Assembly (NCBI GenBank): GCA_019116525.1
Contig: DXBM01000020.1
Location: 1 to 57,696 of the forward strand
Length of the DNA: 57,696 bases
Direction: 5' to 3'
DNA from: Candidatus Olsenella pullistercoris
GTDB lineage: Bacteria; Actinomycetota; Coriobacteriia; Coriobacteriales; Atopobiaceae
In this document: in pieces, positions 1 through 57,696 of the stretch
Layout of the letters: every line of letters begins with the position of its first letter
Numbering within the stretch: position 1 is the stretch's first letter
The notes under the pieces: model-generated
What the model saw: the letters and a program-made list of their open reading frames with translations, nothing else
Databases searched by the model: none
Told to the model about the DNA's origin: nothing
Program-made: the position numbers and the translations under genes

Positions 1-617
1 ATGTAGCGCTTGATGTAGAGCTTCATCTCGAGCGCGGAGTGCCAGTTCTCGAACGCGAACATGGTGCGCCAGTACATCCAGAAGTTGGAGGAGAGCACCT
101 CGTCGTCAAAGAAGTCGGTGATGGGACGGTCGTAGAGCTTCTCGTCGGGCGTGAAGAAGAGCTCCATGATCTCCATGGCCGCCCTGTCCGACAGTCCGAA
201 CTTCCCGGCGCATCCCGCATCCTGCCCGCGGTTCTTCGTCGCGCGGCAGAGCGAGTAGTTGGGGTCCTCCTTGTTGAGCCAGTAATACTCGTCCAGGACG
301 GAGACCCCGGGCGTCTCGATGGAGGGGATGGAGCGGAGCAGGTCCCACATTACCTCGAAGTGGTTGTCCATCTCGCGGCCGCCGCGCATGACGTAGCCGA
401 GGCCGGGGATGTCGAGACCGTCGCATGCGCCGCCGGGCACGCTGTCCTTCTCGAAGATGTGAATGTTCTTGCCCGGCATCTGGGCGTCGCGTACGAGGTA
501 GCACGCGGCGGAGAGCGCCGCCAGGCCCGTGCCCACGATGTAGGCGCTCTTGTGCTCGATGCCCGCGGGCTTCTTGGGGCGAGCGAATGCTTCGTAGTTG
601 CCACTTGAGTAGTACAT
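1..617 (-). CDS. ohyA: Oleate hydratase (MCRA family), 5' part only
   Basis: FAD-dependent fatty-acid hydratase that adds water to the cis-9 double bond of oleate to give 10-hydroxystearate, a detoxification of unsaturated fatty acids seen in gut bacteria. About 205 N-terminal residues are present; the gene runs off the window at base 1. Visible are a dinucleotide-binding [10 protein letters not shown] segment near residue 30, then [21 protein letters not shown] and [15 protein letters not shown] blocks that are strongly characteristic of the family. The ATG at 617 is preceded by AAAGGTG. It lies 169 bp downstream of a same-strand TetR gene, which probably controls it. The family is normally about 560-600 residues, so roughly a third is visible. 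Confidence 0.93.
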
Positions 618-637
618 GGCCGCACCTTTCTTACGTG

Positions 638-751
638 CGCATCGGGCGTGTCCGATGCGTCTGTCTCCATGGTGGGGCCGCAGCGCGCGGCGCACCATGG
701 ACAAGGTGGCGCCTCTGTACCGTTTCTTATCAATGTGGCCGGATTGTACAG
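638..751. promoter_or_regulatory. TetR-ohyA spacer with three inverted repeats
   Basis: The 169-bp gap upstream of ohyA holds CGCATCGG/CCGATGCG (638-645/652-659), CCATGGTG/CACCATGG (667-674/693-700) and CTGTAC/GTACAG (715-720/746-751). The first could be a leader hairpin. The outer ones are candidate binding sites for the neighbouring TetR regulator. Only the symmetry is seen; function is inferred. Confidence 0.35.
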
Positions 752-786
752 GCGGGCGAGAAGGGCGGCGAGGCCCGAGCTGCCCC

Positions 787-1401
787 CTACGGAGTGAGCG
801 GCCCCTCCGGAACGTTTCCCTCGCTGCCGGCGACGTAGCCTCCGGGGACCTCAAGCCGGTCGAGTGCGGTCTCGATGGCGCCGTCCGAGATGGTGGCGAT
901 TCTCTGCACCAGCTGCTGCGGGTTGTCGCGCATGTCTCGGGCGACCCAGTCCAGGACCGTTCCGATGAGCGCGTGCGCGAAGAAGCGCGCGATGAAGTCC
1001 CTGTCCTGCTCGCGCACGCTCCGTCGCGCCGCGTGCTCGTCGACCACATCCTTCACCAGGTCGCTTACCACGGGGACGAGAAACCGCTCCACCTGCTCGC
1101 GGCTCATGTCGCGATAGATGCTCACGATGAAGGGCTTGTTCTCGCGCAGGGAGAGAAATGTGTCGAGGAGGCCGGTCTGCCAGGTCTCAGCGGTCTTGTT
1201 GCCGGCGATGGCCCGCGCGGCGTCCTCTGCGCACGACCATTCGACCAGGTCATAGATGTCCTGGAAGTGATAGTAGAACGTCATGCGGCTGATGCCGCAG
1301 TCGTCGGTGATGTCCGAGATGGTGATCTTGCCCAGGGGCTTCTCGAGCAGGAGGCGCTTGAGCGACTCCTCGAGCGCGCGCTTGGTGAGTTTGCTTGACA
1401 T
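787..1401 (-). CDS. TetR/AcrR-family regulator next to oleate hydratase
   Basis: 204-residue one-component repressor. The N-terminal helix-turn-helix runs about residues 5-50 ([23 protein letters not shown]), with the usual TFYYHF signature, followed by a helical ligand and dimer domain containing W and R residues typical of the DhaS-like subgroup. The ATG at 1401 is chosen because GGGAGG lies directly upstream; an in-frame start further upstream has no ribosome site and would add a low-complexity tail. It is the first gene before ohyA on the same strand. Fatty-acid sensing is a reasonable guess from context, not shown by sequence. Confidence 0.85.
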
Positions 1402-1568
1402 GGGGCCTCCCGCGGTCGTTTCTCTCCGTATACCCCTGCGTGGCGGAGGAATCTGCGGACAACGGCGAAGGGCATGGGAACTGGCACATTGCCCGCGCTG
1501 CCGCGCATCGTCGGGTGGCGTGCCTGAGATGCCACGCTCGCGGGGCAAGCCCCGGGAGCCTCGTTGGT

Positions 1569-2345
1569 CTACGCCGAGACGAACTTGCGGCGCAGTTCGG
1601 AGCGGGCTGCCTCGTCTATGCCCAGCGCATCGGCAAGGTAGCCGTCGATCGATCCGTACGCCCCGTCAATCGCGCTGAGCGCCGCGTGGAGGTATCGGGC
1701 GTCCACGCCGCCGACGTCGAACATGTTCTGCGCCGTGCCCTTTGCCTCGATCAGCTCGTTGGTGGCGAGGTAGTCCCGCTCGATGAGCTCCCATGGGACG
1801 CCAAGCGCCGCCTCCACCAGCACGGACGCCATCCCGCAGCGGTCCTTGCCGGCGGAGCAGTGCCAGAGCGCCGCTCCGTCCTCGAGGTCGAGAAGCTCTC
1901 GGAAGAGTCCGCGATAGGCGGCAATTCCGTCCTCGTCGAGCACAAAGCGCGGGTAGAGGCCGGCGAACAGCCCGGCGATGTCAAGCTCGCCGCTCGCGAG
2001 CCGCTCGCCCAGCGCCCTTATCGTCTCTTGGGCGTCGTCGGTCTTTGGTGCGCGGAACACGGGCAGGTGAACGAGGCGCGCCCCCGGAAGGAGCTCAATA
2101 GGGTCGGGCCAGCGCGCCGCCTCCTCGTCTGTGCGGAGATCGATGACGAGGCGGACGTCGTAGACGTCCCGCAGCACCCTCATGTCCTCGGCGGTCGCTG
2201 GCTCGAGCATCCCGGAGCGCAGCAGGCGGCGCGGGGTGACATGCCCCTCGCTCGCGGGAAGCCCTCCCAGGTCACGAGTGTTGTGCAGCCCCTCGAGGAG
2301 GACCTTTCCGTAGTTGGCACCATAAGGCCCAATAATGTCCTGCAT
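1569..2345 (-). CDS. Tyrosine-protein phosphatase (Y_phosphatase3 type)
   Basis: 258-residue protein of the bacterial dual-specificity/tyrosine phosphatase family (IphP/LipA-like). The P-loop HCSAGKDR places the nucleophile at Cys163 and the phosphate-binding Arg at 169. The N-terminal NTRDLGG motif (22-28) and LRSG (42-45) are also typical, as is VIDLRTDEE (67-75). Substrates may be phosphotyrosine or phosphoinositides; the sequence does not decide. No signal peptide is visible, so it acts in the cytosol or is released by another route. The ATG at 2345 follows a GGGGG ribosome site; longer readings upstream run through the intergenic repeat region. The 167 bp between it and the TetR gene hold no recognised feature. 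Confidence 0.88.
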   Translation of the reverse strand: MQDIIGPYGANYGKVLLEGLHNTRDLGGLPASEGHVTPRRLLRSGMLEPATAEDMRVLRDVYDVRLVIDLRTDEEAARWPDPIELLPGARLVHLPVFRAPKTDDAQETIRALGERLASGELDIAGLFAGLYPRFVLDEDGIAAYRGLFRELLDLEDGAALWHCSAGKDRCGMASVLVEAALGVPWELIERDYLATNELIEAKGTAQNMFDVGGVDARYLHAALSAIDGAYGSIDGYLADALGIDEAARSELRRKFVSA

Positions 2346-2487
2346 GCGCTGCCCCCAGCCTGTCTCACGTCGCTGCGGGTTCTTATTCCCCGTGGGCGTC
2401 CGACGTACACACGGGGCGGTTCCGGCGCCTGCATCCTGAGGCGTGGCGCCAGTTTTCCCTCGTGCGGACGGCTCTGCGCAGGCTTTG

Positions 2488-2711
2488 ATTTGCAAAATGG
2501 TCGCGAGTGACATTGCGCGGGCCTCTTTTTTGCAGAATCCGAACGAGTGACATGCAAAATGACCTCCGCGCGAGTAGCCCGACCGAAAAACCGCAGGTAA
2601 CAAAATAACTATTTGATATAAAGAGGCCCAAAGGGACGTCTTAGCGTGTTACTCGCGCGGTTTTTGCAAATCTTAGGCCCTGGCAATGTCACTCTCGGAC
2701 GTTTTGCAATT
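2488..2711. repeat. Five-copy TGCAAAA...CGAGTGACAT motif in opposed orientation
   Basis: The 466-bp gap before tex contains a degenerate motif, roughly TTGCAAAA then a few bases then CGCGAGTGACATTGC. Plus-strand copies start near 2488, 2528 and 2553; minus-strand copies lie at 2644-2671 and 2682-2711. The two groups point at each other across an AT-rich core (about 2581-2640). A diverged sixth copy is at 8978-9004. Possible operator array or small repetitive element; nothing else coding is seen in the gap. Confidence 0.6.
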
Positions 2712-2811
2712 ATCTGCCCTCTTTGGGAGGCAGCCGTCGCGTCCGCCCTTTGCCCTGCGGGGTGCGCACGGCTATCCTTATCCACTCACGTACCCAACAA
2801 ACGGGAGTCAC

Positions 2812-4968
2812 ATGGACATCATCGCCACGCTCGCATCTGAGCTCAACCTCAAGCCGCAGAACGTCGAGGCGGCCGTCAAGCTCATCGACGAGGGCAGCAC
2901 AATCCCCTTCATCGCGCGCTATCGCAAGGAGGCCACGGGCGGCATGGACGACGTCGCCCTGCGCGCGCTCGACGAGCGCCTCTCCTACCTGCGCAACCTC
3001 GAGCAGCGCAAGGCCGACGTCCTACTGCTCATCAAGGCCCAGGGCAAGCTCACCCCCGAGCTCGAGTCAGAGATCCAGGCGGCCACCCAGCTTCAGCGCG
3101 TGGAGGACCTCTACAGGCCCTACCGCAAGAAGCGCATGACGCGCGCGCAGAAGGCGCGCGAGGCGGGGCTCGAGCCGCTGGCCAACATGATCTTCATGCA
3201 GGTGGCCACCAAGGGTTCCGCGCTCGACGCGGCGGCGCCGTTCGTGACGCCGGAGGCGGCCGAGGCGGGCTTCGAAACGCCGGAGCGCGCGCTCGCTGGG
3301 GCGCAGGACATCGTGGCGGAGACGGTGGCCGAGGACGCCGAGAACGTCGCGGACCTGCGAGACTTCACCATGGCCACGGCAGAGATCGTCTCCGTGGCAA
3401 CTAACGCGGACGAGAAGACCCCCTACGAGCCCTACTACGACTTCTCCGAGCCCCTCGCCAAGATTCCCAACCACCGCGTCCTTGCCATCGACCGCGGCGA
3501 GCGCGAGGAGAAGCTCCGCGTGCGCGTTCGCGTTGACGAGTCGGCTGCCGTGACCCGTCTCGCCTCGCGATGGCCGCGCCGACAGGGTGTCTTCGCACCG
3601 GTGCTCGACGCCGCCATCGCCGACGGCTACAAGCGCCTCATGGCCCCCTCGCTCGAGCGAGAGGCGCGCGCCAAGCTCACCGTTCGCGCCCAGACGGATG
3701 CCATCAGGGTCTTTGCCAAGAACGCGGAGAGCCTGCTCTCGGCACGGCCTGTGCGTGGGGCGCGCATCGTCGCTCTCGACCCGGGGTATCGCACTGGGTG
3801 CAAGGTCGCGGTGCTCGACGAGACGGGCAAGCTGCTCGACCACGGAGTGGTGTACCCCACCAAGCCCCGCCACGATGTCGCGGGCACCAAGCGCGAGCTC
3901 GCGCGCCTCGTGGGCCGCTACGACATCAACACCATCGTCATCGGCAACGGCACGGCCAGCCGGGAGACCGAGGAGGTCGTCTCCGAGTTCATCGCAGAGT
4001 CCGCGCCCGACCTGCGCTACACCATCGTCAACGAGGCGGGCGCGTCGGTCTACTCCGCCTCCGAGCTCGCGAGCCGTGAGTACCCCGATCTCGACGTCAC
4101 CACGCGCGGCGCGATGAGCCTGGGCAGGCGCCTGCAGGATCCGCTCGCTGAGCTCGTGAAGATTCCGCCCCAGTCCATCGGCGTGGGCCAGTACCAGCAC
4201 GACCTTGATCAGGCAGAGCTCTCCCGCACGCTCGGCAACGTGGTGGAGGACGTGGTCAACCGCGTGGGCGTGGACGTGAACACCGCGAGCGCGAGCCTCC
4301 TCTCCTACGTCTCTGGCATCACGCCGACCGTGGCGAGAAACATCGTGGCGTATCGCGAGGAGCACGGCGCCTTCGCCGACCGCGGCGAGCTCAAGAAGGT
4401 TCCCCAGCTCGGTCCCAAGGCGTTTCTCAACGCGGCGGGCTTCCTGCGCATCACGGGCGGAAAGAATCCACTTGATGCCACGGCCGTGCACCCCGAGAGC
4501 TATGCCGTTGCCACGGCTGTGCTCGAGCGCGCGGGCGTGACCGCTGACGAGCTCACGCGCGGCGGCGTCCCCGACATCGAGGGGCGCGTGGGCAGCGTAG
4601 GCGCCCTGGCGGGCGAGCTCGGCTGCGGCGCACTCACGCTCATCGACATCATCTCCGAGCTCAAGAAGCCCGGACGAGATCCCCGCGACGACGCTCCCGA
4701 GCCCGTGTTCAGCCGCGCGGCGCTCTCGATTGATGACCTCCAGCCCGGCATGGAGCTCACGGGAACGGTGCGCAACGTGGTTGACTTCGGTGCCTTCGTG
4801 GACGTTGGCGTGCACCAGGACGGCCTCGTGCACATCTCCAAGCTCGCTAACCGCTTCGTACGCCACCCAAGCGACGTCGTGGCGGTGGGCGACACGGTCA
4901 CGGTCTGGGTGGAGCGCGTCGACCGCGACCGAGGGAAGATCTCGCTCACCATGGTCAAGGGCAAGTAG
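2812..4968 (+). CDS. tex: Tex-family S1 RNA-binding protein
   Basis: 718-residue nucleic-acid-binding protein of the Tex/Spt6-like family, implicated in transcription and ribonuclease-linked RNA turnover. The order seen is the N-terminal Tex helical domain (FIARYRKEATGGMDD near 30-46), a YqgF/RNase H-like domain starting near ALDPGYRTGCKVAVLD (about residue 320), helix-hairpin-helix segments (VNTASASLLSYVSGITP and LGPKAFLNAAGFLRI, about 490-555), and a C-terminal S1 domain (GTVRNVVDFGAFVDVG to KISLTMVKGK, about 650-718). Length is typical. The ATG at 2812 follows GGGAG; an in-frame extension upstream lies inside the repeat region and is unlikely. The gene is monocistronic, with a strong hairpin just downstream. 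Confidence 0.95.
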   Translation: MDIIATLASELNLKPQNVEAAVKLIDEGSTIPFIARYRKEATGGMDDVALRALDERLSYLRNLEQRKADVLLLIKAQGKLTPELESEIQAATQLQRVEDLYRPYRKKRMTRAQKAREAGLEPLANMIFMQVATKGSALDAAAPFVTPEAAEAGFETPERALAGAQDIVAETVAEDAENVADLRDFTMATAEIVSVATNADEKTPYEPYYDFSEPLAKIPNHRVLAIDRGEREEKLRVRVRVDESAAVTRLASRWPRRQGVFAPVLDAAIADGYKRLMAPSLEREARAKLTVRAQTDAIRVFAKNAESLLSARPVRGARIVALDPGYRTGCKVAVLDETGKLLDHGVVYPTKPRHDVAGTKRELARLVGRYDINTIVIGNGTASRETEEVVSEFIAESAPDLRYTIVNEAGASVYSASELASREYPDLDVTTRGAMSLGRRLQDPLAELVKIPPQSIGVGQYQHDLDQAELSRTLGNVVEDVVNRVGVDVNTASASLLSYVSGITPTVARNIVAYREEHGAFADRGELKKVPQLGPKAFLNAAGFLRITGGKNPLDATAVHPESYAVATAVLERAGVTADELTRGGVPDIEGRVGSVGALAGELGCGALTLIDIISELKKPGRDPRDDAPEPVFSRAALSIDDLQPGMELTGTVRNVVDFGAFVDVGVHQDGLVHISKLANRFVRHPSDVVAVGDTVTVWVERVDRDRGKISLTMVKGK

Positions 4969-4975
4969 CGGAAAA

Positions 4976-5073
4976 GGGGGACGGGGTTTTTCTCTCAGAG
5001 AGTTTGGGACAGGTCCGGAATAGCTATGCTCCGGACCTGTCCCAAACTCTCTGAGAGAAAAACCCCGTCCCCC
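4976..5073. repeat. Perfect 44-bp inverted repeat, family A
   Basis: Arms 4976-5019 and 5030-5073 are exact reverse complements, with a 10-base loop. Each arm reads GGGGGACGGGGTTTTTCTCT then CAGAGAGTTTGGGACAGG. It begins 7 bp after the tex stop and could act as a bidirectional terminator. Related elements occur at 15738, 23351 and 25485. Confidence 0.9.
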
Positions 5074-5414
5074 TCTCCCGCGGTGGATGTCCGAGGCGGC
5101 GTTGTTCTCGTCCATCGTTTCTCCACATAGGTGCCACAATCCTATAAAGTTGCAAATTGCATATCGTGGTAGGAGCGGGCGAGCAGAACCGCTTGCAGGT
5201 GGGAGAGCTGCGCGTTTGATAATTGCAACTGATTTTGTAGCAGTTCATCGCGCTGGCGACAAGCCCGAGCGCCCCTGCTGCGCGTCCGTCACATTCCCAA
5301 ATAAGCCTGAGTCGCCCCGCGTGGTTCGCAAAGGTCCCCGAGGGGTACGAGAGAGCCATCTGTCACCCACGTGCTCGCGCCCCGAAACTGCGCGGGCAAG
5401 GAAGGGGTCGCCCC
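5074..5414. other. Gap upstream of bile salt hydrolase
   Basis: No gene seen. It holds inverted half-sites AGTTGCAA (5149-5156) and TTGCAACT (5223-5230), and a TATAAA at 5143-5148 that could be a -10 element for the gene at 5415. The region is visibly richer in A/T than its neighbours. Function is not established. Confidence 0.3.
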
Positions 5415-6380
5415 ATGTGCACGGGCATCCGCTTTACCGACACTAACGGCTCCATGTACTTTGGCCGCAACCTGGATTGGACCCAGGGCTACGGTGAGCG
5501 CGTGGTGATGACGCCCCCTGCGGCGCGGGTCCCGGCCGCCTTCGAGCGCCCTGGTGACGCAGCGCGCGGCCACGCGGTCATCGGCATGGGGATCGTCGTT
5601 GACGGCCTTCCGCTCTACTTTGACTGCGGAAACGACGCCGGCCTCGCCGTGGCGGGACTCAACTTCCCGCAGAGCAGCCACTACGCGAGCACGGAGGTGC
5701 CCGGTCGCACCAACGTTGCTGCCTACGAGCTTCCGTACTGGGTGGCGCGCAACTTCTCGACGCTCGACGAGGTGCGCGAGGCGCTTCGCGACGTTGTCGT
5801 CGTTGCGAAGCCGGTGAACGAGCAGCTGCCCGTCGCCAACCTCCATTGGCTCATCGGCGACAAGACCGGCAGCATCGTGGTGGAGTGCCTGGAGGACGGC
5901 GTGCGCGTGCACGACAACGACGTGGACGTCCTCACCAACGAGCCCGACTTCACCTGGCAGCGGACCAACCTGCGCAACTACCTCACCCTGAGCTCAGACG
6001 AGCCCGCTGCCGCCACATGGGGCTCGGCGACCCTGCCGCCCTTTGGCTCCGGCACGGGCCTGCACGGCCTCCCCGGCGGTTACGGTGGGCCGGCGCGCTT
6101 CGTGAGGGCTGCCTTCGTGAACAGCCACTACCCAACCCAAGAGGGCGAGAGCCAGAACGTGGCGCGCCTCTTCCGTACCCTCGGGTCGGTCTTCGTGCCC
6201 AACGGATGCGCGCGCATGGGCGACGGGGCGTTCGAGCGGACCCTCTACACGAGCTGCTTCTCTGCCGCTACCCTGACCTACTACCACGCCGCCTGCGACG
6301 ACCTCTCCGTCCGTGCCTACCCGCTCTCCTCGTGCGACCTGGGCGGAACGTCCCCCATTGTCGTCAGGAGCGCAGCCTAG
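5415..6380 (+). CDS. bsh: Bile salt hydrolase (choloylglycine hydrolase)
   Basis: 321-residue Ntn-hydrolase that cleaves glycine or taurine from conjugated bile salts. Catalytic residues fit the family numbering: Cys2 (N-terminal nucleophile after Met removal), Arg18, Asp21, Asn175 (in LTNEP) and Arg228 (in GGYGGPARFVRA). LHGLPGGYGG differs from the usual GLPGDYSS, with the Asp replaced by Gly. Penicillin V acylase is the main alternative because the two share the fold; length and the Asn/Arg pattern favour bile salt hydrolase. The ATG at 5415 has GGAAGGGG upstream. An MFS exporter gene follows 71 bp later on the same strand, a pairing that suggests handling of bile acids. Confidence 0.9.
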   Translation: MCTGIRFTDTNGSMYFGRNLDWTQGYGERVVMTPPAARVPAAFERPGDAARGHAVIGMGIVVDGLPLYFDCGNDAGLAVAGLNFPQSSHYASTEVPGRTNVAAYELPYWVARNFSTLDEVREALRDVVVVAKPVNEQLPVANLHWLIGDKTGSIVVECLEDGVRVHDNDVDVLTNEPDFTWQRTNLRNYLTLSSDEPAAATWGSATLPPFGSGTGLHGLPGGYGGPARFVRAAFVNSHYPTQEGESQNVARLFRTLGSVFVPNGCARMGDGAFERTLYTSCFSAATLTYYHAACDDLSVRAYPLSSCDLGGTSPIVVRSAA

Positions 6381-6451
6381 CCCCCTCCCGCGCCGGGGCC
6401 CGCGGCCTGTTCCCGGACCCCGGCGCACATCCAAGAAAAAGGAGAAAAACT

Positions 6452-8125
6452 GTGAACAGTCCCTCCATCAGCGTGGGGCCAGCGGGAGCGCCCGTGTCAC
6501 GGGAGCGCTTCCTGGTCCTTCCCATCGTCATTCTCATCCTTGCCCAGATGGGCACCACCGGCGACAACGGCGCGCTGTCGCTCGCAACCTCCGCGCTCAC
6601 GGTTGACCTGGGCGCGACGACCTCCGAGATCCAGCTCGCCAACATGATCTACCCGCTCGTCGGCGGAGCGTTCATGATCGCGGGCGGCCTCCTCGGCACC
6701 ATCCTCGGGTGGGTCCGGACGTTTCGCGCCGGCGCGCTCGTGTGCGCCGCGGGAGAGGTCGCGCTCGCGCTCGCGCCCAACATGACCGTGTTCATCTGGG
6801 TCGGGCGCGTGCTCGTGGGACTTGGCGCAAGCCTGCTCGTGCCGTCCGTTCTCGGCTTGGTTCCGCTTCTCTATCGCGGACACAACCGCATGGTGGCGTT
6901 TGGCTGCGTGGGAGCTGCGTCGGGGCTCTCGGCGGTCCTCCCGCTCGCGCTTGGCGTCGTTATGGAGACCGCTGGCATGCGTCCCACGTTCCTCTTGCTT
7001 GCAGCGTACTTCCTCCTGGTGGCGGCCCTCTCCCTGCGCCTTCCTCACGTCGCCGGGCCCGAGGGGAGCCTGCGCTTTGACGGCGTGGGCGTGGCGCTCG
7101 CCGCGCTCGGCCTCTTCCTCGTGCTCGTGGGGCTCTCGAGCGTCTCGACCTGGGGCCTCGTGACCCCGTTCGAGGGGTGTCCCTTCACCGTCTTCGGGAT
7201 CTCCCCGGCGCTGCCGGCGGTCGCGCTCGGCATCGTGGTGCTGGCGGTTCTCGTGAGGGTCGAGCGCACGGTTGAGGAGAAGAACGGCGTCGCCCTGCTT
7301 CCTCGCTCGTTCCTCGAGACGCCCCAGGTGCTCGCCGGGCTTGTCGCCAACGCGATCATGTTCTTCTTCATGGGCGCCCAGTCCATTCTCATGGCTCCGT
7401 ACCTGCAGCTCGTTGCGGGCTGGTCTCCCGTTGACGTGGGAGCGATCTCCATCGTGACGGGCCTTCCCACCTTTGCGCTGGCGCTCGGCATCCCCAAGCT
7501 CATGCCGCACGCGAACCCTCGCCACGTCATCCAGACGGGGTACGTCTTCATGGCGGTCGCCCTCGGCGTGATGGCTCTCTCGGTCACGACCGACGGCGCG
7601 AGCGCCCCCGGCGTCTTCCTGGGCGCGTTTCTCGCCGGCGTGGGGGCGGGCACGGTGTCCTCGCATGCGAGCAACGTCGTTGCCCTTGCCCTCCCCGAGC
7701 GTGACGCATCGCAGTCAGGTGGCATCCAGAGCACGATGCGCAACGTTGGCCAGGCGCTCGGCGTGGCCCTTCTCGGCGCGGTCCTGCTCTTTGGCATCAC
7801 CAGCATGGTGCGCTCGGGCGCGGCGGCGGACACGCTCGTGTCCCGCCAGGTGAGCGACCAGCTCGCCGAGATGGACCTGAACCTTGGGAGCAACCACGAG
7901 TTCGAGGAGCAGATCTCGAAGATAGACATGAGCTCGACCGAGCGCGACGAGCTCGTGAGGATCGACGCGTTCGCGAGGACCGAGTCCACGCGCGTGGCGT
8001 ACGCGGTCGGCGGGGTCATCGTTCTGCTCGGCCTCCTGACCACGCCTGCAATCACGACGTTCGAGCGGCCAAGTGCCTCTGCTGCCGCCACGGACGCCCG
8101 GGGCGCTACGCCTCGGAAGGAGTGA
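6452..8125 (+). CDS. MFS transporter, DHA2-like (14 TM)
   Basis: 557-residue major facilitator. Hydrophobic segments run through most of the protein from residue 17 (FLVLPIVILILAQMG), with family motif A-like and C-like regions (GRVLVGLGASLLVPSVLGLV near 120-140) as in drug:H+ antiporter 2 exporters. A longer extracytoplasmic loop (about residues 455-505) lies before the last membrane segment. The GTG at 6452 is selected because AAAAAGGAG lies just upstream; an ATG start would lose the first helix. Directly after bsh on the same strand, it is a plausible bile-acid or drug exporter, but the substrate cannot be read from sequence. Confidence 0.88.
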   Translation: MNSPSISVGPAGAPVSRERFLVLPIVILILAQMGTTGDNGALSLATSALTVDLGATTSEIQLANMIYPLVGGAFMIAGGLLGTILGWVRTFRAGALVCAAGEVALALAPNMTVFIWVGRVLVGLGASLLVPSVLGLVPLLYRGHNRMVAFGCVGAASGLSAVLPLALGVVMETAGMRPTFLLLAAYFLLVAALSLRLPHVAGPEGSLRFDGVGVALAALGLFLVLVGLSSVSTWGLVTPFEGCPFTVFGISPALPAVALGIVVLAVLVRVERTVEEKNGVALLPRSFLETPQVLAGLVANAIMFFFMGAQSILMAPYLQLVAGWSPVDVGAISIVTGLPTFALALGIPKLMPHANPRHVIQTGYVFMAVALGVMALSVTTDGASAPGVFLGAFLAGVGAGTVSSHASNVVALALPERDASQSGGIQSTMRNVGQALGVALLGAVLLFGITSMVRSGAAADTLVSRQVSDQLAEMDLNLGSNHEFEEQISKIDMSSTERDELVRIDAFARTESTRVAYAVGGVIVLLGLLTTPAITTFERPSASAAATDARGATPRKE

Positions 8126-8786
8126 CGAAGCGAGTGGAGAGCAGGAAGAGGGCGCTCATGGCAAGGGAGGCATACTTGCCGACAAGGCCGATGAGCAGGC
8201 AGCACAGCGCCGCGCCGACGCAGAAGGACACGACGAGCCCGGCGTAGCGGGCGGCGCGGTGCAGCTCGTGCGAGTCCCCGCAGACAAGGCCCTCGTAGAG
8301 GGTCTCGCCGAGGGAGCGCAGGTTGCCGCTGCAGAACACGCTCGAGTACGCCGACCGCGTCCCGAACTTGCGGAAGTTCTCGTAGGACGTGGCAGCGCAG
8401 AAAGAGATCGCGCTCGTGACGAGAAGCCCCGGCGTCCACTCCGGCAACAGGGCGACGAGCGCGAAGGCGCACGCCTCGAAGACCGCAACCGAGCACATCA
8501 TTCGGTTGCGGTCTCCGCCGTGAACGCGCGCGAGGACGTGCTTGGACAGCATGATGCCCAGCACGAACGAGACGATGGGGGCGAGGTAGCGCGCGGCGCC
8601 CGGAAGGTCTCCGCTTGCGAGGCGGATGCCGAGCAGCGCGACGTTTCCGGTCTGGCCGTTGGCAAAGACATGGTCGTGCAGAAGGTAGGAGTAGGCGTCC
8701 ATGAAGCCGCCCGCGCAGATGACGATGAGGCCGAGCCTCACGGGAATCTTGGATGTCTTGGTTACCCGCTCTTGCGTCTGCGCCAT
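8106..8786 (-). CDS. YoaK/DUF1275 family membrane protein
   Basis: 226-residue integral membrane protein with about six hydrophobic segments. The family hallmarks are GGFMDAYSYL (26-35) and ANGQTGNVALLGI (42-54), then FCAATSYENFR and FCSGNLRSLGE in the second half. The molecular role of DUF1275 proteins is unknown. Its 3' end overlaps that of the MFS gene by 20 bp in convergent orientation, so no separate terminator fits between them. Confidence 0.85.
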   Translation of the reverse strand: MAQTQERVTKTSKIPVRLGLIVICAGGFMDAYSYLLHDHVFANGQTGNVALLGIRLASGDLPGAARYLAPIVSFVLGIMLSKHVLARVHGGDRNRMMCSVAVFEACAFALVALLPEWTPGLLVTSAISFCAATSYENFRKFGTRSAYSSVFCSGNLRSLGETLYEGLVCGDSHELHRAARYAGLVVSFCVGAALCCLLIGLVGKYASLAMSALFLLSTRFVTPSEA

Positions 8787-8899
8787 GCTGTCCCCCTCGT
8801 CGTTTTGCCGCCTGCCATGCTAGAGCAACCGCAGCAGGGATGACAGGCGGTCACCTTCTCGTAGCAAGGCGGCAATCTGACTCGCAACTGGCTCAAGCG

Positions 8900-9027
8900 G
8901 GCCGAAGTGAACGACCGAGTGGCCGTAACCCGCTCAACGAGTTTGGACGGGTCACAAAACGCCTGTTGGCTTCTCGTGCAAAAGTGATCGCGAGGGCGTG
9001 ATGCTCTCACGGTCGTACACTTCGGCC
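8900..9027. repeat. Long imperfect inverted repeat before rsmJ-like gene
   Basis: GGCCGAAGTGAACGACCGAG (from 8900) and its near complement ending CACTTCGGCC (9006-9027) flank about 85 bp. Inside it, 8978-9004 (TGCAAAAGTGATCGCGAGGG) resembles the motif array found upstream of tex. This is most of the 324-bp gap between 8787 and 9110; no gene is seen there. Confidence 0.55.
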
Positions 9028-9110
9028 AAATAGAGCCACCGGCTGCATGTTTTGCCTCCCCAGCGGGGTGGGGGATAATGGTGCCCTGACATGTGACGGA
9101 GGTGACGCGC

Positions 9111-9761
9111 GTGGAGACGGGCGACTGTGAGCTGCGGCAGGGTGAGGACGGGCTCGAGCTCGTCGGCAACGGCATGGTGCTGCGCGCCGACTTCATGCGC
9201 CTGCTGCCGCGCCTGCGTCCGGATCGGCTTGGCCGCGAGCTGCTCGTGCGCGCCGCGCGCGTGCGGGGCGTTGCGTCGCCCGCCGTCGTTGACGCCACCG
9301 CCGGGCTGGGGGAGGACTCGCTGCTCCTGGCTGCCGCCGGCTTTTCCGTCACGATGTTCGAGAAGGACCCGGTGATTGCGTCGCTCCTGCGCGACGCCCT
9401 TGAGCGCGCCTCAAACGAGCCGCAGCTCACAAAGGTCGTCTCGCGCATGAGGCTCGTTGAGGGAGACAGCGTTGTCGGCCTGCGCGAGCTGGGCTTTGCT
9501 CCTGACGTGGTGTTTCTCGACCCAATGTTTCCCGAGCGCACCAAGAGCGCCGCGGTGAAGAAGAAGTTCCAGCTGCTGCACCTGCTCGAGCGTCCCTGCG
9601 ACAACGAGCGCGAGCTGCTCGAGGCCGCGCTGGCGGCGCGCCCCCGCAAGGTGGTGGTCAAGCGCCCGCCCAAGGGGCCCGCGCTCGCGGGCGCCAGGCC
9701 GAGCCACTCGCTCGCTGGGAAGGCCGTTCGCTACGACGTCATCGTCCCGCCTCCCGCCTGA
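9111..9761 (+). CDS. rsmJ: RsmJ-like 16S rRNA guanine-N2 methyltransferase
   Basis: 216-residue class I SAM methyltransferase. [20 protein letters not shown] is the SAM-binding motif [20 protein letters not shown] is the family-specific block matching RsmJ (YhiQ), which methylates G1516 of 16S rRNA, and [15 protein letters not shown] lies near the C-terminus. It is somewhat shorter than the E. coli enzyme at the N-terminus. Three GTG codons are possible (9093, 9102, 9111); 9111 is best because GGAGG ends 8 bases before it. guaA starts 56 bp downstream on the same strand. Confidence 0.85.
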
Positions 9762-9817
9762 TGCCCCTCGTCCCGGTACAATCAGGTCATCGAAAGCCCT
9801 CGTTCAAAGGAGCAGGC

Positions 9818-10804
9818 ATGGATCTCCCGAGCAAGCGTCCCGACGACATGGCGCGCATCACCACCCCCGAGCTCGCGCAGGCCTTCATCGAGGAGCAGGT
9901 CGAGGCGGTCCGCGCCCAGGTGGGCGACAAGAAGGTCCTTCTCGCCCTCTCCGGCGGCGTGGATTCCTCCGTGGTGGCGGCCCTGCTCATCAGGGCGATC
10001 GGCAAGCAGCTCATCTGCGTTCACGTGAACCACGGCCTCATGCGCGCCGGCGAGTCCGAGCAGGTCGTTGACGTGTTCAGGAACCAGATGGACGCCAACC
10101 TCGTCTACGTTGACGCCACCGACCGCTTCCTTGGCCTGCTCGAGGGCGTGGCCGAGCCCGAGCGCAAGCGCAAGATCATCGGCGCCGAGTTCATCCGCGT
10201 GTTCGAGGAGGAGGCGCGCAAGGTTGCCGGCGAGGTTGACTTCCTGGCCCAGGGCACCATCTATCCCGACATCGTTGAGTCCGACGGGGTCAAGGCCCAC
10301 CACAACGTGGGCGGCCTGCCCGACGACCTGCAGTTTGAGCTCGTGGAGCCGGTCCGTCTGCTCTACAAGGACGAGGTTCGCGTGGTGGGTCGCGCCCTTG
10401 GGCTGCCCGAGGGCATGGTGGAGCGTCAGCCGTTCCCCGGTCCGGGCCTGGGCGTGCGCTGCCTCGGCGCCATCACGCGCGACCGCCTGGAGGCGCTGCG
10501 CGCTGCCGACGCCATCCTGCGCGAGGAGTTCGACGCCGCCGGGCTTGTCGGCAAGGTGTGGCAGTACTTTGTCGTGGTGCCCGACATGCGCGCAACCGGC
10601 GTGCGCGACGGCCGCCGCGCCTATGACTGGCCCGCCGTCATCCGCGCCGTCAACACGGTCGACGCCATGACCGCCACGGTCCCCGAGCTCGACTGGGGCC
10701 TGCTCAAGCGCATCACCGACCGCATCCTCTCCGAGGTGCCGGGCATCTGCCGCGTGACGTACGACCTCACGCCCAAGCCCGTCGGCACCATCGAGTGGGA
10801 GTAG
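9818..10804 (+). CDS. guaA: GMP synthase ATP-pyrophosphatase subunit, no glutaminase domain
   Basis: 328-residue protein that converts XMP to GMP using ATP and ammonia. The PP-loop [16 protein letters not shown] is near residues 43-58. [31 protein letters not shown] and the C-terminal [17 protein letters not shown] dimer end are all clear GuaA signatures. The N-terminal class I glutamine amidotransferase domain of ordinary bacterial GuaA (about 200 residues) is absent, and the ATG at 9818 has a strong AAAGGAG, so this is a real start. A separate glutaminase subunit encoded elsewhere, or use of free ammonia, is implied. The next gene overlaps its stop codon. Confidence 0.93.
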
Positions 10805-11415
10805 CGGGCAGCCCGCGCGACGTGCTGCGCGACCTTGCCGCTGCCGGCCGCTCGCTCGAGCGGGATGAGAGGACGCGCCACGCCGACAAGGGCGCCCACG
10901 ATCCCACGGCGACCCCGTATCGGGTGCTCGAGGGGCTTCTCGGCGGCCTGGGCCTTGACGAGGGGTCGCACCTGCTCGACGTGGGCTGCGGGGCCGGGCG
11001 GGTGCTCGCGTACTTCGTGAGCGCCGGGCTTCCGGGCCGCGTCACGGGCGTCGAGCTGGACGCTGGGCTCGCCGCCGAGGCGGCGGAGTGGTCGGCGCGC
11101 TACCCCAACGTGCGCGTGGTCGCGGGCAGCGCGCTCGACCTGCCGCTCGCGGGGTACACGCACGTCTATCTCTTCAACCCGTTCGACACGCCGGTGCTCG
11201 GGGCGTTCCTCGACCGGCTTGAGCGAGAGGCCGCTGCCCCCGTCACGCTCGTGCATATGTCGGACAACGGGGAGTGGCCGGCCTACCTTGGACGCGCTGG
11301 GTGGACGACGCTGCGCGAGGGCTCCTTCGAGCTTCCGGGGGAGGAGGACGACTGCCCGCAGCACTTCACGGTGCGGCGCTACGATCCGTCCGGACGTCAG
11401 CGAGGGCGCCGCTGA
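10795..11415 (+). CDS. Class I SAM-dependent methyltransferase
   Basis: About 206 residues. [15 protein letters not shown] is motif I and [11 protein letters not shown] the following acidic strand end, so it binds SAM; the substrate is unknown. [13 protein letters not shown] resembles motif IV of small-molecule or protein methyltransferases. The GTG at 10795 overlaps the guaA stop by 10 bases, which suggests translational coupling; a GTG at 10822 is an alternative, and neither has a strong ribosome site. The pairing with guaA has no obvious metabolic logic. Confidence 0.72.
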
Positions 11416-11490
11416 GCGAAGGCGTGCCGCATGCGGCGCCCTGGGCTGCCGGTCGCCGCCCCCGCCACTGTCCCGCTCAGCCTCGAGTGT

Positions 11491-11518
11491 TATAATCCCA
11501 CGTATGGAAACGTTTCCA
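11491..11518 (+). promoter_or_regulatory. -10 box and LacI-type operator before GH13 gene
   Basis: TATAAT at 11491-11496 is followed by the perfect palindrome TGGAAACGTTTCCA at 11505-11518, 28 bp before the start codon. The palindrome fits LacI/GalR-family operators with a central CG. Its place on the downstream side of the -10 suggests repression, probably by a sugar-responsive regulator encoded outside the window. Confidence 0.75.
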
Positions 11519-11546
11519 ATCAGGGGAGCGAGAACAGGGGGAGCCC

Positions 11547-13109
11547 ATGAGCGCATGGCTTGACGACGCGGTCTTCTACGAGATCTATCCGCAGAGCTTC
11601 AATGACTCCAACGCTGACGGCATCGGCGACCTGCCCGGCGTCATCGAGAAGCTCGACTACGTGCTCGAGCTGGGGTGCAACGCCCTGTGGCTCAACCCCT
11701 GCTTCGTCTCGCCCTTCGGCGACGCGGGATACGACGTGGCAGATTACTGCATGGTCGCCCCGCGCTACGGCACCAACGCCGACCTCGAGCGACTCTTCGC
11801 CGAGGCGCACGCTCGCGGCATGCACGTCCTTCTCGACCTGGTGCCGGGCCACACCTCCATCGAGCATCCCTGGTTCAAGGAGTCCTGCCGCGCCGAGCCC
11901 AACGAGTTCTCGGGCCGCTACGTCTGGACCGACGACGTCTGGACCCCAGTGGGTGACGTCCCGGGCGTGAACGGCGTCCTGCGCGGCATCTCCGAGCGCA
12001 ACGGCGCGGTGGCGGTGAACTTCTTCGCGTTTCAGCCGGCTCTCAACTACGGCTTCTATCACGTGACGGAGCCCTGGCAGAGCGCCATGGACTCCCCGAA
12101 GGCGCTTGCCACGCGGCAGGCGATGAAGGACGTGATGGCGTTCTGGCTCGAGCGCGGGTGCGACGGCTTTCGCGTGGACATGGCCGGCTCGCTCGTGAAG
12201 GACGATCCCGAGCAGGAGGGGACGATCGCCCTCTGGCAGGACATGCGCGCGTTCCTGGACGAGCGCTACCCCAACGCCGTGCTCATCTCCGAGTGGGGCG
12301 AGCCCGACAAGACCATCCGCGCGGGCTTCCACATGGACTTCCTGCTGCAGTTTGGCACGTCGCACTACATGGACCTCTTCCGCTGCGAGCACCCGTGGTT
12401 CGCGCGAGAGGGCGCGGGCGACGCGAGCGAGTTCGTTGCCACGTACCGTCGCAACATGGAGCTCACCGACGGGCGCGGCCTCATGTGCATCCCCTCGGGC
12501 AACCACGACATGGACCGCATGCGCAAGTTCCTGGACCCCGAGGAGATGAAGCTCGCGTTTGCCTTCATCATGTCCATGCCGGGGTGCCCCTTCGTCTATG
12601 CGGGCGACGAGATCGGCATGCGCCACCTCGACGTGACCTCCGTCGAGGGCGGCTACCAGCGCACCGGCGCCCGCTCGCCGATGCAGTGGGACGCCGCGGC
12701 GCCCAACTTCGGCTTCTCCGACGCGCCGGCCGAGAAGCTCTATGTCCGCCAGGACGGTGCCGAGGACGCGCCGAGCGTGGCGGCGGAGATGGCCGACGAG
12801 TCGTCGCTCTGGAGCGAGGTGCGCCGCCTGATCGCGCTGCGCCGCTCCACCCCCGCCCTGGGCGTGAACGCCGCGGTTGAGTTTGTCTACTGCGAGAAGA
12901 ACGCGTATCCGCTCGCCTACCTGCGCTCCGTTCGCGAGGAGGGTGGTCAGCGCGTGCTGGTGGCCCTCAACCCGGCGCAGCGTCCGGCTGAGGTTGCCTG
13001 CGACGGGCGCGCGGCGCGCACGCTCTACTCCCTCGGTGAGGCTGCCGAGCTCGCCAGCGGCACACTGAGGGTCCCCGCCTGCTCCGCGACCTTCATCGAG
13101 CTCGCCTAG
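11547..13109 (+). CDS. GH13 alpha-glucosidase/amylase-type glycosidase
   Basis: 520-residue cytosolic glycoside hydrolase of family 13 with no signal peptide. The (beta/alpha)8 barrel is recognised by FYEIYPQSFNDSNADGIGDLPG (10-31), LLDLVPGHTS (95-104), GFRVDMAG with nucleophile Asp211, LISEWGEP with acid/base Glu249, and SGNHDMDR with Asp321. A short beta-sandwich domain ends the protein. The NADGIGDL region is typical of oligosaccharide-acting members (oligo-1,6-glucosidase, trehalulose or trehalose synthase-like), so the exact bond is undecided. The ATG at 11547 follows AGGGGGAG. Expression is likely sugar-controlled through the operator upstream, and a stable hairpin follows the stop. Confidence 0.88.
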   Translation: MSAWLDDAVFYEIYPQSFNDSNADGIGDLPGVIEKLDYVLELGCNALWLNPCFVSPFGDAGYDVADYCMVAPRYGTNADLERLFAEAHARGMHVLLDLVPGHTSIEHPWFKESCRAEPNEFSGRYVWTDDVWTPVGDVPGVNGVLRGISERNGAVAVNFFAFQPALNYGFYHVTEPWQSAMDSPKALATRQAMKDVMAFWLERGCDGFRVDMAGSLVKDDPEQEGTIALWQDMRAFLDERYPNAVLISEWGEPDKTIRAGFHMDFLLQFGTSHYMDLFRCEHPWFAREGAGDASEFVATYRRNMELTDGRGLMCIPSGNHDMDRMRKFLDPEEMKLAFAFIMSMPGCPFVYAGDEIGMRHLDVTSVEGGYQRTGARSPMQWDAAAPNFGFSDAPAEKLYVRQDGAEDAPSVAAEMADESSLWSEVRRLIALRRSTPALGVNAAVEFVYCEKNAYPLAYLRSVREEGGQRVLVALNPAQRPAEVACDGRAARTLYSLGEAAELASGTLRVPACSATFIELA

Positions 13110-13114
13110 CAATT

Positions 13115-13147
13115 GGGGGCGCGGCATCTCTCTGAGGCCGCGCCCCC
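13115..13147 (+). terminator. GC hairpin after GH13 gene
   Basis: GGGGGCGCGGC pairs with GGCCGCGCCCCC across a short loop beginning 5 bp after the stop codon. There is no T-run, so termination efficiency is uncertain. The remaining 130 bp before the next gene show nothing else. Confidence 0.65.
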
Positions 13148-13278
13148 ACATTCGCTCACGCTATGCGACTGACGCATAGCGGCATGTCGAGAAGGACGCG
13201 GACGCCCCCTGCCCGTCCGGCCACAATGGCCTCAAGCGTACCCTTGGAGCCGCGCGAGCGGCGGAAGGCGAGGAGGCC

Positions 13279-14142
13279 ATGGAGTTCAAGACCCTGTCCA
13301 ACGGCGTGCAGATGCCGATGCTCGGCTACGGCGTGTTCCAGATTGACGACGCCACCACCGAGCGCTGCGTGGAGGACGCCATCGCGAGCGGCTACCGCAT
13401 GATCGACACCGCGCAGGCCTACGGCAACGAGCGCGGGGTCGGCGCCGGCATCAAGGCGAGCGGCGTCGCGCGCGACGAGCTCTTCGTCGTGAGCAAGGTG
13501 TGGGTCTCCAACTATGGCGAGGGAAAGACCTACGACTCCATCAGGCGCTCGCTCGACCTGCTCGACACCGGCCACATCGACCTCATGCTGCTCCACCAGG
13601 CGTACAACGACTACCACGCCGCCTGGCGCGACATGGAGCGCGCCTATGCCGACGGCCTCGTGCGCGCCATCGGCGTCTCCAACTTCGACCCCACGCGCCT
13701 GCTCGACCTCTGCACCTTCGCCGAGGTGGCGCCGATGGTGAACCAGGTGGAGACGCACGTGTTCTGGCAGCAGCACTACGCGCACGAGAACATGGAGAAC
13801 CTCGGCGTGGCCCACATGGCGTGGGGGCCGTTCGCCGAGGGCGCCAACAACTTCTTCCAGAACCCGCTGCTCGCCGAGATTGGCGCGGCGCACGGCAAGT
13901 CCGTCGGTCAGATTGCCCTTCGCTACCTGCTTGACCTGGGCGTCATTGTGATTCCCAAGACCACGCACAAGGAGCGCATGGACGAGAACCTTAGCGTGTT
14001 CGACTTTGACCTCACGGACGACGAGAAGAGCAGGATCGCCGAGCTCGACCTCGACCGCTCCATCTGCTACGACCACCGTGACGTCCAGCTCATCGGCGGC
14101 CTCCTGCAGTTTGTGAAGGGCCAGATCGAGTCTGGCGCCTAG
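13279..14142 (+). CDS. Aldo/keto reductase (AKR5-like)
   Basis: 287-residue NADPH-dependent oxidoreductase of the (beta/alpha)8 AKR family. The catalytic tetrad is Asp43 and Tyr48 (in IDTAQAYGNE), Lys73 (VSKVW) and His106 (LLHQ). AIGVSNF and VIPKTTHKERMDENL give the cofactor-binding end. This resembles 2,5-diketo-gluconate reductase/glyoxal reductase-type enzymes with broad carbonyl substrates. The ATG at 13279 has GGCGAGGAGG upstream. A GC hairpin follows at 14169-14203. A second enzyme of this type lies at 37036. Confidence 0.9.
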   Translation: MEFKTLSNGVQMPMLGYGVFQIDDATTERCVEDAIASGYRMIDTAQAYGNERGVGAGIKASGVARDELFVVSKVWVSNYGEGKTYDSIRRSLDLLDTGHIDLMLLHQAYNDYHAAWRDMERAYADGLVRAIGVSNFDPTRLLDLCTFAEVAPMVNQVETHVFWQQHYAHENMENLGVAHMAWGPFAEGANNFFQNPLLAEIGAAHGKSVGQIALRYLLDLGVIVIPKTTHKERMDENLSVFDFDLTDDEKSRIAELDLDRSICYDHRDVQLIGGLLQFVKGQIESGA

Positions 14143-14168
14143 GGCAGAAAAAGTAGGGGGGACGACCA

Positions 14169-14203
14169 GTACGGCCCGCTTGCGAGATGCGAGCGGGCCG
14201 TAC
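14169..14203. terminator. 12-bp-stem hairpin after aldo/keto reductase gene
   Basis: GTACGGCCCGCT (14169-14180) and AGCGGGCCGTAC (14192-14203) form a perfect stem with an 11-base loop, 26 bp after the stop codon. It is a likely transcription barrier. Confidence 0.75.
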
Positions 14204-14270
14204 GTATCATCACCCCTCCCACAACAAAATGTCGGGAGCCGACGTCGCCGCTCCCCGCCGCGGGGAAACT

Positions 14271-14331
14271 GTTCGCGGGAACGAACAGGATCGCGAGGAG
14301 CTTTCGTGCCATAGTGTTCGGCGGACCGAAC
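14271..14331. promoter_or_regulatory. Two GTTCG-N6-CGAAC palindromes before LuxR gene
   Basis: GTTCGCGGGAACGAAC (14271-14286) and GTTCGGCGGACCGAAC (14316-14331) are two copies of one palindromic pattern, 45 bp centre to centre, ending 42 bp before the chosen start of the LuxR-type gene. Probably regulator binding sites, perhaps for autoregulation. Confidence 0.6.
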
Positions 14332-14372
14332 GGTCCGGAAGGACGTGCGCGGGACGGAGCGGGGGCCCGAAC

Positions 14373-15575
14373 GTGAAGTACATGACCGCGAGAGAGACCG
14401 CGCAGCGCTGGGGCGTGACCGAGCGCCTGGTGCAGCGCCTTTGCGCCGAGGGGCGCGTTGAGGGCGCGGCCAAGTTCGGGGGCTCGTGGGGCGTTCCCGT
14501 GAGCGCGCGCAAGCCCGAGGACCCGCGCCGGACCTCTGACGGAGACCCCTCGCCTGTCTGGACGCGCCCGCTGCCCGCGGACCACGCCAACCTCATGCCG
14601 CTCATGAACACCCCCTTCGCGCCGGGGCACGCCCTTGAGTTCGTTGAGTCCCTGCCGGAGGGCCCGCGCGCAGACATCGCCCGGGCCGAGTACGCCTACT
14701 TCAGCGGCCGGGCCGAGGAGGCGGCCGCCCTTGCCGGCGCGCACCTCGCGAGCGATGACCTCGACATCCGTCTCTCCGCGTGTCTCATCTGCGCTTACGC
14801 GAACCTTCCGCTCGGGCGCATCGGGCACGCCCGCCATGCGCTCGACTCCGCTCGCGGGGCGCTCGAGCAGGCGTCGCTCAAGGACCCGAGGTTCCGCGCC
14901 GTCGAGAACTTCATCGCGCAGGCGGCGAGCGTGCTCCTGCACCTCCCCATGCCGCCGGACGCGTCGGGTGCGGAGGACGTGCTGCCGCTGCTGCCCGCAG
15001 GGCTGCGCGCGTTCGCGCTCTACGTGATCGCGCACGCCATGTACCTCTCGGGCGACTACGCACGCAGCCTCGGCGTCGCGGAGACGACGCTCATGGTCAT
15101 GGACGAGGTCTATCCCATTCCTTGCATCTACCTGCACCTCGTTGCCGTGATGGACCTCATGAGCCTGCGCAGGGCGGACGAGGCCCGCGCGCACCTTCTC
15201 GCCGCATGGGAGCTCGCGCGCCCCGATGACCTCATCGAGGGGTTCGGGGAGCACCACGGGCTTCTCGGCGGCATGCTCGAAGCTGTCATCAAGCCCGCGT
15301 GGCCCGAGGATTTCAGGCGCATCATTGCCATCACGTACCGGTTCTCTGCCGGCTGGCGTCGCGTGCACAACCCCGCGACGGGCGATGACGTTGCTGACAA
15401 CCTCACCACCACGGAGTTCGCGGCCTCCATGCTTGCCGCCCGAGGCTGGACGAACGCGGAGATCGCCGAGCACATGGGCGTCTCGGCCAACACCGTGAAG
15501 AGCTACATCTCGTCCTCGCTGCGCAAGCTGGGCGTGACGCGTCGTCAGGATCTGAAGAGGTTCATGCTGTCATAG
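14373..15575 (+). CDS. LuxR-family transcriptional regulator with N-terminal HTH
   Basis: 400-residue regulator. Residues 1-40 (MTARETAQRWGVTERLVQRLC) form an excisionase/MerR-like helix-turn-helix. The middle 270 residues are alpha-helical and TPR-like. The C-terminus (AARGWTNAEIAEHMGVSANTVKSYISSSLRKLGV) is a LuxR/GerE DNA-binding domain. This two-HTH layout is common in Coriobacteriia and has no receiver domain, so the signal is unknown. The GTG at 14373 is preferred to an in-frame start 186 bp upstream because that extension is low-complexity and would cover the palindromic sites. No obvious target beside it except the secreted-protein genes downstream. Confidence 0.85.
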   Translation: MKYMTARETAQRWGVTERLVQRLCAEGRVEGAAKFGGSWGVPVSARKPEDPRRTSDGDPSPVWTRPLPADHANLMPLMNTPFAPGHALEFVESLPEGPRADIARAEYAYFSGRAEEAAALAGAHLASDDLDIRLSACLICAYANLPLGRIGHARHALDSARGALEQASLKDPRFRAVENFIAQAASVLLHLPMPPDASGAEDVLPLLPAGLRAFALYVIAHAMYLSGDYARSLGVAETTLMVMDEVYPIPCIYLHLVAVMDLMSLRRADEARAHLLAAWELARPDDLIEGFGEHHGLLGGMLEAVIKPAWPEDFRRIIAITYRFSAGWRRVHNPATGDDVADNLTTTEFAASMLAARGWTNAEIAEHMGVSANTVKSYISSSLRKLGVTRRQDLKRFMLS

Positions 15576-15737
15576 ACAGTGGCGCCCGCCCTGTCATCAC
15601 CCGATTTCACCCGAAAAACAGGTGATGTCTGCCTCTCATTTTCTTGCCGAGCCGTTGATGCCGGCGCCGGCCCCGCCTTCGAGAGCGTCTTTCGGGGCGG
15701 CGCCTCCGCGCCCTGTGGGACGGTCGCCCGAGAAGGA

Positions 15738-15785
15738 GCCTGTCCCCTTTTCTCTGAGAGAAAAAGCACGTCCCCAATTGTCTGA
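15738..15785. repeat. Single arm of family A repeat
   Basis: CCTGTCCCCTTTTCTCTGAG followed by AGAAAAAGCACGTCCCCAAT resembles one arm of the inverted repeats at 4976 and 23351. The 326-bp gap (15576-15901) otherwise has no recognisable gene; an AAGGGAGG lies at 15843-15850. Confidence 0.6.
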
Positions 15786-15901
15786 ATACCCATTTTTTAA
15801 GCCCGACGGGTGATGGCAAAAAGGCTCCTTCAAGCAAAACTTAAGGGAGGAACTGCCACGTCATGCCGCAACGGCCTGCCGAGAAGGAGAGAGTGAGGCG
15901 T

Positions 15902-17773
15902 ATGAAGAGGAGATTTCTAGCGCTTGTTGCGTCAACGGTCGCCCTTGTGGCGATGCTGCCCGCGGTGGCACACGCGGACGGTGTGACCGAGCTGCGCATC
16001 CTTGGGCAAGACCTGCTTCAGACGCCGATCATCAGCTGCGGCTCGGGCACGGCTTCCTATGAAGCGGCAACCAACACGCTCACGCTCGAGAACGCGACGA
16101 TAGACGCCGATGGCGGCAACGGCATCAGGTTCACCGGGTCGCTCACCATCCACCTGGTCGGCGAAAACAAGATTGAGGCGGATCAGCGCGGCATCTACGG
16201 CAACGGCGTCGAAGGGGAAACCGTCCTGCTGACCGGTGACGCCGGGGCGTCGCTCACCATCGTCTCGGGCGACGAGGGCGTGCAGGTCGACGACAGCACG
16301 TCCCCGTCAGAGCTCGAGATCAGCGGCGTGACCCTCGACGTGACCTCGGGCGCTCGCTCGGCCCTCGTGCTCGAGGGCCTCTCCCTTGAGGTCACGGGCG
16401 GAGCCGAGGCGAGCCTCGTCACGAGCTCTCAGAGCAGCGCCCTGAGGACGGACGCTGACGTTGCCATTGCGGACGGGAGCAGCGTGGCCCTTGAGGGCGC
16501 GGGCAGCTACGGCGCGCTCGTGGGCGGCGAGCTTGCCGTCGAGGGCGCGAGCCTCACCGCCAAGAGCTCCTCGACGGCGCTGTGGGCCAAGGGCAACATC
16601 ACCATTGAGGACGCCACCGTCTCCGCCTCGTCCTCCGGCAACGCCCTCCGCACCGACAAGACCCTTGCGGTCTCGGGTGACTCTGCCGTCACGGCGCAGG
16701 GAGGCGTGTTCGGCGAGACGGGCGTCACGGTCTCCCCGCTGGCCGGCGAGCGCGTTGACGTTTGGGCGGGCGCTTCCGAGGACGAGGCCGCGCACTACGC
16801 GAGCTCCGACGGGACCCTGCGCTCCCCGTTCTCCTCGGACGCAACGCTGAACAGCTACGGCGGCCTGAGCGCCAACTCCTACGTGCGCATCGTGCGCCAC
16901 GAGCACTCCGGCGCCCCCGCCACCTGCACGCAGCGCGCGGTCTGCGAGTACTGCGGCGATACGTACGGCACGCTCGACCTCTCCAACCATGTCTGGGGCG
17001 ACCCCGTGTTCCGTTGGTACGAGGGGGGTAAGGTGTGCGCGGTCGCCTTCCCGTGCGAGATGGACCCCTCTCACGTCAGCCTGATGGACGCGAGCGTGAG
17101 CTCGGCCGCGGGCAAGGCCCCCACGTGCACCGAGGCCGGCACCACGGTCTACACTGCCACGGTGAGCTTCGGCGGCTCTGACTACTCTGCCACCACTGAG
17201 ACCGCCGACGTTGCCGCCCTTGGTCACAAGACCGAGCTCGTGGGCGCTCGCGACGCCACGGCCCTGGCCGAGGGCTACACGGGCGACCTCGTCTGCACCG
17301 TGTGCGGCACGACGGTCAAGACGGGCGAGACCATCGCCCGCCTGCCCATGGGGACCGAGGTCATGTACCGCCTCTACAACCCCAACTCCGGTGAGCACTT
17401 CTACACGTCGAGCCTCGTGGAGCGCGAGGTCCTGGTCACGGTGGGCTGGAGGGACGAGGGCGTGGGCTGGGTGGCCCCCACCGAGGGAGACCCGGTATAC
17501 CGCCTCTACAACCCCAACGCCGGCGACCACCACTACACGATGAGCGCCCATGAGCGCGACGTCCTCGTGGAGGCCGGCTGGACCGACGAGGGCGTTGGCT
17601 GGTACTCAGCAAACGAGAAGGACGTGACGGCGCTCCCCGTCTACCGGCAGTACAACCCCAATGCAGCCACCGGCACGCACAACTACACCCTGAGCAAGGA
17701 CGAGAACGACATGCTGGTCGACGCCGGGTGGAACGCCGAGGGCATCGCGTGGTACGCCGTGGAGCCCCTCTAG
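15902..17773 (+). CDS. Secreted surface protein with DUF5648 repeats
   Basis: 623 residues. A signal peptide (MKRRFLALVAS to AHA, about 1-24) is followed by a region of repeated short beta-strands rich in Ala/Ser/Gly (about 30-300) resembling a right-handed beta-helix or carbohydrate-binding domain. Next come one copy of a CxxC-containing HVWGDPVFRWYEGGKVC-type module (about 335-475) and three DUF5648 repeats (RLYNPNSGEHFYT, RLYNPNAGDHHYT, RQYNPNAATGTHNYT; about 490-623). There is no LPXTG anchor, so it is released or held by its repeats. ATG 15902 starts directly on the positively charged signal peptide; an ATG at 15863 with a GGGAGG site is the alternative. It lies 97 bp before a larger relative. 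Confidence 0.8.
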   Translation: MKRRFLALVASTVALVAMLPAVAHADGVTELRILGQDLLQTPIISCGSGTASYEAATNTLTLENATIDADGGNGIRFTGSLTIHLVGENKIEADQRGIYGNGVEGETVLLTGDAGASLTIVSGDEGVQVDDSTSPSELEISGVTLDVTSGARSALVLEGLSLEVTGGAEASLVTSSQSSALRTDADVAIADGSSVALEGAGSYGALVGGELAVEGASLTAKSSSTALWAKGNITIEDATVSASSSGNALRTDKTLAVSGDSAVTAQGGVFGETGVTVSPLAGERVDVWAGASEDEAAHYASSDGTLRSPFSSDATLNSYGGLSANSYVRIVRHEHSGAPATCTQRAVCEYCGDTYGTLDLSNHVWGDPVFRWYEGGKVCAVAFPCEMDPSHVSLMDASVSSAAGKAPTCTEAGTTVYTATVSFGGSDYSATTETADVAALGHKTELVGARDATALAEGYTGDLVCTVCGTTVKTGETIARLPMGTEVMYRLYNPNSGEHFYTSSLVEREVLVTVGWRDEGVGWVAPTEGDPVYRLYNPNAGDHHYTMSAHERDVLVEAGWTDEGVGWYSANEKDVTALPVYRQYNPNAATGTHNYTLSKDENDMLVDAGWNAEGIAWYAVEPL

Positions 17774-17870
17774 GGTCCGGCACGCCAACGAACGCAGAGA
17801 GCCCTGTCCGCGAACCGCGTGCCGTCCAGGGCGACGGCGCGCGGGGCAGACTCAGACCTAGGAGGATGAC

Positions 17871-20800
17871 ATGCGCAAACGCTTGCTTGCCGCGTTCCTG
17901 AGCGCGCTGCTCGCGCTTTCGTCCCTGCCGCTTGCGGCCATCCCCGCCATGGCGGACGAGGGGGACAGCAGGTTTGACACCATCCTTGAGATGGACTCGG
18001 TGCCGCCTGCCGGCTTTGACGAGAACAGCGAGGAGAACCCGTACGGACAGCCCAAGAACCAGCCGTTCCTGCTGAACACCGAGAGCGAGCTCATGGTGTA
18101 CCGGAACAAGGAAAACGGCGCAGACGTTGACCTCGGCTGGTACGACACGCGGGTGAACAGCGGCCTTTATCTCGAGCTCAATGGCGACAAGAACGGTTTT
18201 GAGAGCGCGGGCCTCTACGACAGTAGTGCGGTGGACGTGCTCAAGGAGCTGTACCACGTTGAGTCGGTGGCCTTTGACCCCACGGGCAGCGGGCGCAAGG
18301 ACCACGTTGCCTACATCGGCCATGCCGCAACCAGTGAGCATGATGGCGAGATTGTCATCGTGGTTGTCGACACCACGCGGTACAACAAGAGCGCCACGTT
18401 TAGCTTTGAAAACGCCGGCTGGATGAACGGGGTCGAAGCGTGGACTGGTGGAAACTACCTCGCCATCACGGCCGGCGACTATAACGGCTCAGGGCACGAG
18501 ACGCTCGTGGCCCACGTGCTGACCAACAACTATACGTATGGCCTGGCGCAGCTTTCCTACGACGCGAGCTCAAACAAAATCACCTGCATGGACAGTCAGA
18601 ACAAGTCCCTTCTGCACTGGAAGTACGTGGAGGAGAACCACGGTCACGAGCTCGATGACAGCACCCATGAGGAAGACAAGATGTCCGCCGACCTTGCCAC
18701 CGGAGACTTCAACGGTGACGGCATCGACGACCTCGCCGTCGTGTCCTACCTGAACGGCGGAGCGGGCGGAGAGGATAACAGAAACTGGGACTGTGCCTAC
18801 TTCTTCCCGATGTTGAACGTTGCCTATGGCGCAAGCGATGGTCGCGTGGTCTTTGACAACCAGCAGAGCGGTTTCTGCCAGCTCCGGCGCGAGGATCGTG
18901 ACGGGCTGAGGTACAAGCTGACCGCGCCTGCCGCCCCGGGCATCGCCGCCGGTGACGTTGACGGGGACGGCGTGGACGAGATCGTGGTCGCAGGGTCCAA
19001 GAACACCATCACGTCCAAGACGAACTCCTACGACGCGGCGGATCGCGGCGGATGGTCGATTAATGGTGAGAGCTGGGTCATCATTACGCTGAACGCCCGC
19101 GAGGACGGCACGTTCGCAGACCCGGGAGGGGAGGCGGGCACGACCACCCTCTCTGAGGTGGGCTCCAACGCGTGGTTCGCCGGTGGAACGGGAGGCGAGA
19201 CGTGCCGTTCCCCGATGGACGTTGAGTGCGTGGCCATGAACGGCGCAGCCGCCGCGGAGTACGTCTTCATGGGCGGTGCGCTCTTCGACCTGAGCACGTC
19301 GACGCCAGAGCGCCTGTACACTCCCGGGTACTTCAACGAAGACGACGCCGGCGCTGATGATGAGATTATCGATGAGGTCTATCTGCAGTCCATCGTGGCG
19401 GGCAACTTCGACCGCGACGGCAAGGAGTGGGGCTACGAGCAGGTCATGTACGTCATCGTGCTCAAGGATAGAAACCAGAATGACTACTTCTACATGCTCG
19501 GCATGATCGGCGGCAAAAACTACGACGGCCACGGCGGCCCAGTAGGGAGCATGGGCGGCACGGATCAGACACGATTCTTCGACGTTAAGAGCGACTACAT
19601 CATCTCCGACACGGGCGGCGGCTATCGAACTACCATTGTCATCACTCCCATGGACCGCGACAAGGACGGCGTGATGGCGCGCTACGTGGGCAAGAACTAC
19701 GTCTACGCCGACCCGCAGGTGCTCGCCGTGCTCCAGATGGCGCCCTATTTCGACGAGATCGACATCGGCAACGACGCCGGCGCCACCACCTATACCTTCA
19801 CGCAGACCTACGAGTACACGGAGGGAACCTCCGAGAGCAAGTCCTACAGCATCGGCGGCGCCTTCGGCGTGGAGACTCCTGCTGTCAACGTGGAGGTGGA
19901 GGCAGGCTACGCTAACAGCTGGTCCAGGAGCTTTGAGAACACGCTCACGCGCTCCGTCACGGACAGCTTCACCGCCAAGGCCTATGACAGCGTGGTGGTC
20001 TACCGCACGCCGATTTTCAACTACAACTACCAGCTCATGAGCGAGGACGGCACGGACTGGGTGAGCCTTGAGGAGGATGGGATCACCATATCCGTCCCCA
20101 AGACGCCCACGTACGTCCAGATGTCTGTTGAGGACTACAACAGCTTCGTTGGCGTCTATAACGCTATGATGGCGGAGGATACGGGCAACAAGTACACCCC
20201 CATGAAGGAACTCAACCTCAGCTACCTGGGCCAGGAGGGCAACCCTTGGGGCTACGGGGCCTCGCTCGACCAGGTGAGCAACAACACCTACCAGCTCGGC
20301 TACAACGGCGGCGAGACGTCGAGCGCAAGCTCGACCGGCCAGGCAACGACCGAGACCATCGAGCGGGAGACGGGCTTCTCGTTTGAGATTTCCTTGACGA
20401 CGGGTGTCAACCTGGGCATGATCTCCGCCATGGCCGGCGTCAACTACAGCCTCGAGGAGATGGCGGGCAACAGCACCTCAAAGACCACCTCGAGCGAGAC
20501 CGAGACGAGTGGCACGGTCCAGGACCTCGATTGGAAGTACCTGCTTGAGGAGTACGGCATCCCCGAGAGCGTCACGCGCTCCTACGGCTTTACCTGGAAC
20601 CTGGGCAAGAACGAGGTTGACCTGGGCGCTGCGGGCGATAAGGCCCTGGTCATTGGCTACAACGTCTCAAACATCTCGGCGCCCCCGCCGGCGGTGAGCG
20701 AGCTTACGGCTCGCCAGGCGGATGAGACGAGCGTCGACCTCAGCTGGGTTGACCCTTCGGTCGCCGGCCGCGTCACTGTTGACGGATACAACGTGTACAT

Positions 20801-23345
20801 GCGCAATGAGGACGGGACGTACCGGAAGCTCAACGACGAGCCGCTGTCCAAGGGCACCCTCGAGTACCGCGTTGAGAACCTGGAGTCCAATACCGACTAC
20901 ATCTTTGTGGTCACCACGCTGGGCGGCGGCAAGGAGAGCGCCTGGTCCAACGAGGCCGCGATCAAGACGCCCAAGGGCATGAAGGCGCTCACCCTTGCCT
21001 ATGATGACGACGAAGTCGAGCTCACGGCCTCTCACCTGGGTAACGTTGACATCCAAAGCGGCGAGAAGGTCCCTGAGGAGACCATCGTCTACGTGAGCGT
21101 TGCCCCCAAGGACGGGTACACCATCACGGGCGTGACGCTCACCCAGGAGGGCGAGGAGCCGGAGTCCGTCAACATGACCGACGGACAGTTCAACTTCGTC
21201 ATGTACGAGAACACGTCCATTGAGGTCACGAGCGAGAAGGTGGTCGACAAGAGCGTCGTGAGCTACGTGGACGAGGTCACGGACGGCAGCGGCAACGTTA
21301 CCGGAACCGTTGAGGCGCACACCAGCTCCGGCAACGAGATCGACGCCTCTGGGGCGGAGGTCTCCGGGCCGGTCGAGTTTGTCGCCACGCCCGCCGACGG
21401 GTACGCCCTCAAGGAGTGGCATGTCACCTCGTCCTCGGGCAACAGCGTGATTGACGCCGTTGGCAACGAGCTCACCTTCTATCCGTATGAGGACGAGCAC
21501 ACGGTCACGCCGGTCTTTGTGCCGATCACCGACCCGGATGTTTCTCGCGCGGTGGAGCTCAATGCGGGAGACGGCGGCCAGATCGAGGTCAAGAGCGGCG
21601 ACAGCGTCCTGACCCCCGATGACAACGGCACCATCACCGTTGCGCGCGGCACCGAGCTGACCTTCACGGCGGTGCCTGACGACTTCTACAACTTCATCGG
21701 CTGGACCGACGGCTTTGCGGACTATGAGGACGACACGGACAACGTCACGCTGCGGGTCCTTGACAACCTTACCGTGGGCGCCACGTTTGAGGCCGACCTG
21801 CTCTACACGCTTGAGTTTGGCGTGCGGGGCGAGTCCGGCGGGGGCGGGACCCTGACCGCGTCCGCCAACGGGGCGCAGGTGACGAGTGGCCAGAAGTTTG
21901 TTCCCGATACGCAGGTCGACTTTGCGGCGATGGCTGACGGTGGCAGCCGCTTCCTCAAGTGGGGAGTGACGGAGGGCACCGTCACCACGTTCGTGCCTGC
22001 GAGCGAGGGCCTGGTCACAGAGGACAGCTACGAGCTCACGCTTGTGGCCAACAGCTCCGTTGACGCGTACTTTGGAAAGATCGAGCAGTACAACCTGAGC
22101 GTCCCGGCGACCGTGACCAACGGGCGCGTCATCGTCGAGCGCGGCGGGAGCGTCGTCTCCCCGGGCAGCGGCGCCCTGAGCTACGGTGACGTCATCACCA
22201 TCAACGCCGAGCCGGACGAGGGCTACATCCTCACCTCGCTCATGGTGAACGGCGAGGAGTTCACGCCGGGAGAGACGCTCTTGGTGACGGGTGCCGTTGA
22301 GGTTGTCCCGACGTTCGTTGAGAACACGGCGCACTCGCACAGCTGGGGCACCCCCACGTGGACATGGGCGAGCGACGCCTCCTCTGCCACGGCACACTTT
22401 GCGTGCTCCTGCAGGGAGACCAAGGACGTCGAGGCAGTGGTGACCTCTGCGCCCAGCACCGAGCCCACCTGCGAGGGCGAGGGGGCTACGACCATCACCG
22501 CAACGGTCGGCTTTGACGGGCAGACCTACACCGACGAGAGGGCCGGGGACCAGCTTCCCGCGCTCGGCCACGCCTGGGGAGAGCCCGAGTGGAAGTGGAG
22601 CGAGGACGGGAAGTCCTGCACGGCAACCTTTGCCTGCGAGAACGACCCTGGGCACGTCGAGGTCGTGAGCGCCCAGGTGAGCTCGAGCGTGAAGAAGGAG
22701 GCGAGCTGCACCGAGCCGGGCTCCGTCGTTACCACCGCACAGGTGAGCTTTGAGGGCAAGGACTTCTCGACCACCCGAACGGACGAGGTCACGGCCCTTG
22801 GCCACACGACCGAGCTCGTGGGCGCCAAGAACCCCACCGAGTACGAGCGGGGCTACACCGGCGACGTGGTGTGCGCCACGTGCGGCGAGACGATCAAGAA
22901 GGGCGAGGACATCGCCACCCTTCCGATTGACTCCGAGATCATGTACCGCCTCTACAACCCCAACTCCGGCGAGCACTTCTACACGGCGAGTCTGGAGGAG
23001 CGCTCCATGCTCATTGCCGCGGGCTGGACGGACGAGGGCGTGGGCTGGGTGGCCCCCACCGAGGGAGACCCGGTCTACCGCCTCTACAACCCCAACGCCG
23101 GCGACCACCACTACACGACGAGTGTCGACGAGCGCGACGCTCTCGTTGAGGCTGGTTGGACGGACGAGGGCGTTGGCTGGCACTCCGCGCCCGCGGGGTC
23201 TGAGGTGAGCGTTCCCCTCTACCGGCAGTACAACCCCTATGCCACCACCGGAACGCACAACTACACCCTGAGCGCCAACGAGCGCGACGTGCTCGTGGAT
23301 GCCGGCTGGAAGGACGAGGGAATCGGCTGGTACGGCATCAAGTAA
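17871..23345 (+). CDS. Giant secreted multidomain protein (FG-GAP, FN3, DUF5648)
   Basis: 1824 residues with an AMA-cleaved signal peptide (1-28). Order: FG-GAP/VCBS-type calcium-loop repeats (DFNGDGIDDLAV near 278, DVDGDGVDEIVV near 361); a Ser/Thr-rich amphipathic beta region (about 643-940: SESKSYSIGG, NVEVEAGYANSWSRS, TSKTTSSETETSG) that looks like an aerolysin-type pore former; a fibronectin III domain (about 945-1035); several InlB/bacterial Ig-like repeats (FIGWTDG, about 1044-1484); two HxWG CxxC modules; three DUF5648 repeats (1691-1824). AGGAGG precedes the ATG. No cell-wall sorting signal is present. Adhesin or toxin-like function is inferred. The first 2 kb is less GC-rich than surrounding genes, hinting at acquisition. 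Confidence 0.82.
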   Translation: MRKRLLAAFLSALLALSSLPLAAIPAMADEGDSRFDTILEMDSVPPAGFDENSEENPYGQPKNQPFLLNTESELMVYRNKENGADVDLGWYDTRVNSGLYLELNGDKNGFESAGLYDSSAVDVLKELYHVESVAFDPTGSGRKDHVAYIGHAATSEHDGEIVIVVVDTTRYNKSATFSFENAGWMNGVEAWTGGNYLAITAGDYNGSGHETLVAHVLTNNYTYGLAQLSYDASSNKITCMDSQNKSLLHWKYVEENHGHELDDSTHEEDKMSADLATGDFNGDGIDDLAVVSYLNGGAGGEDNRNWDCAYFFPMLNVAYGASDGRVVFDNQQSGFCQLRREDRDGLRYKLTAPAAPGIAAGDVDGDGVDEIVVAGSKNTITSKTNSYDAADRGGWSINGESWVIITLNAREDGTFADPGGEAGTTTLSEVGSNAWFAGGTGGETCRSPMDVECVAMNGAAAAEYVFMGGALFDLSTSTPERLYTPGYFNEDDAGADDEIIDEVYLQSIVAGNFDRDGKEWGYEQVMYVIVLKDRNQNDYFYMLGMIGGKNYDGHGGPVGSMGGTDQTRFFDVKSDYIISDTGGGYRTTIVITPMDRDKDGVMARYVGKNYVYADPQVLAVLQMAPYFDEIDIGNDAGATTYTFTQTYEYTEGTSESKSYSIGGAFGVETPAVNVEVEAGYANSWSRSFENTLTRSVTDSFTAKAYDSVVVYRTPIFNYNYQLMSEDGTDWVSLEEDGITISVPKTPTYVQMSVEDYNSFVGVYNAMMAEDTGNKYTPMKELNLSYLGQEGNPWGYGASLDQVSNNTYQLGYNGGETSSASSTGQATTETIERETGFSFEISLTTGVNLGMISAMAGVNYSLEEMAGNSTSKTTSSETETSGTVQDLDWKYLLEEYGIPESVTRSYGFTWNLGKNEVDLGAAGDKALVIGYNVSNISAPPPAVSELTARQADETSVDLSWVDPSVAGRVTVDGYNVYMRNEDGTYRKLNDEPLSKGTLEYRVENLESNTDYIFVVTTLGGGKESAWSNEAAIKTPKGMKALTLAYDDDEVELTASHLGNVDIQSGEKVPEETIVYVSVAPKDGYTITGVTLTQEGEEPESVNMTDGQFNFVMYENTSIEVTSEKVVDKSVVSYVDEVTDGSGNVTGTVEAHTSSGNEIDASGAEVSGPVEFVATPADGYALKEWHVTSSSGNSVIDAVGNELTFYPYEDEHTVTPVFVPITDPDVSRAVELNAGDGGQIEVKSGDSVLTPDDNGTITVARGTELTFTAVPDDFYNFIGWTDGFADYEDDTDNVTLRVLDNLTVGATFEADLLYTLEFGVRGESGGGGTLTASANGAQVTSGQKFVPDTQVDFAAMADGGSRFLKWGVTEGTVTTFVPASEGLVTEDSYELTLVANSSVDAYFGKIEQYNLSVPATVTNGRVIVERGGSVVSPGSGALSYGDVITINAEPDEGYILTSLMVNGEEFTPGETLLVTGAVEVVPTFVENTAHSHSWGTPTWTWASDASSATAHFACSCRETKDVEAVVTSAPSTEPTCEGEGATTITATVGFDGQTYTDERAGDQLPALGHAWGEPEWKWSEDGKSCTATFACENDPGHVEVVSAQVSSSVKKEASCTEPGSVVTTAQVSFEGKDFSTTRTDEVTALGHTTELVGAKNPTEYERGYTGDVVCATCGETIKKGEDIATLPIDSEIMYRLYNPNSGEHFYTASLEERSMLIAAGWTDEGVGWVAPTEGDPVYRLYNPNAGDHHYTTSVDERDALVEAGWTDEGVGWHSAPAGSEVSVPLYRQYNPYATTGTHNYTLSANERDVLVDAGWKDEGIGWYGIK

Positions 23346-23350
23346 GGCAA

Positions 23351-23490
23351 TTGGGGACGGGGTATTTCTCTCAGAGAATTTGGGACAGGCTGCGCGCCGC
23401 GGCCTGTCCCATTTTTCTTGCAATTGAGAGTGCCAGCTCTCTAGGGGCGAGCCTGTCCCAAATTCTCTGAGAGAAATACCCCGTCCCCAA
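23351..23490. repeat. Family A inverted repeat, 40-bp perfect arms
   Basis: Arms 23351-23390 and 23451-23490 are exact complements (GGGGACGGGGTATTTCTCTC core), separated by 60 bp. The right arm lies inside the reading frame of the LysR gene on the minus strand. Confidence 0.9.
23383..23417 (+). terminator. Intrinsic terminator of the giant secreted-protein gene
   Basis: GGGACAGGC pairs with GCCTGTCCC (23403-23411), followed by ATTTTTCTT, a normal stem plus T-run. It sits 38 bp after the stop codon and is built from part of the family A repeat. Confidence 0.75.
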
Positions 23491-24331
23491 ATTCGCGCCA
23501 GCGGCTGCCGCGCTGCCAGATGAGGGAGAAGTCGTGCTCCACGTCAAAGTCCGCGGGCGTGACGTCGGCGAGCTCGCCCGTGCCCAGCTCGCTCTCAACG
23601 GCCACGCGGTAGAGGAAGCTCACGCCCGCCCCCGCGGCCACGCACGCCTTGATGGCCGGGATGCTCGCGAGCTCGATGACGCCGGCAAAGTCGTCCACGG
23701 CAAGGTCGCGCGCCGCAAGGTGGCGCTCCAGGATCTCTCGCGTGCCCGAGCCCTTCTCGCGAAGCACCAGGCGCATCCCCAGCAGGTCAGCGATGCTCGC
23801 GGGGCGCTCGCCCGCGGCTGCCACGGCAACGAACCGCTCGCGCGAGAACGTCTCGCTCTCAAACAGCGCCCGATCGAACGACCCCTCCACCAGCGCAAGG
23901 TCGATCTCTCCGCGGTCGAGAAGGTCCACGAGCTCCGCCGTGTTGCCGGTGCGCATGAGCAGCCGCTGGTCCGGGTGCCGGCGCAGGTGTCCAGCCAGCA
24001 CGCGTGGGGCCACGAAGTCGGCCACGGTACGCGTGCAGCCCAGGCGCAGCGGCGGGCGCGCGCCCTTGTTTCCGTTGAGCGCGGCAAGCTCCGAGCGCAG
24101 GCGCGCCTCGTCGTTCTCCATCGCGCTCAGCTGGCGATAGAGGAGCTGCCCCGCGGGCGTGGGCTCCACCCCGCGGCCCGTCTTGACAAAGAGAGGCGCG
24201 CCGTAGTGGCGCTCGAGCTGCCGTATGTGCTGCGAGACTGCCGGCTGGGTCACGTGGAGCTCCTCCGCGGCGCGGGTGAGGCTGCCCGTGCGGCAGACGG
24301 TCAGGAACGTGTGCGTGCGATAGTCGAGCAT
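23441..24331 (-). CDS. LysR-family regulator (YeiE/CysB-like), divergent from yeiH
   Basis: 296-residue LysR-type regulator with the winged HTH at residues 1-60 ([20 protein letters not shown]) and a substrate-binding domain after it ([22 protein letters not shown]). Divergent to the YeiH transporter gene, the same arrangement as yeiE-yeiH in enterobacteria, so it likely activates that gene. The last residues, [16 protein letters not shown], are encoded by the arm of an intergenic repeat, so the native C-terminus has probably been replaced or extended. The start at 24331 lies 110 bp from the yeiH start. Confidence 0.87.
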
Positions 24332-24352
24332 GCGCGTCCTTCTCGATATATG

Positions 24353-24368
24353 CTTATGGGTGTATAAG
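24353..24368. promoter_or_regulatory. LysR box between lysR and yeiH
   Basis: CTTATGGGTGTATAAG is a CTTAT-N6-ATAAG dyad containing the T-N11-A pattern of LysR-type operators, in the AT-rich 110-bp divergent promoter region. It is the best candidate site for the adjacent LysR protein. Confidence 0.6.
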
Positions 24369-24441
24369 TAACACGTTATTTTTCATTATACCAGCTGGCA
24401 GTAGCCTCTTCTTGACAGACAACTCGAGAAGGGCGGGGCGC

Positions 24442-25476
24442 ATGGAGCTCATCAAGGACTTTGGCAGGCTGTGGAAGGGTGTGCTGTTTGCGCTGGTCGT
24501 TGCCGTGCCGGCGTGGCTTCTGGGCAAGCAGTTTGAGGTCGTGGGCGGTCCGGTCTTTGCCATCCTCATGGGTATGGCGCTGGCGCTCGCGATCCCCGCC
24601 GAGAAGGGCCAGCCGCTCGCGGACGGCATCAGGTTCACGTCCAAGAAGGTGCTCCAGTGGGCCGTCATCCTGCTTGGCTTTGGCCTCAACCTGGCACAGA
24701 TCGCGCAGGTGGGTGCCACGTCGCTGCCCATTATCGTCTCCACGATCGCTACGTCGCTCGTCGTGTCCTTCCTGCTGTGCCGCGCGCTCAAGATCCCCGG
24801 CAAGATCTCCACCCTCATCGGCGTGGGGTCCTCCATCTGCGGTGGCTCGGCCATCGCGGCGGCGGCGCCCGTCATCGAGGCGGACGACGAGGAGATAGCC
24901 CAGGCCATCAGCGTGATCTTCCTCTTCAACGTGGTCGCGGCCCTGGTGTTTCCCACGCTCGGCGGCGCGCTCGGCCTCACCAACGAGGGCTTTGGCCTTT
25001 TTGCGGGCACGGCGGTGAACGACACCTCATCCGTCACCGCCGCGGCGGCGGCCTGGGACGGCATGCACCCCGGCGCCAACACGCTCGACGCCGCCACCAT
25101 CGTCAAGCTCACGCGCACGCTCGCGATCATCCCCATCACGCTCGCGCTCGCGTTCTGGCAGATGCGTCAGGCGCGCCGTGCGGGCGGAGAGGCCCAGAGC
25201 ACCTTCAGCCTCAGGCGGGCGTTCCCGACCTTCATCGTGTTCTTCGTGCTGGCGAGCGTTGCGACCACGGTCTTCTCGCTGCCCGCGGGCGTGACCGCCC
25301 CCATCAAGGAGCTCTCCAAGTTCCTGATCGTGATGGCGATGGCGGCGATTGGCCTCAACACAAACATCGTGCGGCTCGTGCGCACGGGCGGCAAGCCGAT
25401 CCTCATGGGACTCTGCTGCTGGGTTGCCATCGCCGCGGTCTCGCTTGGCATGCAGCACGTCCTGGGCATCTGGTAG
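24442..25476 (+). CDS. yeiH: YeiH/UPF0324 family membrane transporter
   Basis: 344-residue integral membrane protein with about ten hydrophobic segments. [30 protein letters not shown] is the family signature, followed by [25 protein letters not shown] and [17 protein letters not shown]. Members are annotated as putative sulfate exporters; experimental support is thin. The ATG at 24442 has GAAGGGCGGGG upstream; a TTG at 24412 lacks a site. Regulation by the divergent LysR protein is likely. A family A repeat arm follows the stop. Confidence 0.87.
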
Positions 25477-25484
25477 ACGTGAAT

Positions 25485-25640
25485 TTGGGGACGGGGTATT
25501 TCTCTCAGAGAAATTGGGACAGGCTGCGCAGCCGAAGGGGCAGGTTCCGGACGGTTTGGTGCCCCGAACTGTCCGAAAGCTGCCCCTAGCGGCGGAAGGG
25601 CAGGTTCCGGACGCTTTTGGGTCCCAGAACGTCCGGAAAG
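25485..25640. repeat. Family A arm plus two TTCCGGACG imperfect hairpins
   Basis: 25485-25525 repeats the TTGGGGACGGGGTATTTCTC arm. It is followed by two units beginning GGGCAGGTTCCGGACG (about 25536 and 25598), each with a downstream imperfect complement (ACTGTCCGAAAGCTGCCC; AACGTCCGGAAAGTATCC). These fill the 192-bp gap. Confidence 0.7.
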
Positions 25641-25668
25641 TATCCTTTACCTTTCGCGCTCTGCTCGC

Positions 25669-25926
25669 CTACTGCGTCATGACGAGCAGCGCAACGTTGC
25701 TCACGAGCGAGAGCACCGGCGCGAGGAAGCACAGCAGCGTCCCCGTCACCGAGCAGAGCATGCCGATGGCGGTGGTGAGGCTCTTGCGGTAGTCCGCCTT
25801 CTTCGCGCGCCGCGCGAGCACGATGCCCGCGATCCCCACGAAGCCGCCAATGACCTGGAGCCAGATGAGCGGGGTGAACGACGTGACGAGCGAGAGCGCG
25901 CCGAGCACGATGGACAGGATGTCCAT
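25669..25926 (-). CDS. Small membrane protein, unknown function
   Basis: 85 residues with three hydrophobic stretches (IVLGALSLVTSFTPLIWLQVIGG, VGIAGIVLARR, and a long C-terminal one ending NVALLVMTQ). A short basic stretch (RRAKKADYRK, 39-48) lies between them. The layout recalls DUF4190-type proteins, but the match is not firm. GGAGG precedes the ATG at 25926. It is transcribed away from the two-component system. Confidence 0.65.
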   Translation of the reverse strand: MDILSIVLGALSLVTSFTPLIWLQVIGGFVGIAGIVLARRAKKADYRKSLTTAIGMLCSVTGTLLCFLAPVLSLVSNVALLVMTQ

Positions 25927-26104
25927 GGGACCTCCAAAGGGCAACAAAAGCTGACGTGCACCCATAATAGGGCAAGCGCGCCGCCCGTCCCACGTCGTCG
26001 CACTTGCGGCGGCCTTGCCTCCGCGGGGGCGGCCTCGCGTGACAGAACTGTCAGGAACGGGGCGGGAGAGCCCTGCTAGGATGGGGCGCCAAAGGAGGTG
26101 CCCC

Positions 26105-26809
26105 ATGGCTGACACCGTGCTCGTGGTGGAGGACGACCCGGACATCGTGGAGCTGCTCGAGCTGTACCTCGGCGGCAGCGGCTTTGAGGTCGTCTCGGCG
26201 TCGGATGGCGCCGAGGCGCTGCGGATGCTCGAGGCGCGCCCCGCCGACGTGGCGCTCGTCGACATCATGATGCCCCACATGAACGGATACGACTTCATCA
26301 AGGCGCTCCGCGAGCGGAGCGACATGCCCGTGATCATCGTGTCGGCGCGCACGAGCCCTGCCGACAAGATCGTGGGCCTCGACACCGGCGCGGACGGCTT
26401 TGTTGCCAAGCCCTTCGACCCGCTCGAGGTGGTTGCGTACGTCCGGGCCGCGCTGCGCCGCTGGGGTGCCCCGGGTCGGCCCGAGGCTGGCGCGGAGGAG
26501 GCCGCCCCGCGCTGCCTCACCGTGGGGGACCTGTCCTTTGACCCCGAGCGGCTCACTCTCAGCCGCGCGGGCGAGCCCGTCCCCCTCACGGCGGCGGAGC
26601 TGAAGATCATGGCGAAGCTCATGTCGTCCCCCGGGAGGGTCTTCACGAAGGCTCAGCTCTACGCCTGCGTGAGCGGGGAGGATGGCCCTGGGGGAGAGGG
26701 GAGCGTCATGGTGCACATCTCGAACATCAGGGCAAAGCTCGAGGAGGACCCGCTGCACCCCCGTCACATCAGGACCGTGCGCGGGCTGGGGTACCGGATC
26801 GATGCCTGA
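26105..26809 (+). CDS. OmpR-family response regulator
   Basis: 234-residue response regulator. The receiver domain has the acidic pair at 10-12 (VVEDDPD), phosphoacceptor Asp53 (ALVDIMMP), Ser/Thr switch in IIVSARTS and Lys of VAKPFDP. After an Ala/Pro-rich linker, the winged-helix C-terminal domain (about 140-234) ends with HISNIRAKLEEDP and RTVRGLGYRI. AAAGGAGG precedes ATG 26105. Its stop overlaps the sensor kinase start by 8 bp. Position directly before the dlt-like operon suggests control of cell-envelope modification, as for other Gram-positive dlt regulators. Confidence 0.93.
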   Translation: MADTVLVVEDDPDIVELLELYLGGSGFEVVSASDGAEALRMLEARPADVALVDIMMPHMNGYDFIKALRERSDMPVIIVSARTSPADKIVGLDTGADGFVAKPFDPLEVVAYVRAALRRWGAPGRPEAGAEEAAPRCLTVGDLSFDPERLTLSRAGEPVPLTAAELKIMAKLMSSPGRVFTKAQLYACVSGEDGPGGEGSVMVHISNIRAKLEEDPLHPRHIRTVRGLGYRIDA

Positions 26810-28484
26810 GACGCCCTCCGCTTCCGGGCACTCGCTCACGGGCCGGCTCGCGCGGCTGCGACAGAGCCTGGGCGCGCGCTGCCTCGCCGTCCTTATCGCC
26901 TACGCCATGACGATCACGCTCCTCATCACGGGCGTCGGCGCGCTGGGCGACGCCATCTTCGACAACGCCTTCCCCTCGATGAGGACCGTGCTCCAGGAGA
27001 GCGACGACCTGATCCGTGACCGCTACGAGGTCCTTCAGTCAAAGAGGTTCTCCGAGTGCCTCATCGCCGTCTTCGACGGGGAGGGCCGACGGCTGTTCGC
27101 GTCGAGCGACCGAGCTGTCGAGAAGATCCGCGCGGCGGACCTTCCGCTCATCAACGACTACGAGGAGGGGACCTTCTACGAGGTCTTCGAGGAGCGCGAG
27201 GACGGCGCCCTACGCCATCGCATCATGCTCTGTCGCTACGCCGGGCCGGACGGGACTACGAAGCTCTCGACGGCGTGGTGCGTCCTCGACGAGGACCTGA
27301 ACGTCCTCGAGGGGACGCTCTTCCAGGGGCGCGAGGCGCTGACGGAGCGGGAGTTCAACTTCATCAAGGGCGTCTACGACGCGCGCATGTCGGTGGAGCG
27401 CTACGAGTACGAGAACGAGCTCGGGGAGCCGCGCACCCTCGTCCTCGCCGCGCCCCTCGTGAGCGAGCGGAGCTACGAGCGCGTGACGGGCGCGGTGGGG
27501 CGGCTCTGGCCCGTCGCCGCCCTTCTCGCCCTCGCTGCCACGGTCGTTGTCGCCCTCGTCCTGGTGAGGGTCGTCAGGCGCGCGGTGCGGCCCATCGACG
27601 GGGCCATCGCGGCGTACGGGAGCGCGGACCGGGGAGCCGAGGCTCCCCCGCCGGCGGAACGGGCGGGCGTCCCCATGGAGCTCGCCCCGATCTACGAGAA
27701 CCTCAGGTACCTCATGCGCCGCCTGGGGGAGGCGCAGGACGACTACAGGCGCCTGGTCGCGAGCGTGTCGCATGACCTGAAGACCCCGCTGACCGTCATC
27801 CGTGGGTACGCGCAGGCGCTCCACGAGGGCAGGGCGCCGAAGGGGCGGGAGGACGCCTACCTGCGGGCCATCCTCAGGAAGTCCGTCGCGGCGGGGGAGC
27901 TCCTCGACGAGCTCTCGTCCTGCGCGCAGATGAACCATCCCGAGTTCAGGGCCCGGCTCGTGCCGCGTGACCTCAGGGAGCTCGTGACGCGGGCGGTGGA
28001 GAGGGCCGGCGACCAGGCGCTGCAGGCGGGCGGCACGGTGGAGGCGGCGGTGGGCCCGGAGCCGGTCTGCGCCCTCGTCGACGAGGAGCTGCTCGAGCGC
28101 GCGCTGCTCAACCTCATTGGGAACTCCTTTGACCACAACGCGAGCGGCACGCGCGTGCGGGTGCTCTGCGAGACGGCGCGCCCCCACGGCGCCCCGCCGT
28201 CCGCGCGCGTATCGGTGCTCGACACGGGCTCGGGCTTTCCCGAGGGGATGGCAGAGAGGGCGTTCTCCCCGTTCGTGACCGAGAACGTCTCGAGGCGGGA
28301 GGGCGGCGGCACCGGGCTCGGCCTCACCATCGTCAGCCGCGCCGCCGAGCTGATGGGCGGGGACGCCGAGATAGTCGAGCGCCCGGAGGCGCCCTGGGGC
28401 GCGGAGGTCGTCATCCGCCTGCCGCTGCTCGAGGGCCAGGACGCGGCCCTCGGCTCGCCCGATGACCCCGGCGCAGGTGTCTAA
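26802..28484 (+). CDS. Sensor histidine kinase, HisKA type
   Basis: 560-residue membrane kinase. TM1 is about 28-48 and TM2 about 232-256, giving a roughly 185-residue outside sensor region with acidic character. HAMP-like linker, then HisKA with phosphoacceptor His324 (SVSHDLKTPLTVIRGYAQAL), N box NLIGNSFDHNASG, G1 DTGSGF and G2 GGGTGLGLTIV. Start overlaps the response regulator stop, so the pair is translated together. The signal is unknown; cationic peptides or envelope stress are typical for systems next to dlt genes. Confidence 0.92.
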   Translation: MPETPSASGHSLTGRLARLRQSLGARCLAVLIAYAMTITLLITGVGALGDAIFDNAFPSMRTVLQESDDLIRDRYEVLQSKRFSECLIAVFDGEGRRLFASSDRAVEKIRAADLPLINDYEEGTFYEVFEEREDGALRHRIMLCRYAGPDGTTKLSTAWCVLDEDLNVLEGTLFQGREALTEREFNFIKGVYDARMSVERYEYENELGEPRTLVLAAPLVSERSYERVTGAVGRLWPVAALLALAATVVVALVLVRVVRRAVRPIDGAIAAYGSADRGAEAPPPAERAGVPMELAPIYENLRYLMRRLGEAQDDYRRLVASVSHDLKTPLTVIRGYAQALHEGRAPKGREDAYLRAILRKSVAAGELLDELSSCAQMNHPEFRARLVPRDLRELVTRAVERAGDQALQAGGTVEAAVGPEPVCALVDEELLERALLNLIGNSFDHNASGTRVRVLCETARPHGAPPSARVSVLDTGSGFPEGMAERAFSPFVTENVSRREGGGTGLGLTIVSRAAELMGGDAEIVERPEAPWGAEVVIRLPLLEGQDAALGSPDDPGAGV

Positions 28485-28490
28485 ACGAAT

Positions 28491-28553
28491 CTTAAGCGTG
28501 ACTTCATGAGGGCTTAAGGGCGGTTCCGTAGCCTCTTCTCGTGACACGAGAAG
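28491..28553 (+). promoter_or_regulatory. CTTAAG direct repeats and leader hairpin before dlt-like operon
   Basis: CTTAAG occurs at 28491-28496 and 28513-28518, spaced 22 bp (two helical turns), a layout typical of OmpR-family activator sites. It is followed by a perfect 9-bp hairpin CTTCTCGTG/CACGAGAAG (28535-28553) just upstream of the first operon gene, whose ribosome site is GAGGAGGG. Confidence 0.6.
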
Positions 28554-28565
28554 CGAGGAGGGACC

Positions 28566-30167
28566 ATGGGATCTGCTGAGAACGAGAAGGGCTGCGCGCC
28601 CGTCACGCCCGCCCGCTACGCGCACCTGGCCGTTGGTCTCCTGGAGCGCGGCGCGATCGCGCACCCCGGGCGGACGGCCGTGGTGGACGAGTGGGGCTCC
28701 GTGACCTACGCGGGGCTCTTCGAGCGCGCCCAACGGCTTGCGAGCGGGCTTCTCGATCGGGGGCTCGGGGGAAGGGCGGCGGTCGTCGTCGCCGAGAAGA
28801 GCGCCGACGCGCTCGTGGCGTTCTTCGGCACGCTCATGGCCGGCGGCTTCTACGCGCCCGTTGCCCCCGACGCCCCCGCAGGGCGTGCGGGGGGCGTCTG
28901 GCGGCGCCTCGACGGGCCTGTCGTGATTGCGCACGAGGCGACCGCCCGCTCTGCCCGGGAGCTCTTCCCGCTCGCCGACGTTCTGCTCGTCGAGGAGCTG
29001 GTGGCGTCTGACGTCAACGAGCCCGCGCTCGAGCGCGCCGCCCGCGAGGCCGTGAGCACCGACCCCGCCTACGTGCTGTTCACCTCCGGCTCCACCGGGG
29101 AGCCCAAGGGCGTCGCCGTGAGCCACCTGGCCGTCCTCGACTTCGTCGGCTCGTTTGTCTCGACCTTTGGCATCGGGCCCGATGACGTGCTCGGCAACCA
29201 GGCACCCCTCGACTTTGACGTCTCCGTCAAGGACGTCTACGGCGCGCTCGCTGCGGGCGCCTGCGTGGCGCTGCTGCCGCGCCGGCTCTTCTCGTCCCCG
29301 GCGGAGCTCGTCGAGAGGATCGTGGAGTGGCGAGTCACGGTGCTCGTCTGGGCAGTAGCGGCTCTCTGCCTGGTGAGCGGCCTCAACGCCCTCGACCACG
29401 TGGTCCCCTCGAGGGTGCGCCTGGTGCTCTTCAGCGGCGAGGTGATGCCGCTCGAGCACCTCCGCCGCTGGATGGGCTGCCTTCCCGGGGCGACCTTCGC
29501 GAACCTCTACGGCCCGACCGAGATAACGTGCAACTGCCTGTTCCACGTCGTCGAGCGGGACCGCACATACCCCGAGAGCATCCCCCTCGGCGCCCCGTTC
29601 CCCAACCGCAGGGTGCTCCTGCTCGACGAGGAGGGGCGCCAGGTCACTCGCCGCGGGGGCGTCGGGGAGATCTGCGTGGGAGGCCCCTCGGTGGCCCTGG
29701 GCTACTACGCCGACCCAGAGCGCACGAGCCGCTCCTTCGTGCGCAGCCCGCTCGACAGCGCGCTGCCCGTGACCCTCTACAGGACCGGCGACCTCGCGCG
29801 CATCGGGGGCGACGGCGAGCTCTACTTCTGTGGCAGGAGGGACAACCAGGTCAAGCACCTTGGGCACCGGATTGAGCTCGAGGAGATCGACGCTGCGTTC
29901 GAGCGCCAGGCAGGGGTCGAGCGCTGCCGCTGCGCCTACGACGTCGAGCGGCACCGCATCTGCGCCTTCTTTGAGGGAACGGCCGATCCCGGCGCCCTGC
30001 GGGAGGCCGTGGCGGCCCTGCTTCCTGGCGCCGTGGTGCCCACGAGGATCGAGCGCGTTGACGGCATGCCGCTCACCAGGAACGGAAAGGTCGACAGGAG
30101 GGCGCTGCTGCGGGGCCTTGTCGGGCAACGAGGACGCCGGGGGCAGATGGGAGGCAGCCATGCTTGA
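28566..30167 (+). CDS. DltA-like amino-acid adenylating enzyme
   Basis: 533-residue ANL-superfamily adenylation enzyme expected to activate an amino acid with ATP and load it on the carrier protein encoded two genes on. Motifs: A3 LFTSGSTGEPKG (171-182), A4 LDFDVSVKD with the amino-group-binding Asp near 216-223, A5 LYGPTE (314-319), A7 YRTGDL (405-410), A8 RRDNQVKHLGHRIELEEID, A10 with Lys508 (LTRNGKVDRR). The order of genes resembles dlt operons, but the pocket region TEITCNCLFH differs from usual DltA, so D-alanine specificity should not be assumed. Overlaps the next start by 8 bp. Confidence 0.82.
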   Translation: MGSAENEKGCAPVTPARYAHLAVGLLERGAIAHPGRTAVVDEWGSVTYAGLFERAQRLASGLLDRGLGGRAAVVVAEKSADALVAFFGTLMAGGFYAPVAPDAPAGRAGGVWRRLDGPVVIAHEATARSARELFPLADVLLVEELVASDVNEPALERAAREAVSTDPAYVLFTSGSTGEPKGVAVSHLAVLDFVGSFVSTFGIGPDDVLGNQAPLDFDVSVKDVYGALAAGACVALLPRRLFSSPAELVERIVEWRVTVLVWAVAALCLVSGLNALDHVVPSRVRLVLFSGEVMPLEHLRRWMGCLPGATFANLYGPTEITCNCLFHVVERDRTYPESIPLGAPFPNRRVLLLDEEGRQVTRRGGVGEICVGGPSVALGYYADPERTSRSFVRSPLDSALPVTLYRTGDLARIGGDGELYFCGRRDNQVKHLGHRIELEEIDAAFERQAGVERCRCAYDVERHRICAFFEGTADPGALREAVAALLPGAVVPTRIERVDGMPLTRNGKVDRRALLRGLVGQRGRRGQMGGSHA

Positions 30168-31368
30168 GGGAACGCGCGACGACGAGCTCAGGGACCTGGC
30201 CGAGCGGTTTGGGACGCCGCTGTACGTCTTTGATGCGCGGTCGCTCCGCGCGCGGGTGGACCACCTGAGGCGCGCGCTGCCCCGGGGAACGGGGCTCTGC
30301 TACGCGGCCAAGGCGAACACGTTCGTGCTGCCGGCGATCGAGCCGCTCGTGGACCGCGTCGAGGCGTGCTCTCCGGGAGAGTGCCGGATCTGCTCGTCCT
30401 GCGACGTTCCGGGCGAGAAGGTCGTGGTCTCGGGCGTCCACAAGGACGCGGGGATGCTCGAGTGGGTGCTCGACGCCTATGACGAGCTCGCGGCGGTGAC
30501 GATCGAGTCCCGCGCTCAGCTCGGCCTCGTGCGCGAGGCGGCGCGCGCGAGCGGCCGGCGCCTCCCGGTCCTGCTGCGCCTGGCGAGCGGGAGCCAGTTT
30601 GGCCTTGACCGGGCCTCGCTCGTGGGGGCTGCCCGCGAGCTCGCGGCGGCGGGCGAGGTGGAGCTCGTCGGCCTGCAGCTCTTCTCGGGCACCCAGAAGA
30701 CCTCGCAGCGCCGGGTGCGCCGCGAGCTGGAGGCGCTCGACGCGCTCGCCTGTGAGATCGGCGAGAGCTGTGGGCGGAGCGTCCCGCTCGTTGAGTACGG
30801 GCCCGGCCTCCCCGTTGCCTACTTCGAGGGCGAGGACGTGGGCGAGCCCCTGCTGCTCGAGGGGCTCTCAGAGGCGCTGGGCGCCATGAGGTTCGGGGGC
30901 GATGTCGTCCTCGAGCTGGGGCGGAGCCTCGTGGCCAGCTGTGGCACGTACCTCACGAGCGTTGTGGACGCCAAGGAGATGGCCGGCCAGCGCTACGCGA
31001 TCGTAGACGGCGGGATGCACCACCTCGTCTACTACGGACGCTCCATGGCCCTGCGCCGTCCCCTCTGCCACGCTCTCCCGCCGCGCCCGGGCGGCCTGGC
31101 GTGCGAGGCGGGGACGTGGAGCGTCTGCGGGTCCCTCTGCTCGACGAACGACGTGCTGGCGAAGCAGGTCCCGTTCGAGGCCCTTGGCGTGGGGACCGTT
31201 CTTGCCTTCGAGCGCGCGGGGGCCTACTGCGCGACGGAGGGGATGTCGCTCTTCCTCAGCCGCGACCTGCCGCGCGTGGTGGGCGTCGGGCAGGACGGGG
31301 CGCCGCGCCTGCTGCGGGACGTGGTGCCCACGAGCCCGCTCAACGCGCCGCGGGAGAGGTGGGGGTGA
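30160..31368 (+). CDS. Fold-III PLP-dependent decarboxylase (BtrK/LysA-like)
   Basis: 402-residue enzyme of the alanine racemase/DapDC fold. PLP Lys51 lies in YAAKAN. SGSQFGL (143-149), VEYGPGLPVAYF (211-222), LELGRSLVASCG (251-262) and VDGGMHH (282-288) follow. The second active-site block reads CGSLCSTND with Cys327, where diaminopimelate decarboxylases have CESGD; the missing Glu argues against LysA. DGGMHH is like the exosortase-associated and BtrK enzymes, which decarboxylate aminoacyl groups bound to carrier proteins. It lies between the adenylation and carrier genes, which is unusual for dlt operons. Acting on carrier-bound amino acid is inference. Confidence 0.78.
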   Translation: MLEGTRDDELRDLAERFGTPLYVFDARSLRARVDHLRRALPRGTGLCYAAKANTFVLPAIEPLVDRVEACSPGECRICSSCDVPGEKVVVSGVHKDAGMLEWVLDAYDELAAVTIESRAQLGLVREAARASGRRLPVLLRLASGSQFGLDRASLVGAARELAAAGEVELVGLQLFSGTQKTSQRRVRRELEALDALACEIGESCGRSVPLVEYGPGLPVAYFEGEDVGEPLLLEGLSEALGAMRFGGDVVLELGRSLVASCGTYLTSVVDAKEMAGQRYAIVDGGMHHLVYYGRSMALRRPLCHALPPRPGGLACEAGTWSVCGSLCSTNDVLAKQVPFEALGVGTVLAFERAGAYCATEGMSLFLSRDLPRVVGVGQDGAPRLLRDVVPTSPLNAPRERWG

Positions 31369-31460
31369 GCGCCGCGCACCCTTGCGCCCGTCCCGCGGGT
31401 GCGACCCAAGATGACCGCCGTTGCGTTGGCGGGCCGAGGGCCCGCCGGAAAGGAGATGCC

Positions 31461-31694
31461 ATGGACGCCGTGAAGGACATTCTCGAGGAGCTCAAGCCGG
31501 GCGTGGACTACCTGTCCCGCGAGGACCTCGTTGACGCGCGCGTGCTCGACTCCCTCACCATCATTGCGCTCGTCGCGGAGCTGGAGGACGCCTTCGACAT
31601 CACGATCCCCGCGGTGGAGATCGTGGCGGACAACTTCAACTCCCTCAGGGGCATCTGGGCGCTCGTCGAGCGCCTGCGCGCGCAGGACCTCTAG
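31461..31694 (+). CDS. Acyl/peptidyl carrier protein (DltC-like)
   Basis: 77-residue carrier protein with the phosphopantetheine attachment Ser31 in VLDSLTII. The DltC-like features are the short length, ELEDAFDITIPAVEIVADNFNSL and a helical four-bundle pattern. The usual DSLG of fatty-acid ACP is DSLT here, as in aminoacyl carriers. AAGGAG precedes ATG 31461. It probably receives the amino acid from the enzyme at 28566 and presents it to the PLP decarboxylase and the MBOAT protein. Confidence 0.88.
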   Translation: MDAVKDILEELKPGVDYLSREDLVDARVLDSLTIIALVAELEDAFDITIPAVEIVADNFNSLRGIWALVERLRAQDL

Positions 31695-31702
31695 GAGCTG
31701 CC

Positions 31703-33277
31703 GTGACGTCGTACTTCTCGCCGGCCGTCCTGGGGCTCTTTGCCCCGCTCTCCGTCATTGCGTACCAGCTCTTCCCAAGAAGGGCGCGATGGGCGGCCCT
31801 GCTCGGGGCGAGCCTCGTCTTCTTCTGGGCGCTGAGCGGGCGCCTCGTTGTGTTTGTCCTCGCGTCGGCGGCGATCGTCTGGGTCGGGGGCATGGCCCTG
31901 GGCGCGCTCGCGCGCTCGCGCGACCGTGCGCTCGCTGCTGAGGGCGCCGAGCGGAGGAGGGTGCGGCGCACGTACCAGCGCAGGATGCGCGCGGTGCTCG
32001 CCGTGGGGGTCCTGCTCAACGTTGGCATCCTCGTTGCCCTCAAGTACCTGGGGTTCCTGGGCTCGGTTGCCGAGGGGCTCGGGCTCGGCCTCCCCAGCCT
32101 CCCCTCGATCGGGGTGCCCATCGGCATCTCGTTCTACACGCTCCAGGCCGTGTCGTACCTCACTGACGTCTACCGGGGCGTTGTCCCGGCGGACGCGAAC
32201 CCCGCTCGCCTCGCGCTCTTTCTGACCTTCTTTCCCCAGGTCATGGAAGGTCCCATAGCCCGCTACTCCCAGACCGCGCAGGCGCTCTGGTCGGGTCGGC
32301 CCGTGACGGCGAGGGGGCTGTTCCTCGGGGGCACGAGGGTCCTCTGGGGCCTCTCCAAGTACCTGCTCGTTGCGAACCGGCTCAACTCGTTCGTGAAGCC
32401 CGTCTTTGCCGATCCCGCCTCCTACGACGGCAGCGTCATCGCCGTGGCTGCCGTGCTCTACACGATGCAGCTCTACTGCGACTTCTCGGGAACGATCGAC
32501 TTCGCGGTGGGCATGGCGCGCGTCTTTGGCGTGGAGGAGCCCGAGAACTTTCGCCAGCCGTTCCTCTCGCGCACCGCGTCCGAGTTCTGGCAGCGCTGGC
32601 ACGTCACGCTGGGGTCGTGGCTCAAGGACTACGTCTTCTACCCCGTCTCCCTGAGCCGGCCCGTCAAGCACCTGACCGGTGCGGCGAGAAGGGCCCTTGG
32701 CGTCCGCGTTGGCCCGGCGGTCGCGAGCGGGGTGGCCCTGCTGTGCGTGTGGGTCGCCAACGGCCTCTGGCACGGCGCGGGCACCCAGTACCTCCTCTTC
32801 GGCCTGTACTACTTCGTCATCATCTGGCTCGGGGGAATCGTTGCCCCCCTGTCCGAGGGCGCCCTCGCCCGCGTGGGCGTCTCTCGCGACGCCCTGCCCT
32901 GGCGGGCGTTCCAGCACGTGCGGACGCTCCTCGTCGTCTTTGCGGGCGAGCTGCTGTTCCGTGCGTCGGGGGCGCGGCAGGGGATCTCCATGCTCCTTCG
33001 GACGGTCACCGACTTCTCCCCTGCCTCGTTCGTGGACGGGACGATGCTCGGCGTTGGCATGGACCTGCACGACTTCGCGGTGGTCGGCGCGTTCGCTGTC
33101 CTGCTGCTGGTGGTGGGCCTTGTGCGGGAGCGCGGCTCGTCTCCGCTCGAGCGCGTCTGGGAGCGCGGGCCCGCGGCCCGCCTTGCGATTGTGACGGCCT
33201 TGGTCGTCATGGCAGTGGTGTTCGGAGCGTACGGGGTGGGCTACGTGCCCGTTGACCCCATGTACGCGCAGTTCTAG
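31703..33277 (+). CDS. MBOAT O-acyltransferase (DltB-like)
   Basis: 524-residue multi-pass membrane protein with about a dozen hydrophobic helices. FFPQVMEGPIARYSQ and DFSGTIDFAVGMARVFG are DltB/AlgI signatures. The catalytic His of the MBOAT family is His357 in NGLWHGAGTQY, preceded by WHVTLGSWLKDYVFYPVS. It should move the acyl group from the carrier protein across the membrane. GTG 31703 has TAGGAG before it and lies 8 bp after the carrier gene, indicating coupling. Confidence 0.9.
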   Translation: MTSYFSPAVLGLFAPLSVIAYQLFPRRARWAALLGASLVFFWALSGRLVVFVLASAAIVWVGGMALGALARSRDRALAAEGAERRRVRRTYQRRMRAVLAVGVLLNVGILVALKYLGFLGSVAEGLGLGLPSLPSIGVPIGISFYTLQAVSYLTDVYRGVVPADANPARLALFLTFFPQVMEGPIARYSQTAQALWSGRPVTARGLFLGGTRVLWGLSKYLLVANRLNSFVKPVFADPASYDGSVIAVAAVLYTMQLYCDFSGTIDFAVGMARVFGVEEPENFRQPFLSRTASEFWQRWHVTLGSWLKDYVFYPVSLSRPVKHLTGAARRALGVRVGPAVASGVALLCVWVANGLWHGAGTQYLLFGLYYFVIIWLGGIVAPLSEGALARVGVSRDALPWRAFQHVRTLLVVFAGELLFRASGARQGISMLLRTVTDFSPASFVDGTMLGVGMDLHDFAVVGAFAVLLLVVGLVRERGSSPLERVWERGPAARLAIVTALVVMAVVFGAYGVGYVPVDPMYAQF

Positions 33278-33290
33278 GAAGGGAGGGCTC

Positions 33291-34259
33291 ATGAGGCGCA
33301 AGCTGGCCGGCGCGCTGCGCGCGACCGTGGCGGTCGCGCTCTCGGCGGCGTTCATGCTCGGGGTTCTGGTGGCGCTCTCGCACCTGGTGATGCCCAAGAA
33401 CAACCAGGCGGAGTTCGGGCAGATAGACGCGAGCGCGCACGGGGTGGCGGGGGAGCGTCCCAACAGCATCGACGTCCTGTTCATGGGGGACTCCGAGGCG
33501 TACAGCTCCTTCTCGCCGCTCGACCTGTGGCACGCGCGAGGCATCACCTCCTACGTTGTGGCGACCTCGTCGCAGAAGCTCCCGTACACGCGCTCGCTGC
33601 TGGCGTACGCGCTTGCGCGCCAGAGCCCCCGCGTGGTGGTGCTCGACGCGAACTGCCTCTTCCGGCCCTTCTCGCCCGGTGATGCGCTGGTGCGAGCCGC
33701 CCAGGACGCGCTTCCCGTGTTCGAGTACCACAACCGCTGGAAGAGCCTGACGCTGGAGGACGTGGTGGGAACCGTCCGGACGACGTGGAGCGACGAGCTG
33801 AAGGGTTTTCACCTGAGCGCGAAGGTCGATCCGGCGGACGCGTCCGGCTACCAGACGCCCACGGACAGGGTCGCGAGCATGCCCGCGCTCAGCATGGCGT
33901 ACCTGCACGACATCGCGAGGACCTGTGCCGATAGGGGCGCGCACCTCGTGCTTGTGAGCACGCCGAGCACCAAGAACTGGGACATGGCGAAGCACAACCG
34001 CGTGAGGCTCGTTGCGGAGGAGCTGGGCGTGGACTACGTTGACCTCAACATGGGCGACGAGCGCGTGGACATAGACTGGTCGACCGACACGCGCGACGCC
34101 GGCGACCACCTCAACCTGAGCGGCGCGAGAAAGGTCACCGCGCGGATGGGAGAGCTCCTGAGCGGGAGGTACGGCCTCGAGGGGCACCGCGGGGATCCTG
34201 CGTTCGACTCCTGGGACGAGGCGTACTCCCGCTACGAGCGGAAGGTCAGCGAGCTCTAG
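33291..34259 (+). CDS. DltD-like SGNH-fold membrane protein
   Basis: 322 residues. One N-terminal membrane anchor (10-32) is followed by an extracytoplasmic SGNH hydrolase-like domain: GDSEAYSSFSP with Ser68, LDANCLF, and the C-terminal Asp-His pair at 272-273 (DAGDHLNLSG). DltD proteins take part in final transfer of D-alanine to teichoic acids; AlgX-like acyltransferases share the fold. It is shorter than classical DltD (about 400). GAAGGGAGG precedes ATG 33291. It is the last gene of the operon. Confidence 0.8.
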   Translation: MRRKLAGALRATVAVALSAAFMLGVLVALSHLVMPKNNQAEFGQIDASAHGVAGERPNSIDVLFMGDSEAYSSFSPLDLWHARGITSYVVATSSQKLPYTRSLLAYALARQSPRVVVLDANCLFRPFSPGDALVRAAQDALPVFEYHNRWKSLTLEDVVGTVRTTWSDELKGFHLSAKVDPADASGYQTPTDRVASMPALSMAYLHDIARTCADRGAHLVLVSTPSTKNWDMAKHNRVRLVAEELGVDYVDLNMGDERVDIDWSTDTRDAGDHLNLSGARKVTARMGELLSGRYGLEGHRGDPAFDSWDEAYSRYERKVSEL

Positions 34260-34267
34260 CCGCGCGC

Positions 34268-34373
34268 GTTAGGAATCCCGGCCAGTGGGTACTTCGCAAG
34301 GCGAAAACTCCCCACGGGCCGGGATTCCTATACACATGGCGAGAAAAACGCCCCACTGGCCGGGATTCCTAAC
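34268..34373. repeat. GTTAGGAATCCCGGCC inverted repeat element
   Basis: GTTAGGAATCCCGGCCAGTG (34268-34289) and its exact 22-bp complement (34352-34373) enclose a third, partial copy CCCACGGGCCGGGATTCCTA (34311-34330). It occupies the 3' end of the dlt-like operon and may serve as terminator. Confidence 0.75.
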
Positions 34374-34390
34374 GGCGGCACACCCCCGTC

Positions 34391-34922
34391 TCACGACAAA
34401 CCACCCAACAAACGCGCTCCAGCAGACGTTTGCCCAGTTGGACTCGTTTCGGACGCGTGTGTTGGGTGGTTCTGCCTTGTCCCCCAGGCGTGCCGCTCGC
34501 GGGCCACGAGCCGTGCCACGAAGTCGGTCGCGGGGTGGGCGAGAAGCTCGTCGGGCGCGTCGTACTGCTGGACGCGCCCAGCGTCGACCACGAGCACGCG
34601 CGTGCCCAGCCTCAGCGCCTCCGAGACGTCATGCGTGACGAAGAGCACGGTGATGCCCGTCTCGCGATGGATGCGGGCGATCTCCGTCTGGAGCTGGCCG
34701 CGCGTGAGCTCGTCCACGGCGCCGAAGGGCTCGTCCATGAGCAGGATCTCGGGCGAGGCCGCGAGCGCCCGCGCGATGCCCACGCGCTGGGCCTGCCCGC
34801 CCGAGAGCTCGTCGGGGTAGCGCTCGCGCAGTCCCGCGTCGAGCCCCACGATGCCCATCCACTTCTCAACGGCGGCCTCCGTGCGCGCCCGGTCTTTCCG
34901 GTTGAGCAGGCTGGGCACGTGA
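34391..34922 (-). pseudogene. Truncated ABC ATPase (OpuCA/ProV-like), 5' end lost
   Basis: The frame encodes the C-terminal half of an osmoprotectant-type ABC ATPase: signature LSGGQAQRVGIARAL, Walker B ILLMDEPFGAVDELTR, switch His in VLFVTHDVSEAL, and VQQYDAPDELLAHPATDFVARL. Walker A and the first 110 or so residues are missing. Native sequence begins at VPSLLNRKDRARTEAA, right at the repeat starting at 34923. The last 25 or so residues read through the AACCACCCAACA inverted repeat (34399-34410/34460-34471). No intact start is left other than one inside the repeat, so it is almost surely dead. Confidence 0.82.
34399..34471. repeat. AACCACCCAACA inverted repeat
   Basis: AACCACCCAACA (34399-34410) and TGTTGGGTGGTT (34460-34471) are exact complements around 49 bp, with extra partial pairing (ACGCG). 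It lies at the 3' end of the ABC ATPase remnant. Confidence 0.7.
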
Positions 34923-35023
34923 GTGACAGAGGGGACGGGGGGATCTGTCAAGTCTCTGTCCCCTCTGTCAACACCTGACGGAAGTCCCGGAGACATGACA
35001 GATCCCCCCGTCCCCTCTGTCAC
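34923..35023. repeat. Family B inverted repeat, 28-bp perfect arms
   Basis: Arms GTGACAGAGGGGACGGGGGG (34923-34950) and the exact complement (34996-35023) flank 45 bp that contain further GTCCCCTCTGTCA. It replaces the 5' ends of the two flanking, divergent gene remnants. Relatives are at 38834 and 52354. Confidence 0.88.
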
Positions 35024-35535
35024 GTCCGCGCCTTGCCGCCGATGCCATCGTGAACGCCGCTAACTCCGCGCTGCTCGGGTGCTTCATCCCGTGCCACGGC
35101 TGCATCGACAACGCCATTCACAGCTCCGCCGGCCTCCAGCTCCGCGACGAGTGCGCGGCGCTCATGCGCGCCCAGGGGCACGAGGAGCCGAACGGCCGCG
35201 CCAAGCTCACGCGCGGCTACAACCTGCCGGCGAAGCACGTTATCCACACCGTGGGGCCCATCGTGCGCGGCCCGTCGCCGACCGCTCGCGACCGGGCCGA
35301 CCTCGCGGCGTGCTATCGGTCGTGTCTTGGGCTCGCCGCCGAGTGGGGCCTCAGGTCGGTGGCGTTCTGCTGCATCTCGACGGGCGAGTTTCGCTTCCCC
35401 CGGCGAGAGGCCGCCCGAATCGCCGTGTCCACGGTGCGCGACGTGCTCGGAGCGGGCTCCTCGTCCGTCGAGCGCGTGGTCTTCAACGTCTTCAAGGACG
35501 ATGACCTCGCCATCTACCGCGACCTGCTGGGCTGA
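35024..35535 (+). pseudogene. Macrodomain protein (zinc-type, SirTM-associated), 5' truncated
   Basis: About 170 codons of a zinc-containing macrodomain that removes ADP-ribose from proteins. RLAADAIVNAANSALLGCF reads open from just after the repeat, then IPCHGCIDNAIHSSAG with the Cys/His/Cys metal ligands and CCISTGEFRFPRREAA as the second ligand loop. The usual N-terminal helical part of about 80-100 residues is missing. A GTG at 35050 could still start a 161-residue product, but it would lack the first strand and ADP-ribose-binding Asp-Ile region. Partner sirtuin family member is at 39974. Confidence 0.75.
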
Positions 35536-35571
35536 CGCGAGCCGCCGTCCTTGTCGGCTGCCCCGCGTCTC

Positions 35572-35741
35572 AAATAACGCGCACAATCAGATTTCATTTC
35601 ATATATTCGCAGGTTTGGGTTTATGGAGACCCGTGCCATGCGCGTTATTTCGAGCCGGTGGCGAGAAGCCCGAGCGAGAAGGCCGGCAGGCGGAGAGCCG
35701 GCGGCGAGAAGCCCGAGCGAGAAGCCCGAGCGAGAAGCCCG
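35572..35741. repeat. AAATAACGCGCA inverted repeat and GCGAGAAGCCCGA tandem units
   Basis: AAATAACGCGCA (35572-35583) and TGCGCGTTATTT (35639-35650) are complements around an AT-rich 55 bp. From 35659 to 35741 five units of GCGAGAAG occur, three of them in tandem with a 12-bp step (GCGAGAAGCCCGA). The 319-bp gap otherwise has no gene. Confidence 0.65.
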
Positions 35742-35854
35742 CGCTCGCCATGCGCTGCGCGCATAGTGACATGTCGAGTCCGTTTGCGCCGTCGCGCCCC
35801 CGTGGGGCCAGACTGGGGGAAGGACACCAGGACACCCGAGGAACGGAGGCAGGC

Positions 35855-38749
<2,895 letters not shown>

Positions 38750-38833
38750 GGGCACCTCCGCGTCCGAGCTGGTTGTAACCCCTGGGTTGTCACTATACCC
38801 CTGTCGCATGCTGGCATCACGAGCCGGCGCTGG

Positions 38834-38948
38834 AGGTGACAGAGGGGACGGGGGAGTCTGTCAACCCTCTGTCCCCATTGTCAGCTCAGGCCAGCGATGC
38901 CCGACGGTGACAGAGGGTTGACAGACTCCCCCGTCCCCTCTGTCACCT
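38834..38948. repeat. Family B inverted repeat, 40-bp perfect arms
   Basis: Arms 38834-38873 and 38909-38948 are exact complements (AGGTGACAGAGGGGACGGGG then GAGTCTGTCAACCCTCTGTC), separated by 35 bp. It lies between the divergent LysR and YdcF-like genes, so it cannot be a simple shared terminator. Confidence 0.9.
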
Positions 38949-38997
38949 TGTCACGCGATAATGGGCGGGAGAGCGTGTCGTCCACGAGGGAGTGCCC

Positions 38998-39825
38998 ATG
39001 ACCGCAGAGCAGCTGGCCGCAGACATCAACGAGCTCGCCGGGTTTCTCGGCCCGCGCGACGTGCCCGCACTGACGCCCGACGCGCTCGAGGGCGCGGTCG
39101 GAACGCGGCGGGCGGACGTGATGGCCCTCTTCGGCGGGAGCATCCTGGCCGGTGGCGACGTGCTCGCCGACGCCATGCGCGCGGGCGCGGCGCGCACGTA
39201 TGTGATCGTGGGCGGCGCCGGCCACACCACCGAGGCCCTGCGCGCCCGCGTGCGCGAGCTCTGCCCGGACGTGGACTTTGCCGACGGCGCGCCCGAGGCG
39301 GACGTCTTTGCCGCCTACCTGGGGAGTCGTTACGGCCTGGCGGCGGACCTGCTCGAGCGTGCGTCCACCAACTGCGGGAACAACGTCACCTGCCTGCTGG
39401 GGCTTCTCGCCGAGCGGGGCGTGCCGTGCGAGAGCCTCGTCATTGCGCAGGATGCCACGATGCAAAGGCGCATGGAGGCGGGCATGCGCAGGGAGGCTCC
39501 GGGGATGCGCGTGGTCAACTACGCCACGTACGCCGTGCGCGTGGAGCCGCGCCCGAACGCAGCAGCGCGTGCCGAGGCGAGCCTCGATGACCTGCGGATC
39601 GTTGACCCGCCCCTCGGCATGTGGGAGCTTCCGCGCTACGTCTCTCTGCTCATGGGCGAGGTGCCCCGACTCACCGACGACGAGGGCGGATACGGCCCCC
39701 GCGGGCGCGGCTACATCGCCCACGTAGACGTGCCGGCGGGCGTCACCGCGGCGTGGGGGCGCCTGCGCGAGGCCCTTCCCGGCCTCGTGCGCGTGGCGAA
39801 CCCCGCGTTTGCGACGCTCGGGTGA
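38998..39825 (+). CDS. YdcF-family protein
   Basis: 275 residues. LFGGSILAGGDVLADAMRAG (44-63), TYVIVGGAGHTTEALR and an STNCGNNVTCLLGLL / LVIAQDATMQRRMEAG pair are typical of the YdcF/SanA/ElyC (DUF218) group with a Rossmann-like fold. YdcF binds SAM in vitro; the cellular role is unclear. No signal peptide, so unlike SanA it looks cytosolic. GAGGGAG precedes ATG 38998. The gene stands between a repeat and the sirtuin gene, 148 bp away. Confidence 0.82.
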   Translation: MTAEQLAADINELAGFLGPRDVPALTPDALEGAVGTRRADVMALFGGSILAGGDVLADAMRAGAARTYVIVGGAGHTTEALRARVRELCPDVDFADGAPEADVFAAYLGSRYGLAADLLERASTNCGNNVTCLLGLLAERGVPCESLVIAQDATMQRRMEAGMRREAPGMRVVNYATYAVRVEPRPNAAARAEASLDDLRIVDPPLGMWELPRYVSLLMGEVPRLTDDEGGYGPRGRGYIAHVDVPAGVTAAWGRLREALPGLVRVANPAFATLG

Positions 39826-39973
39826 GCTCTTGGGGCGTCTTGACGGCGAGTGCCCGCATCAGGCCCAGCTCGGTCACCTTTTGGTAACTCCGCCACCTCA
39901 AAGTGCGCTCTTCCGGCCGTCCGCGCCGCGCGCTACGATGCCGCCAGACGAGCCACGGACGGAGGGGCCTGAC

Positions 39974-40912
39974 ATGCTTGACCTGGGGAGCTTGGTTGGC
40001 GCGCCGCGCGGCGCTCGGGCGGACGAGCTGACGGGGCGCCTCGCGCGCGCCCTTGACGAGGCCGACGCCATCGTCGTTGGCGCGGGCGCCGGGCTCTCCA
40101 CCTCGGCCGGCCTCACCTGCTCCGGCCCACGCTTCGAGGCGATCTTCGGCGACTTCATCGAGAAGTACCACTTCCAGGACATGTACTCCGGCGGGTTCCA
40201 CCCGTTTGACTCCTTCGAGGAGCACTGGGCGTACTGGAGTCGCTACATCTGGTGCAACCGGTACTTTCCCGCACCAGGAACCGCCTACGCCGACCTGCTC
40301 GAGCTCGTGCGCGACCGGGACCATTTTGTCCTCACCACCAACGTTGACCACCAGTTCCAGCTCGCCGGGTTCGACCGCCGTCGCCTCTTCTACACGCAGG
40401 GCGACTACGGCCTGCTGCAGTGCAGCGTCCCGTGCCATGCGCGCACCTACGACAACGAGCAGCTGGTCAGAGCCATGGTTGAGGCGCAGGGATACTCCAT
40501 TGCCTCCGACGGCTCGCTCGCGCTGCCCCCGGGCGCGCGCCCGGCCATGAGCGCGCCCTCCGAGCTCGTGCCCCATTGCCCGGTGTGCGGGCGGCCCATG
40601 GCCATGAACCTCCGCGCCGACGACACCTTCGTGGAGGACGAGGGCTGGCATGCGGCGGCTTTGCGCTACCAGGACTTCTCTCGGCGCCACCAGCGCGGGT
40701 GCGTGCTCTACCTGGAGCTCGGCGTGGGCTGGAACACGCCGGTCATCGTCAAGTTCCCGTTCTGGCAGGACGTCGAGCAAAACCCCCGGGCCACGTACGC
40801 CTGCGTGAACCTCGGCGAGGCCGTGGCGCCCGCGGCGATCGAGCGGCGCAGCGTGCTCATTGACGGTGACATCGCGGCCACGCTGCGCGCGCTGGCGAGG
40901 GCGCGGGCCTGA
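39974..40912 (+). CDS. SirTM-type (class M) sirtuin
   Basis: 312-residue Sir2-fold protein. GAGAGLSTSAGL (36-47), TTNVDHQF, and YTQGDYGLLQCS where ordinary sirtuins have a catalytic His; Gln in place of His is typical of SirTM enzymes, which act as protein ADP-ribosyltransferases. Zinc ligands are expected in QCSVPC and CPVCGRP. SirTMs usually sit with a zinc macrodomain, a GcvH-like protein and a lipoate ligase; here only a truncated macrodomain lies 4.4 kb upstream. GGAGGGG precedes ATG 39974. Confidence 0.85.
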   Translation: MLDLGSLVGAPRGARADELTGRLARALDEADAIVVGAGAGLSTSAGLTCSGPRFEAIFGDFIEKYHFQDMYSGGFHPFDSFEEHWAYWSRYIWCNRYFPAPGTAYADLLELVRDRDHFVLTTNVDHQFQLAGFDRRRLFYTQGDYGLLQCSVPCHARTYDNEQLVRAMVEAQGYSIASDGSLALPPGARPAMSAPSELVPHCPVCGRPMAMNLRADDTFVEDEGWHAAALRYQDFSRRHQRGCVLYLELGVGWNTPVIVKFPFWQDVEQNPRATYACVNLGEAVAPAAIERRSVLIDGDIAATLRALARARA

Positions 40913-41042
40913 CGCGGACGGGCCGCCTTTCGGGCCGCCTCGCACCCTCAGGTTCACGCGCTGCAACCAGCGGGCTCTTCTCGGTGGGCTGGCGTCGTGC
41001 CGTGCTGGGAGGACGCCACGCGCTTGAGGGGGGGGGACGCAC

Positions 41043-41318
41043 GTGATCTTCTACTTCACCGCAACCGGAAACTGCCTGTACGCTGCCCGCGAGCTCGCTG
41101 CGGAGGGAGAGGCCGTCCGCAGCATCCCGCAGGAGCTTCGCCGCGCCGGCGTGGCCGCGCGCGACGCCGCGGCGGGCGACGGCTGCAACGCCTGTCTTGC
41201 CTGCATCCACGCCTGTCCCGCACGCGCCATCGAGCTGCCGATGGGCGAGAAGAACCCGGAGGCCCGCTTCCGCAACGAGCACGTGAGCCTGGCCGACCTC
41301 GTTGCCGCTAACGGGTAG
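41043..41318 (+). pseudogene. EFR1-type flavodoxin/ferredoxin with internal deletion
   Basis: 91-codon frame that joins the N-terminus of an EFR1-family protein (MIFYFTATGNCLYAARELA) to its C-terminus (CNACLACIHACPARAIELP then GEKNPEARFRNEHVSLADL). Normal members are about 260 residues with a full flavodoxin domain and two 4Fe-4S motifs; only the second CxxCxxCxxxCP motif is left. The deletion is in frame, so a small iron-sulfur product could still be made. GTG 41043 is preceded by a run of nine G (41028-41036) that overlaps the ribosome site. Confidence 0.7.
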
Positions 41319-41345
41319 CACGGGCGCGCCCTAAGCGAACGTGGC

Positions 41346-41828
41346 CACGAGCGTGCCGGCGCCCGCGAGCGCGGCGTTGACTTCATCCTCGCCGTGGGCG
41401 GCGGCTCGGTGATCGACTGCTGCAAGATCGTCTCCGTGCAGGCCAAGACCGAGCGAGACGTCTGGCAGATGGAGTTCGCAGAGCACGAGTTTCCCACCGA
41501 GGGCATCCCGATGGGCGCCGTGGTCACGATCTTTGGCACGGGCGCCGAGATGAACAACGGCGCGGTCATCACCAACGAGGAGACCAAGCAGAAGAACGGC
41601 ATGGGCGGCTCGTTCCACAGCTTCGCGGTGCTCGACCCCGCCTACACCCTCTCTGCTCCCATGCGCCAGGCGCTCTCCGGGGCGTTCGACATGCTTAGTC
41701 ACAGCATGGAGACCTACTTCGGTACGCCGTACGACAACAACCTGTCCGATCGCATCGCGCTGGCCAACATGCGCTGCATCATCGACAACACGCGCACCAT
41801 GATCGCCAGCCCTGACGACCTCGCCCCG
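41346..41828 (+). pseudogene. Iron-containing alcohol dehydrogenase fragment
   Basis: Middle part (about 160 of 390 residues) of a BDH/YqhD-like alcohol dehydrogenase: RGVDFILAVGGGSVIDCCK, IPMGAVVTIFGTGAEMNNGAVI, and the iron-ligand region LSGAFDMLSHSMETYFG. The N-terminal nucleotide-binding half and everything after NTRTMIASPDD are missing; the frame then runs into the 3' end of the convergent trmL gene. No start or ribosome site is present. Together with the preceding remnant it marks decayed DNA. Confidence 0.82.
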
Positions 41829-41842
41829 CGCGGCGCCCCGCC

Positions 41843-42427
41843 TCACATCCCCGGGAAGCCGGTCTGGCGCAGCGCCTCGTAGAGCACGACCGCGGCGGCG
41901 TTCGAGAGGTTGAGGGCGCTGATGCGCCAGTCCTCCGGGTCGACGAAGTTCCCGCACACATCCTGCTGGCGCAGGGGAGCGTGGCTGAGCGGCGCGCCCC
42001 TGCGCCATTGCTGTGCGTTGGCGAGTGAGACGGCGTCGGGCAGCATGGGAATGCGCTCGCAGCTCCCCGGACGCTCGGCAAGGAGCCGCTCCGGGAGGCC
42101 CACGCTCTCGCAGCCCAGGACGAGGAAGTCGCCGTCTGCGTAGCGCGCCTCCGCGTAGGTGCGCCGCGCCTTCTTGGTGAGAAGGTGCACGCGGCGGTCG
42201 CTGGGGTCAGCGAGCCCGTTCTCCCCAACGAAGTCGGCCCAGCTCTCGTAGGTCGTCACGTTGAGGCTCTCCCAGTAGCCAAGTCCCGCGCGATGGAGGG
42301 ACTTCTCGTCCAGAGAGAAGCCGAGCGGTCCCACAAGGTGCAGGCGCGAGCCCGTGACCACGCATGTGCGCCCGATGTTGCCGGTGTTTGCCGGAATCTC
42401 CGGCGCGACGAGCACAACGTTGAACAT
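41843..42427 (-). CDS. trmL: tRNA (cytidine/uridine-34 2'-O)-methyltransferase
   Basis: 194-residue SPOUT methyltransferase. NVVLVAPEIPANTGNIGRTC, LHLVGPLGFSLDEKSLHRAGLGYWE, LVLGCESVGLPERLL and LNLSNAAAVVLYEALRQTGF are the conserved TrmL blocks forming the trefoil knot. It is somewhat longer than E. coli TrmL owing to a loop before LNLS (QQWRRGAPLSHAPLRQQDVCG). GGGAGG precedes ATG 42427. Modifies the wobble base of leucine tRNAs. The gene end abuts the alcohol dehydrogenase fragment. Confidence 0.92.
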   Translation of the reverse strand: MFNVVLVAPEIPANTGNIGRTCVVTGSRLHLVGPLGFSLDEKSLHRAGLGYWESLNVTTYESWADFVGENGLADPSDRRVHLLTKKARRTYAEARYADGDFLVLGCESVGLPERLLAERPGSCERIPMLPDAVSLANAQQWRRGAPLSHAPLRQQDVCGNFVDPEDWRISALNLSNAAAVVLYEALRQTGFPGM

Positions 42428-42486
42428 GGGCCTCCCATCTGCCGCCGGTTTTCTCGGCAATTGTGCGGCAGCGGCGTGCGGATGCG

Positions 42487-42634
42487 CAAACTGTCGGCAA
42501 GCGCCCACGCAATCCGTAAGTGGGAGCGGGGCGACACTTTTGGCGCGAGAAGTGACGGCAGGCTCCTACAACGCCGGAAAGTAGGAGCTTGCCGACGCTT
42601 CTGGGCCCCAAACTGTCGGCAAGCGCCCACGCAA
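42487..42634. repeat. CAAACTGTCGGCAAGCGCCC direct repeats
   Basis: A 26-bp sequence starting CAAACTGTCGGCAAGCGCCC is present identically at 42487-42512 and 42609-42634. Between them are partial complements (GAGCTTGCCGACG). With CGGCAATTGTGCGGCAG nearby, it fills most of the 283-bp gap before 42711. Confidence 0.75.
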
Positions 42635-42710
42635 CGGATGGGGCGGGCCTGCGTTGTCGCGCTGGCCGCTATACTGGTTCGAGCATGTTCCGCAACCCGA
42701 AGGGAACCAC

Positions 42711-43130
42711 ATGATCAAGGAACTGGTAGCTGACGAGGCCGTCCTCTCCACGCCCTGCGAGCCTGCGACCGCGGACGACGCGGGGCTCGCGCAGGACCTC
42801 GTCGACACCCTCGCCTCCGTTGACGACGCCGTGTGCCTCGCCGCCAACCAGATCGGCGTGACCAAGTGCGTGGTCGTCTACCAGGACGACGACGGCACCC
42901 CGCACGTCATGTACAACCCCAAGGTCCTCATGGGTCTGGGCGGCCAGAAGGTGGTGGAGAGCTGCCTGTCCCACCCCGACCCGGTGCGCGTGACGCGCTT
43001 CGCCAAGGTCAAGGTCTCCTATGACGAGCTGGTCGACGGCCAGCTCAAGGCGCGCCGTCGTGACTTTGTCGGCTGGACCGCGCAGATGATCCAGCACATG
43101 GTCGACCACTGCAAGGGCAAGCTCGTCTAG
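42711..43130 (+). CDS. Peptide deformylase-like protein, catalytic Glu replaced
   Basis: 139 residues in the deformylase fold. The three motifs are VCLAANQIG (41-49, usually GxGLAAxQ), ESCLS with metal-ligand Cys85, and IQHMVDHCKGK where the HExxH has Met130 instead of the catalytic Glu; His129 and His133 are kept. Metal binding is therefore likely but hydrolysis of N-formyl groups doubtful. The protein is shorter than most active enzymes (about 160-190). GAAGGG precedes ATG 42711. A functional deformylase is presumably encoded elsewhere. Confidence 0.83.
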   Translation: MIKELVADEAVLSTPCEPATADDAGLAQDLVDTLASVDDAVCLAANQIGVTKCVVVYQDDDGTPHVMYNPKVLMGLGGQKVVESCLSHPDPVRVTRFAKVKVSYDELVDGQLKARRRDFVGWTAQMIQHMVDHCKGKLV

Positions 43131-43161
43131 CGACGGAGGGAGCCCTCGGGCGCCCTGGTTC

Positions 43162-43824
43162 CTAGCAGCGGTGCGCGCTCGGGCAGATGTCCTCGAGCGC
43201 GCACCCGTCGCACTTGGGGCCGCGCGCCGTGCAGGTGTCGCGGCCGTGCTTGATCCATTGGTGGTTGACCGGCCCCCACAGCTCGCGCGGGAGCAGGCGC
43301 AGCAGGTCCTGCTCGGTTTTGAGCGGCTCCTTCTCGTGCGTCTTGGGCGAGAGCGCGAGCCGATGCGCGATGCGATTGACGTGCGTGTCGACCGCAATTC
43401 CCTCAACGATGCCAAATCCCACGTTCAAGACGATGTTGGCCGTCTTGCGCCCGACTCCCGGCAGGCGCGTGAGCTCCTCCATCGTGTGCGGCACCTCGCC
43501 GCCGAACTCGGACACGATCATCTGGGCGCACTCCACGCAGTGCCGTGCCTTGGACTTGTAGAACCCGAGGCTGTGGATGTACTCGGCAACCTCCTCGGGC
43601 GACGCGGCGGCCATAGCCCCCGGCGTGGGGAAGCGCTCGAAGAGCGCGGGCGTCACCTTGTTGACCTGCGCGTCGGTGGTCTGGGCAGAGAGCAGAACGG
43701 CAATGGTCAGCCTGAAGGGGCTGGCGTGGTCCAGGAAGCACTCGACGGGCCCGTACTTCTCGTCAAGGCGGCGGCACACCTCGATCGCGCGCTCGACCTT
43801 GGCCTGCTTGGTCTCTCGTGGCAT
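43162..43824 (-). CDS. nth: Endonuclease III
   Basis: 220-residue base-excision repair glycosylase/AP lyase. HhH motif LPGVGRKTANIVLN has catalytic Lys127, the GPD loop has Asp146 (VDTHVNRI), and the C-terminal 4Fe-4S cluster is C-x6-C-x2-C-x5-C (CTARGPKCDGCALEDIC). All key residues are present and length is typical. ATG 43824 is the natural start. Divergent from the methyltransferase gene downstream of it on the plus strand. Confidence 0.95.
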   Translation of the reverse strand: MPRETKQAKVERAIEVCRRLDEKYGPVECFLDHASPFRLTIAVLLSAQTTDAQVNKVTPALFERFPTPGAMAAASPEEVAEYIHSLGFYKSKARHCVECAQMIVSEFGGEVPHTMEELTRLPGVGRKTANIVLNVGFGIVEGIAVDTHVNRIAHRLALSPKTHEKEPLKTEQDLLRLLPRELWGPVNHQWIKHGRDTCTARGPKCDGCALEDICPSAHRC

Positions 43825-43902
43825 AGAGCCTCTCTCGACGTCATGGGTGCATACTACGAGATGATAGGCGAGAAGAACAAAGGCGAGAAGAACAGAGCGC
43901 AC

Positions 43903-44661
43903 ATGAACGTGACGTGGGACGCGACGGGCTACGAGAAGGACTTCTCGTTCGTGCCGTCGTACGGCGAGGGCGTGATCGACCTAATCGACGTGCGGCCCGG
44001 CGAGACGTGCCTGGATCTTGGCTGCGGCAACGGCGCGCTCACCGTTGCCCTGCGCGAGCGCGGCCTTGACGCGTTTGGCATGGACGCCTCGCCCGAGATG
44101 CTTGCGCTTGCGCGCGAGCGCCATCCCGAGCTGCGCCTCCTCGAGGGCGACGCGACGAGCTTCACGCTCGAGCGCCCCGTTGACGTCGTGTTCTCCAACG
44201 CGGTGCTGCACTGGATCGATCGCGAGCGCCACCCCGAGGCGCTTGCGCACGTTTCCGCCGCCCTGCGCCCGGAGGGCCAGTTCGTCTTTGAGTGTGGTGG
44301 CCACGGCTGCGGCGCGCGCATCCACGCGGCGCTCGCCCGCGAGTTCGAGGCGCGCGGCCTGGCCTACGAGCTCCCGTTCTACTTCCCGACGATCGGCGAG
44401 TACGCGCCGCTCGTGGAGGCCGCTGGCATGCGCGTGACCCACGCGCTGCTCTTTGACCGTCCGACGGCGCTCAAGGGACCGAACGGCATGGCGGACTGGA
44501 TTCGCATGTTCGTGCAGCGCCCCTTCGAGGGGATGGCGCCCGAGCTCGCGGACGAGATCATTGCGGCGGCCGTGGCATCGCTCGCCGGGGAGCTCCTGCG
44601 GGACGGCACCTGGTACGCGGACTACGTGCGCCTCCGCATGCGCGCCGTCAAGGTTCAATAG
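43903..44661 (+). CDS. Class I SAM-dependent methyltransferase (Tam-like)
   Basis: 252 residues. CLDLGCGNGALTVAL is SAM motif I, FGMDASPEMLALAR the acidic loop, and DVVFSNAVLHWIDR motif IV; the layout is like trans-aconitate methyltransferase and related small-molecule enzymes. The end (GTWYADYVRLRMRAVK) is similar to that family. The ATG at 43903 is preferred to one at 43843 because the stretch between encodes a repeat of GEKNKGEKN; neither has a strong ribosome site. Substrate unknown. Confidence 0.8.
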   Translation: MNVTWDATGYEKDFSFVPSYGEGVIDLIDVRPGETCLDLGCGNGALTVALRERGLDAFGMDASPEMLALARERHPELRLLEGDATSFTLERPVDVVFSNAVLHWIDRERHPEALAHVSAALRPEGQFVFECGGHGCGARIHAALAREFEARGLAYELPFYFPTIGEYAPLVEAAGMRVTHALLFDRPTALKGPNGMADWIRMFVQRPFEGMAPELADEIIAAAVASLAGELLRDGTWYADYVRLRMRAVKVQ

Positions 44662-44753
44662 CGTTTCCGCTTGAGGTTCAATTTAAGTCTGTGCTAGAGT
44701 GTCGATATTGAACTTCTCGCTGTGAGAGTTCAATTTTGTCGACAGATTGAACC
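44652..44753. promoter_or_regulatory. Five GTTCAAT/ATTGAAC half-sites before HTH-aminotransferase
   Basis: GGTTCAAT at 44652 and 44675, ATTGAAC at 44707, GTTCAAT at 44728 and ATTGAACC at 44746 alternate in orientation over 100 bp, around a possible -35/-10 pair (TTGAGG 44671, TAGAGT 44695). The protein downstream has its own HTH, so autoregulation is likely. Confidence 0.65.
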
Positions 44754-44767
44754 TTGAGGAGGCGAGC

Positions 44768-46279
44768 ATGGCCCACGAGACGTTCTCGGACCGACTGCGC
44801 GCTGCCATGGCGGAGCGGGGCCTCAAGCAGGCGGACCTCGTCCACATAGCGGAGGCGCGTGGCGAGAAGCTCGGAAAGAGCCAGGTCAGCCAGTACGTGA
44901 GCGGCAAGGTCGTGCCGCGGGCGAACGTGGCGCGCCTGCTCGCCTCCGTGCTCGGGGTGGACGAGGGCTGGCTCGTCACGGGGCAGGGCGCCCGAGCCGC
45001 CGCGCGGCCTGAGACCGCGCACGAGCCCGTTCGTTCCGCATCCGGCAAAGGGAGCCCCACCATGCGTGAGTTCAAGAAGTCCAGCAAGCTCGACAACGTC
45101 CTCTATGACGTCCGCGGTCCCGTGGCGGACGAGGCGGCCCGCCTGGAGGACGAGGGCCTTCGCATCCTCAAGCTCAACATCGGCAACCCCGCCCCGTTCG
45201 GCTTCCGGGCGCCCGACGAGGTGGTCTTTGACATGCGCCAGCAGCTCACCGAGTGCGAGGGGTACTCCGACTCTCGTGGCCTCTTCTCGGCGCGCAAGGC
45301 CATCATGCAGTACGCGCAGCTCAAGCGCCTGCCCAACGTGAGCATGGACGGCATCTACACCGGCAACGGCGTCTCCGAGCTCATCCAGCTCTGCATGAAC
45401 GTGCTGCTCAACACCGGTGACGAGATTCTCATTCCCGCCCCGGACTACCCGCTCTGGACGGCCTGCGCCACGCTCGCCGGCGGCACGCCTGTGCACTACC
45501 TCTGCGACGAGCAGGCAGACTGGACGCCCGACATCGCCGACATCGAGTCAAAGGTCACGAGCAACACCAAGGCGATCGTCATCATCAACCCCAACAACCC
45601 CACGGGCGCCGTCTACCCGCGCGAGGTCCTCGAGCAGATCGTGGGCATCGCGCGGCGTCACCAGCTGATGATCTTCTCGGACGAGATCTACGACCGTCTG
45701 TGCATGGACGGCGAGAAGCACATCTCGATCGCGGCGCTCGCCCCCGACCTGCCGTGCGTGACCTTCTCGGGCCTCTCGAAGTCCCACATGGTTGCCGGCT
45801 ACCGCGTGGGCTGGATGATCCTCTCTGGCAACAAGCGCTGCATGAGGGACTTCATCTACGGCGTCAACATGCTCTCCAACATGCGCCTGTGCTCGAACGT
45901 GCCGGCGCAGTCCATCGTGCAGACCGCGCTCGGCGGCTACCAGAGCGTGGAGCGCTACGTGGAGCCGGGCGGGCGCATCTACGAGCAGCGCAACTACGTC
46001 TACGAGGCGCTCAACGAGATCGACGGCATCACGGCGGTGAAGCCCAAGGCGGCCTTCTACATCTTCCCCAAGATCGACGTCAAGAAGTTCAACATCACCG
46101 ACGACGAGCAGTTTGCGCTCGACCTGCTGCACGAGAAGCACATCCTCATCACGCGCGGCGGCGGCTTCAACTGGCCGGAGCCCGACCACTTCCGGATCGT
46201 CTACCTGCCGCGCATGGGTGTGCTGCGCGAGGCGATGGAGGACCTCGCGGACTTCTTCGCGCACTACCGCCAGGGCTAG
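44768..46279 (+). CDS. XRE-type HTH fused to AlaA-like aminotransferase
   Basis: 503 residues. Residues 5-70 form a Cro/C1-type HTH (LRAAMAERGLKQADLVHIAE, KLGKSQVSQYVSGKVVPR). After a short linker, a full fold-I aminotransferase begins at Met99 (MREFKKSSKLDNVLYDVRGPV), with GNGVSELIQL, NPNNPTGAVY, SDEIYDR, PLP Lys338 (SGLSKSHMVAGYRVGW) and FRIVYLPR. The aminotransferase closely resembles alanine-synthesising AlaA. An internal ATG (45062) has its own AAAGGGAG site, so a separate enzyme form may also be made. AGGAGG precedes ATG 44768. The HTH likely binds the TTGAAC sites upstream. Confidence 0.9.
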   Translation: MAHETFSDRLRAAMAERGLKQADLVHIAEARGEKLGKSQVSQYVSGKVVPRANVARLLASVLGVDEGWLVTGQGARAAARPETAHEPVRSASGKGSPTMREFKKSSKLDNVLYDVRGPVADEAARLEDEGLRILKLNIGNPAPFGFRAPDEVVFDMRQQLTECEGYSDSRGLFSARKAIMQYAQLKRLPNVSMDGIYTGNGVSELIQLCMNVLLNTGDEILIPAPDYPLWTACATLAGGTPVHYLCDEQADWTPDIADIESKVTSNTKAIVIINPNNPTGAVYPREVLEQIVGIARRHQLMIFSDEIYDRLCMDGEKHISIAALAPDLPCVTFSGLSKSHMVAGYRVGWMILSGNKRCMRDFIYGVNMLSNMRLCSNVPAQSIVQTALGGYQSVERYVEPGGRIYEQRNYVYEALNEIDGITAVKPKAAFYIFPKIDVKKFNITDDEQFALDLLHEKHILITRGGGFNWPEPDHFRIVYLPRMGVLREAMEDLADFFAHYRQG

Positions 46280-46307
46280 GCGGGGTCGGGGCACGGTGCG
46301 CGTGACG

Positions 46308-46506
46308 CCTGCTCGCAAAAGGGGGCGCGTCCCGGTTTGTTGGCTCCTTCCGCTCGCGTAATGGCGCTCGTCCCTGTTTTAGGGTCGGTTTGAGCTGGGA
46401 CATAACCCGATTTGCGAGCAGAACCGTCGTTTCGACTGGGACGTGCGCTGATTTGCGAGCAGGGCCTCCGCCCCCAAACTGGGACGTGCCCCCTCTGCGA
46501 GCAGGG
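46308..46506. repeat. CTGGGACGTGC...TTTGCGAGCAG repeat units
   Basis: Three plus-strand units (from about 46395, 46434 and 46479) and two inverted ones (46308-46340 and about 46350-46380) share GGGACG and GCGAGCAG blocks. They fill the 229-bp gap, and the last one touches the stop codon of the gene at 46509. Confidence 0.7.
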
Positions 46507-46508
46507 GG

Positions 46509-46853
46509 CTAGCGCCCGAGCTGCTCCACGTGCCAGACGTCATCGAAGCTGATGCGCGTGCGCACGACCCAGAGCACGCGCGCCACGAGATCAACGCCGG
46601 TCACGATGCCCTCTGTGGTGACGTAGGCGTTGTGCTCGTAGTGCGTCACGCGGACGAGCTCCCCCTTCTGCACGCAAGCGAGTTCGCGCGAGATGCGCTC
46701 GGCCTCCTCCTCGGAGGGCTCGCGGCGCGCCTCGGCGACGCGCTCCTGCTCGCGCACAAGGTCGTAGTAGCCGGTGAGCGCTGCGAACGGCATGAACTGC
46801 GCCGCGCGGTCGGGGTGGCGCCGCGCGTGCGCACGTTCTTCTCGCTCACTCAT
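46509..46853 (-). CDS. YolD-like protein
   Basis: 114 residues. RAAQFMPFAALTGYYDLVREQE and YDL-type spacing, then KGELVRVTHYEHNAYVTTEGIVTGVD, match the YolD-like family that accompanies Y-family polymerase UvrX/UmuC-type genes in Gram-positive bacteria and phages. Start ATG 46853 overlaps the polymerase stop by 8 bp, so it is the second gene of that operon. GGGAGG is upstream. Proposed to assist or regulate the polymerase, as UmuD does; not shown. Confidence 0.83.
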   Translation of the reverse strand: MSEREERAHARRHPDRAAQFMPFAALTGYYDLVREQERVAEARREPSEEEAERISRELACVQKGELVRVTHYEHNAYVTTEGIVTGVDLVARVLWVVRTRISFDDVWHVEQLGR

Positions 46854-48216
46854 GATGGCCTCCCACCTGCTCGTTTCTCTCTCGTGCCGTTGCCTTTGGC
46901 CGGTAGCTGATTCCGCGCAGCAGCGAGTTCTTGCCAAACTTGCGCCTCACGCCGAGCGTGGCCTCGGCAAGGCGGTGCTCGGCGGCGTCTGCCCTCACGT
47001 CCGAGAAGAGCGTCAGCTCGGCAAACTCCTCGGGGATGAGCTCTCCCATTCCAATGTTGATGCGACGAATGGGGCGGTTCCTGTCAACGATCTCGTCGTA
47101 GAGGGCGCAGAAGCGCTCGGTGAGCGCCGCGCGAGAGTTGGTGTGCCCGTCAAGCCTGCGGGAGGCCGTCGCGCTCGGCCAGACGCGACCGAGGCGCCGC
47201 GTGCCGTGCTCGCCGACGAACGTCTCATCGGGGCTGCCGCCCGTGCCGCCGCCCGCGCCCGACTCGCCCCATGTGCCGCGCGGGACGGCATAGCCCACGT
47301 AGAGCGAGATGTGCCCGCAGGCCAGCCCCTTCTCCACGAGGTCGAGCGCGGAGGCCTCCACCATCTCGCGCAGGATCACGCGTGCCTCCTCGAAGTCGTA
47401 GTCGTTGGCAAGGACCTGGCCGTTTGCGGTGGAGTGCGCGCGGGGGCGGTAGGCGTGGATCTCTGCCATGGTGCACGGCTCGACGCCCCAGGCGTGGTCG
47501 TGGATGAGCTCGCCGTTCACGCCAAACTCCCGGCAGAGCGCCTCTCTGCCGATGAGCGCGACGCCGCCCAGGTCCTGGGCCCCCATCGCCGCGAGGCGCC
47601 GCGCGATGCCAGGGCCTATCCCCCAGATGTCGGTGATGGGGCGGTGCGGCCAGATGCGCACCTTGAAGGTCTCCTCGTCCAGCTCGCCGATGTTGTCCGG
47701 CGCGTGCTTGGCCGTGACGTCGAGCGCGACCTTGGCCAGGAAGAGGTTGGTGCCGATGCCCGCCGTGGCACAGACGCCCGTCTCGTTCCGCACGAGCGCC
47801 ATGAGCTCCACGGCCAGCTCGCGCGGAGTCTTGCCATAGAGCGCGAGGTAGGGCGTCACGTCTATGAAGCACTCGTCCACGGAGTAGACGTGCATGTCCT
47901 CGGGCGAGAAGTACCTGAGGTAGAGGCCGTAGATCTGCGCCGAGACCTCCATGTAGCGGCGCATGCGCGGGCGCGCCGTCTCATAGCTGATGCCCGGCGG
48001 GATCTCAAAGACGCGGCAGCGGTTGCGCACCCCTGCGGCCTTCATGGCGGGGGAGACGGCGAGGCAGATGGTCTTGGGCCCGCGCTCTGGGTCCGCTACC
48101 ACGAGCCGATGCTCGAACGGGTCCATCCCGCGGTCCACGCACTCCACGGAGGCGTAGAAGCACTTGAGGTCTATGCAGAGGTAGGCAAGCCGCTCGCCCG
48201 CGCTCTTCTCACCCAT
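46846..48216 (-). CDS. Y-family DNA polymerase (UvrX/UmuC-like)
   Basis: 456-residue translesion polymerase. LCIDLKCFYASVECVDRGMDP holds the first catalytic Asp, YSVDECFIDVTPYLA the Asp-Glu pair, then AGIGTNLFLAKVALD, and IWGIGPGIARRLAAMG (HhH). The Gly-rich stretch GAGGGTGGSP is an unusual flexible linker in the little-finger region. ATG 48216 has AGGGGG upstream; a GTG at 48222 is possible. An SOS box lies 18-29 bp before the start. Co-transcribed with the YolD-like gene. Confidence 0.92.
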   Translation of the reverse strand: MGEKSAGERLAYLCIDLKCFYASVECVDRGMDPFEHRLVVADPERGPKTICLAVSPAMKAAGVRNRCRVFEIPPGISYETARPRMRRYMEVSAQIYGLYLRYFSPEDMHVYSVDECFIDVTPYLALYGKTPRELAVELMALVRNETGVCATAGIGTNLFLAKVALDVTAKHAPDNIGELDEETFKVRIWPHRPITDIWGIGPGIARRLAAMGAQDLGGVALIGREALCREFGVNGELIHDHAWGVEPCTMAEIHAYRPRAHSTANGQVLANDYDFEEARVILREMVEASALDLVEKGLACGHISLYVGYAVPRGTWGESGAGGGTGGSPDETFVGEHGTRRLGRVWPSATASRRLDGHTNSRAALTERFCALYDEIVDRNRPIRRINIGMGELIPEEFAELTLFSDVRADAAEHRLAEATLGVRRKFGKNSLLRGISYRPKATARERNEQVGGHHE

Positions 48217-48233
48217 TGACACCCCCTAAGCAC

Positions 48234-48264
48234 AAACACATGTTCTATGATGAGACCATCATAG
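48234..48264. promoter_or_regulatory. LexA-type SOS box and adjacent CTATGATG hairpin
   Basis: On the minus strand GAACATGTGTTT (48245-48234) fits the Gram-positive LexA consensus GAACRNRYGTTY at every position. Beside it CTATGATG/CATCATAG (48245-48252/48257-48264) forms a perfect dyad. The site is 18 bp before the polymerase start and about 50 bp from the divergent thpR start, so both could respond to DNA damage. Confidence 0.75.
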
Positions 48265-48295
48265 ACGAGGCCTGGGACAAAAACGAGGGGGTCTC

Positions 48296-48850
48296 ATGAG
48301 GGCGTTTGTTGCGCTGGAGCTGCCGGAGGCGTTCGCGGACGAGGTGACCGAGCTGGCCAGACGGCTCGCGGCAGTCTGCGAGGGCCGCTTCGTGCCGGCC
48401 GAGAGCCACCACCTCACGCTCGCGTTTCTCGGCGAGGTGGGGGAGGCGGGGGCGCGCGCCGCGATGGGGGCGCTCGAGGCGGCGTGCGCGGGCGAGGGCC
48501 CGGTGAGGCTCGCGGCAACGGGCCTCGGGACCTTTGGGAGGGCGCGCGACGCCACCCTCTGGCTCGGTGTCGAGAAGGACGCGCGGCTCATGGCCCTCGC
48601 CGGTCGCCTGCGCGAGGAGCTTCTCGCCCGTGGCCTTTCCTTTGACGAGAAGCCCTTCCTGCCGCACGTGACGCTCGCGCGCCGGGTCCGCATGCCGCGC
48701 GGGACCCTGCCCGACCTGGCGTTCCCGCTGCCGGACGAGGCTCGGCGCGCCACGCTCATCAAGAGCACGCTCGCGCCGGAGGGCGCCCGCTACAAGCCCC
48801 TCTATGCGGTGGAGCTGGATGGCGGGCCCGTGACCGGCACCCGGGGATAG
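48296..48850 (+). CDS. thpR: RNA 2',3'-cyclic phosphodiesterase
   Basis: 184-residue 2H phosphoesterase. The two HxT motifs are HLTLAFLG (His39) and HVTLARR (His124). FVALELPEAFADEV starts the fold, and FDEKPFLPHVTLAR is typical for ThpR (LigT). It hydrolyses RNA 2',3'-cyclic phosphates, and family members also ligate tRNA halves in vitro. The short spacing to the SOS box could place it under LexA, which would be unusual. Repeats follow directly downstream. Confidence 0.9.
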   Translation: MRAFVALELPEAFADEVTELARRLAAVCEGRFVPAESHHLTLAFLGEVGEAGARAAMGALEAACAGEGPVRLAATGLGTFGRARDATLWLGVEKDARLMALAGRLREELLARGLSFDEKPFLPHVTLARRVRMPRGTLPDLAFPLPDEARRATLIKSTLAPEGARYKPLYAVELDGGPVTGTRG

Positions 48851-48876
48851 GTTTAGGACGGTTTTCTCCGTCAGAG

Positions 48877-48984
48877 CGTCCGGTAGCTATGACTTACTTT
48901 CCAAGGGACACTTCACGGACGCTTTGGCTGGGTAATTCGTCCGGTAGCTGTGACTTACTTTCTAAGGGACACTTCACGGACGCT
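48877..48984. repeat. Two 47-bp direct repeats beginning CGTCCGGTAGCT
   Basis: CGTCCGGTAGCTATGACTTA (48877-48923) and CGTCCGGTAGCTGTGACTTA (48938-48984) differ at few positions, and each has CGTCCG/CGGACG ends. The whole is bracketed by TCAGAGCGTCCG and CGGACGCTCTGA. The second copy enters the recQ reading frame. Confidence 0.85.
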
Positions 48985-50866
48985 CTGACCGGGCGATCTC
49001 GGCGAGAAACGCCTCGCCGTAGCGCTCGGCCTTCTTGGCGCCCACGCCCGAGACCTCGAGAAACCCCTCTGCGTCGCGCGGCCGCTTGGCGCACATGTCC
49101 ACGAGGGTGGCGTTGGAGAAGATGATGTAGGCAGGAACGCCCTGCTCGCGGGCGAGCTCGGAGCGCAGGGCGGCGAGCCGGCCGTAGAGCTCCTGGCCGG
49201 CGGCGTCGAGCTCGGAGACGTCGCTGGCGGCGCGTCCGGTGCCGGCCGGGGCAACGGGGCGCGGGGCTCGCGGCGCCCCCTTGGCGACCTTGAGGACCAG
49301 CGGGCCCGCCCAAGGGCCCTCCCGGCGCAGGAAGAGGCCGGACTCCCCCGTGAGGCGGATGGTGGGGTAGTCGCCGGCCGTGCGGGCGAGTACGCCGCGG
49401 AAGACGAGCTCGTCGATCAGCTGGCGCACGCGCCGCGCCGAAACGTCGGCCATGATTCCGTAGGTGGAGAGCGTGTGAAACCCGCGCGAGAGGACCTTCT
49501 CGCCGCGCGAGCCCCGCAGCACGTCCACGATCATCGCGGTACCGGCCGTCCTCCCGCGCTGCGCGATGCGCGCCACGCAGCTCACGACCTTGAGCGCGTC
49601 GGTCGTGGCGTCCACCTCCTCAAAGTCGGCAAGGCAGTTTCCGCAGTTGCCGCAGTACGCGGGCGCCTCCTCGCCAAAGTAGCGCAGGATGTGGGCGCGC
49701 AGGCACTCAGTGGTAGTGGCGTAGAAGACCATCTGGCGCAGGCGCTCCTCGTCGCGCTCGGCGAGCACGGCGCGCTGCTCGGCCGTGAGGTCCTCGCGCG
49801 GCTCGGAGCGGGAGAGCAGAAACTCCGCCGTGTGGACGTCGCCGGGGGAGTAGAGCAGCAGGCACTCGGCTCGCGTGCCGTCGCGCCCGGCGCGGCCCGC
49901 CTCCTGGTAGTAGGCCTCGAGCGAGAGCGGCAGGTTGTAGTGGACCACGTAGCTGACGTTCGACTTGTCGATGCCCATGCCAAAGGCGTTGGTGGCGACC
50001 ATCACCCGGGCGCGGTCGAACAGGAAGTCGTCCTGGCTCCGCCCGCGCTCCTCGGCCGACATCCCGGCGTGGTAGCGCGTGGCGAGAAGCCCCTCGCGCC
50101 GCAGCAGCTTGCAGACCTCGTCGACCGCGCGCCTGCTCGAGCAGTAGACGATGCCGGGGCGCTCGGCGCGCTCCCGGACAAAGGTCACGAGCTCGCGGTC
50201 CTTCTCGGCGGCGCTCGCGGGGCGCGAGACGGAGAAGGAGAGGTTGGGCCGGTCGAAGCTGGCAACGACCACGAGGGGGTCGCGCAGGGCGAGCGCGGAG
50301 GCGATGTCGTCGCGGACGGCCCGCGTGGCGGTGGCCGTGAGCGCCATCACGGGCGGCCGCGCGCCCAGCGCCCCCACGAAGTCGGTGATGCGCTGGTAGC
50401 TGGGCCTGAAGTCATTGCCCCACTGGGAGATGCAGTGCGCCTCGTCCACGGCGAGAAGCCCGACGCCGCCTTGCGCGACCGCCGCGAGGAAGGCCGGGTC
50501 CTCGAGGCGCTCCGGGGCGACGTAGACGAGCGAGAGCGCTCCGGCGGCAACGTCCCGGAGCACCTCGGCCCGCTCGCCCGACGTGAGCGCTGAGTTGAGG
50601 TAGCTCGCTGCCACGCCCGCCTGGCGCAACGCCCCCACCTGGTCGGCCATGAGCGAGATGAGCGGAGAGACCACGACGGTGAGCCCGGCGCCCCGCGCGG
50701 CGAGCACGAGGGCGGGAACCTGGTAGCAGATGGACTTGCCGGCCGACGTTGGCATCACCGCGAGCACGTCGCGGCCCGCGAGCGCAGCGTCCGCGATCTC
50801 GGCCTGGTGGGGGCGAAAGCCCTCGTAGCCAAAGGTGCCTCTCAGCACGTCGATCGGCTCGACCAC
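48974..50866 (-). CDS. recQ: ATP-dependent DNA helicase RecQ
   Basis: About 630 residues. Superfamily 2 helicase motifs: HQAEI, Walker A MPTSAGKSICYQVP, DEAH LLAVDEAHCISQWGNDFRPSY, SAT-like ALTATAT, motif V MVATNAFGMGIDKSNVSYV and VI QEAGRAGRDG. The zinc domain (CLRAHILRYFGEEAPAYCGNCGNC), RQC winged helix and one HRDC domain (ELYGRLAALRSELAREQGVPAY) follow. GTG 50866 is chosen since GGGAGG lies just upstream; an ATG at 50896 would add 10 residues. The last few residues (IARSERP) lie in a direct repeat. Monocistronic. Confidence 0.94.
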   Translation of the reverse strand: MVEPIDVLRGTFGYEGFRPHQAEIADAALAGRDVLAVMPTSAGKSICYQVPALVLAARGAGLTVVVSPLISLMADQVGALRQAGVAASYLNSALTSGERAEVLRDVAAGALSLVYVAPERLEDPAFLAAVAQGGVGLLAVDEAHCISQWGNDFRPSYQRITDFVGALGARPPVMALTATATRAVRDDIASALALRDPLVVVASFDRPNLSFSVSRPASAAEKDRELVTFVRERAERPGIVYCSSRRAVDEVCKLLRREGLLATRYHAGMSAEERGRSQDDFLFDRARVMVATNAFGMGIDKSNVSYVVHYNLPLSLEAYYQEAGRAGRDGTRAECLLLYSPGDVHTAEFLLSRSEPREDLTAEQRAVLAERDEERLRQMVFYATTTECLRAHILRYFGEEAPAYCGNCGNCLADFEEVDATTDALKVVSCVARIAQRGRTAGTAMIVDVLRGSRGEKVLSRGFHTLSTYGIMADVSARRVRQLIDELVFRGVLARTAGDYPTIRLTGESGLFLRREGPWAGPLVLKVAKGAPRAPRPVAPAGTGRAASDVSELDAAGQELYGRLAALRSELAREQGVPAYIIFSNATLVDMCAKRPRDAEGFLEVSGVGAKKAERYGEAFLAEIARSERP

Positions 50867-50963
50867 ATGACCTCCCGTCTCCTTTGCTGGGCCCATTGTG
50901 CACCCACTCGCCGCCTGTCGGGGCGCTCGGCCCCGTCCGGCGCATGAGAGGACCGTGATGATG

Positions 50964-50993
50964 TTGACAAGGTAACAACTCGAACCCTACTGT
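50964..50993 (+). promoter_or_regulatory. Promoter of marR-degV operon
   Basis: TTGACA (50964-50969) and TACTGT (50988-50993) are spaced 18 bp. Inside lies GTTGACAAGGTAACAAC, with GTTG/CAAC ends, which may be a MarR autoregulatory site. Confidence 0.6.
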
Positions 50994-51028
50994 AGGCCCA
51001 TAGGGCAAGGGACGTCGCAGAGGGAGGC

Positions 51029-51481
51029 ATGGTGCGGGAGGACACGCGCTTCGAGGACTTCGTGGGGCTCGTTGACGCCCTTCACAAGGAGATCCAGCGC
51101 ATCAAGGCGGCCGAGGCGGCGCGCCTCGGATTCAAGGGGGCCGACGTGATGTGCCTCTACTACCTCACCAAGCACCCCGACGGGCTGACGGGCTCAGAGC
51201 TCGCGCGCCTCGTGGACGTGAGCCGCGCGGCCATGTCGCGCACCATCGCGCGGCTCGAGTCGGACGGCCTTGTGGAGGCCGCCGCGCGCGGCGACGAGAC
51301 CAGATACCGAGTTCCCGTGCGCCTCACCGAGAAGGGCGCCGAGGTTGCCCTTCCCATTGAGGGAATCATTCATGATGTCCTCGACGAGACGGGGCGCGTG
51401 CTCGACGCGAGGCAGCGCGCCCAGATGTACGACTCGCTCAACGTTGTCCTCGACAGCCTGAGAAAAATCGCGCGCGACTAG
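51029..51481 (+). CDS. MarR-family regulator
   Basis: 150 residues. Winged HTH in the middle (GLTGSELARLVDVSRAAMSRTIARLESDGLVE, about 51-82) between dimer helices. AGGGAGG precedes ATG 51029. It lies 29 bp before a DegV gene and is likely the regulator of a fatty-acid-binding protein; MarR-type FabT plays a similar role in other Gram-positives, but this protein lacks a clear mark of FabT. Confidence 0.87.
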   Translation: MVREDTRFEDFVGLVDALHKEIQRIKAAEAARLGFKGADVMCLYYLTKHPDGLTGSELARLVDVSRAAMSRTIARLESDGLVEAAARGDETRYRVPVRLTEKGAEVALPIEGIIHDVLDETGRVLDARQRAQMYDSLNVVLDSLRKIARD

Positions 51482-51510
51482 GCCCGAGGGACAGGGAAAG
51501 GAAGCCTGCC

Positions 51511-52356
51511 ATGTCCGTTCGCATCATCACCGACTCCGGGTTCGACATCCCCGGCGAGCCCGACCCGCGCCTCACCGTGATTCCCCTTGCGATCACCTTT
51601 GGGACGACCACCTACGCCGACGGCGTTGACCTCACCAACGAGCGCTTCTACGAGATGCTCATCGAGAGCGACGAGCTCCCCAAGACGAGCCAGGCGACCC
51701 CCTTCGAGTACTCCCAGCTCTTCGAGAAGGTGCGCGAGGCCGGCGAGGAGGCCGTGGTGATCACGCTCTCCTCCGCCCTCTCGGGCACCTACCAGAGCGC
51801 CGTCACCGCCGCCGCGGACTTCCCGGAGGTCCACGTGGTCGACGGCAAGAACGCCACCATCGGCCAGGGCATCCTCGTCCTGTACGCGCTGCGCCTCGCC
51901 GACGAGGGCCTCGGCGCGGCGGAGATCGCGGAGCGCGTCGAGGCGGCCGTGGGGCGCGTCTGCCTCGTGGCCCTTCTCGACACGCTCGAGTTCCTCAAGC
52001 GCGGCGGCCGCATCCCCAAGAGCGTGGCGACGGTGGGCGAGCTGCTCGCCATCAAGCCCGTGGTGGGCGTGCGCGACGGCGAGGTGGTGATGCTCGGCAA
52101 GGCGCGCGGCTCCAAGAACGGGCGCAGCCTGCTGCACCAGGAGGTCGAGAAGAACGGGATCGACTTCTCGATGCCGGCGCTCATCGGCTACTCGGGCCTT
52201 TCCGACAAGCTGCTGCGCAAGTACCTCGAGGACAACCGGTCCATCTGGGAGGACAAGATCGCCGAGGAGGACCTGCCCATCTGCTCGGTGGGAGCCACCA
52301 TCGGCACGCACGTGGGCCCCGGCGGCATAGCGCTGGCGTTCTTCCGCAGGCAGTGA
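51511..52356 (+). CDS. DegV-family fatty-acid-binding protein (FakB-like)
   Basis: 281 residues. IITDSGFDIP starts the DegV fold, with TSQATPFEYSQLFE holding the conserved TSQP-like Ser, ITLSSALSGTYQSA the acyl-carboxylate-binding segment, and RVCLVALLDTLEFLKRGGRI. The C-terminal IGTHVGPGGIALAF is also conserved. It presents fatty acids to the FakA kinase; FakA is not in the window. The stop codon (52354-52356) lies in the arm of an inverted repeat. Confidence 0.9.
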   Translation: MSVRIITDSGFDIPGEPDPRLTVIPLAITFGTTTYADGVDLTNERFYEMLIESDELPKTSQATPFEYSQLFEKVREAGEEAVVITLSSALSGTYQSAVTAAADFPEVHVVDGKNATIGQGILVLYALRLADEGLGAAEIAERVEAAVGRVCLVALLDTLEFLKRGGRIPKSVATVGELLAIKPVVGVRDGEVVMLGKARGSKNGRSLLHQEVEKNGIDFSMPALIGYSGLSDKLLRKYLEDNRSIWEDKIAEEDLPICSVGATIGTHVGPGGIALAFFRRQ

Positions 52357-52464
52357 CCTGACAGGGGGGACGGGGGGATCTGTCAAGCCTCTGTCCCCTC
52401 TGTCAACTTTCCTGACAGACGTCCCGGAGGCTTGACAGATCCCCCCGTCCCCCCTGTCAGGTCA
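52354..52464. repeat. Family B inverted repeat, 37-bp perfect arms
   Basis: Arms 52354-52390 and 52428-52464 are exact complements (TGACCTGACAGGGGGGACGG start). The outermost TGA of each arm is the stop codon of degV (plus) and of the TetR gene (minus). It is a likely bidirectional terminator. Confidence 0.9.
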
Positions 52465-53007
52465 CAGCACCTCGCGCACGATGAGGCCGATGAACTGGTC
52501 GATTGACAGCTGGTCCTGCTCCGAGAGCCAGGCGCTCACGGCGGCAGTGATGCCCGAGTAGTAGAACTCGAGCAGCACGTGGCGCTCCGGCTCGCCGAGG
52601 CCGTCGGCGGGCAGCACGAAGCGCTCGAGCAGAGGGGCTATGACCTCCTTGAAGCGGCGCACGAAGGTCGGGTCGCCGTGCTCGCCGATGAGGACATCGA
52701 AGTAGCCGCGGTACTCTTGTGCCATGCGCAGGATGACGCCCATGTGCTGCGAGAAGTCGAGCGTGTCGCCCTGCATGAGGCGGTCGTTGACGAGGCGCGC
52801 GAGCCCGCCCAGGAGGTCGTCCTCGATCTCCTCCAGCAGCTCGTAGACGTCGTGGTAGTAGAGGTAGAAGGTCGCGCGGTTGTACCCGGCGCGATCGGTT
52901 ATCTCGCGCACGGAGATCTTCTCGATGGGCCGCTCGGCGTAGAGCTCCCAGAACGCCTGCCGCAAGTTGGCGCGGGTCTGCTCGGTTACCTGGGGCTGCT
53001 TTTTCAT
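52462..53007 (-). CDS. TetR-family regulator of the ABC exporter
   Basis: 181 residues. HTH ISVREITDRAGYNRATFYLYYHDVYELLEEI (32-62), with the TFYLYYHD signature, and a helical ligand domain that ends with LSIDQFIGLIVREVL. GGGAGG precedes ATG 53007. It is divergent from the ABC transporter genes with 147 bp between, the usual layout of a local repressor. Stop codon lies in the repeat arm. Confidence 0.87.
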   Translation of the reverse strand: MKKQPQVTEQTRANLRQAFWELYAERPIEKISVREITDRAGYNRATFYLYYHDVYELLEEIEDDLLGGLARLVNDRLMQGDTLDFSQHMGVILRMAQEYRGYFDVLIGEHGDPTFVRRFKEVIAPLLERFVLPADGLGEPERHVLLEFYYSGITAAVSAWLSEQDQLSIDQFIGLIVREVL

Positions 53008-53020
53008 GGCGACCTCCCTG

Positions 53021-53137
53021 ATGTTACGAAGGGACTGTCCCTTCGTAACATGTGCGCGACAGATGCGGGGCGGGTGTCGAGTGCGGGTTCTTCTCGCCTG
53101 CTGGCATCAGTATACTTCGATTAGACAACACGTTGTC
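53021..53137. promoter_or_regulatory. Divergent tetR-ABC control region with two palindromes
   Basis: A perfect 31-bp palindrome (53021-53051, arms ATGTTACGAAGGGAC) sits beside the tetR ribosome site. GACAAC-AC-GTTGTC (53124-53137) lies just after a TATACT (53111-53116) before the ABC gene, a good place for repression. Confidence 0.65.
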
Positions 53138-53154
53138 GAGTGATCGAGGTCGGC

Positions 53155-53856
53155 ATGTCATACATCGAGTTCTCGGACGTCGTGCGCAGCTACGGCGCGG
53201 GGTCCACCCAGATAAACGCCTTGGACGGCGCCACCTTCGAGGTGGAGCGCGGCGAGCTCGCGGTGATCTTGGGAGCTTCGGGCGCGGGCAAGACCACCGC
53301 GCTCAACATCCTGGGCGGCATGGACAGCGCGACCTCGGGGCACGTGGCGGTTGACGGGCGTGACATCAGCGCCGCGAGCGAGGCTGACCTCGTCTCGTAC
53401 CGCCGCGCGGACGTGGGCTTCGTCTTCCAGTTCTACAACCTCGTGCCCAACCTCACCGCGCTCGAGAACGTTGAGCTTGCCACACAGATCTGCCCGGACT
53501 CGCTCGACCCCGCCGAGACGCTCGAGAAGGTCGGCCTCGCCGAGCGCCTGAACAACTTCCCCGCGCAGCTTTCCGGCGGTGAGCAGCAGCGCGTCTCCAT
53601 CGCGCGCGCCCTGGCCAAGAATCCCAAGCTGCTGCTGTGCGACGAGCCCACGGGCGCCCTCGACTATCAGACGGGCAAGCAGATCCTGCAGCTGCTGCAG
53701 GACATGTGCCGCGTGGAGGGCATCACGGTCGTGATTGTCACCCACAACGCGGCGCTCGCGGACATGGCGGACCGCCTCATCCGCTTCAAGAGCGGCAAGG
53801 TCACGAGCATGACCATGAACCCCGACCCCACGCCGATCGCAGAGATCGAGTGGTAG
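53155..53856 (+). CDS. ABC transporter ATP-binding protein (MacB/LolD type)
   Basis: 233 residues. Walker [18 protein letters not shown] (41-57), Q-loop [20 protein letters not shown], signature [19 protein letters not shown], Walker [13 protein letters not shown] and switch His IVTHNAAL are intact. The FNLVPNLT-type Q-loop and length put it in the MacB/LolD/FtsE-like group. It works with the permease that starts 4 bp after its stop. ATG 53155 is preferred to a GTG at 53140. Probable substrates are antimicrobial peptides, drugs or lipoproteins. Confidence 0.92.
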
Positions 53857-53859
53857 CCG

Positions 53860-56800
53860 GTGGCAGCTCGCGCCAACACCTCCCCGCGCGCCTTCGAGCG
53901 AGGTATCCTGCGCACGGTGCGCGGGACGCTTAAGCGCTTCGTGGCCCTCGCCACGATCACGGCGCTCGGCGTGACGATGCTCACCGGCCTGCGCGCTGCC
54001 TGTGTTGACCTGCGCAACTCCGCAGACGCCTTCTTTGACGAGCAGCACCTCTTTGACGTGCGCGTGCAGTCCACGCTCGGCCTCACCGACGACGACGTGG
54101 CGGCACTGGCGGCGCTGCCCGGCGTAGAGCTCGCCGAGGGCGGCTACGTGGAGACCTGCTACACCACGGTGGGCTCCACGTCCGAGAAGGTCGACGTCAA
54201 GGCGCTCTCCTCGAGCGGGATGAACGAGCCGGTCGTGCTCGACGGACGCCTGCCCGAGAGCGACGACGAGGTTGCCGTCACCAAGCGCTTCCTCGAGGAC
54301 TCGGGGCTCTCCGTCGGCGACACCGTCACCTTCCGTGGGGCGGACGACAAGGACGATGCGGCAGACGCCGAGGACGATGAGGGCGTGCTCTCCGAGCTGG
54401 AGTCGGCCGAGGTCTTCGAGCGCCGCAGCTACACGATCGTGGGCACGGTGCTCGACCCGATGGAGATCAACGCCGGCGAGGGAACGATGTCGTTCCGCTC
54501 GAGCGGCGGCTCCCAGTACTCGTTCTTCGTGCTGCCCGACTGCGTTCAGGAGCCCGAGACGTTCACGGTCGTCTACCTGGCCGTCGAGGGCGCCGACACC
54601 CCCCTGTGCTACTCCGCGGAGTACGAGGACGTCGTTGACGAGGTGTACCAGAGCGTCGAGGACGCCCGCGCCGAGCGCGAGCGTGCCCGCGGTGAAGGGC
54701 TGCGCGCCGACGCCACGGCGGAGGTGGACGAGGCGGAAGCGGAGGCGCTCGACGAGCTCGCTGATGCCGAGGCGGAGCTTGACGACGCGCAGGCGGAGCT
54801 CGACGAGGGGCGCGCGGAGGTCGCTGACGGCCAGCGCGAACTCGACGAGCAGCGCGAGGACGCGCTGGCGCAGCTTGACGACGCCCAGGCAACGATTGAC
54901 GAGAACCGTCGCACGCTCGACGAGGGCGCTGCGGAGTACGAGTCGGGTCTTGCGGAGTACGAGGAGGGGCTTGCCGCGTACGAGGCGGCGCTGCCTGCCG
55001 CCGAGCAGCAGCTTCGTGACGGGCAGGCGGCCCTCGACGCCGCCCGGAAAAACATTGATGAGATCGAGATTTCGGACGGCGTGACGATCGCCAGCCTCGA
55101 GGACCTGCGCGAGGAGGCGCAGGAGGGCGTCGCCCTGCTCGATTCGACGGTCGCCCAGCTCACGGAGGGCCTCGAGAGCGCTGGCTCCGAGCTTTCGGCC
55201 GCTGGCCTCGACGACCACGGGCTTGCTGACTCCGCGACGACGCTGAGCGAAGCGTGGGAGGCGCTCGACGAGCTTGAGCCGGACAGCAAGGAGGCGGAGG
55301 AGGCCATAGCACAGGTCGCTGAGACCGTGGACGGCGCGACGGTTGCGCTCGAGGCGGTGTCCGACGACCTTGCCGGCCAGCATGGGCTTCTCGAGAGGTC
55401 CATTGGGGCCCTTAAGGGCCAGATTGAGGCGCTGCAGCAGGCCAACCCAGACGATCCCCTGATCGCAGAGCTGAACAAGCAGCTTGAAAGCATGCAGGGG
55501 ATGCTCGAGGACCTCGAAACGAGCCAGGAGGGCATGACGGCTCTGGAGCAGGGGCTCGAGGCGGCCGACCTGGGAACGCGGGCAGGCGATCGCATCGAGG
55601 CCCAGGCGGGCGCGGCCGAGCTGGACAAGACCATCGAGCAGGCGAGAAGTGTCATCGAGGACGAGCTTGACGCCCAGCAGGCAGAGATCGACCAGGGATG
55701 GCGTGACCTTCGCGGTGCCTACGAGCAGCTTGAGAGCGCGCGCGTTCTTCTCGCCCAGAGCGCCGACCAGATCGCGGACGGCCGCGCTCAGCTCGCGGAG
55801 GGTCAGGCCGAGCTCGACCGCCAGCGCGCCGAGGCGCTGGCCCAGCTCGCTGACGCGCAGCAGCAGCTCGACGATGCGCTCGCGGAAATCGCCGACGGCC
55901 AAGCCGAGCTCAACGAGGGGCGCGAGACCTTCGAGGCCGAGCGCGCCGACGCCCTCGAGCAGATCGCCGACGCGCGCGCCGAGGTCGAGGAGATCCCCGA
56001 CGCCACGTGGTACGTGCAGGACCGCTCGAGCCTCTCGAGCTACGCGAGCGTGGAGTCGGACGCCTCCTCGATCGAGGCTATCGGCACCGTGATCCCCATC
56101 GTGTTCTTCGTGGTCGCCGTGCTCATCAGCCTCACCACGATGACGCGCATGGTCGAGGAGGAGCGCGGCCTCATCGGCGTCTACAAGGCGCTCGGCTACA
56201 GCCGTGGCAAGATCCTCTCCAAGTACGCGCTCTACGCGCTCGCGGCGTGCCTCGTGGGCGGCATCGTGGGCAACGTGCTCGGCTTTGTGGTGCTGCCGGC
56301 GATCATCTTCACGATCTTCTCGACCATGTACGCCCTGCCGGGCTTCCTGTACGGCTTTGACGCGCTCTGGGCGCTCGCGGCGGTGGGGCTCTTTGCGGCG
56401 GGCATCGTGGGCGCGACGCTTCTCACCTGCTGGCAGGAGCTCAAGGAGAGCCCCGCCTCGCTCATGCGCCCCAAGGCGCCCAAGGCCGGCTCGCGCGTGT
56501 TCCTTGAGTACGTTGGCCCGGTGTGGCGACGCCTGAGCTTCCTGCAGAAGGTGACGGCGAGAAACCTTCTGCGCTACAAGCGCCGCTTCCTCATGACGGT
56601 CTTTGGCATCGCGGGCTGCGTGGCGCTGCTCATCACGGGCTTTGGCATTCGTGACACCGTGCTCTCGCTCTCGCCGCGCCAGTACGGCGACGAGGGCGTC
56701 ATGCGCTACGACCTCATGGCGGTGACGACGGCCGACGACCTCGCCGCCGTGACTGACGACCTCCTCTCCGGCGACGAGGTCGGCGACCTCGCGCAGATCT

Positions 56801-57666
56801 ACGTGGACAGCGTGACCGTCACGTGGGGGGACAGCAAGGAGAGCGCCCAGCTCTACGTGGTGCCCGACGACGTGGACCTCTCCGCCTACGTGAGCCTGTG
56901 CGACGCCGCGGGCAACGAGATAGACCTCAACGAGGCGGGCGTCGTGGCGACAAAGGCGCTCGAGCAGGTCACGGGCCTCGCTGAGGGCGACGAGATCGGC
57001 CTGCAGGACTCCACGCTCGCCACGGGCAGCGCGCGGGTCGGCGCGGTGGGCGTGAGCTACCTGGGCGACGCCGTCTACATGAGCGAGAGCGCCTACGAGG
57101 AGGCGTTTGGAACGGCGCTCGAGCCCAACGCCCTTCTCGCCCACCTGACGGGCTCCGCAGACGAGCAGATCTCGTACGCGGAGAGCCTCACCGAGGACGG
57201 CCGGCTGCTGTCCGTCTCGGCCACGCAGAAGCTCGTGAACGACTTCTCGAGCGCGTTCACGCTCATCAACACCGTGGTCTACGTCGTGATCGCCCTGGCG
57301 GCGGCGCTCTCGTTCACGGTGGTGTTCACGCTCTCGAACACCAACATCTCGGAGCGCGAGCGCGAGCTGGCAACGCTCAAGGTGCTCGGCTTCAAGCGGC
57401 CGGAGGTGCACAGCTACATCAACAAGGAGACGCTCATCCTCACGGGGATCGGCGTGGTGGCGGGCATGCCCTTGGGCTATGCGCTGGCGCGCTCGCTCAC
57501 GTGGATCCTGCGGATGCCATCGCTGTACTTTGACGTCGTGGTGGACCCGATGACGTACGTGATCTCAGCGGCGCTCGCCTTTGTGTTCACGGTGCTCGTG
57601 AACCTCATGACCAACCGCTCGCTCGACCGCATCGACATGGTCGGCGCCCTCAAGTCCGCGGAGTGA
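53860..57666 (+). CDS. FtsX-type ABC permease with long coiled coil
   Basis: 1268 residues. TM1 (about 28-46) is followed by a MacB-like outside domain (to about 270), a very long alternating acidic coiled coil (about 280-713, with repeats such as ELDDAQAELDEGRAEVADGQ) interrupted near 405-590, and the first FtsX domain (about 740-865, VEEERGLIGVYKALGYSRGK). A second transmembrane segment near 905-927 begins a second MacB-like region, and the second FtsX domain closes the protein (RERELATLKVLGFKRPEV, 1165-1260). The GTG start follows the ATPase gene by 3 bases. Coiled-coil-bearing permeases of this size are seen in Gram-positive bacteria and may span the cell wall. Confidence 0.88.
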   Translation: MAARANTSPRAFERGILRTVRGTLKRFVALATITALGVTMLTGLRAACVDLRNSADAFFDEQHLFDVRVQSTLGLTDDDVAALAALPGVELAEGGYVETCYTTVGSTSEKVDVKALSSSGMNEPVVLDGRLPESDDEVAVTKRFLEDSGLSVGDTVTFRGADDKDDAADAEDDEGVLSELESAEVFERRSYTIVGTVLDPMEINAGEGTMSFRSSGGSQYSFFVLPDCVQEPETFTVVYLAVEGADTPLCYSAEYEDVVDEVYQSVEDARAERERARGEGLRADATAEVDEAEAEALDELADAEAELDDAQAELDEGRAEVADGQRELDEQREDALAQLDDAQATIDENRRTLDEGAAEYESGLAEYEEGLAAYEAALPAAEQQLRDGQAALDAARKNIDEIEISDGVTIASLEDLREEAQEGVALLDSTVAQLTEGLESAGSELSAAGLDDHGLADSATTLSEAWEALDELEPDSKEAEEAIAQVAETVDGATVALEAVSDDLAGQHGLLERSIGALKGQIEALQQANPDDPLIAELNKQLESMQGMLEDLETSQEGMTALEQGLEAADLGTRAGDRIEAQAGAAELDKTIEQARSVIEDELDAQQAEIDQGWRDLRGAYEQLESARVLLAQSADQIADGRAQLAEGQAELDRQRAEALAQLADAQQQLDDALAEIADGQAELNEGRETFEAERADALEQIADARAEVEEIPDATWYVQDRSSLSSYASVESDASSIEAIGTVIPIVFFVVAVLISLTTMTRMVEEERGLIGVYKALGYSRGKILSKYALYALAACLVGGIVGNVLGFVVLPAIIFTIFSTMYALPGFLYGFDALWALAAVGLFAAGIVGATLLTCWQELKESPASLMRPKAPKAGSRVFLEYVGPVWRRLSFLQKVTARNLLRYKRRFLMTVFGIAGCVALLITGFGIRDTVLSLSPRQYGDEGVMRYDLMAVTTADDLAAVTDDLLSGDEVGDLAQIYVDSVTVTWGDSKESAQLYVVPDDVDLSAYVSLCDAAGNEIDLNEAGVVATKALEQVTGLAEGDEIGLQDSTLATGSARVGAVGVSYLGDAVYMSESAYEEAFGTALEPNALLAHLTGSADEQISYAESLTEDGRLLSVSATQKLVNDFSSAFTLINTVVYVVIALAAALSFTVVFTLSNTNISERERELATLKVLGFKRPEVHSYINKETLILTGIGVVAGMPLGYALARSLTWILRMPSLYFDVVVDPMTYVISAALAFVFTVLVNLMTNRSLDRIDMVGALKSAE

Positions 57667-57696
57667 CAGGGGGCGGGGCTGACGGGGGGCGTGACA
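57664..57696. repeat. Start of family B-like repeat at window end
   Basis: TGACAGGGGGCGGGGCTGAC from 57664 overlaps the permease stop and resembles the arm of the repeats at 52354 and 34923. The window ends before a second arm can be seen. Confidence 0.55.

Follow-up and report, generated by a model that had tools for sequence, protein, structure and literature searches.

A variant dlt-type operon with an added PLP decarboxylase in Candidatus Olsenella pullistercoris and other gut bacteria

Many gut bacteria carry a set of five genes that, judged from its sequence, is related to the operon for D-alanine decoration of cell walls but includes one extra enzyme. This enzyme, a PLP decarboxylase, probably trims the amino acid held on a carrier protein, and a group different from D-alanine may reach the cell surface. 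The operon is a variant of the known dlt type with added decarboxylation. It is described here from a window of 57,696 nucleotides, the whole stretch of DNA analysed, of Candidatus Olsenella pullistercoris (contig DXBM01000020.1). We consider it fairly probable that the operon serves a dlt-like envelope aminoacylation in which decarboxylation takes place on the carrier.

Gene order and distribution

The operon consists of genes for an adenylation enzyme (A), a PLP decarboxylase (K), a phosphopantetheine carrier protein (C), an MBOAT acyltransferase (B) and an SGNH-fold protein (D), all on the forward strand. The initial annotation placed these five tightly packed genes within positions 28566-34259, and a check of the window's open reading frames found them there. 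K starts with an ATG inside A, so that the two genes share 8 bases, and gaps of 92, 8 and 13 bases separate K from C, C from B and B from D, respectively. An Rfam gathering search across the window gave 0 matches.

As in the Dlt system, the adenylation enzyme, carrier, MBOAT and SGNH protein are in one operon and the carrier adjoins the MBOAT. The Dlt system (DltA, DltC, DltB, DltX and DltD) has no PLP decarboxylase, however, whereas K is part of the A-K-C-B-D operon and gives it a different gene order.

Relatives of K are present in 59 of 396 Coriobacteriia genomes. A and/or C adjoin K in all 58 Coriobacteriia loci around a K match (58/58), which bears out the earlier view that the decarboxylase belongs to the unit. 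The exact A-K-C-B-D order, for which a genome search had been proposed, occurs in 34 of the 38 type I Coriobacteriia loci, the window included; three of the four deviating loci are KCBD, with A not found, and one is AKDCB. An all-species scan left 80 loci, 59 of them outside Coriobacteriia by title, and 66 of the 80 have this order too. Because the order recurs in both sets, the grouping is far beyond chance. An open-access literature search returned no account of an A-K-C-B-D operon among the matches listed; the subject of PMC11161930, as far as its consulted passages go, is an ordinary dlt operon.

Proposed substrate loading and decarboxylation

The predicted role of the adenylation enzyme A (28566..30167, forward strand) is to charge the carrier with an acidic amino acid. 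The enzyme exceeds the cut-off of the amino-acid adenylation domain TIGR01733 (332.4 bits, cut-off 317.4) and also matches PF00501. Motif mapping gives its pocket as DVKALSLCNK, which is nearly fixed across the family. Four of five DltA-like controls from carrier genomes have the pocket DLYSLCTVAK instead. The earlier proposal, under which A should not be selective for D-alanine, agrees with a pocket unlike that of the DltA-like enzymes of some carrier genomes. The identification of A as DltA itself was ruled out by this difference and by score (TIGR01734, 227.6 against a cut-off of 559.85; NF003417, 226.7 against 476). The usual amine-binding Asp is retained. The residue at position 239 is Lys in every row that has it, namely 34/34 type I, 20/20 type II and 77/77 all-species rows, and this suggests that the substrate is anionic.

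The decarboxylase K (30160..31368, forward strand) is a fold-III PLP enzyme, predicted to act on a carrier-bound aminoacyl group. Its matches to PF02784 and PF00278 cover the two domains of the Orn/DAP/Arg decarboxylase fold. In an alignment of 138 rows, 120 of them distinct, the PLP-binding Lys and the catalytic Cys are each present in 137, and the Glu and Arg of the EPGR motif are present in all 138. The residue that follows the Cys is Thr or Ser in 137/137 readable rows; it is Thr in BtrK and Glu in three diaminopimelate-decarboxylase references. The position of the specificity-helix Arg of diaminopimelate decarboxylases is a gap in 138/138 rows. According to passages of PMC7857480, the acid after the Cys contacts the side-chain amine of the substrate, the specificity-helix Arg contacts the carboxylate of diaminopimelate, and BtrK decarboxylates carrier-bound glutamate. 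K therefore lacks both marks of LysA. It has the features of a carrier-type decarboxylase, that is, fold III with the catalytic Lys and Cys, no acid after the Cys and a carrier gene in the operon, where the rule about the acid is based on BtrK and on passages about its relatives.

A profile of the K family, built from 42 sequences, finds BtrK as its best match in the PDB (208.8 bits), with the best diaminopimelate decarboxylase at 180.7. In the tree examined for a possible clade of K with BtrK, the deep forks are at 76/79. The fold comparison was discarded as a discriminator because the Z scores of BtrK and the diaminopimelate decarboxylases are tied in a search with the model of K (mean pLDDT 91.4). 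K scores 144.3 bits as a diaminopimelate decarboxylase (LysA), against a cut-off of 297.9. It was also ruled out as the LysA of this genome, where another gene matches lysA better (279.5 bits, compared to 138.9 for K in the same comparison); that homologue is itself below the cut-off of 297.9. At the level of sequence, the residues and profile of K and the separate LysA homologue support the earlier proposal over an enzyme for free diaminopimelate. Related decarboxylases adjoin carrier genes in Streptomyces clusters (L206 and L207).

A PLP enzyme requires a free alpha-amine and a free alpha-carboxylate in its substrate. A would therefore have to activate the side-chain carboxylate, a correction to the proposal of decarboxylation on the carrier, which otherwise agrees with the sequences. 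A would adenylate an acidic amino acid at that carboxylate and load it onto the pantetheine of C, after which K, acting like BtrK, would remove the free alpha-carboxylate and leave an omega-aminoacyl thioester. The product would be beta-alanyl if the substrate is aspartate and gamma-aminobutyryl if it is glutamate; we lean slightly towards aspartate.

Precedents for this chemistry are the butirosin enzymes BtrI/BtrK and the vicenistatin enzymes VinN/VinL/VinO, in which, according to passages of PMC7857480 and PMC11284099, a PLP enzyme decarboxylates a carrier-bound acidic amino acid. VinN-VinL-VinO is the precedent given in PMC11284099. These systems feed antibiotics, whereas the carrier of the present operon faces an MBOAT-SGNH pair. 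An adjacent ligase and PLP decarboxylase are also found in the exosortase A-associated pair (TIGR03098 and TIGR03099). Membership of that pair was ruled out, because A scores 178.9 bits (cut-off 592.35) and K 159.5 (cut-off 478.45); a positive control, L105, passes both cut-offs. A carrier gene is present in 11 of 13 distant exosortase-type loci fetched, and no MBOAT or SGNH match was found next to these 13.

Predicted membrane transfer and regulatory region

The carrier protein C (31461..31694, forward strand; PF00550) has a DSL site, the serine of which does not vary among 38 type I rows. B (31703..33277, forward strand; PF03062) starts with GTG, contains the WHG histidine and ends in the motif PMYAQF. 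This C-terminal motif is present in 38/38 type I MBOATs and in 77 of the 78 all-species loci with an MBOAT match. It matches the logic of the FXYXXF shuttle set out in passages of PMC12148441, the type I form being a variant, P[MIL]YAx[FY], with the first Phe replaced. Of the 23 type II rows listed, 21 have the form F[MI]YA[NH][FY] and the remaining two are fragments of a split frame. Three hydrophobic segments follow the WHG in B, whereas each of four DltB-like controls has one. The motif is absent from the end of the DltB-like protein at four of the five DltA-like control loci, where a separate open frame ends in FxYxxF; the fifth has no DltB match. B and C are below the equivalogue cut-offs of DltB and DltC (TIGR04091, 139.7/375; NF003464, 34.5/68; TIGR01688, 17.5/52.35).

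Judged from these sequence features, B has a built-in C-terminal tyrosine shuttle of the PatA type. The initial description of a dlt-type operon with carrier loading agrees with the sequences, except that the shuttle peptide is fused to the MBOAT, where the Dlt system has a separate DltX and a DltB that lacks the motif. PatA/PatB-type pairs likewise have the tyrosine motif on extra MBOAT helices and an SGNH partner. PatA uses acetyl-CoA, according to passages of PMC12148441, whereas the MBOAT of this operon would be served by a carrier protein.

D (33291..34259, forward strand), the predicted final transferase, has an N-terminal helix, presumed to be a membrane anchor, and conserved GDS and DxGDH motifs. 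Its AlphaFold model (mean pLDDT 95.9) has the SGNH fold, and fold matches include DltD and PatB. Foldseek placed DltD at ranks 24 and 29, and VIA-align listed no DltD among the best 50 matches. By sequence, D reached no cut-off of the curated profiles, so the earlier label 'DltD-like' is weak at that level: the SGNH fold stands by the model, and recognition as DltD does not. The D profile matches the presumed DltD of L198 weakly (probability 31) and found nothing significant in the PDB. B and D together have the built-in shuttle, the two additional hydrophobic segments and, on the model of D, the SGNH partner of an MBOAT-SGNH transferase. B would take the group off C, carry it across the membrane and attach it to the tyrosine in its own shuttle peptide. 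D would then transfer the group to an envelope polymer, as an ester with one of the polymer's hydroxyls. The acceptor is probably a teichoic-acid-like polymer or a glycan.

A two-component system lies upstream. The response regulator (26105..26809, forward strand; PF00072 and PF00486, start set at an internal ATG) is of the OmpR/PhoB type and is the presumed regulator of the operon; the sensor histidine kinase (26802..28484, forward strand; PF00512 and PF02518) is conserved at type I loci. The two adjoin 25 of the 35 type I loci at which the A gene was located, the window included, and none of the 20 type II loci; L060, with only a weaker regulator match, was counted as being without the system.

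A predicted operator at 28480..28518 on the forward strand consists of four 6-base units (TCTAAA, CTTAAG, CTTCAT and CTTAAG) with an 11-base period. Its score of 12/16 was reached by 2 of 100 shuffles. Scores of at least 11 occur at 21 of the 25 type I loci that have the two-component system, at 0 of the 10 that lack it and at 0 of 20 type II loci, the unit CTNNAG having been chosen after inspection of 16 of these upstream sequences and then scored against shuffles and the loci without the system. An exact hexamer pair was rejected as the conserved operator because a scan found the pair at a spacing of 11 or 22 only in the window. In Bacillota the association is weak: of 22 loci near a regulator, 5 score at least 12, as do 2 of 30 loci without one. 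We infer that the two-component system would govern the operon.

Alternative readings and biological meaning

K might decarboxylate a free amino acid, for example glutamate to GABA, before A loads the amine onto C, with the same transfer to the envelope. Such a route is chemically simple, and passages of PMC11284099 describe IdnL3 as decarboxylating beta-glutamate, with activation of the free amino acid afterwards. It is nevertheless unlikely, because the acid and the Arg for holding the distal group of a free substrate are missing from K, a carrier-type enzyme is the best match of its family profile, and Lys239 of A hints at an anionic substrate. Alternatively, C could carry diaminopimelate and K decarboxylate it at one end, which would lead to the transfer of a lysyl or similar group. 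The diaminopimelate-decarboxylase fold of K and the amine-binding Asp of A would suit this, but the acid that contacts the distal amine is lost in every readable K row, and we regard this route as quite improbable.

The Dlt pathway needs no decarboxylase, and K matches the N-terminal domain of alanine racemase (PF01168, 28.8 bits, cut-off 24.1). An ordinary alpha-amino acid might thus be transferred, with K a racemase or a regulatory protein. Yet K retains the decarboxylase Cys and the C-terminal sheet domain, and the A pocket is unlike that of the DltA-like controls, which leaves this reading little probability. Least probable is a secreted small molecule or peptide with no envelope decoration. 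Such trios do serve natural-product pathways elsewhere, according to passages of PMC11284099, and related decarboxylases adjoin carrier genes in the Streptomyces clusters mentioned above, but here the shuttle-motif MBOAT and its SGNH partner share the operon. The annotation of the shared neighbours, which covers little beyond the two-component system, puts this reading to a weak test.

D-alanine on cell walls adds positive charge, and D-alanylation is the textbook means by which Gram-positive bacteria tune the charge of their surface. The group made by envelope aminoacylation with decarboxylation on the carrier would likewise add positive charge. The A-K-C-B-D architecture and a second one with a different MBOAT-SGNH set share a near-identical A pocket, from which both would be expected to deliver the same group. 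No other gene scored as DltA-like in 45 of the 58 Coriobacteriia carriers examined, so the operon may be the sole such system there. Automatic annotation may name its genes dltA, dltB and lysA and so conceal the operon.

We give about an even chance to a widespread envelope aminoacylation in gut Clostridia and Coriobacteriia, apart from D-alanylation, that puts carrier-made achiral beta-alanine or GABA on a surface polymer. The operon would then join the logic of natural-product synthesis, in which an amino acid is loaded and then decarboxylated on the carrier, to the chemistry of the envelope. Common gut anaerobes would bear an unrecorded surface group, which may affect their charge, their tolerance of host cationic peptides and their recognition by the immune system.

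Distribution and gene order

The operon at positions 28566-34259 (plus strand) contains genes for an adenylation enzyme (A), a fold-III PLP decarboxylase (K), a carrier protein (C), an MBOAT protein (B) and an SGNH-fold protein (D), and the five-gene observation of the initial annotation was borne out. Relatives of K were found in 59 of 396 genomes sampled from the Coriobacteriia (E <= 1e-30); in the window's own genus six genomes have a match and at least 20 have none. Wider stretches, one each from 57 of these 59 genomes (the window's own genome and one other, G378, were omitted), make up, with the window, a set of 58 loci. These are split by their MBOAT into 38 type I loci, in which it is close to that of the window, and 20 type II loci. 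The proposed search for the order A-K-C-B-D found it, on a single strand, in 34 of the 38 type I loci; three others have no detectable A and one is ordered A-K-D-C-B. The last arrangement is seen in L049, L128, L133 and L142, three of which are labeled Eggerthellaceae; L049 is a duplicate of L133.

The type II loci (L068-L083 and L085-L088) keep A-K-C, except that C was not found in L088. Different MBOAT and SGNH-like genes, often duplicated, precede or follow A-K-C in many of them. No MBOAT was found within the fetched stretches of L071 and L086, and a Pfam search with three of the SGNH-like proteins, each encoded in L079, gave no match.

A scan of all species, with one genome per species, gave at least 580 stretches encoding K relatives. 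Among the best 80 of these, 17 of which repeat K sequences of the Coriobacteriia set, the exact A-K-C-B-D order is present in 66. Going by title, 59 of the 80 lie outside the Coriobacteriia, mainly in Clostridia (e.g. Agathobaculum, Pseudoflavonifractor, Faecousia and Acetobacterium), with some Erysipelotrichaceae and one labeled Tenericutes. In L120 (Clostridiales) A-K-C-B is followed by four D-like open frames. A phylum-wide sample of 396 genomes yielded 33 K matches at E <= 1e-25, of which 24 are outside the class, at just 30-34% identity. Thirteen of these 24 distant loci were fetched: A, K and C occur together in 11 and K alone in two, and none of the 13 has a B or D match. L096-L106, from other Actinomycetota, are carrier-ligase-decarboxylase trios without MBOAT or SGNH matches; the ligases of L096 and L105, the two tested, both pass TIGR03098. 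On a Streptomyces plasmid (L206, 8971-13055), a related decarboxylase with the motif GPLCTPND, a holo-ACP synthase, an adenylating enzyme and a carrier protein adjoin ectoine genes.

The MBOAT protein

According to PMC12148441, the MBOAT protein PatA acetylates a tyrosine in its own C-terminal FXYXXF motif, the motif is proposed to relay the acyl group to the SGNH partner, and DltX bears this motif on behalf of DltB. In the window, the MBOAT has PMYAQF at its C-terminus. P[MIL]YAx[FY] is C-terminal in all 38 type I MBOATs, and F[MI]YA[NH][FY] in 21 of the 23 type II rows listed; the remaining two rows are fragments of one frame that is split. Among the best 80 of the at least 580 stretches, a P[MIL]YAx[FY]-type motif or FxYxxF is present in 77 of the 78 loci where an MBOAT was matched; the exception is L127, whose MBOAT lies at the edge of a short contig. 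A crude hydropathy scan gave three hydrophobic segments after WHG in the window MBOAT (363-381, 456-474 and 494-512), with the motif following the last of them, compared to one segment in each of four DltB-like controls. The layout of this protein is thus that of PatA, and its reading as DltB gives way to this. The tyrosine shuttle motif is common to PatA and the operon MBOAT, yet the latter is paired with a carrier protein.

Flanking elements and acceptor

A two-component system lies upstream of the operon in the window. Its components are the commonest shared neighbors (the kinase in 61 and the regulator in 53 of 138 loci, duplicates counted), and these shared groups contain no type II locus among the 138. 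Both are within 5 kb in 20 of the 59 non-Coriobacteriia loci. A predicted operator, consisting of four 6-base units with an 11-base period (28480-28518), scores at least 11 in 21 of the 25 type I loci that have the two-component system, in none of 10 without it and in none of 20 type II loci; the signal is weak in Bacillota. We infer that the two-component system controls the operon.

Directly 3' of the operon (34267-34374) is a perfect 23-base inverted repeat, its arms 62 bases apart with a related third copy between them, which is possibly a terminator. Its 14-base core does not recur in the assembly, allowing one mismatch. On the minus strand at 34391-35023, an ABC transporter ATPase match spans just profile positions 82-136 of 137 and is perhaps a remnant. 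Elsewhere (15863-23345), two large proteins of 636 and 1824 residues both carry a terminal DUF5648; the larger also has fn3 and InlB-type repeats.

A search of the genome found three matches to the CDP-glycerol glycerophosphotransferase family, one scoring 281.8 bits to TarF (cut-off 550), and one match to a sulfatase family of the kind that includes LTA synthases. The sulfatase-family protein had no NCBIfam match at E <= 1e-10. On these matches a teichoic-acid-like acceptor is possible, but they do not tie it to the operon.

Adenylation pocket and substrate

Ten pocket positions of A were assigned via a motif and numbered after GrsA. The pocket reads D[VI]KA[LM]SLCNK in 34 of 35 type I rows, the other being gapped at the first three positions, and is nearly identical in type II (DVKSxS[LV]CNK in 20 of 20 rows). 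Among the best 80 all-species stretches, DVKSLSLCNK is found in 53 of 79 rows, and Lys239 in all 77 rows with a residue there (two are gapped). This lysine, which resembles the glutamate code of surfactin synthetase, suggests an anionic substrate. For K to act, the alpha-amine and alpha-carboxylate must both be free, so it is the carboxylate of the side chain that A should activate. PMC11284099 describes the VinN pathway as one in which decarboxylation must come after thioester formation.

A second, DltA-scoring gene is present in 13 of the 58 carrier genomes (433-506 bits, all below the 559.85 cut-off). In four of five such control loci examined, A, B and C are arranged as in dlt and the pocket reads DLYSLCTVAK; the only one of the four scored against another DltA model passes it (504.5 bits against a cut-off of 476). 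In these four no shuttle motif is present in the DltB-like protein, and FxYxxF closes a separate open frame; in the operon MBOAT the motif is built in. The fifth, L204, has the pocket DLFSLSTVAE and no B or C match. Both systems are thus kept in some genomes, and their pockets differ.

No description of the operon was found among the matches listed in full-text searches of open-access papers. The initial interpretation is supported as far as sequence reaches, with three corrections: activation by A would be at the side chain, B is of the PatA type, and D, called DltD-like, is SGNH by fold only. Asp235 is retained in A and is compatible with a beta-amine, as in VinN, so we lean slightly to aspartate as the substrate and beta-alanine as the product. 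The operon lacks defining features of Dlt; it would function as Dlt plus BtrK.
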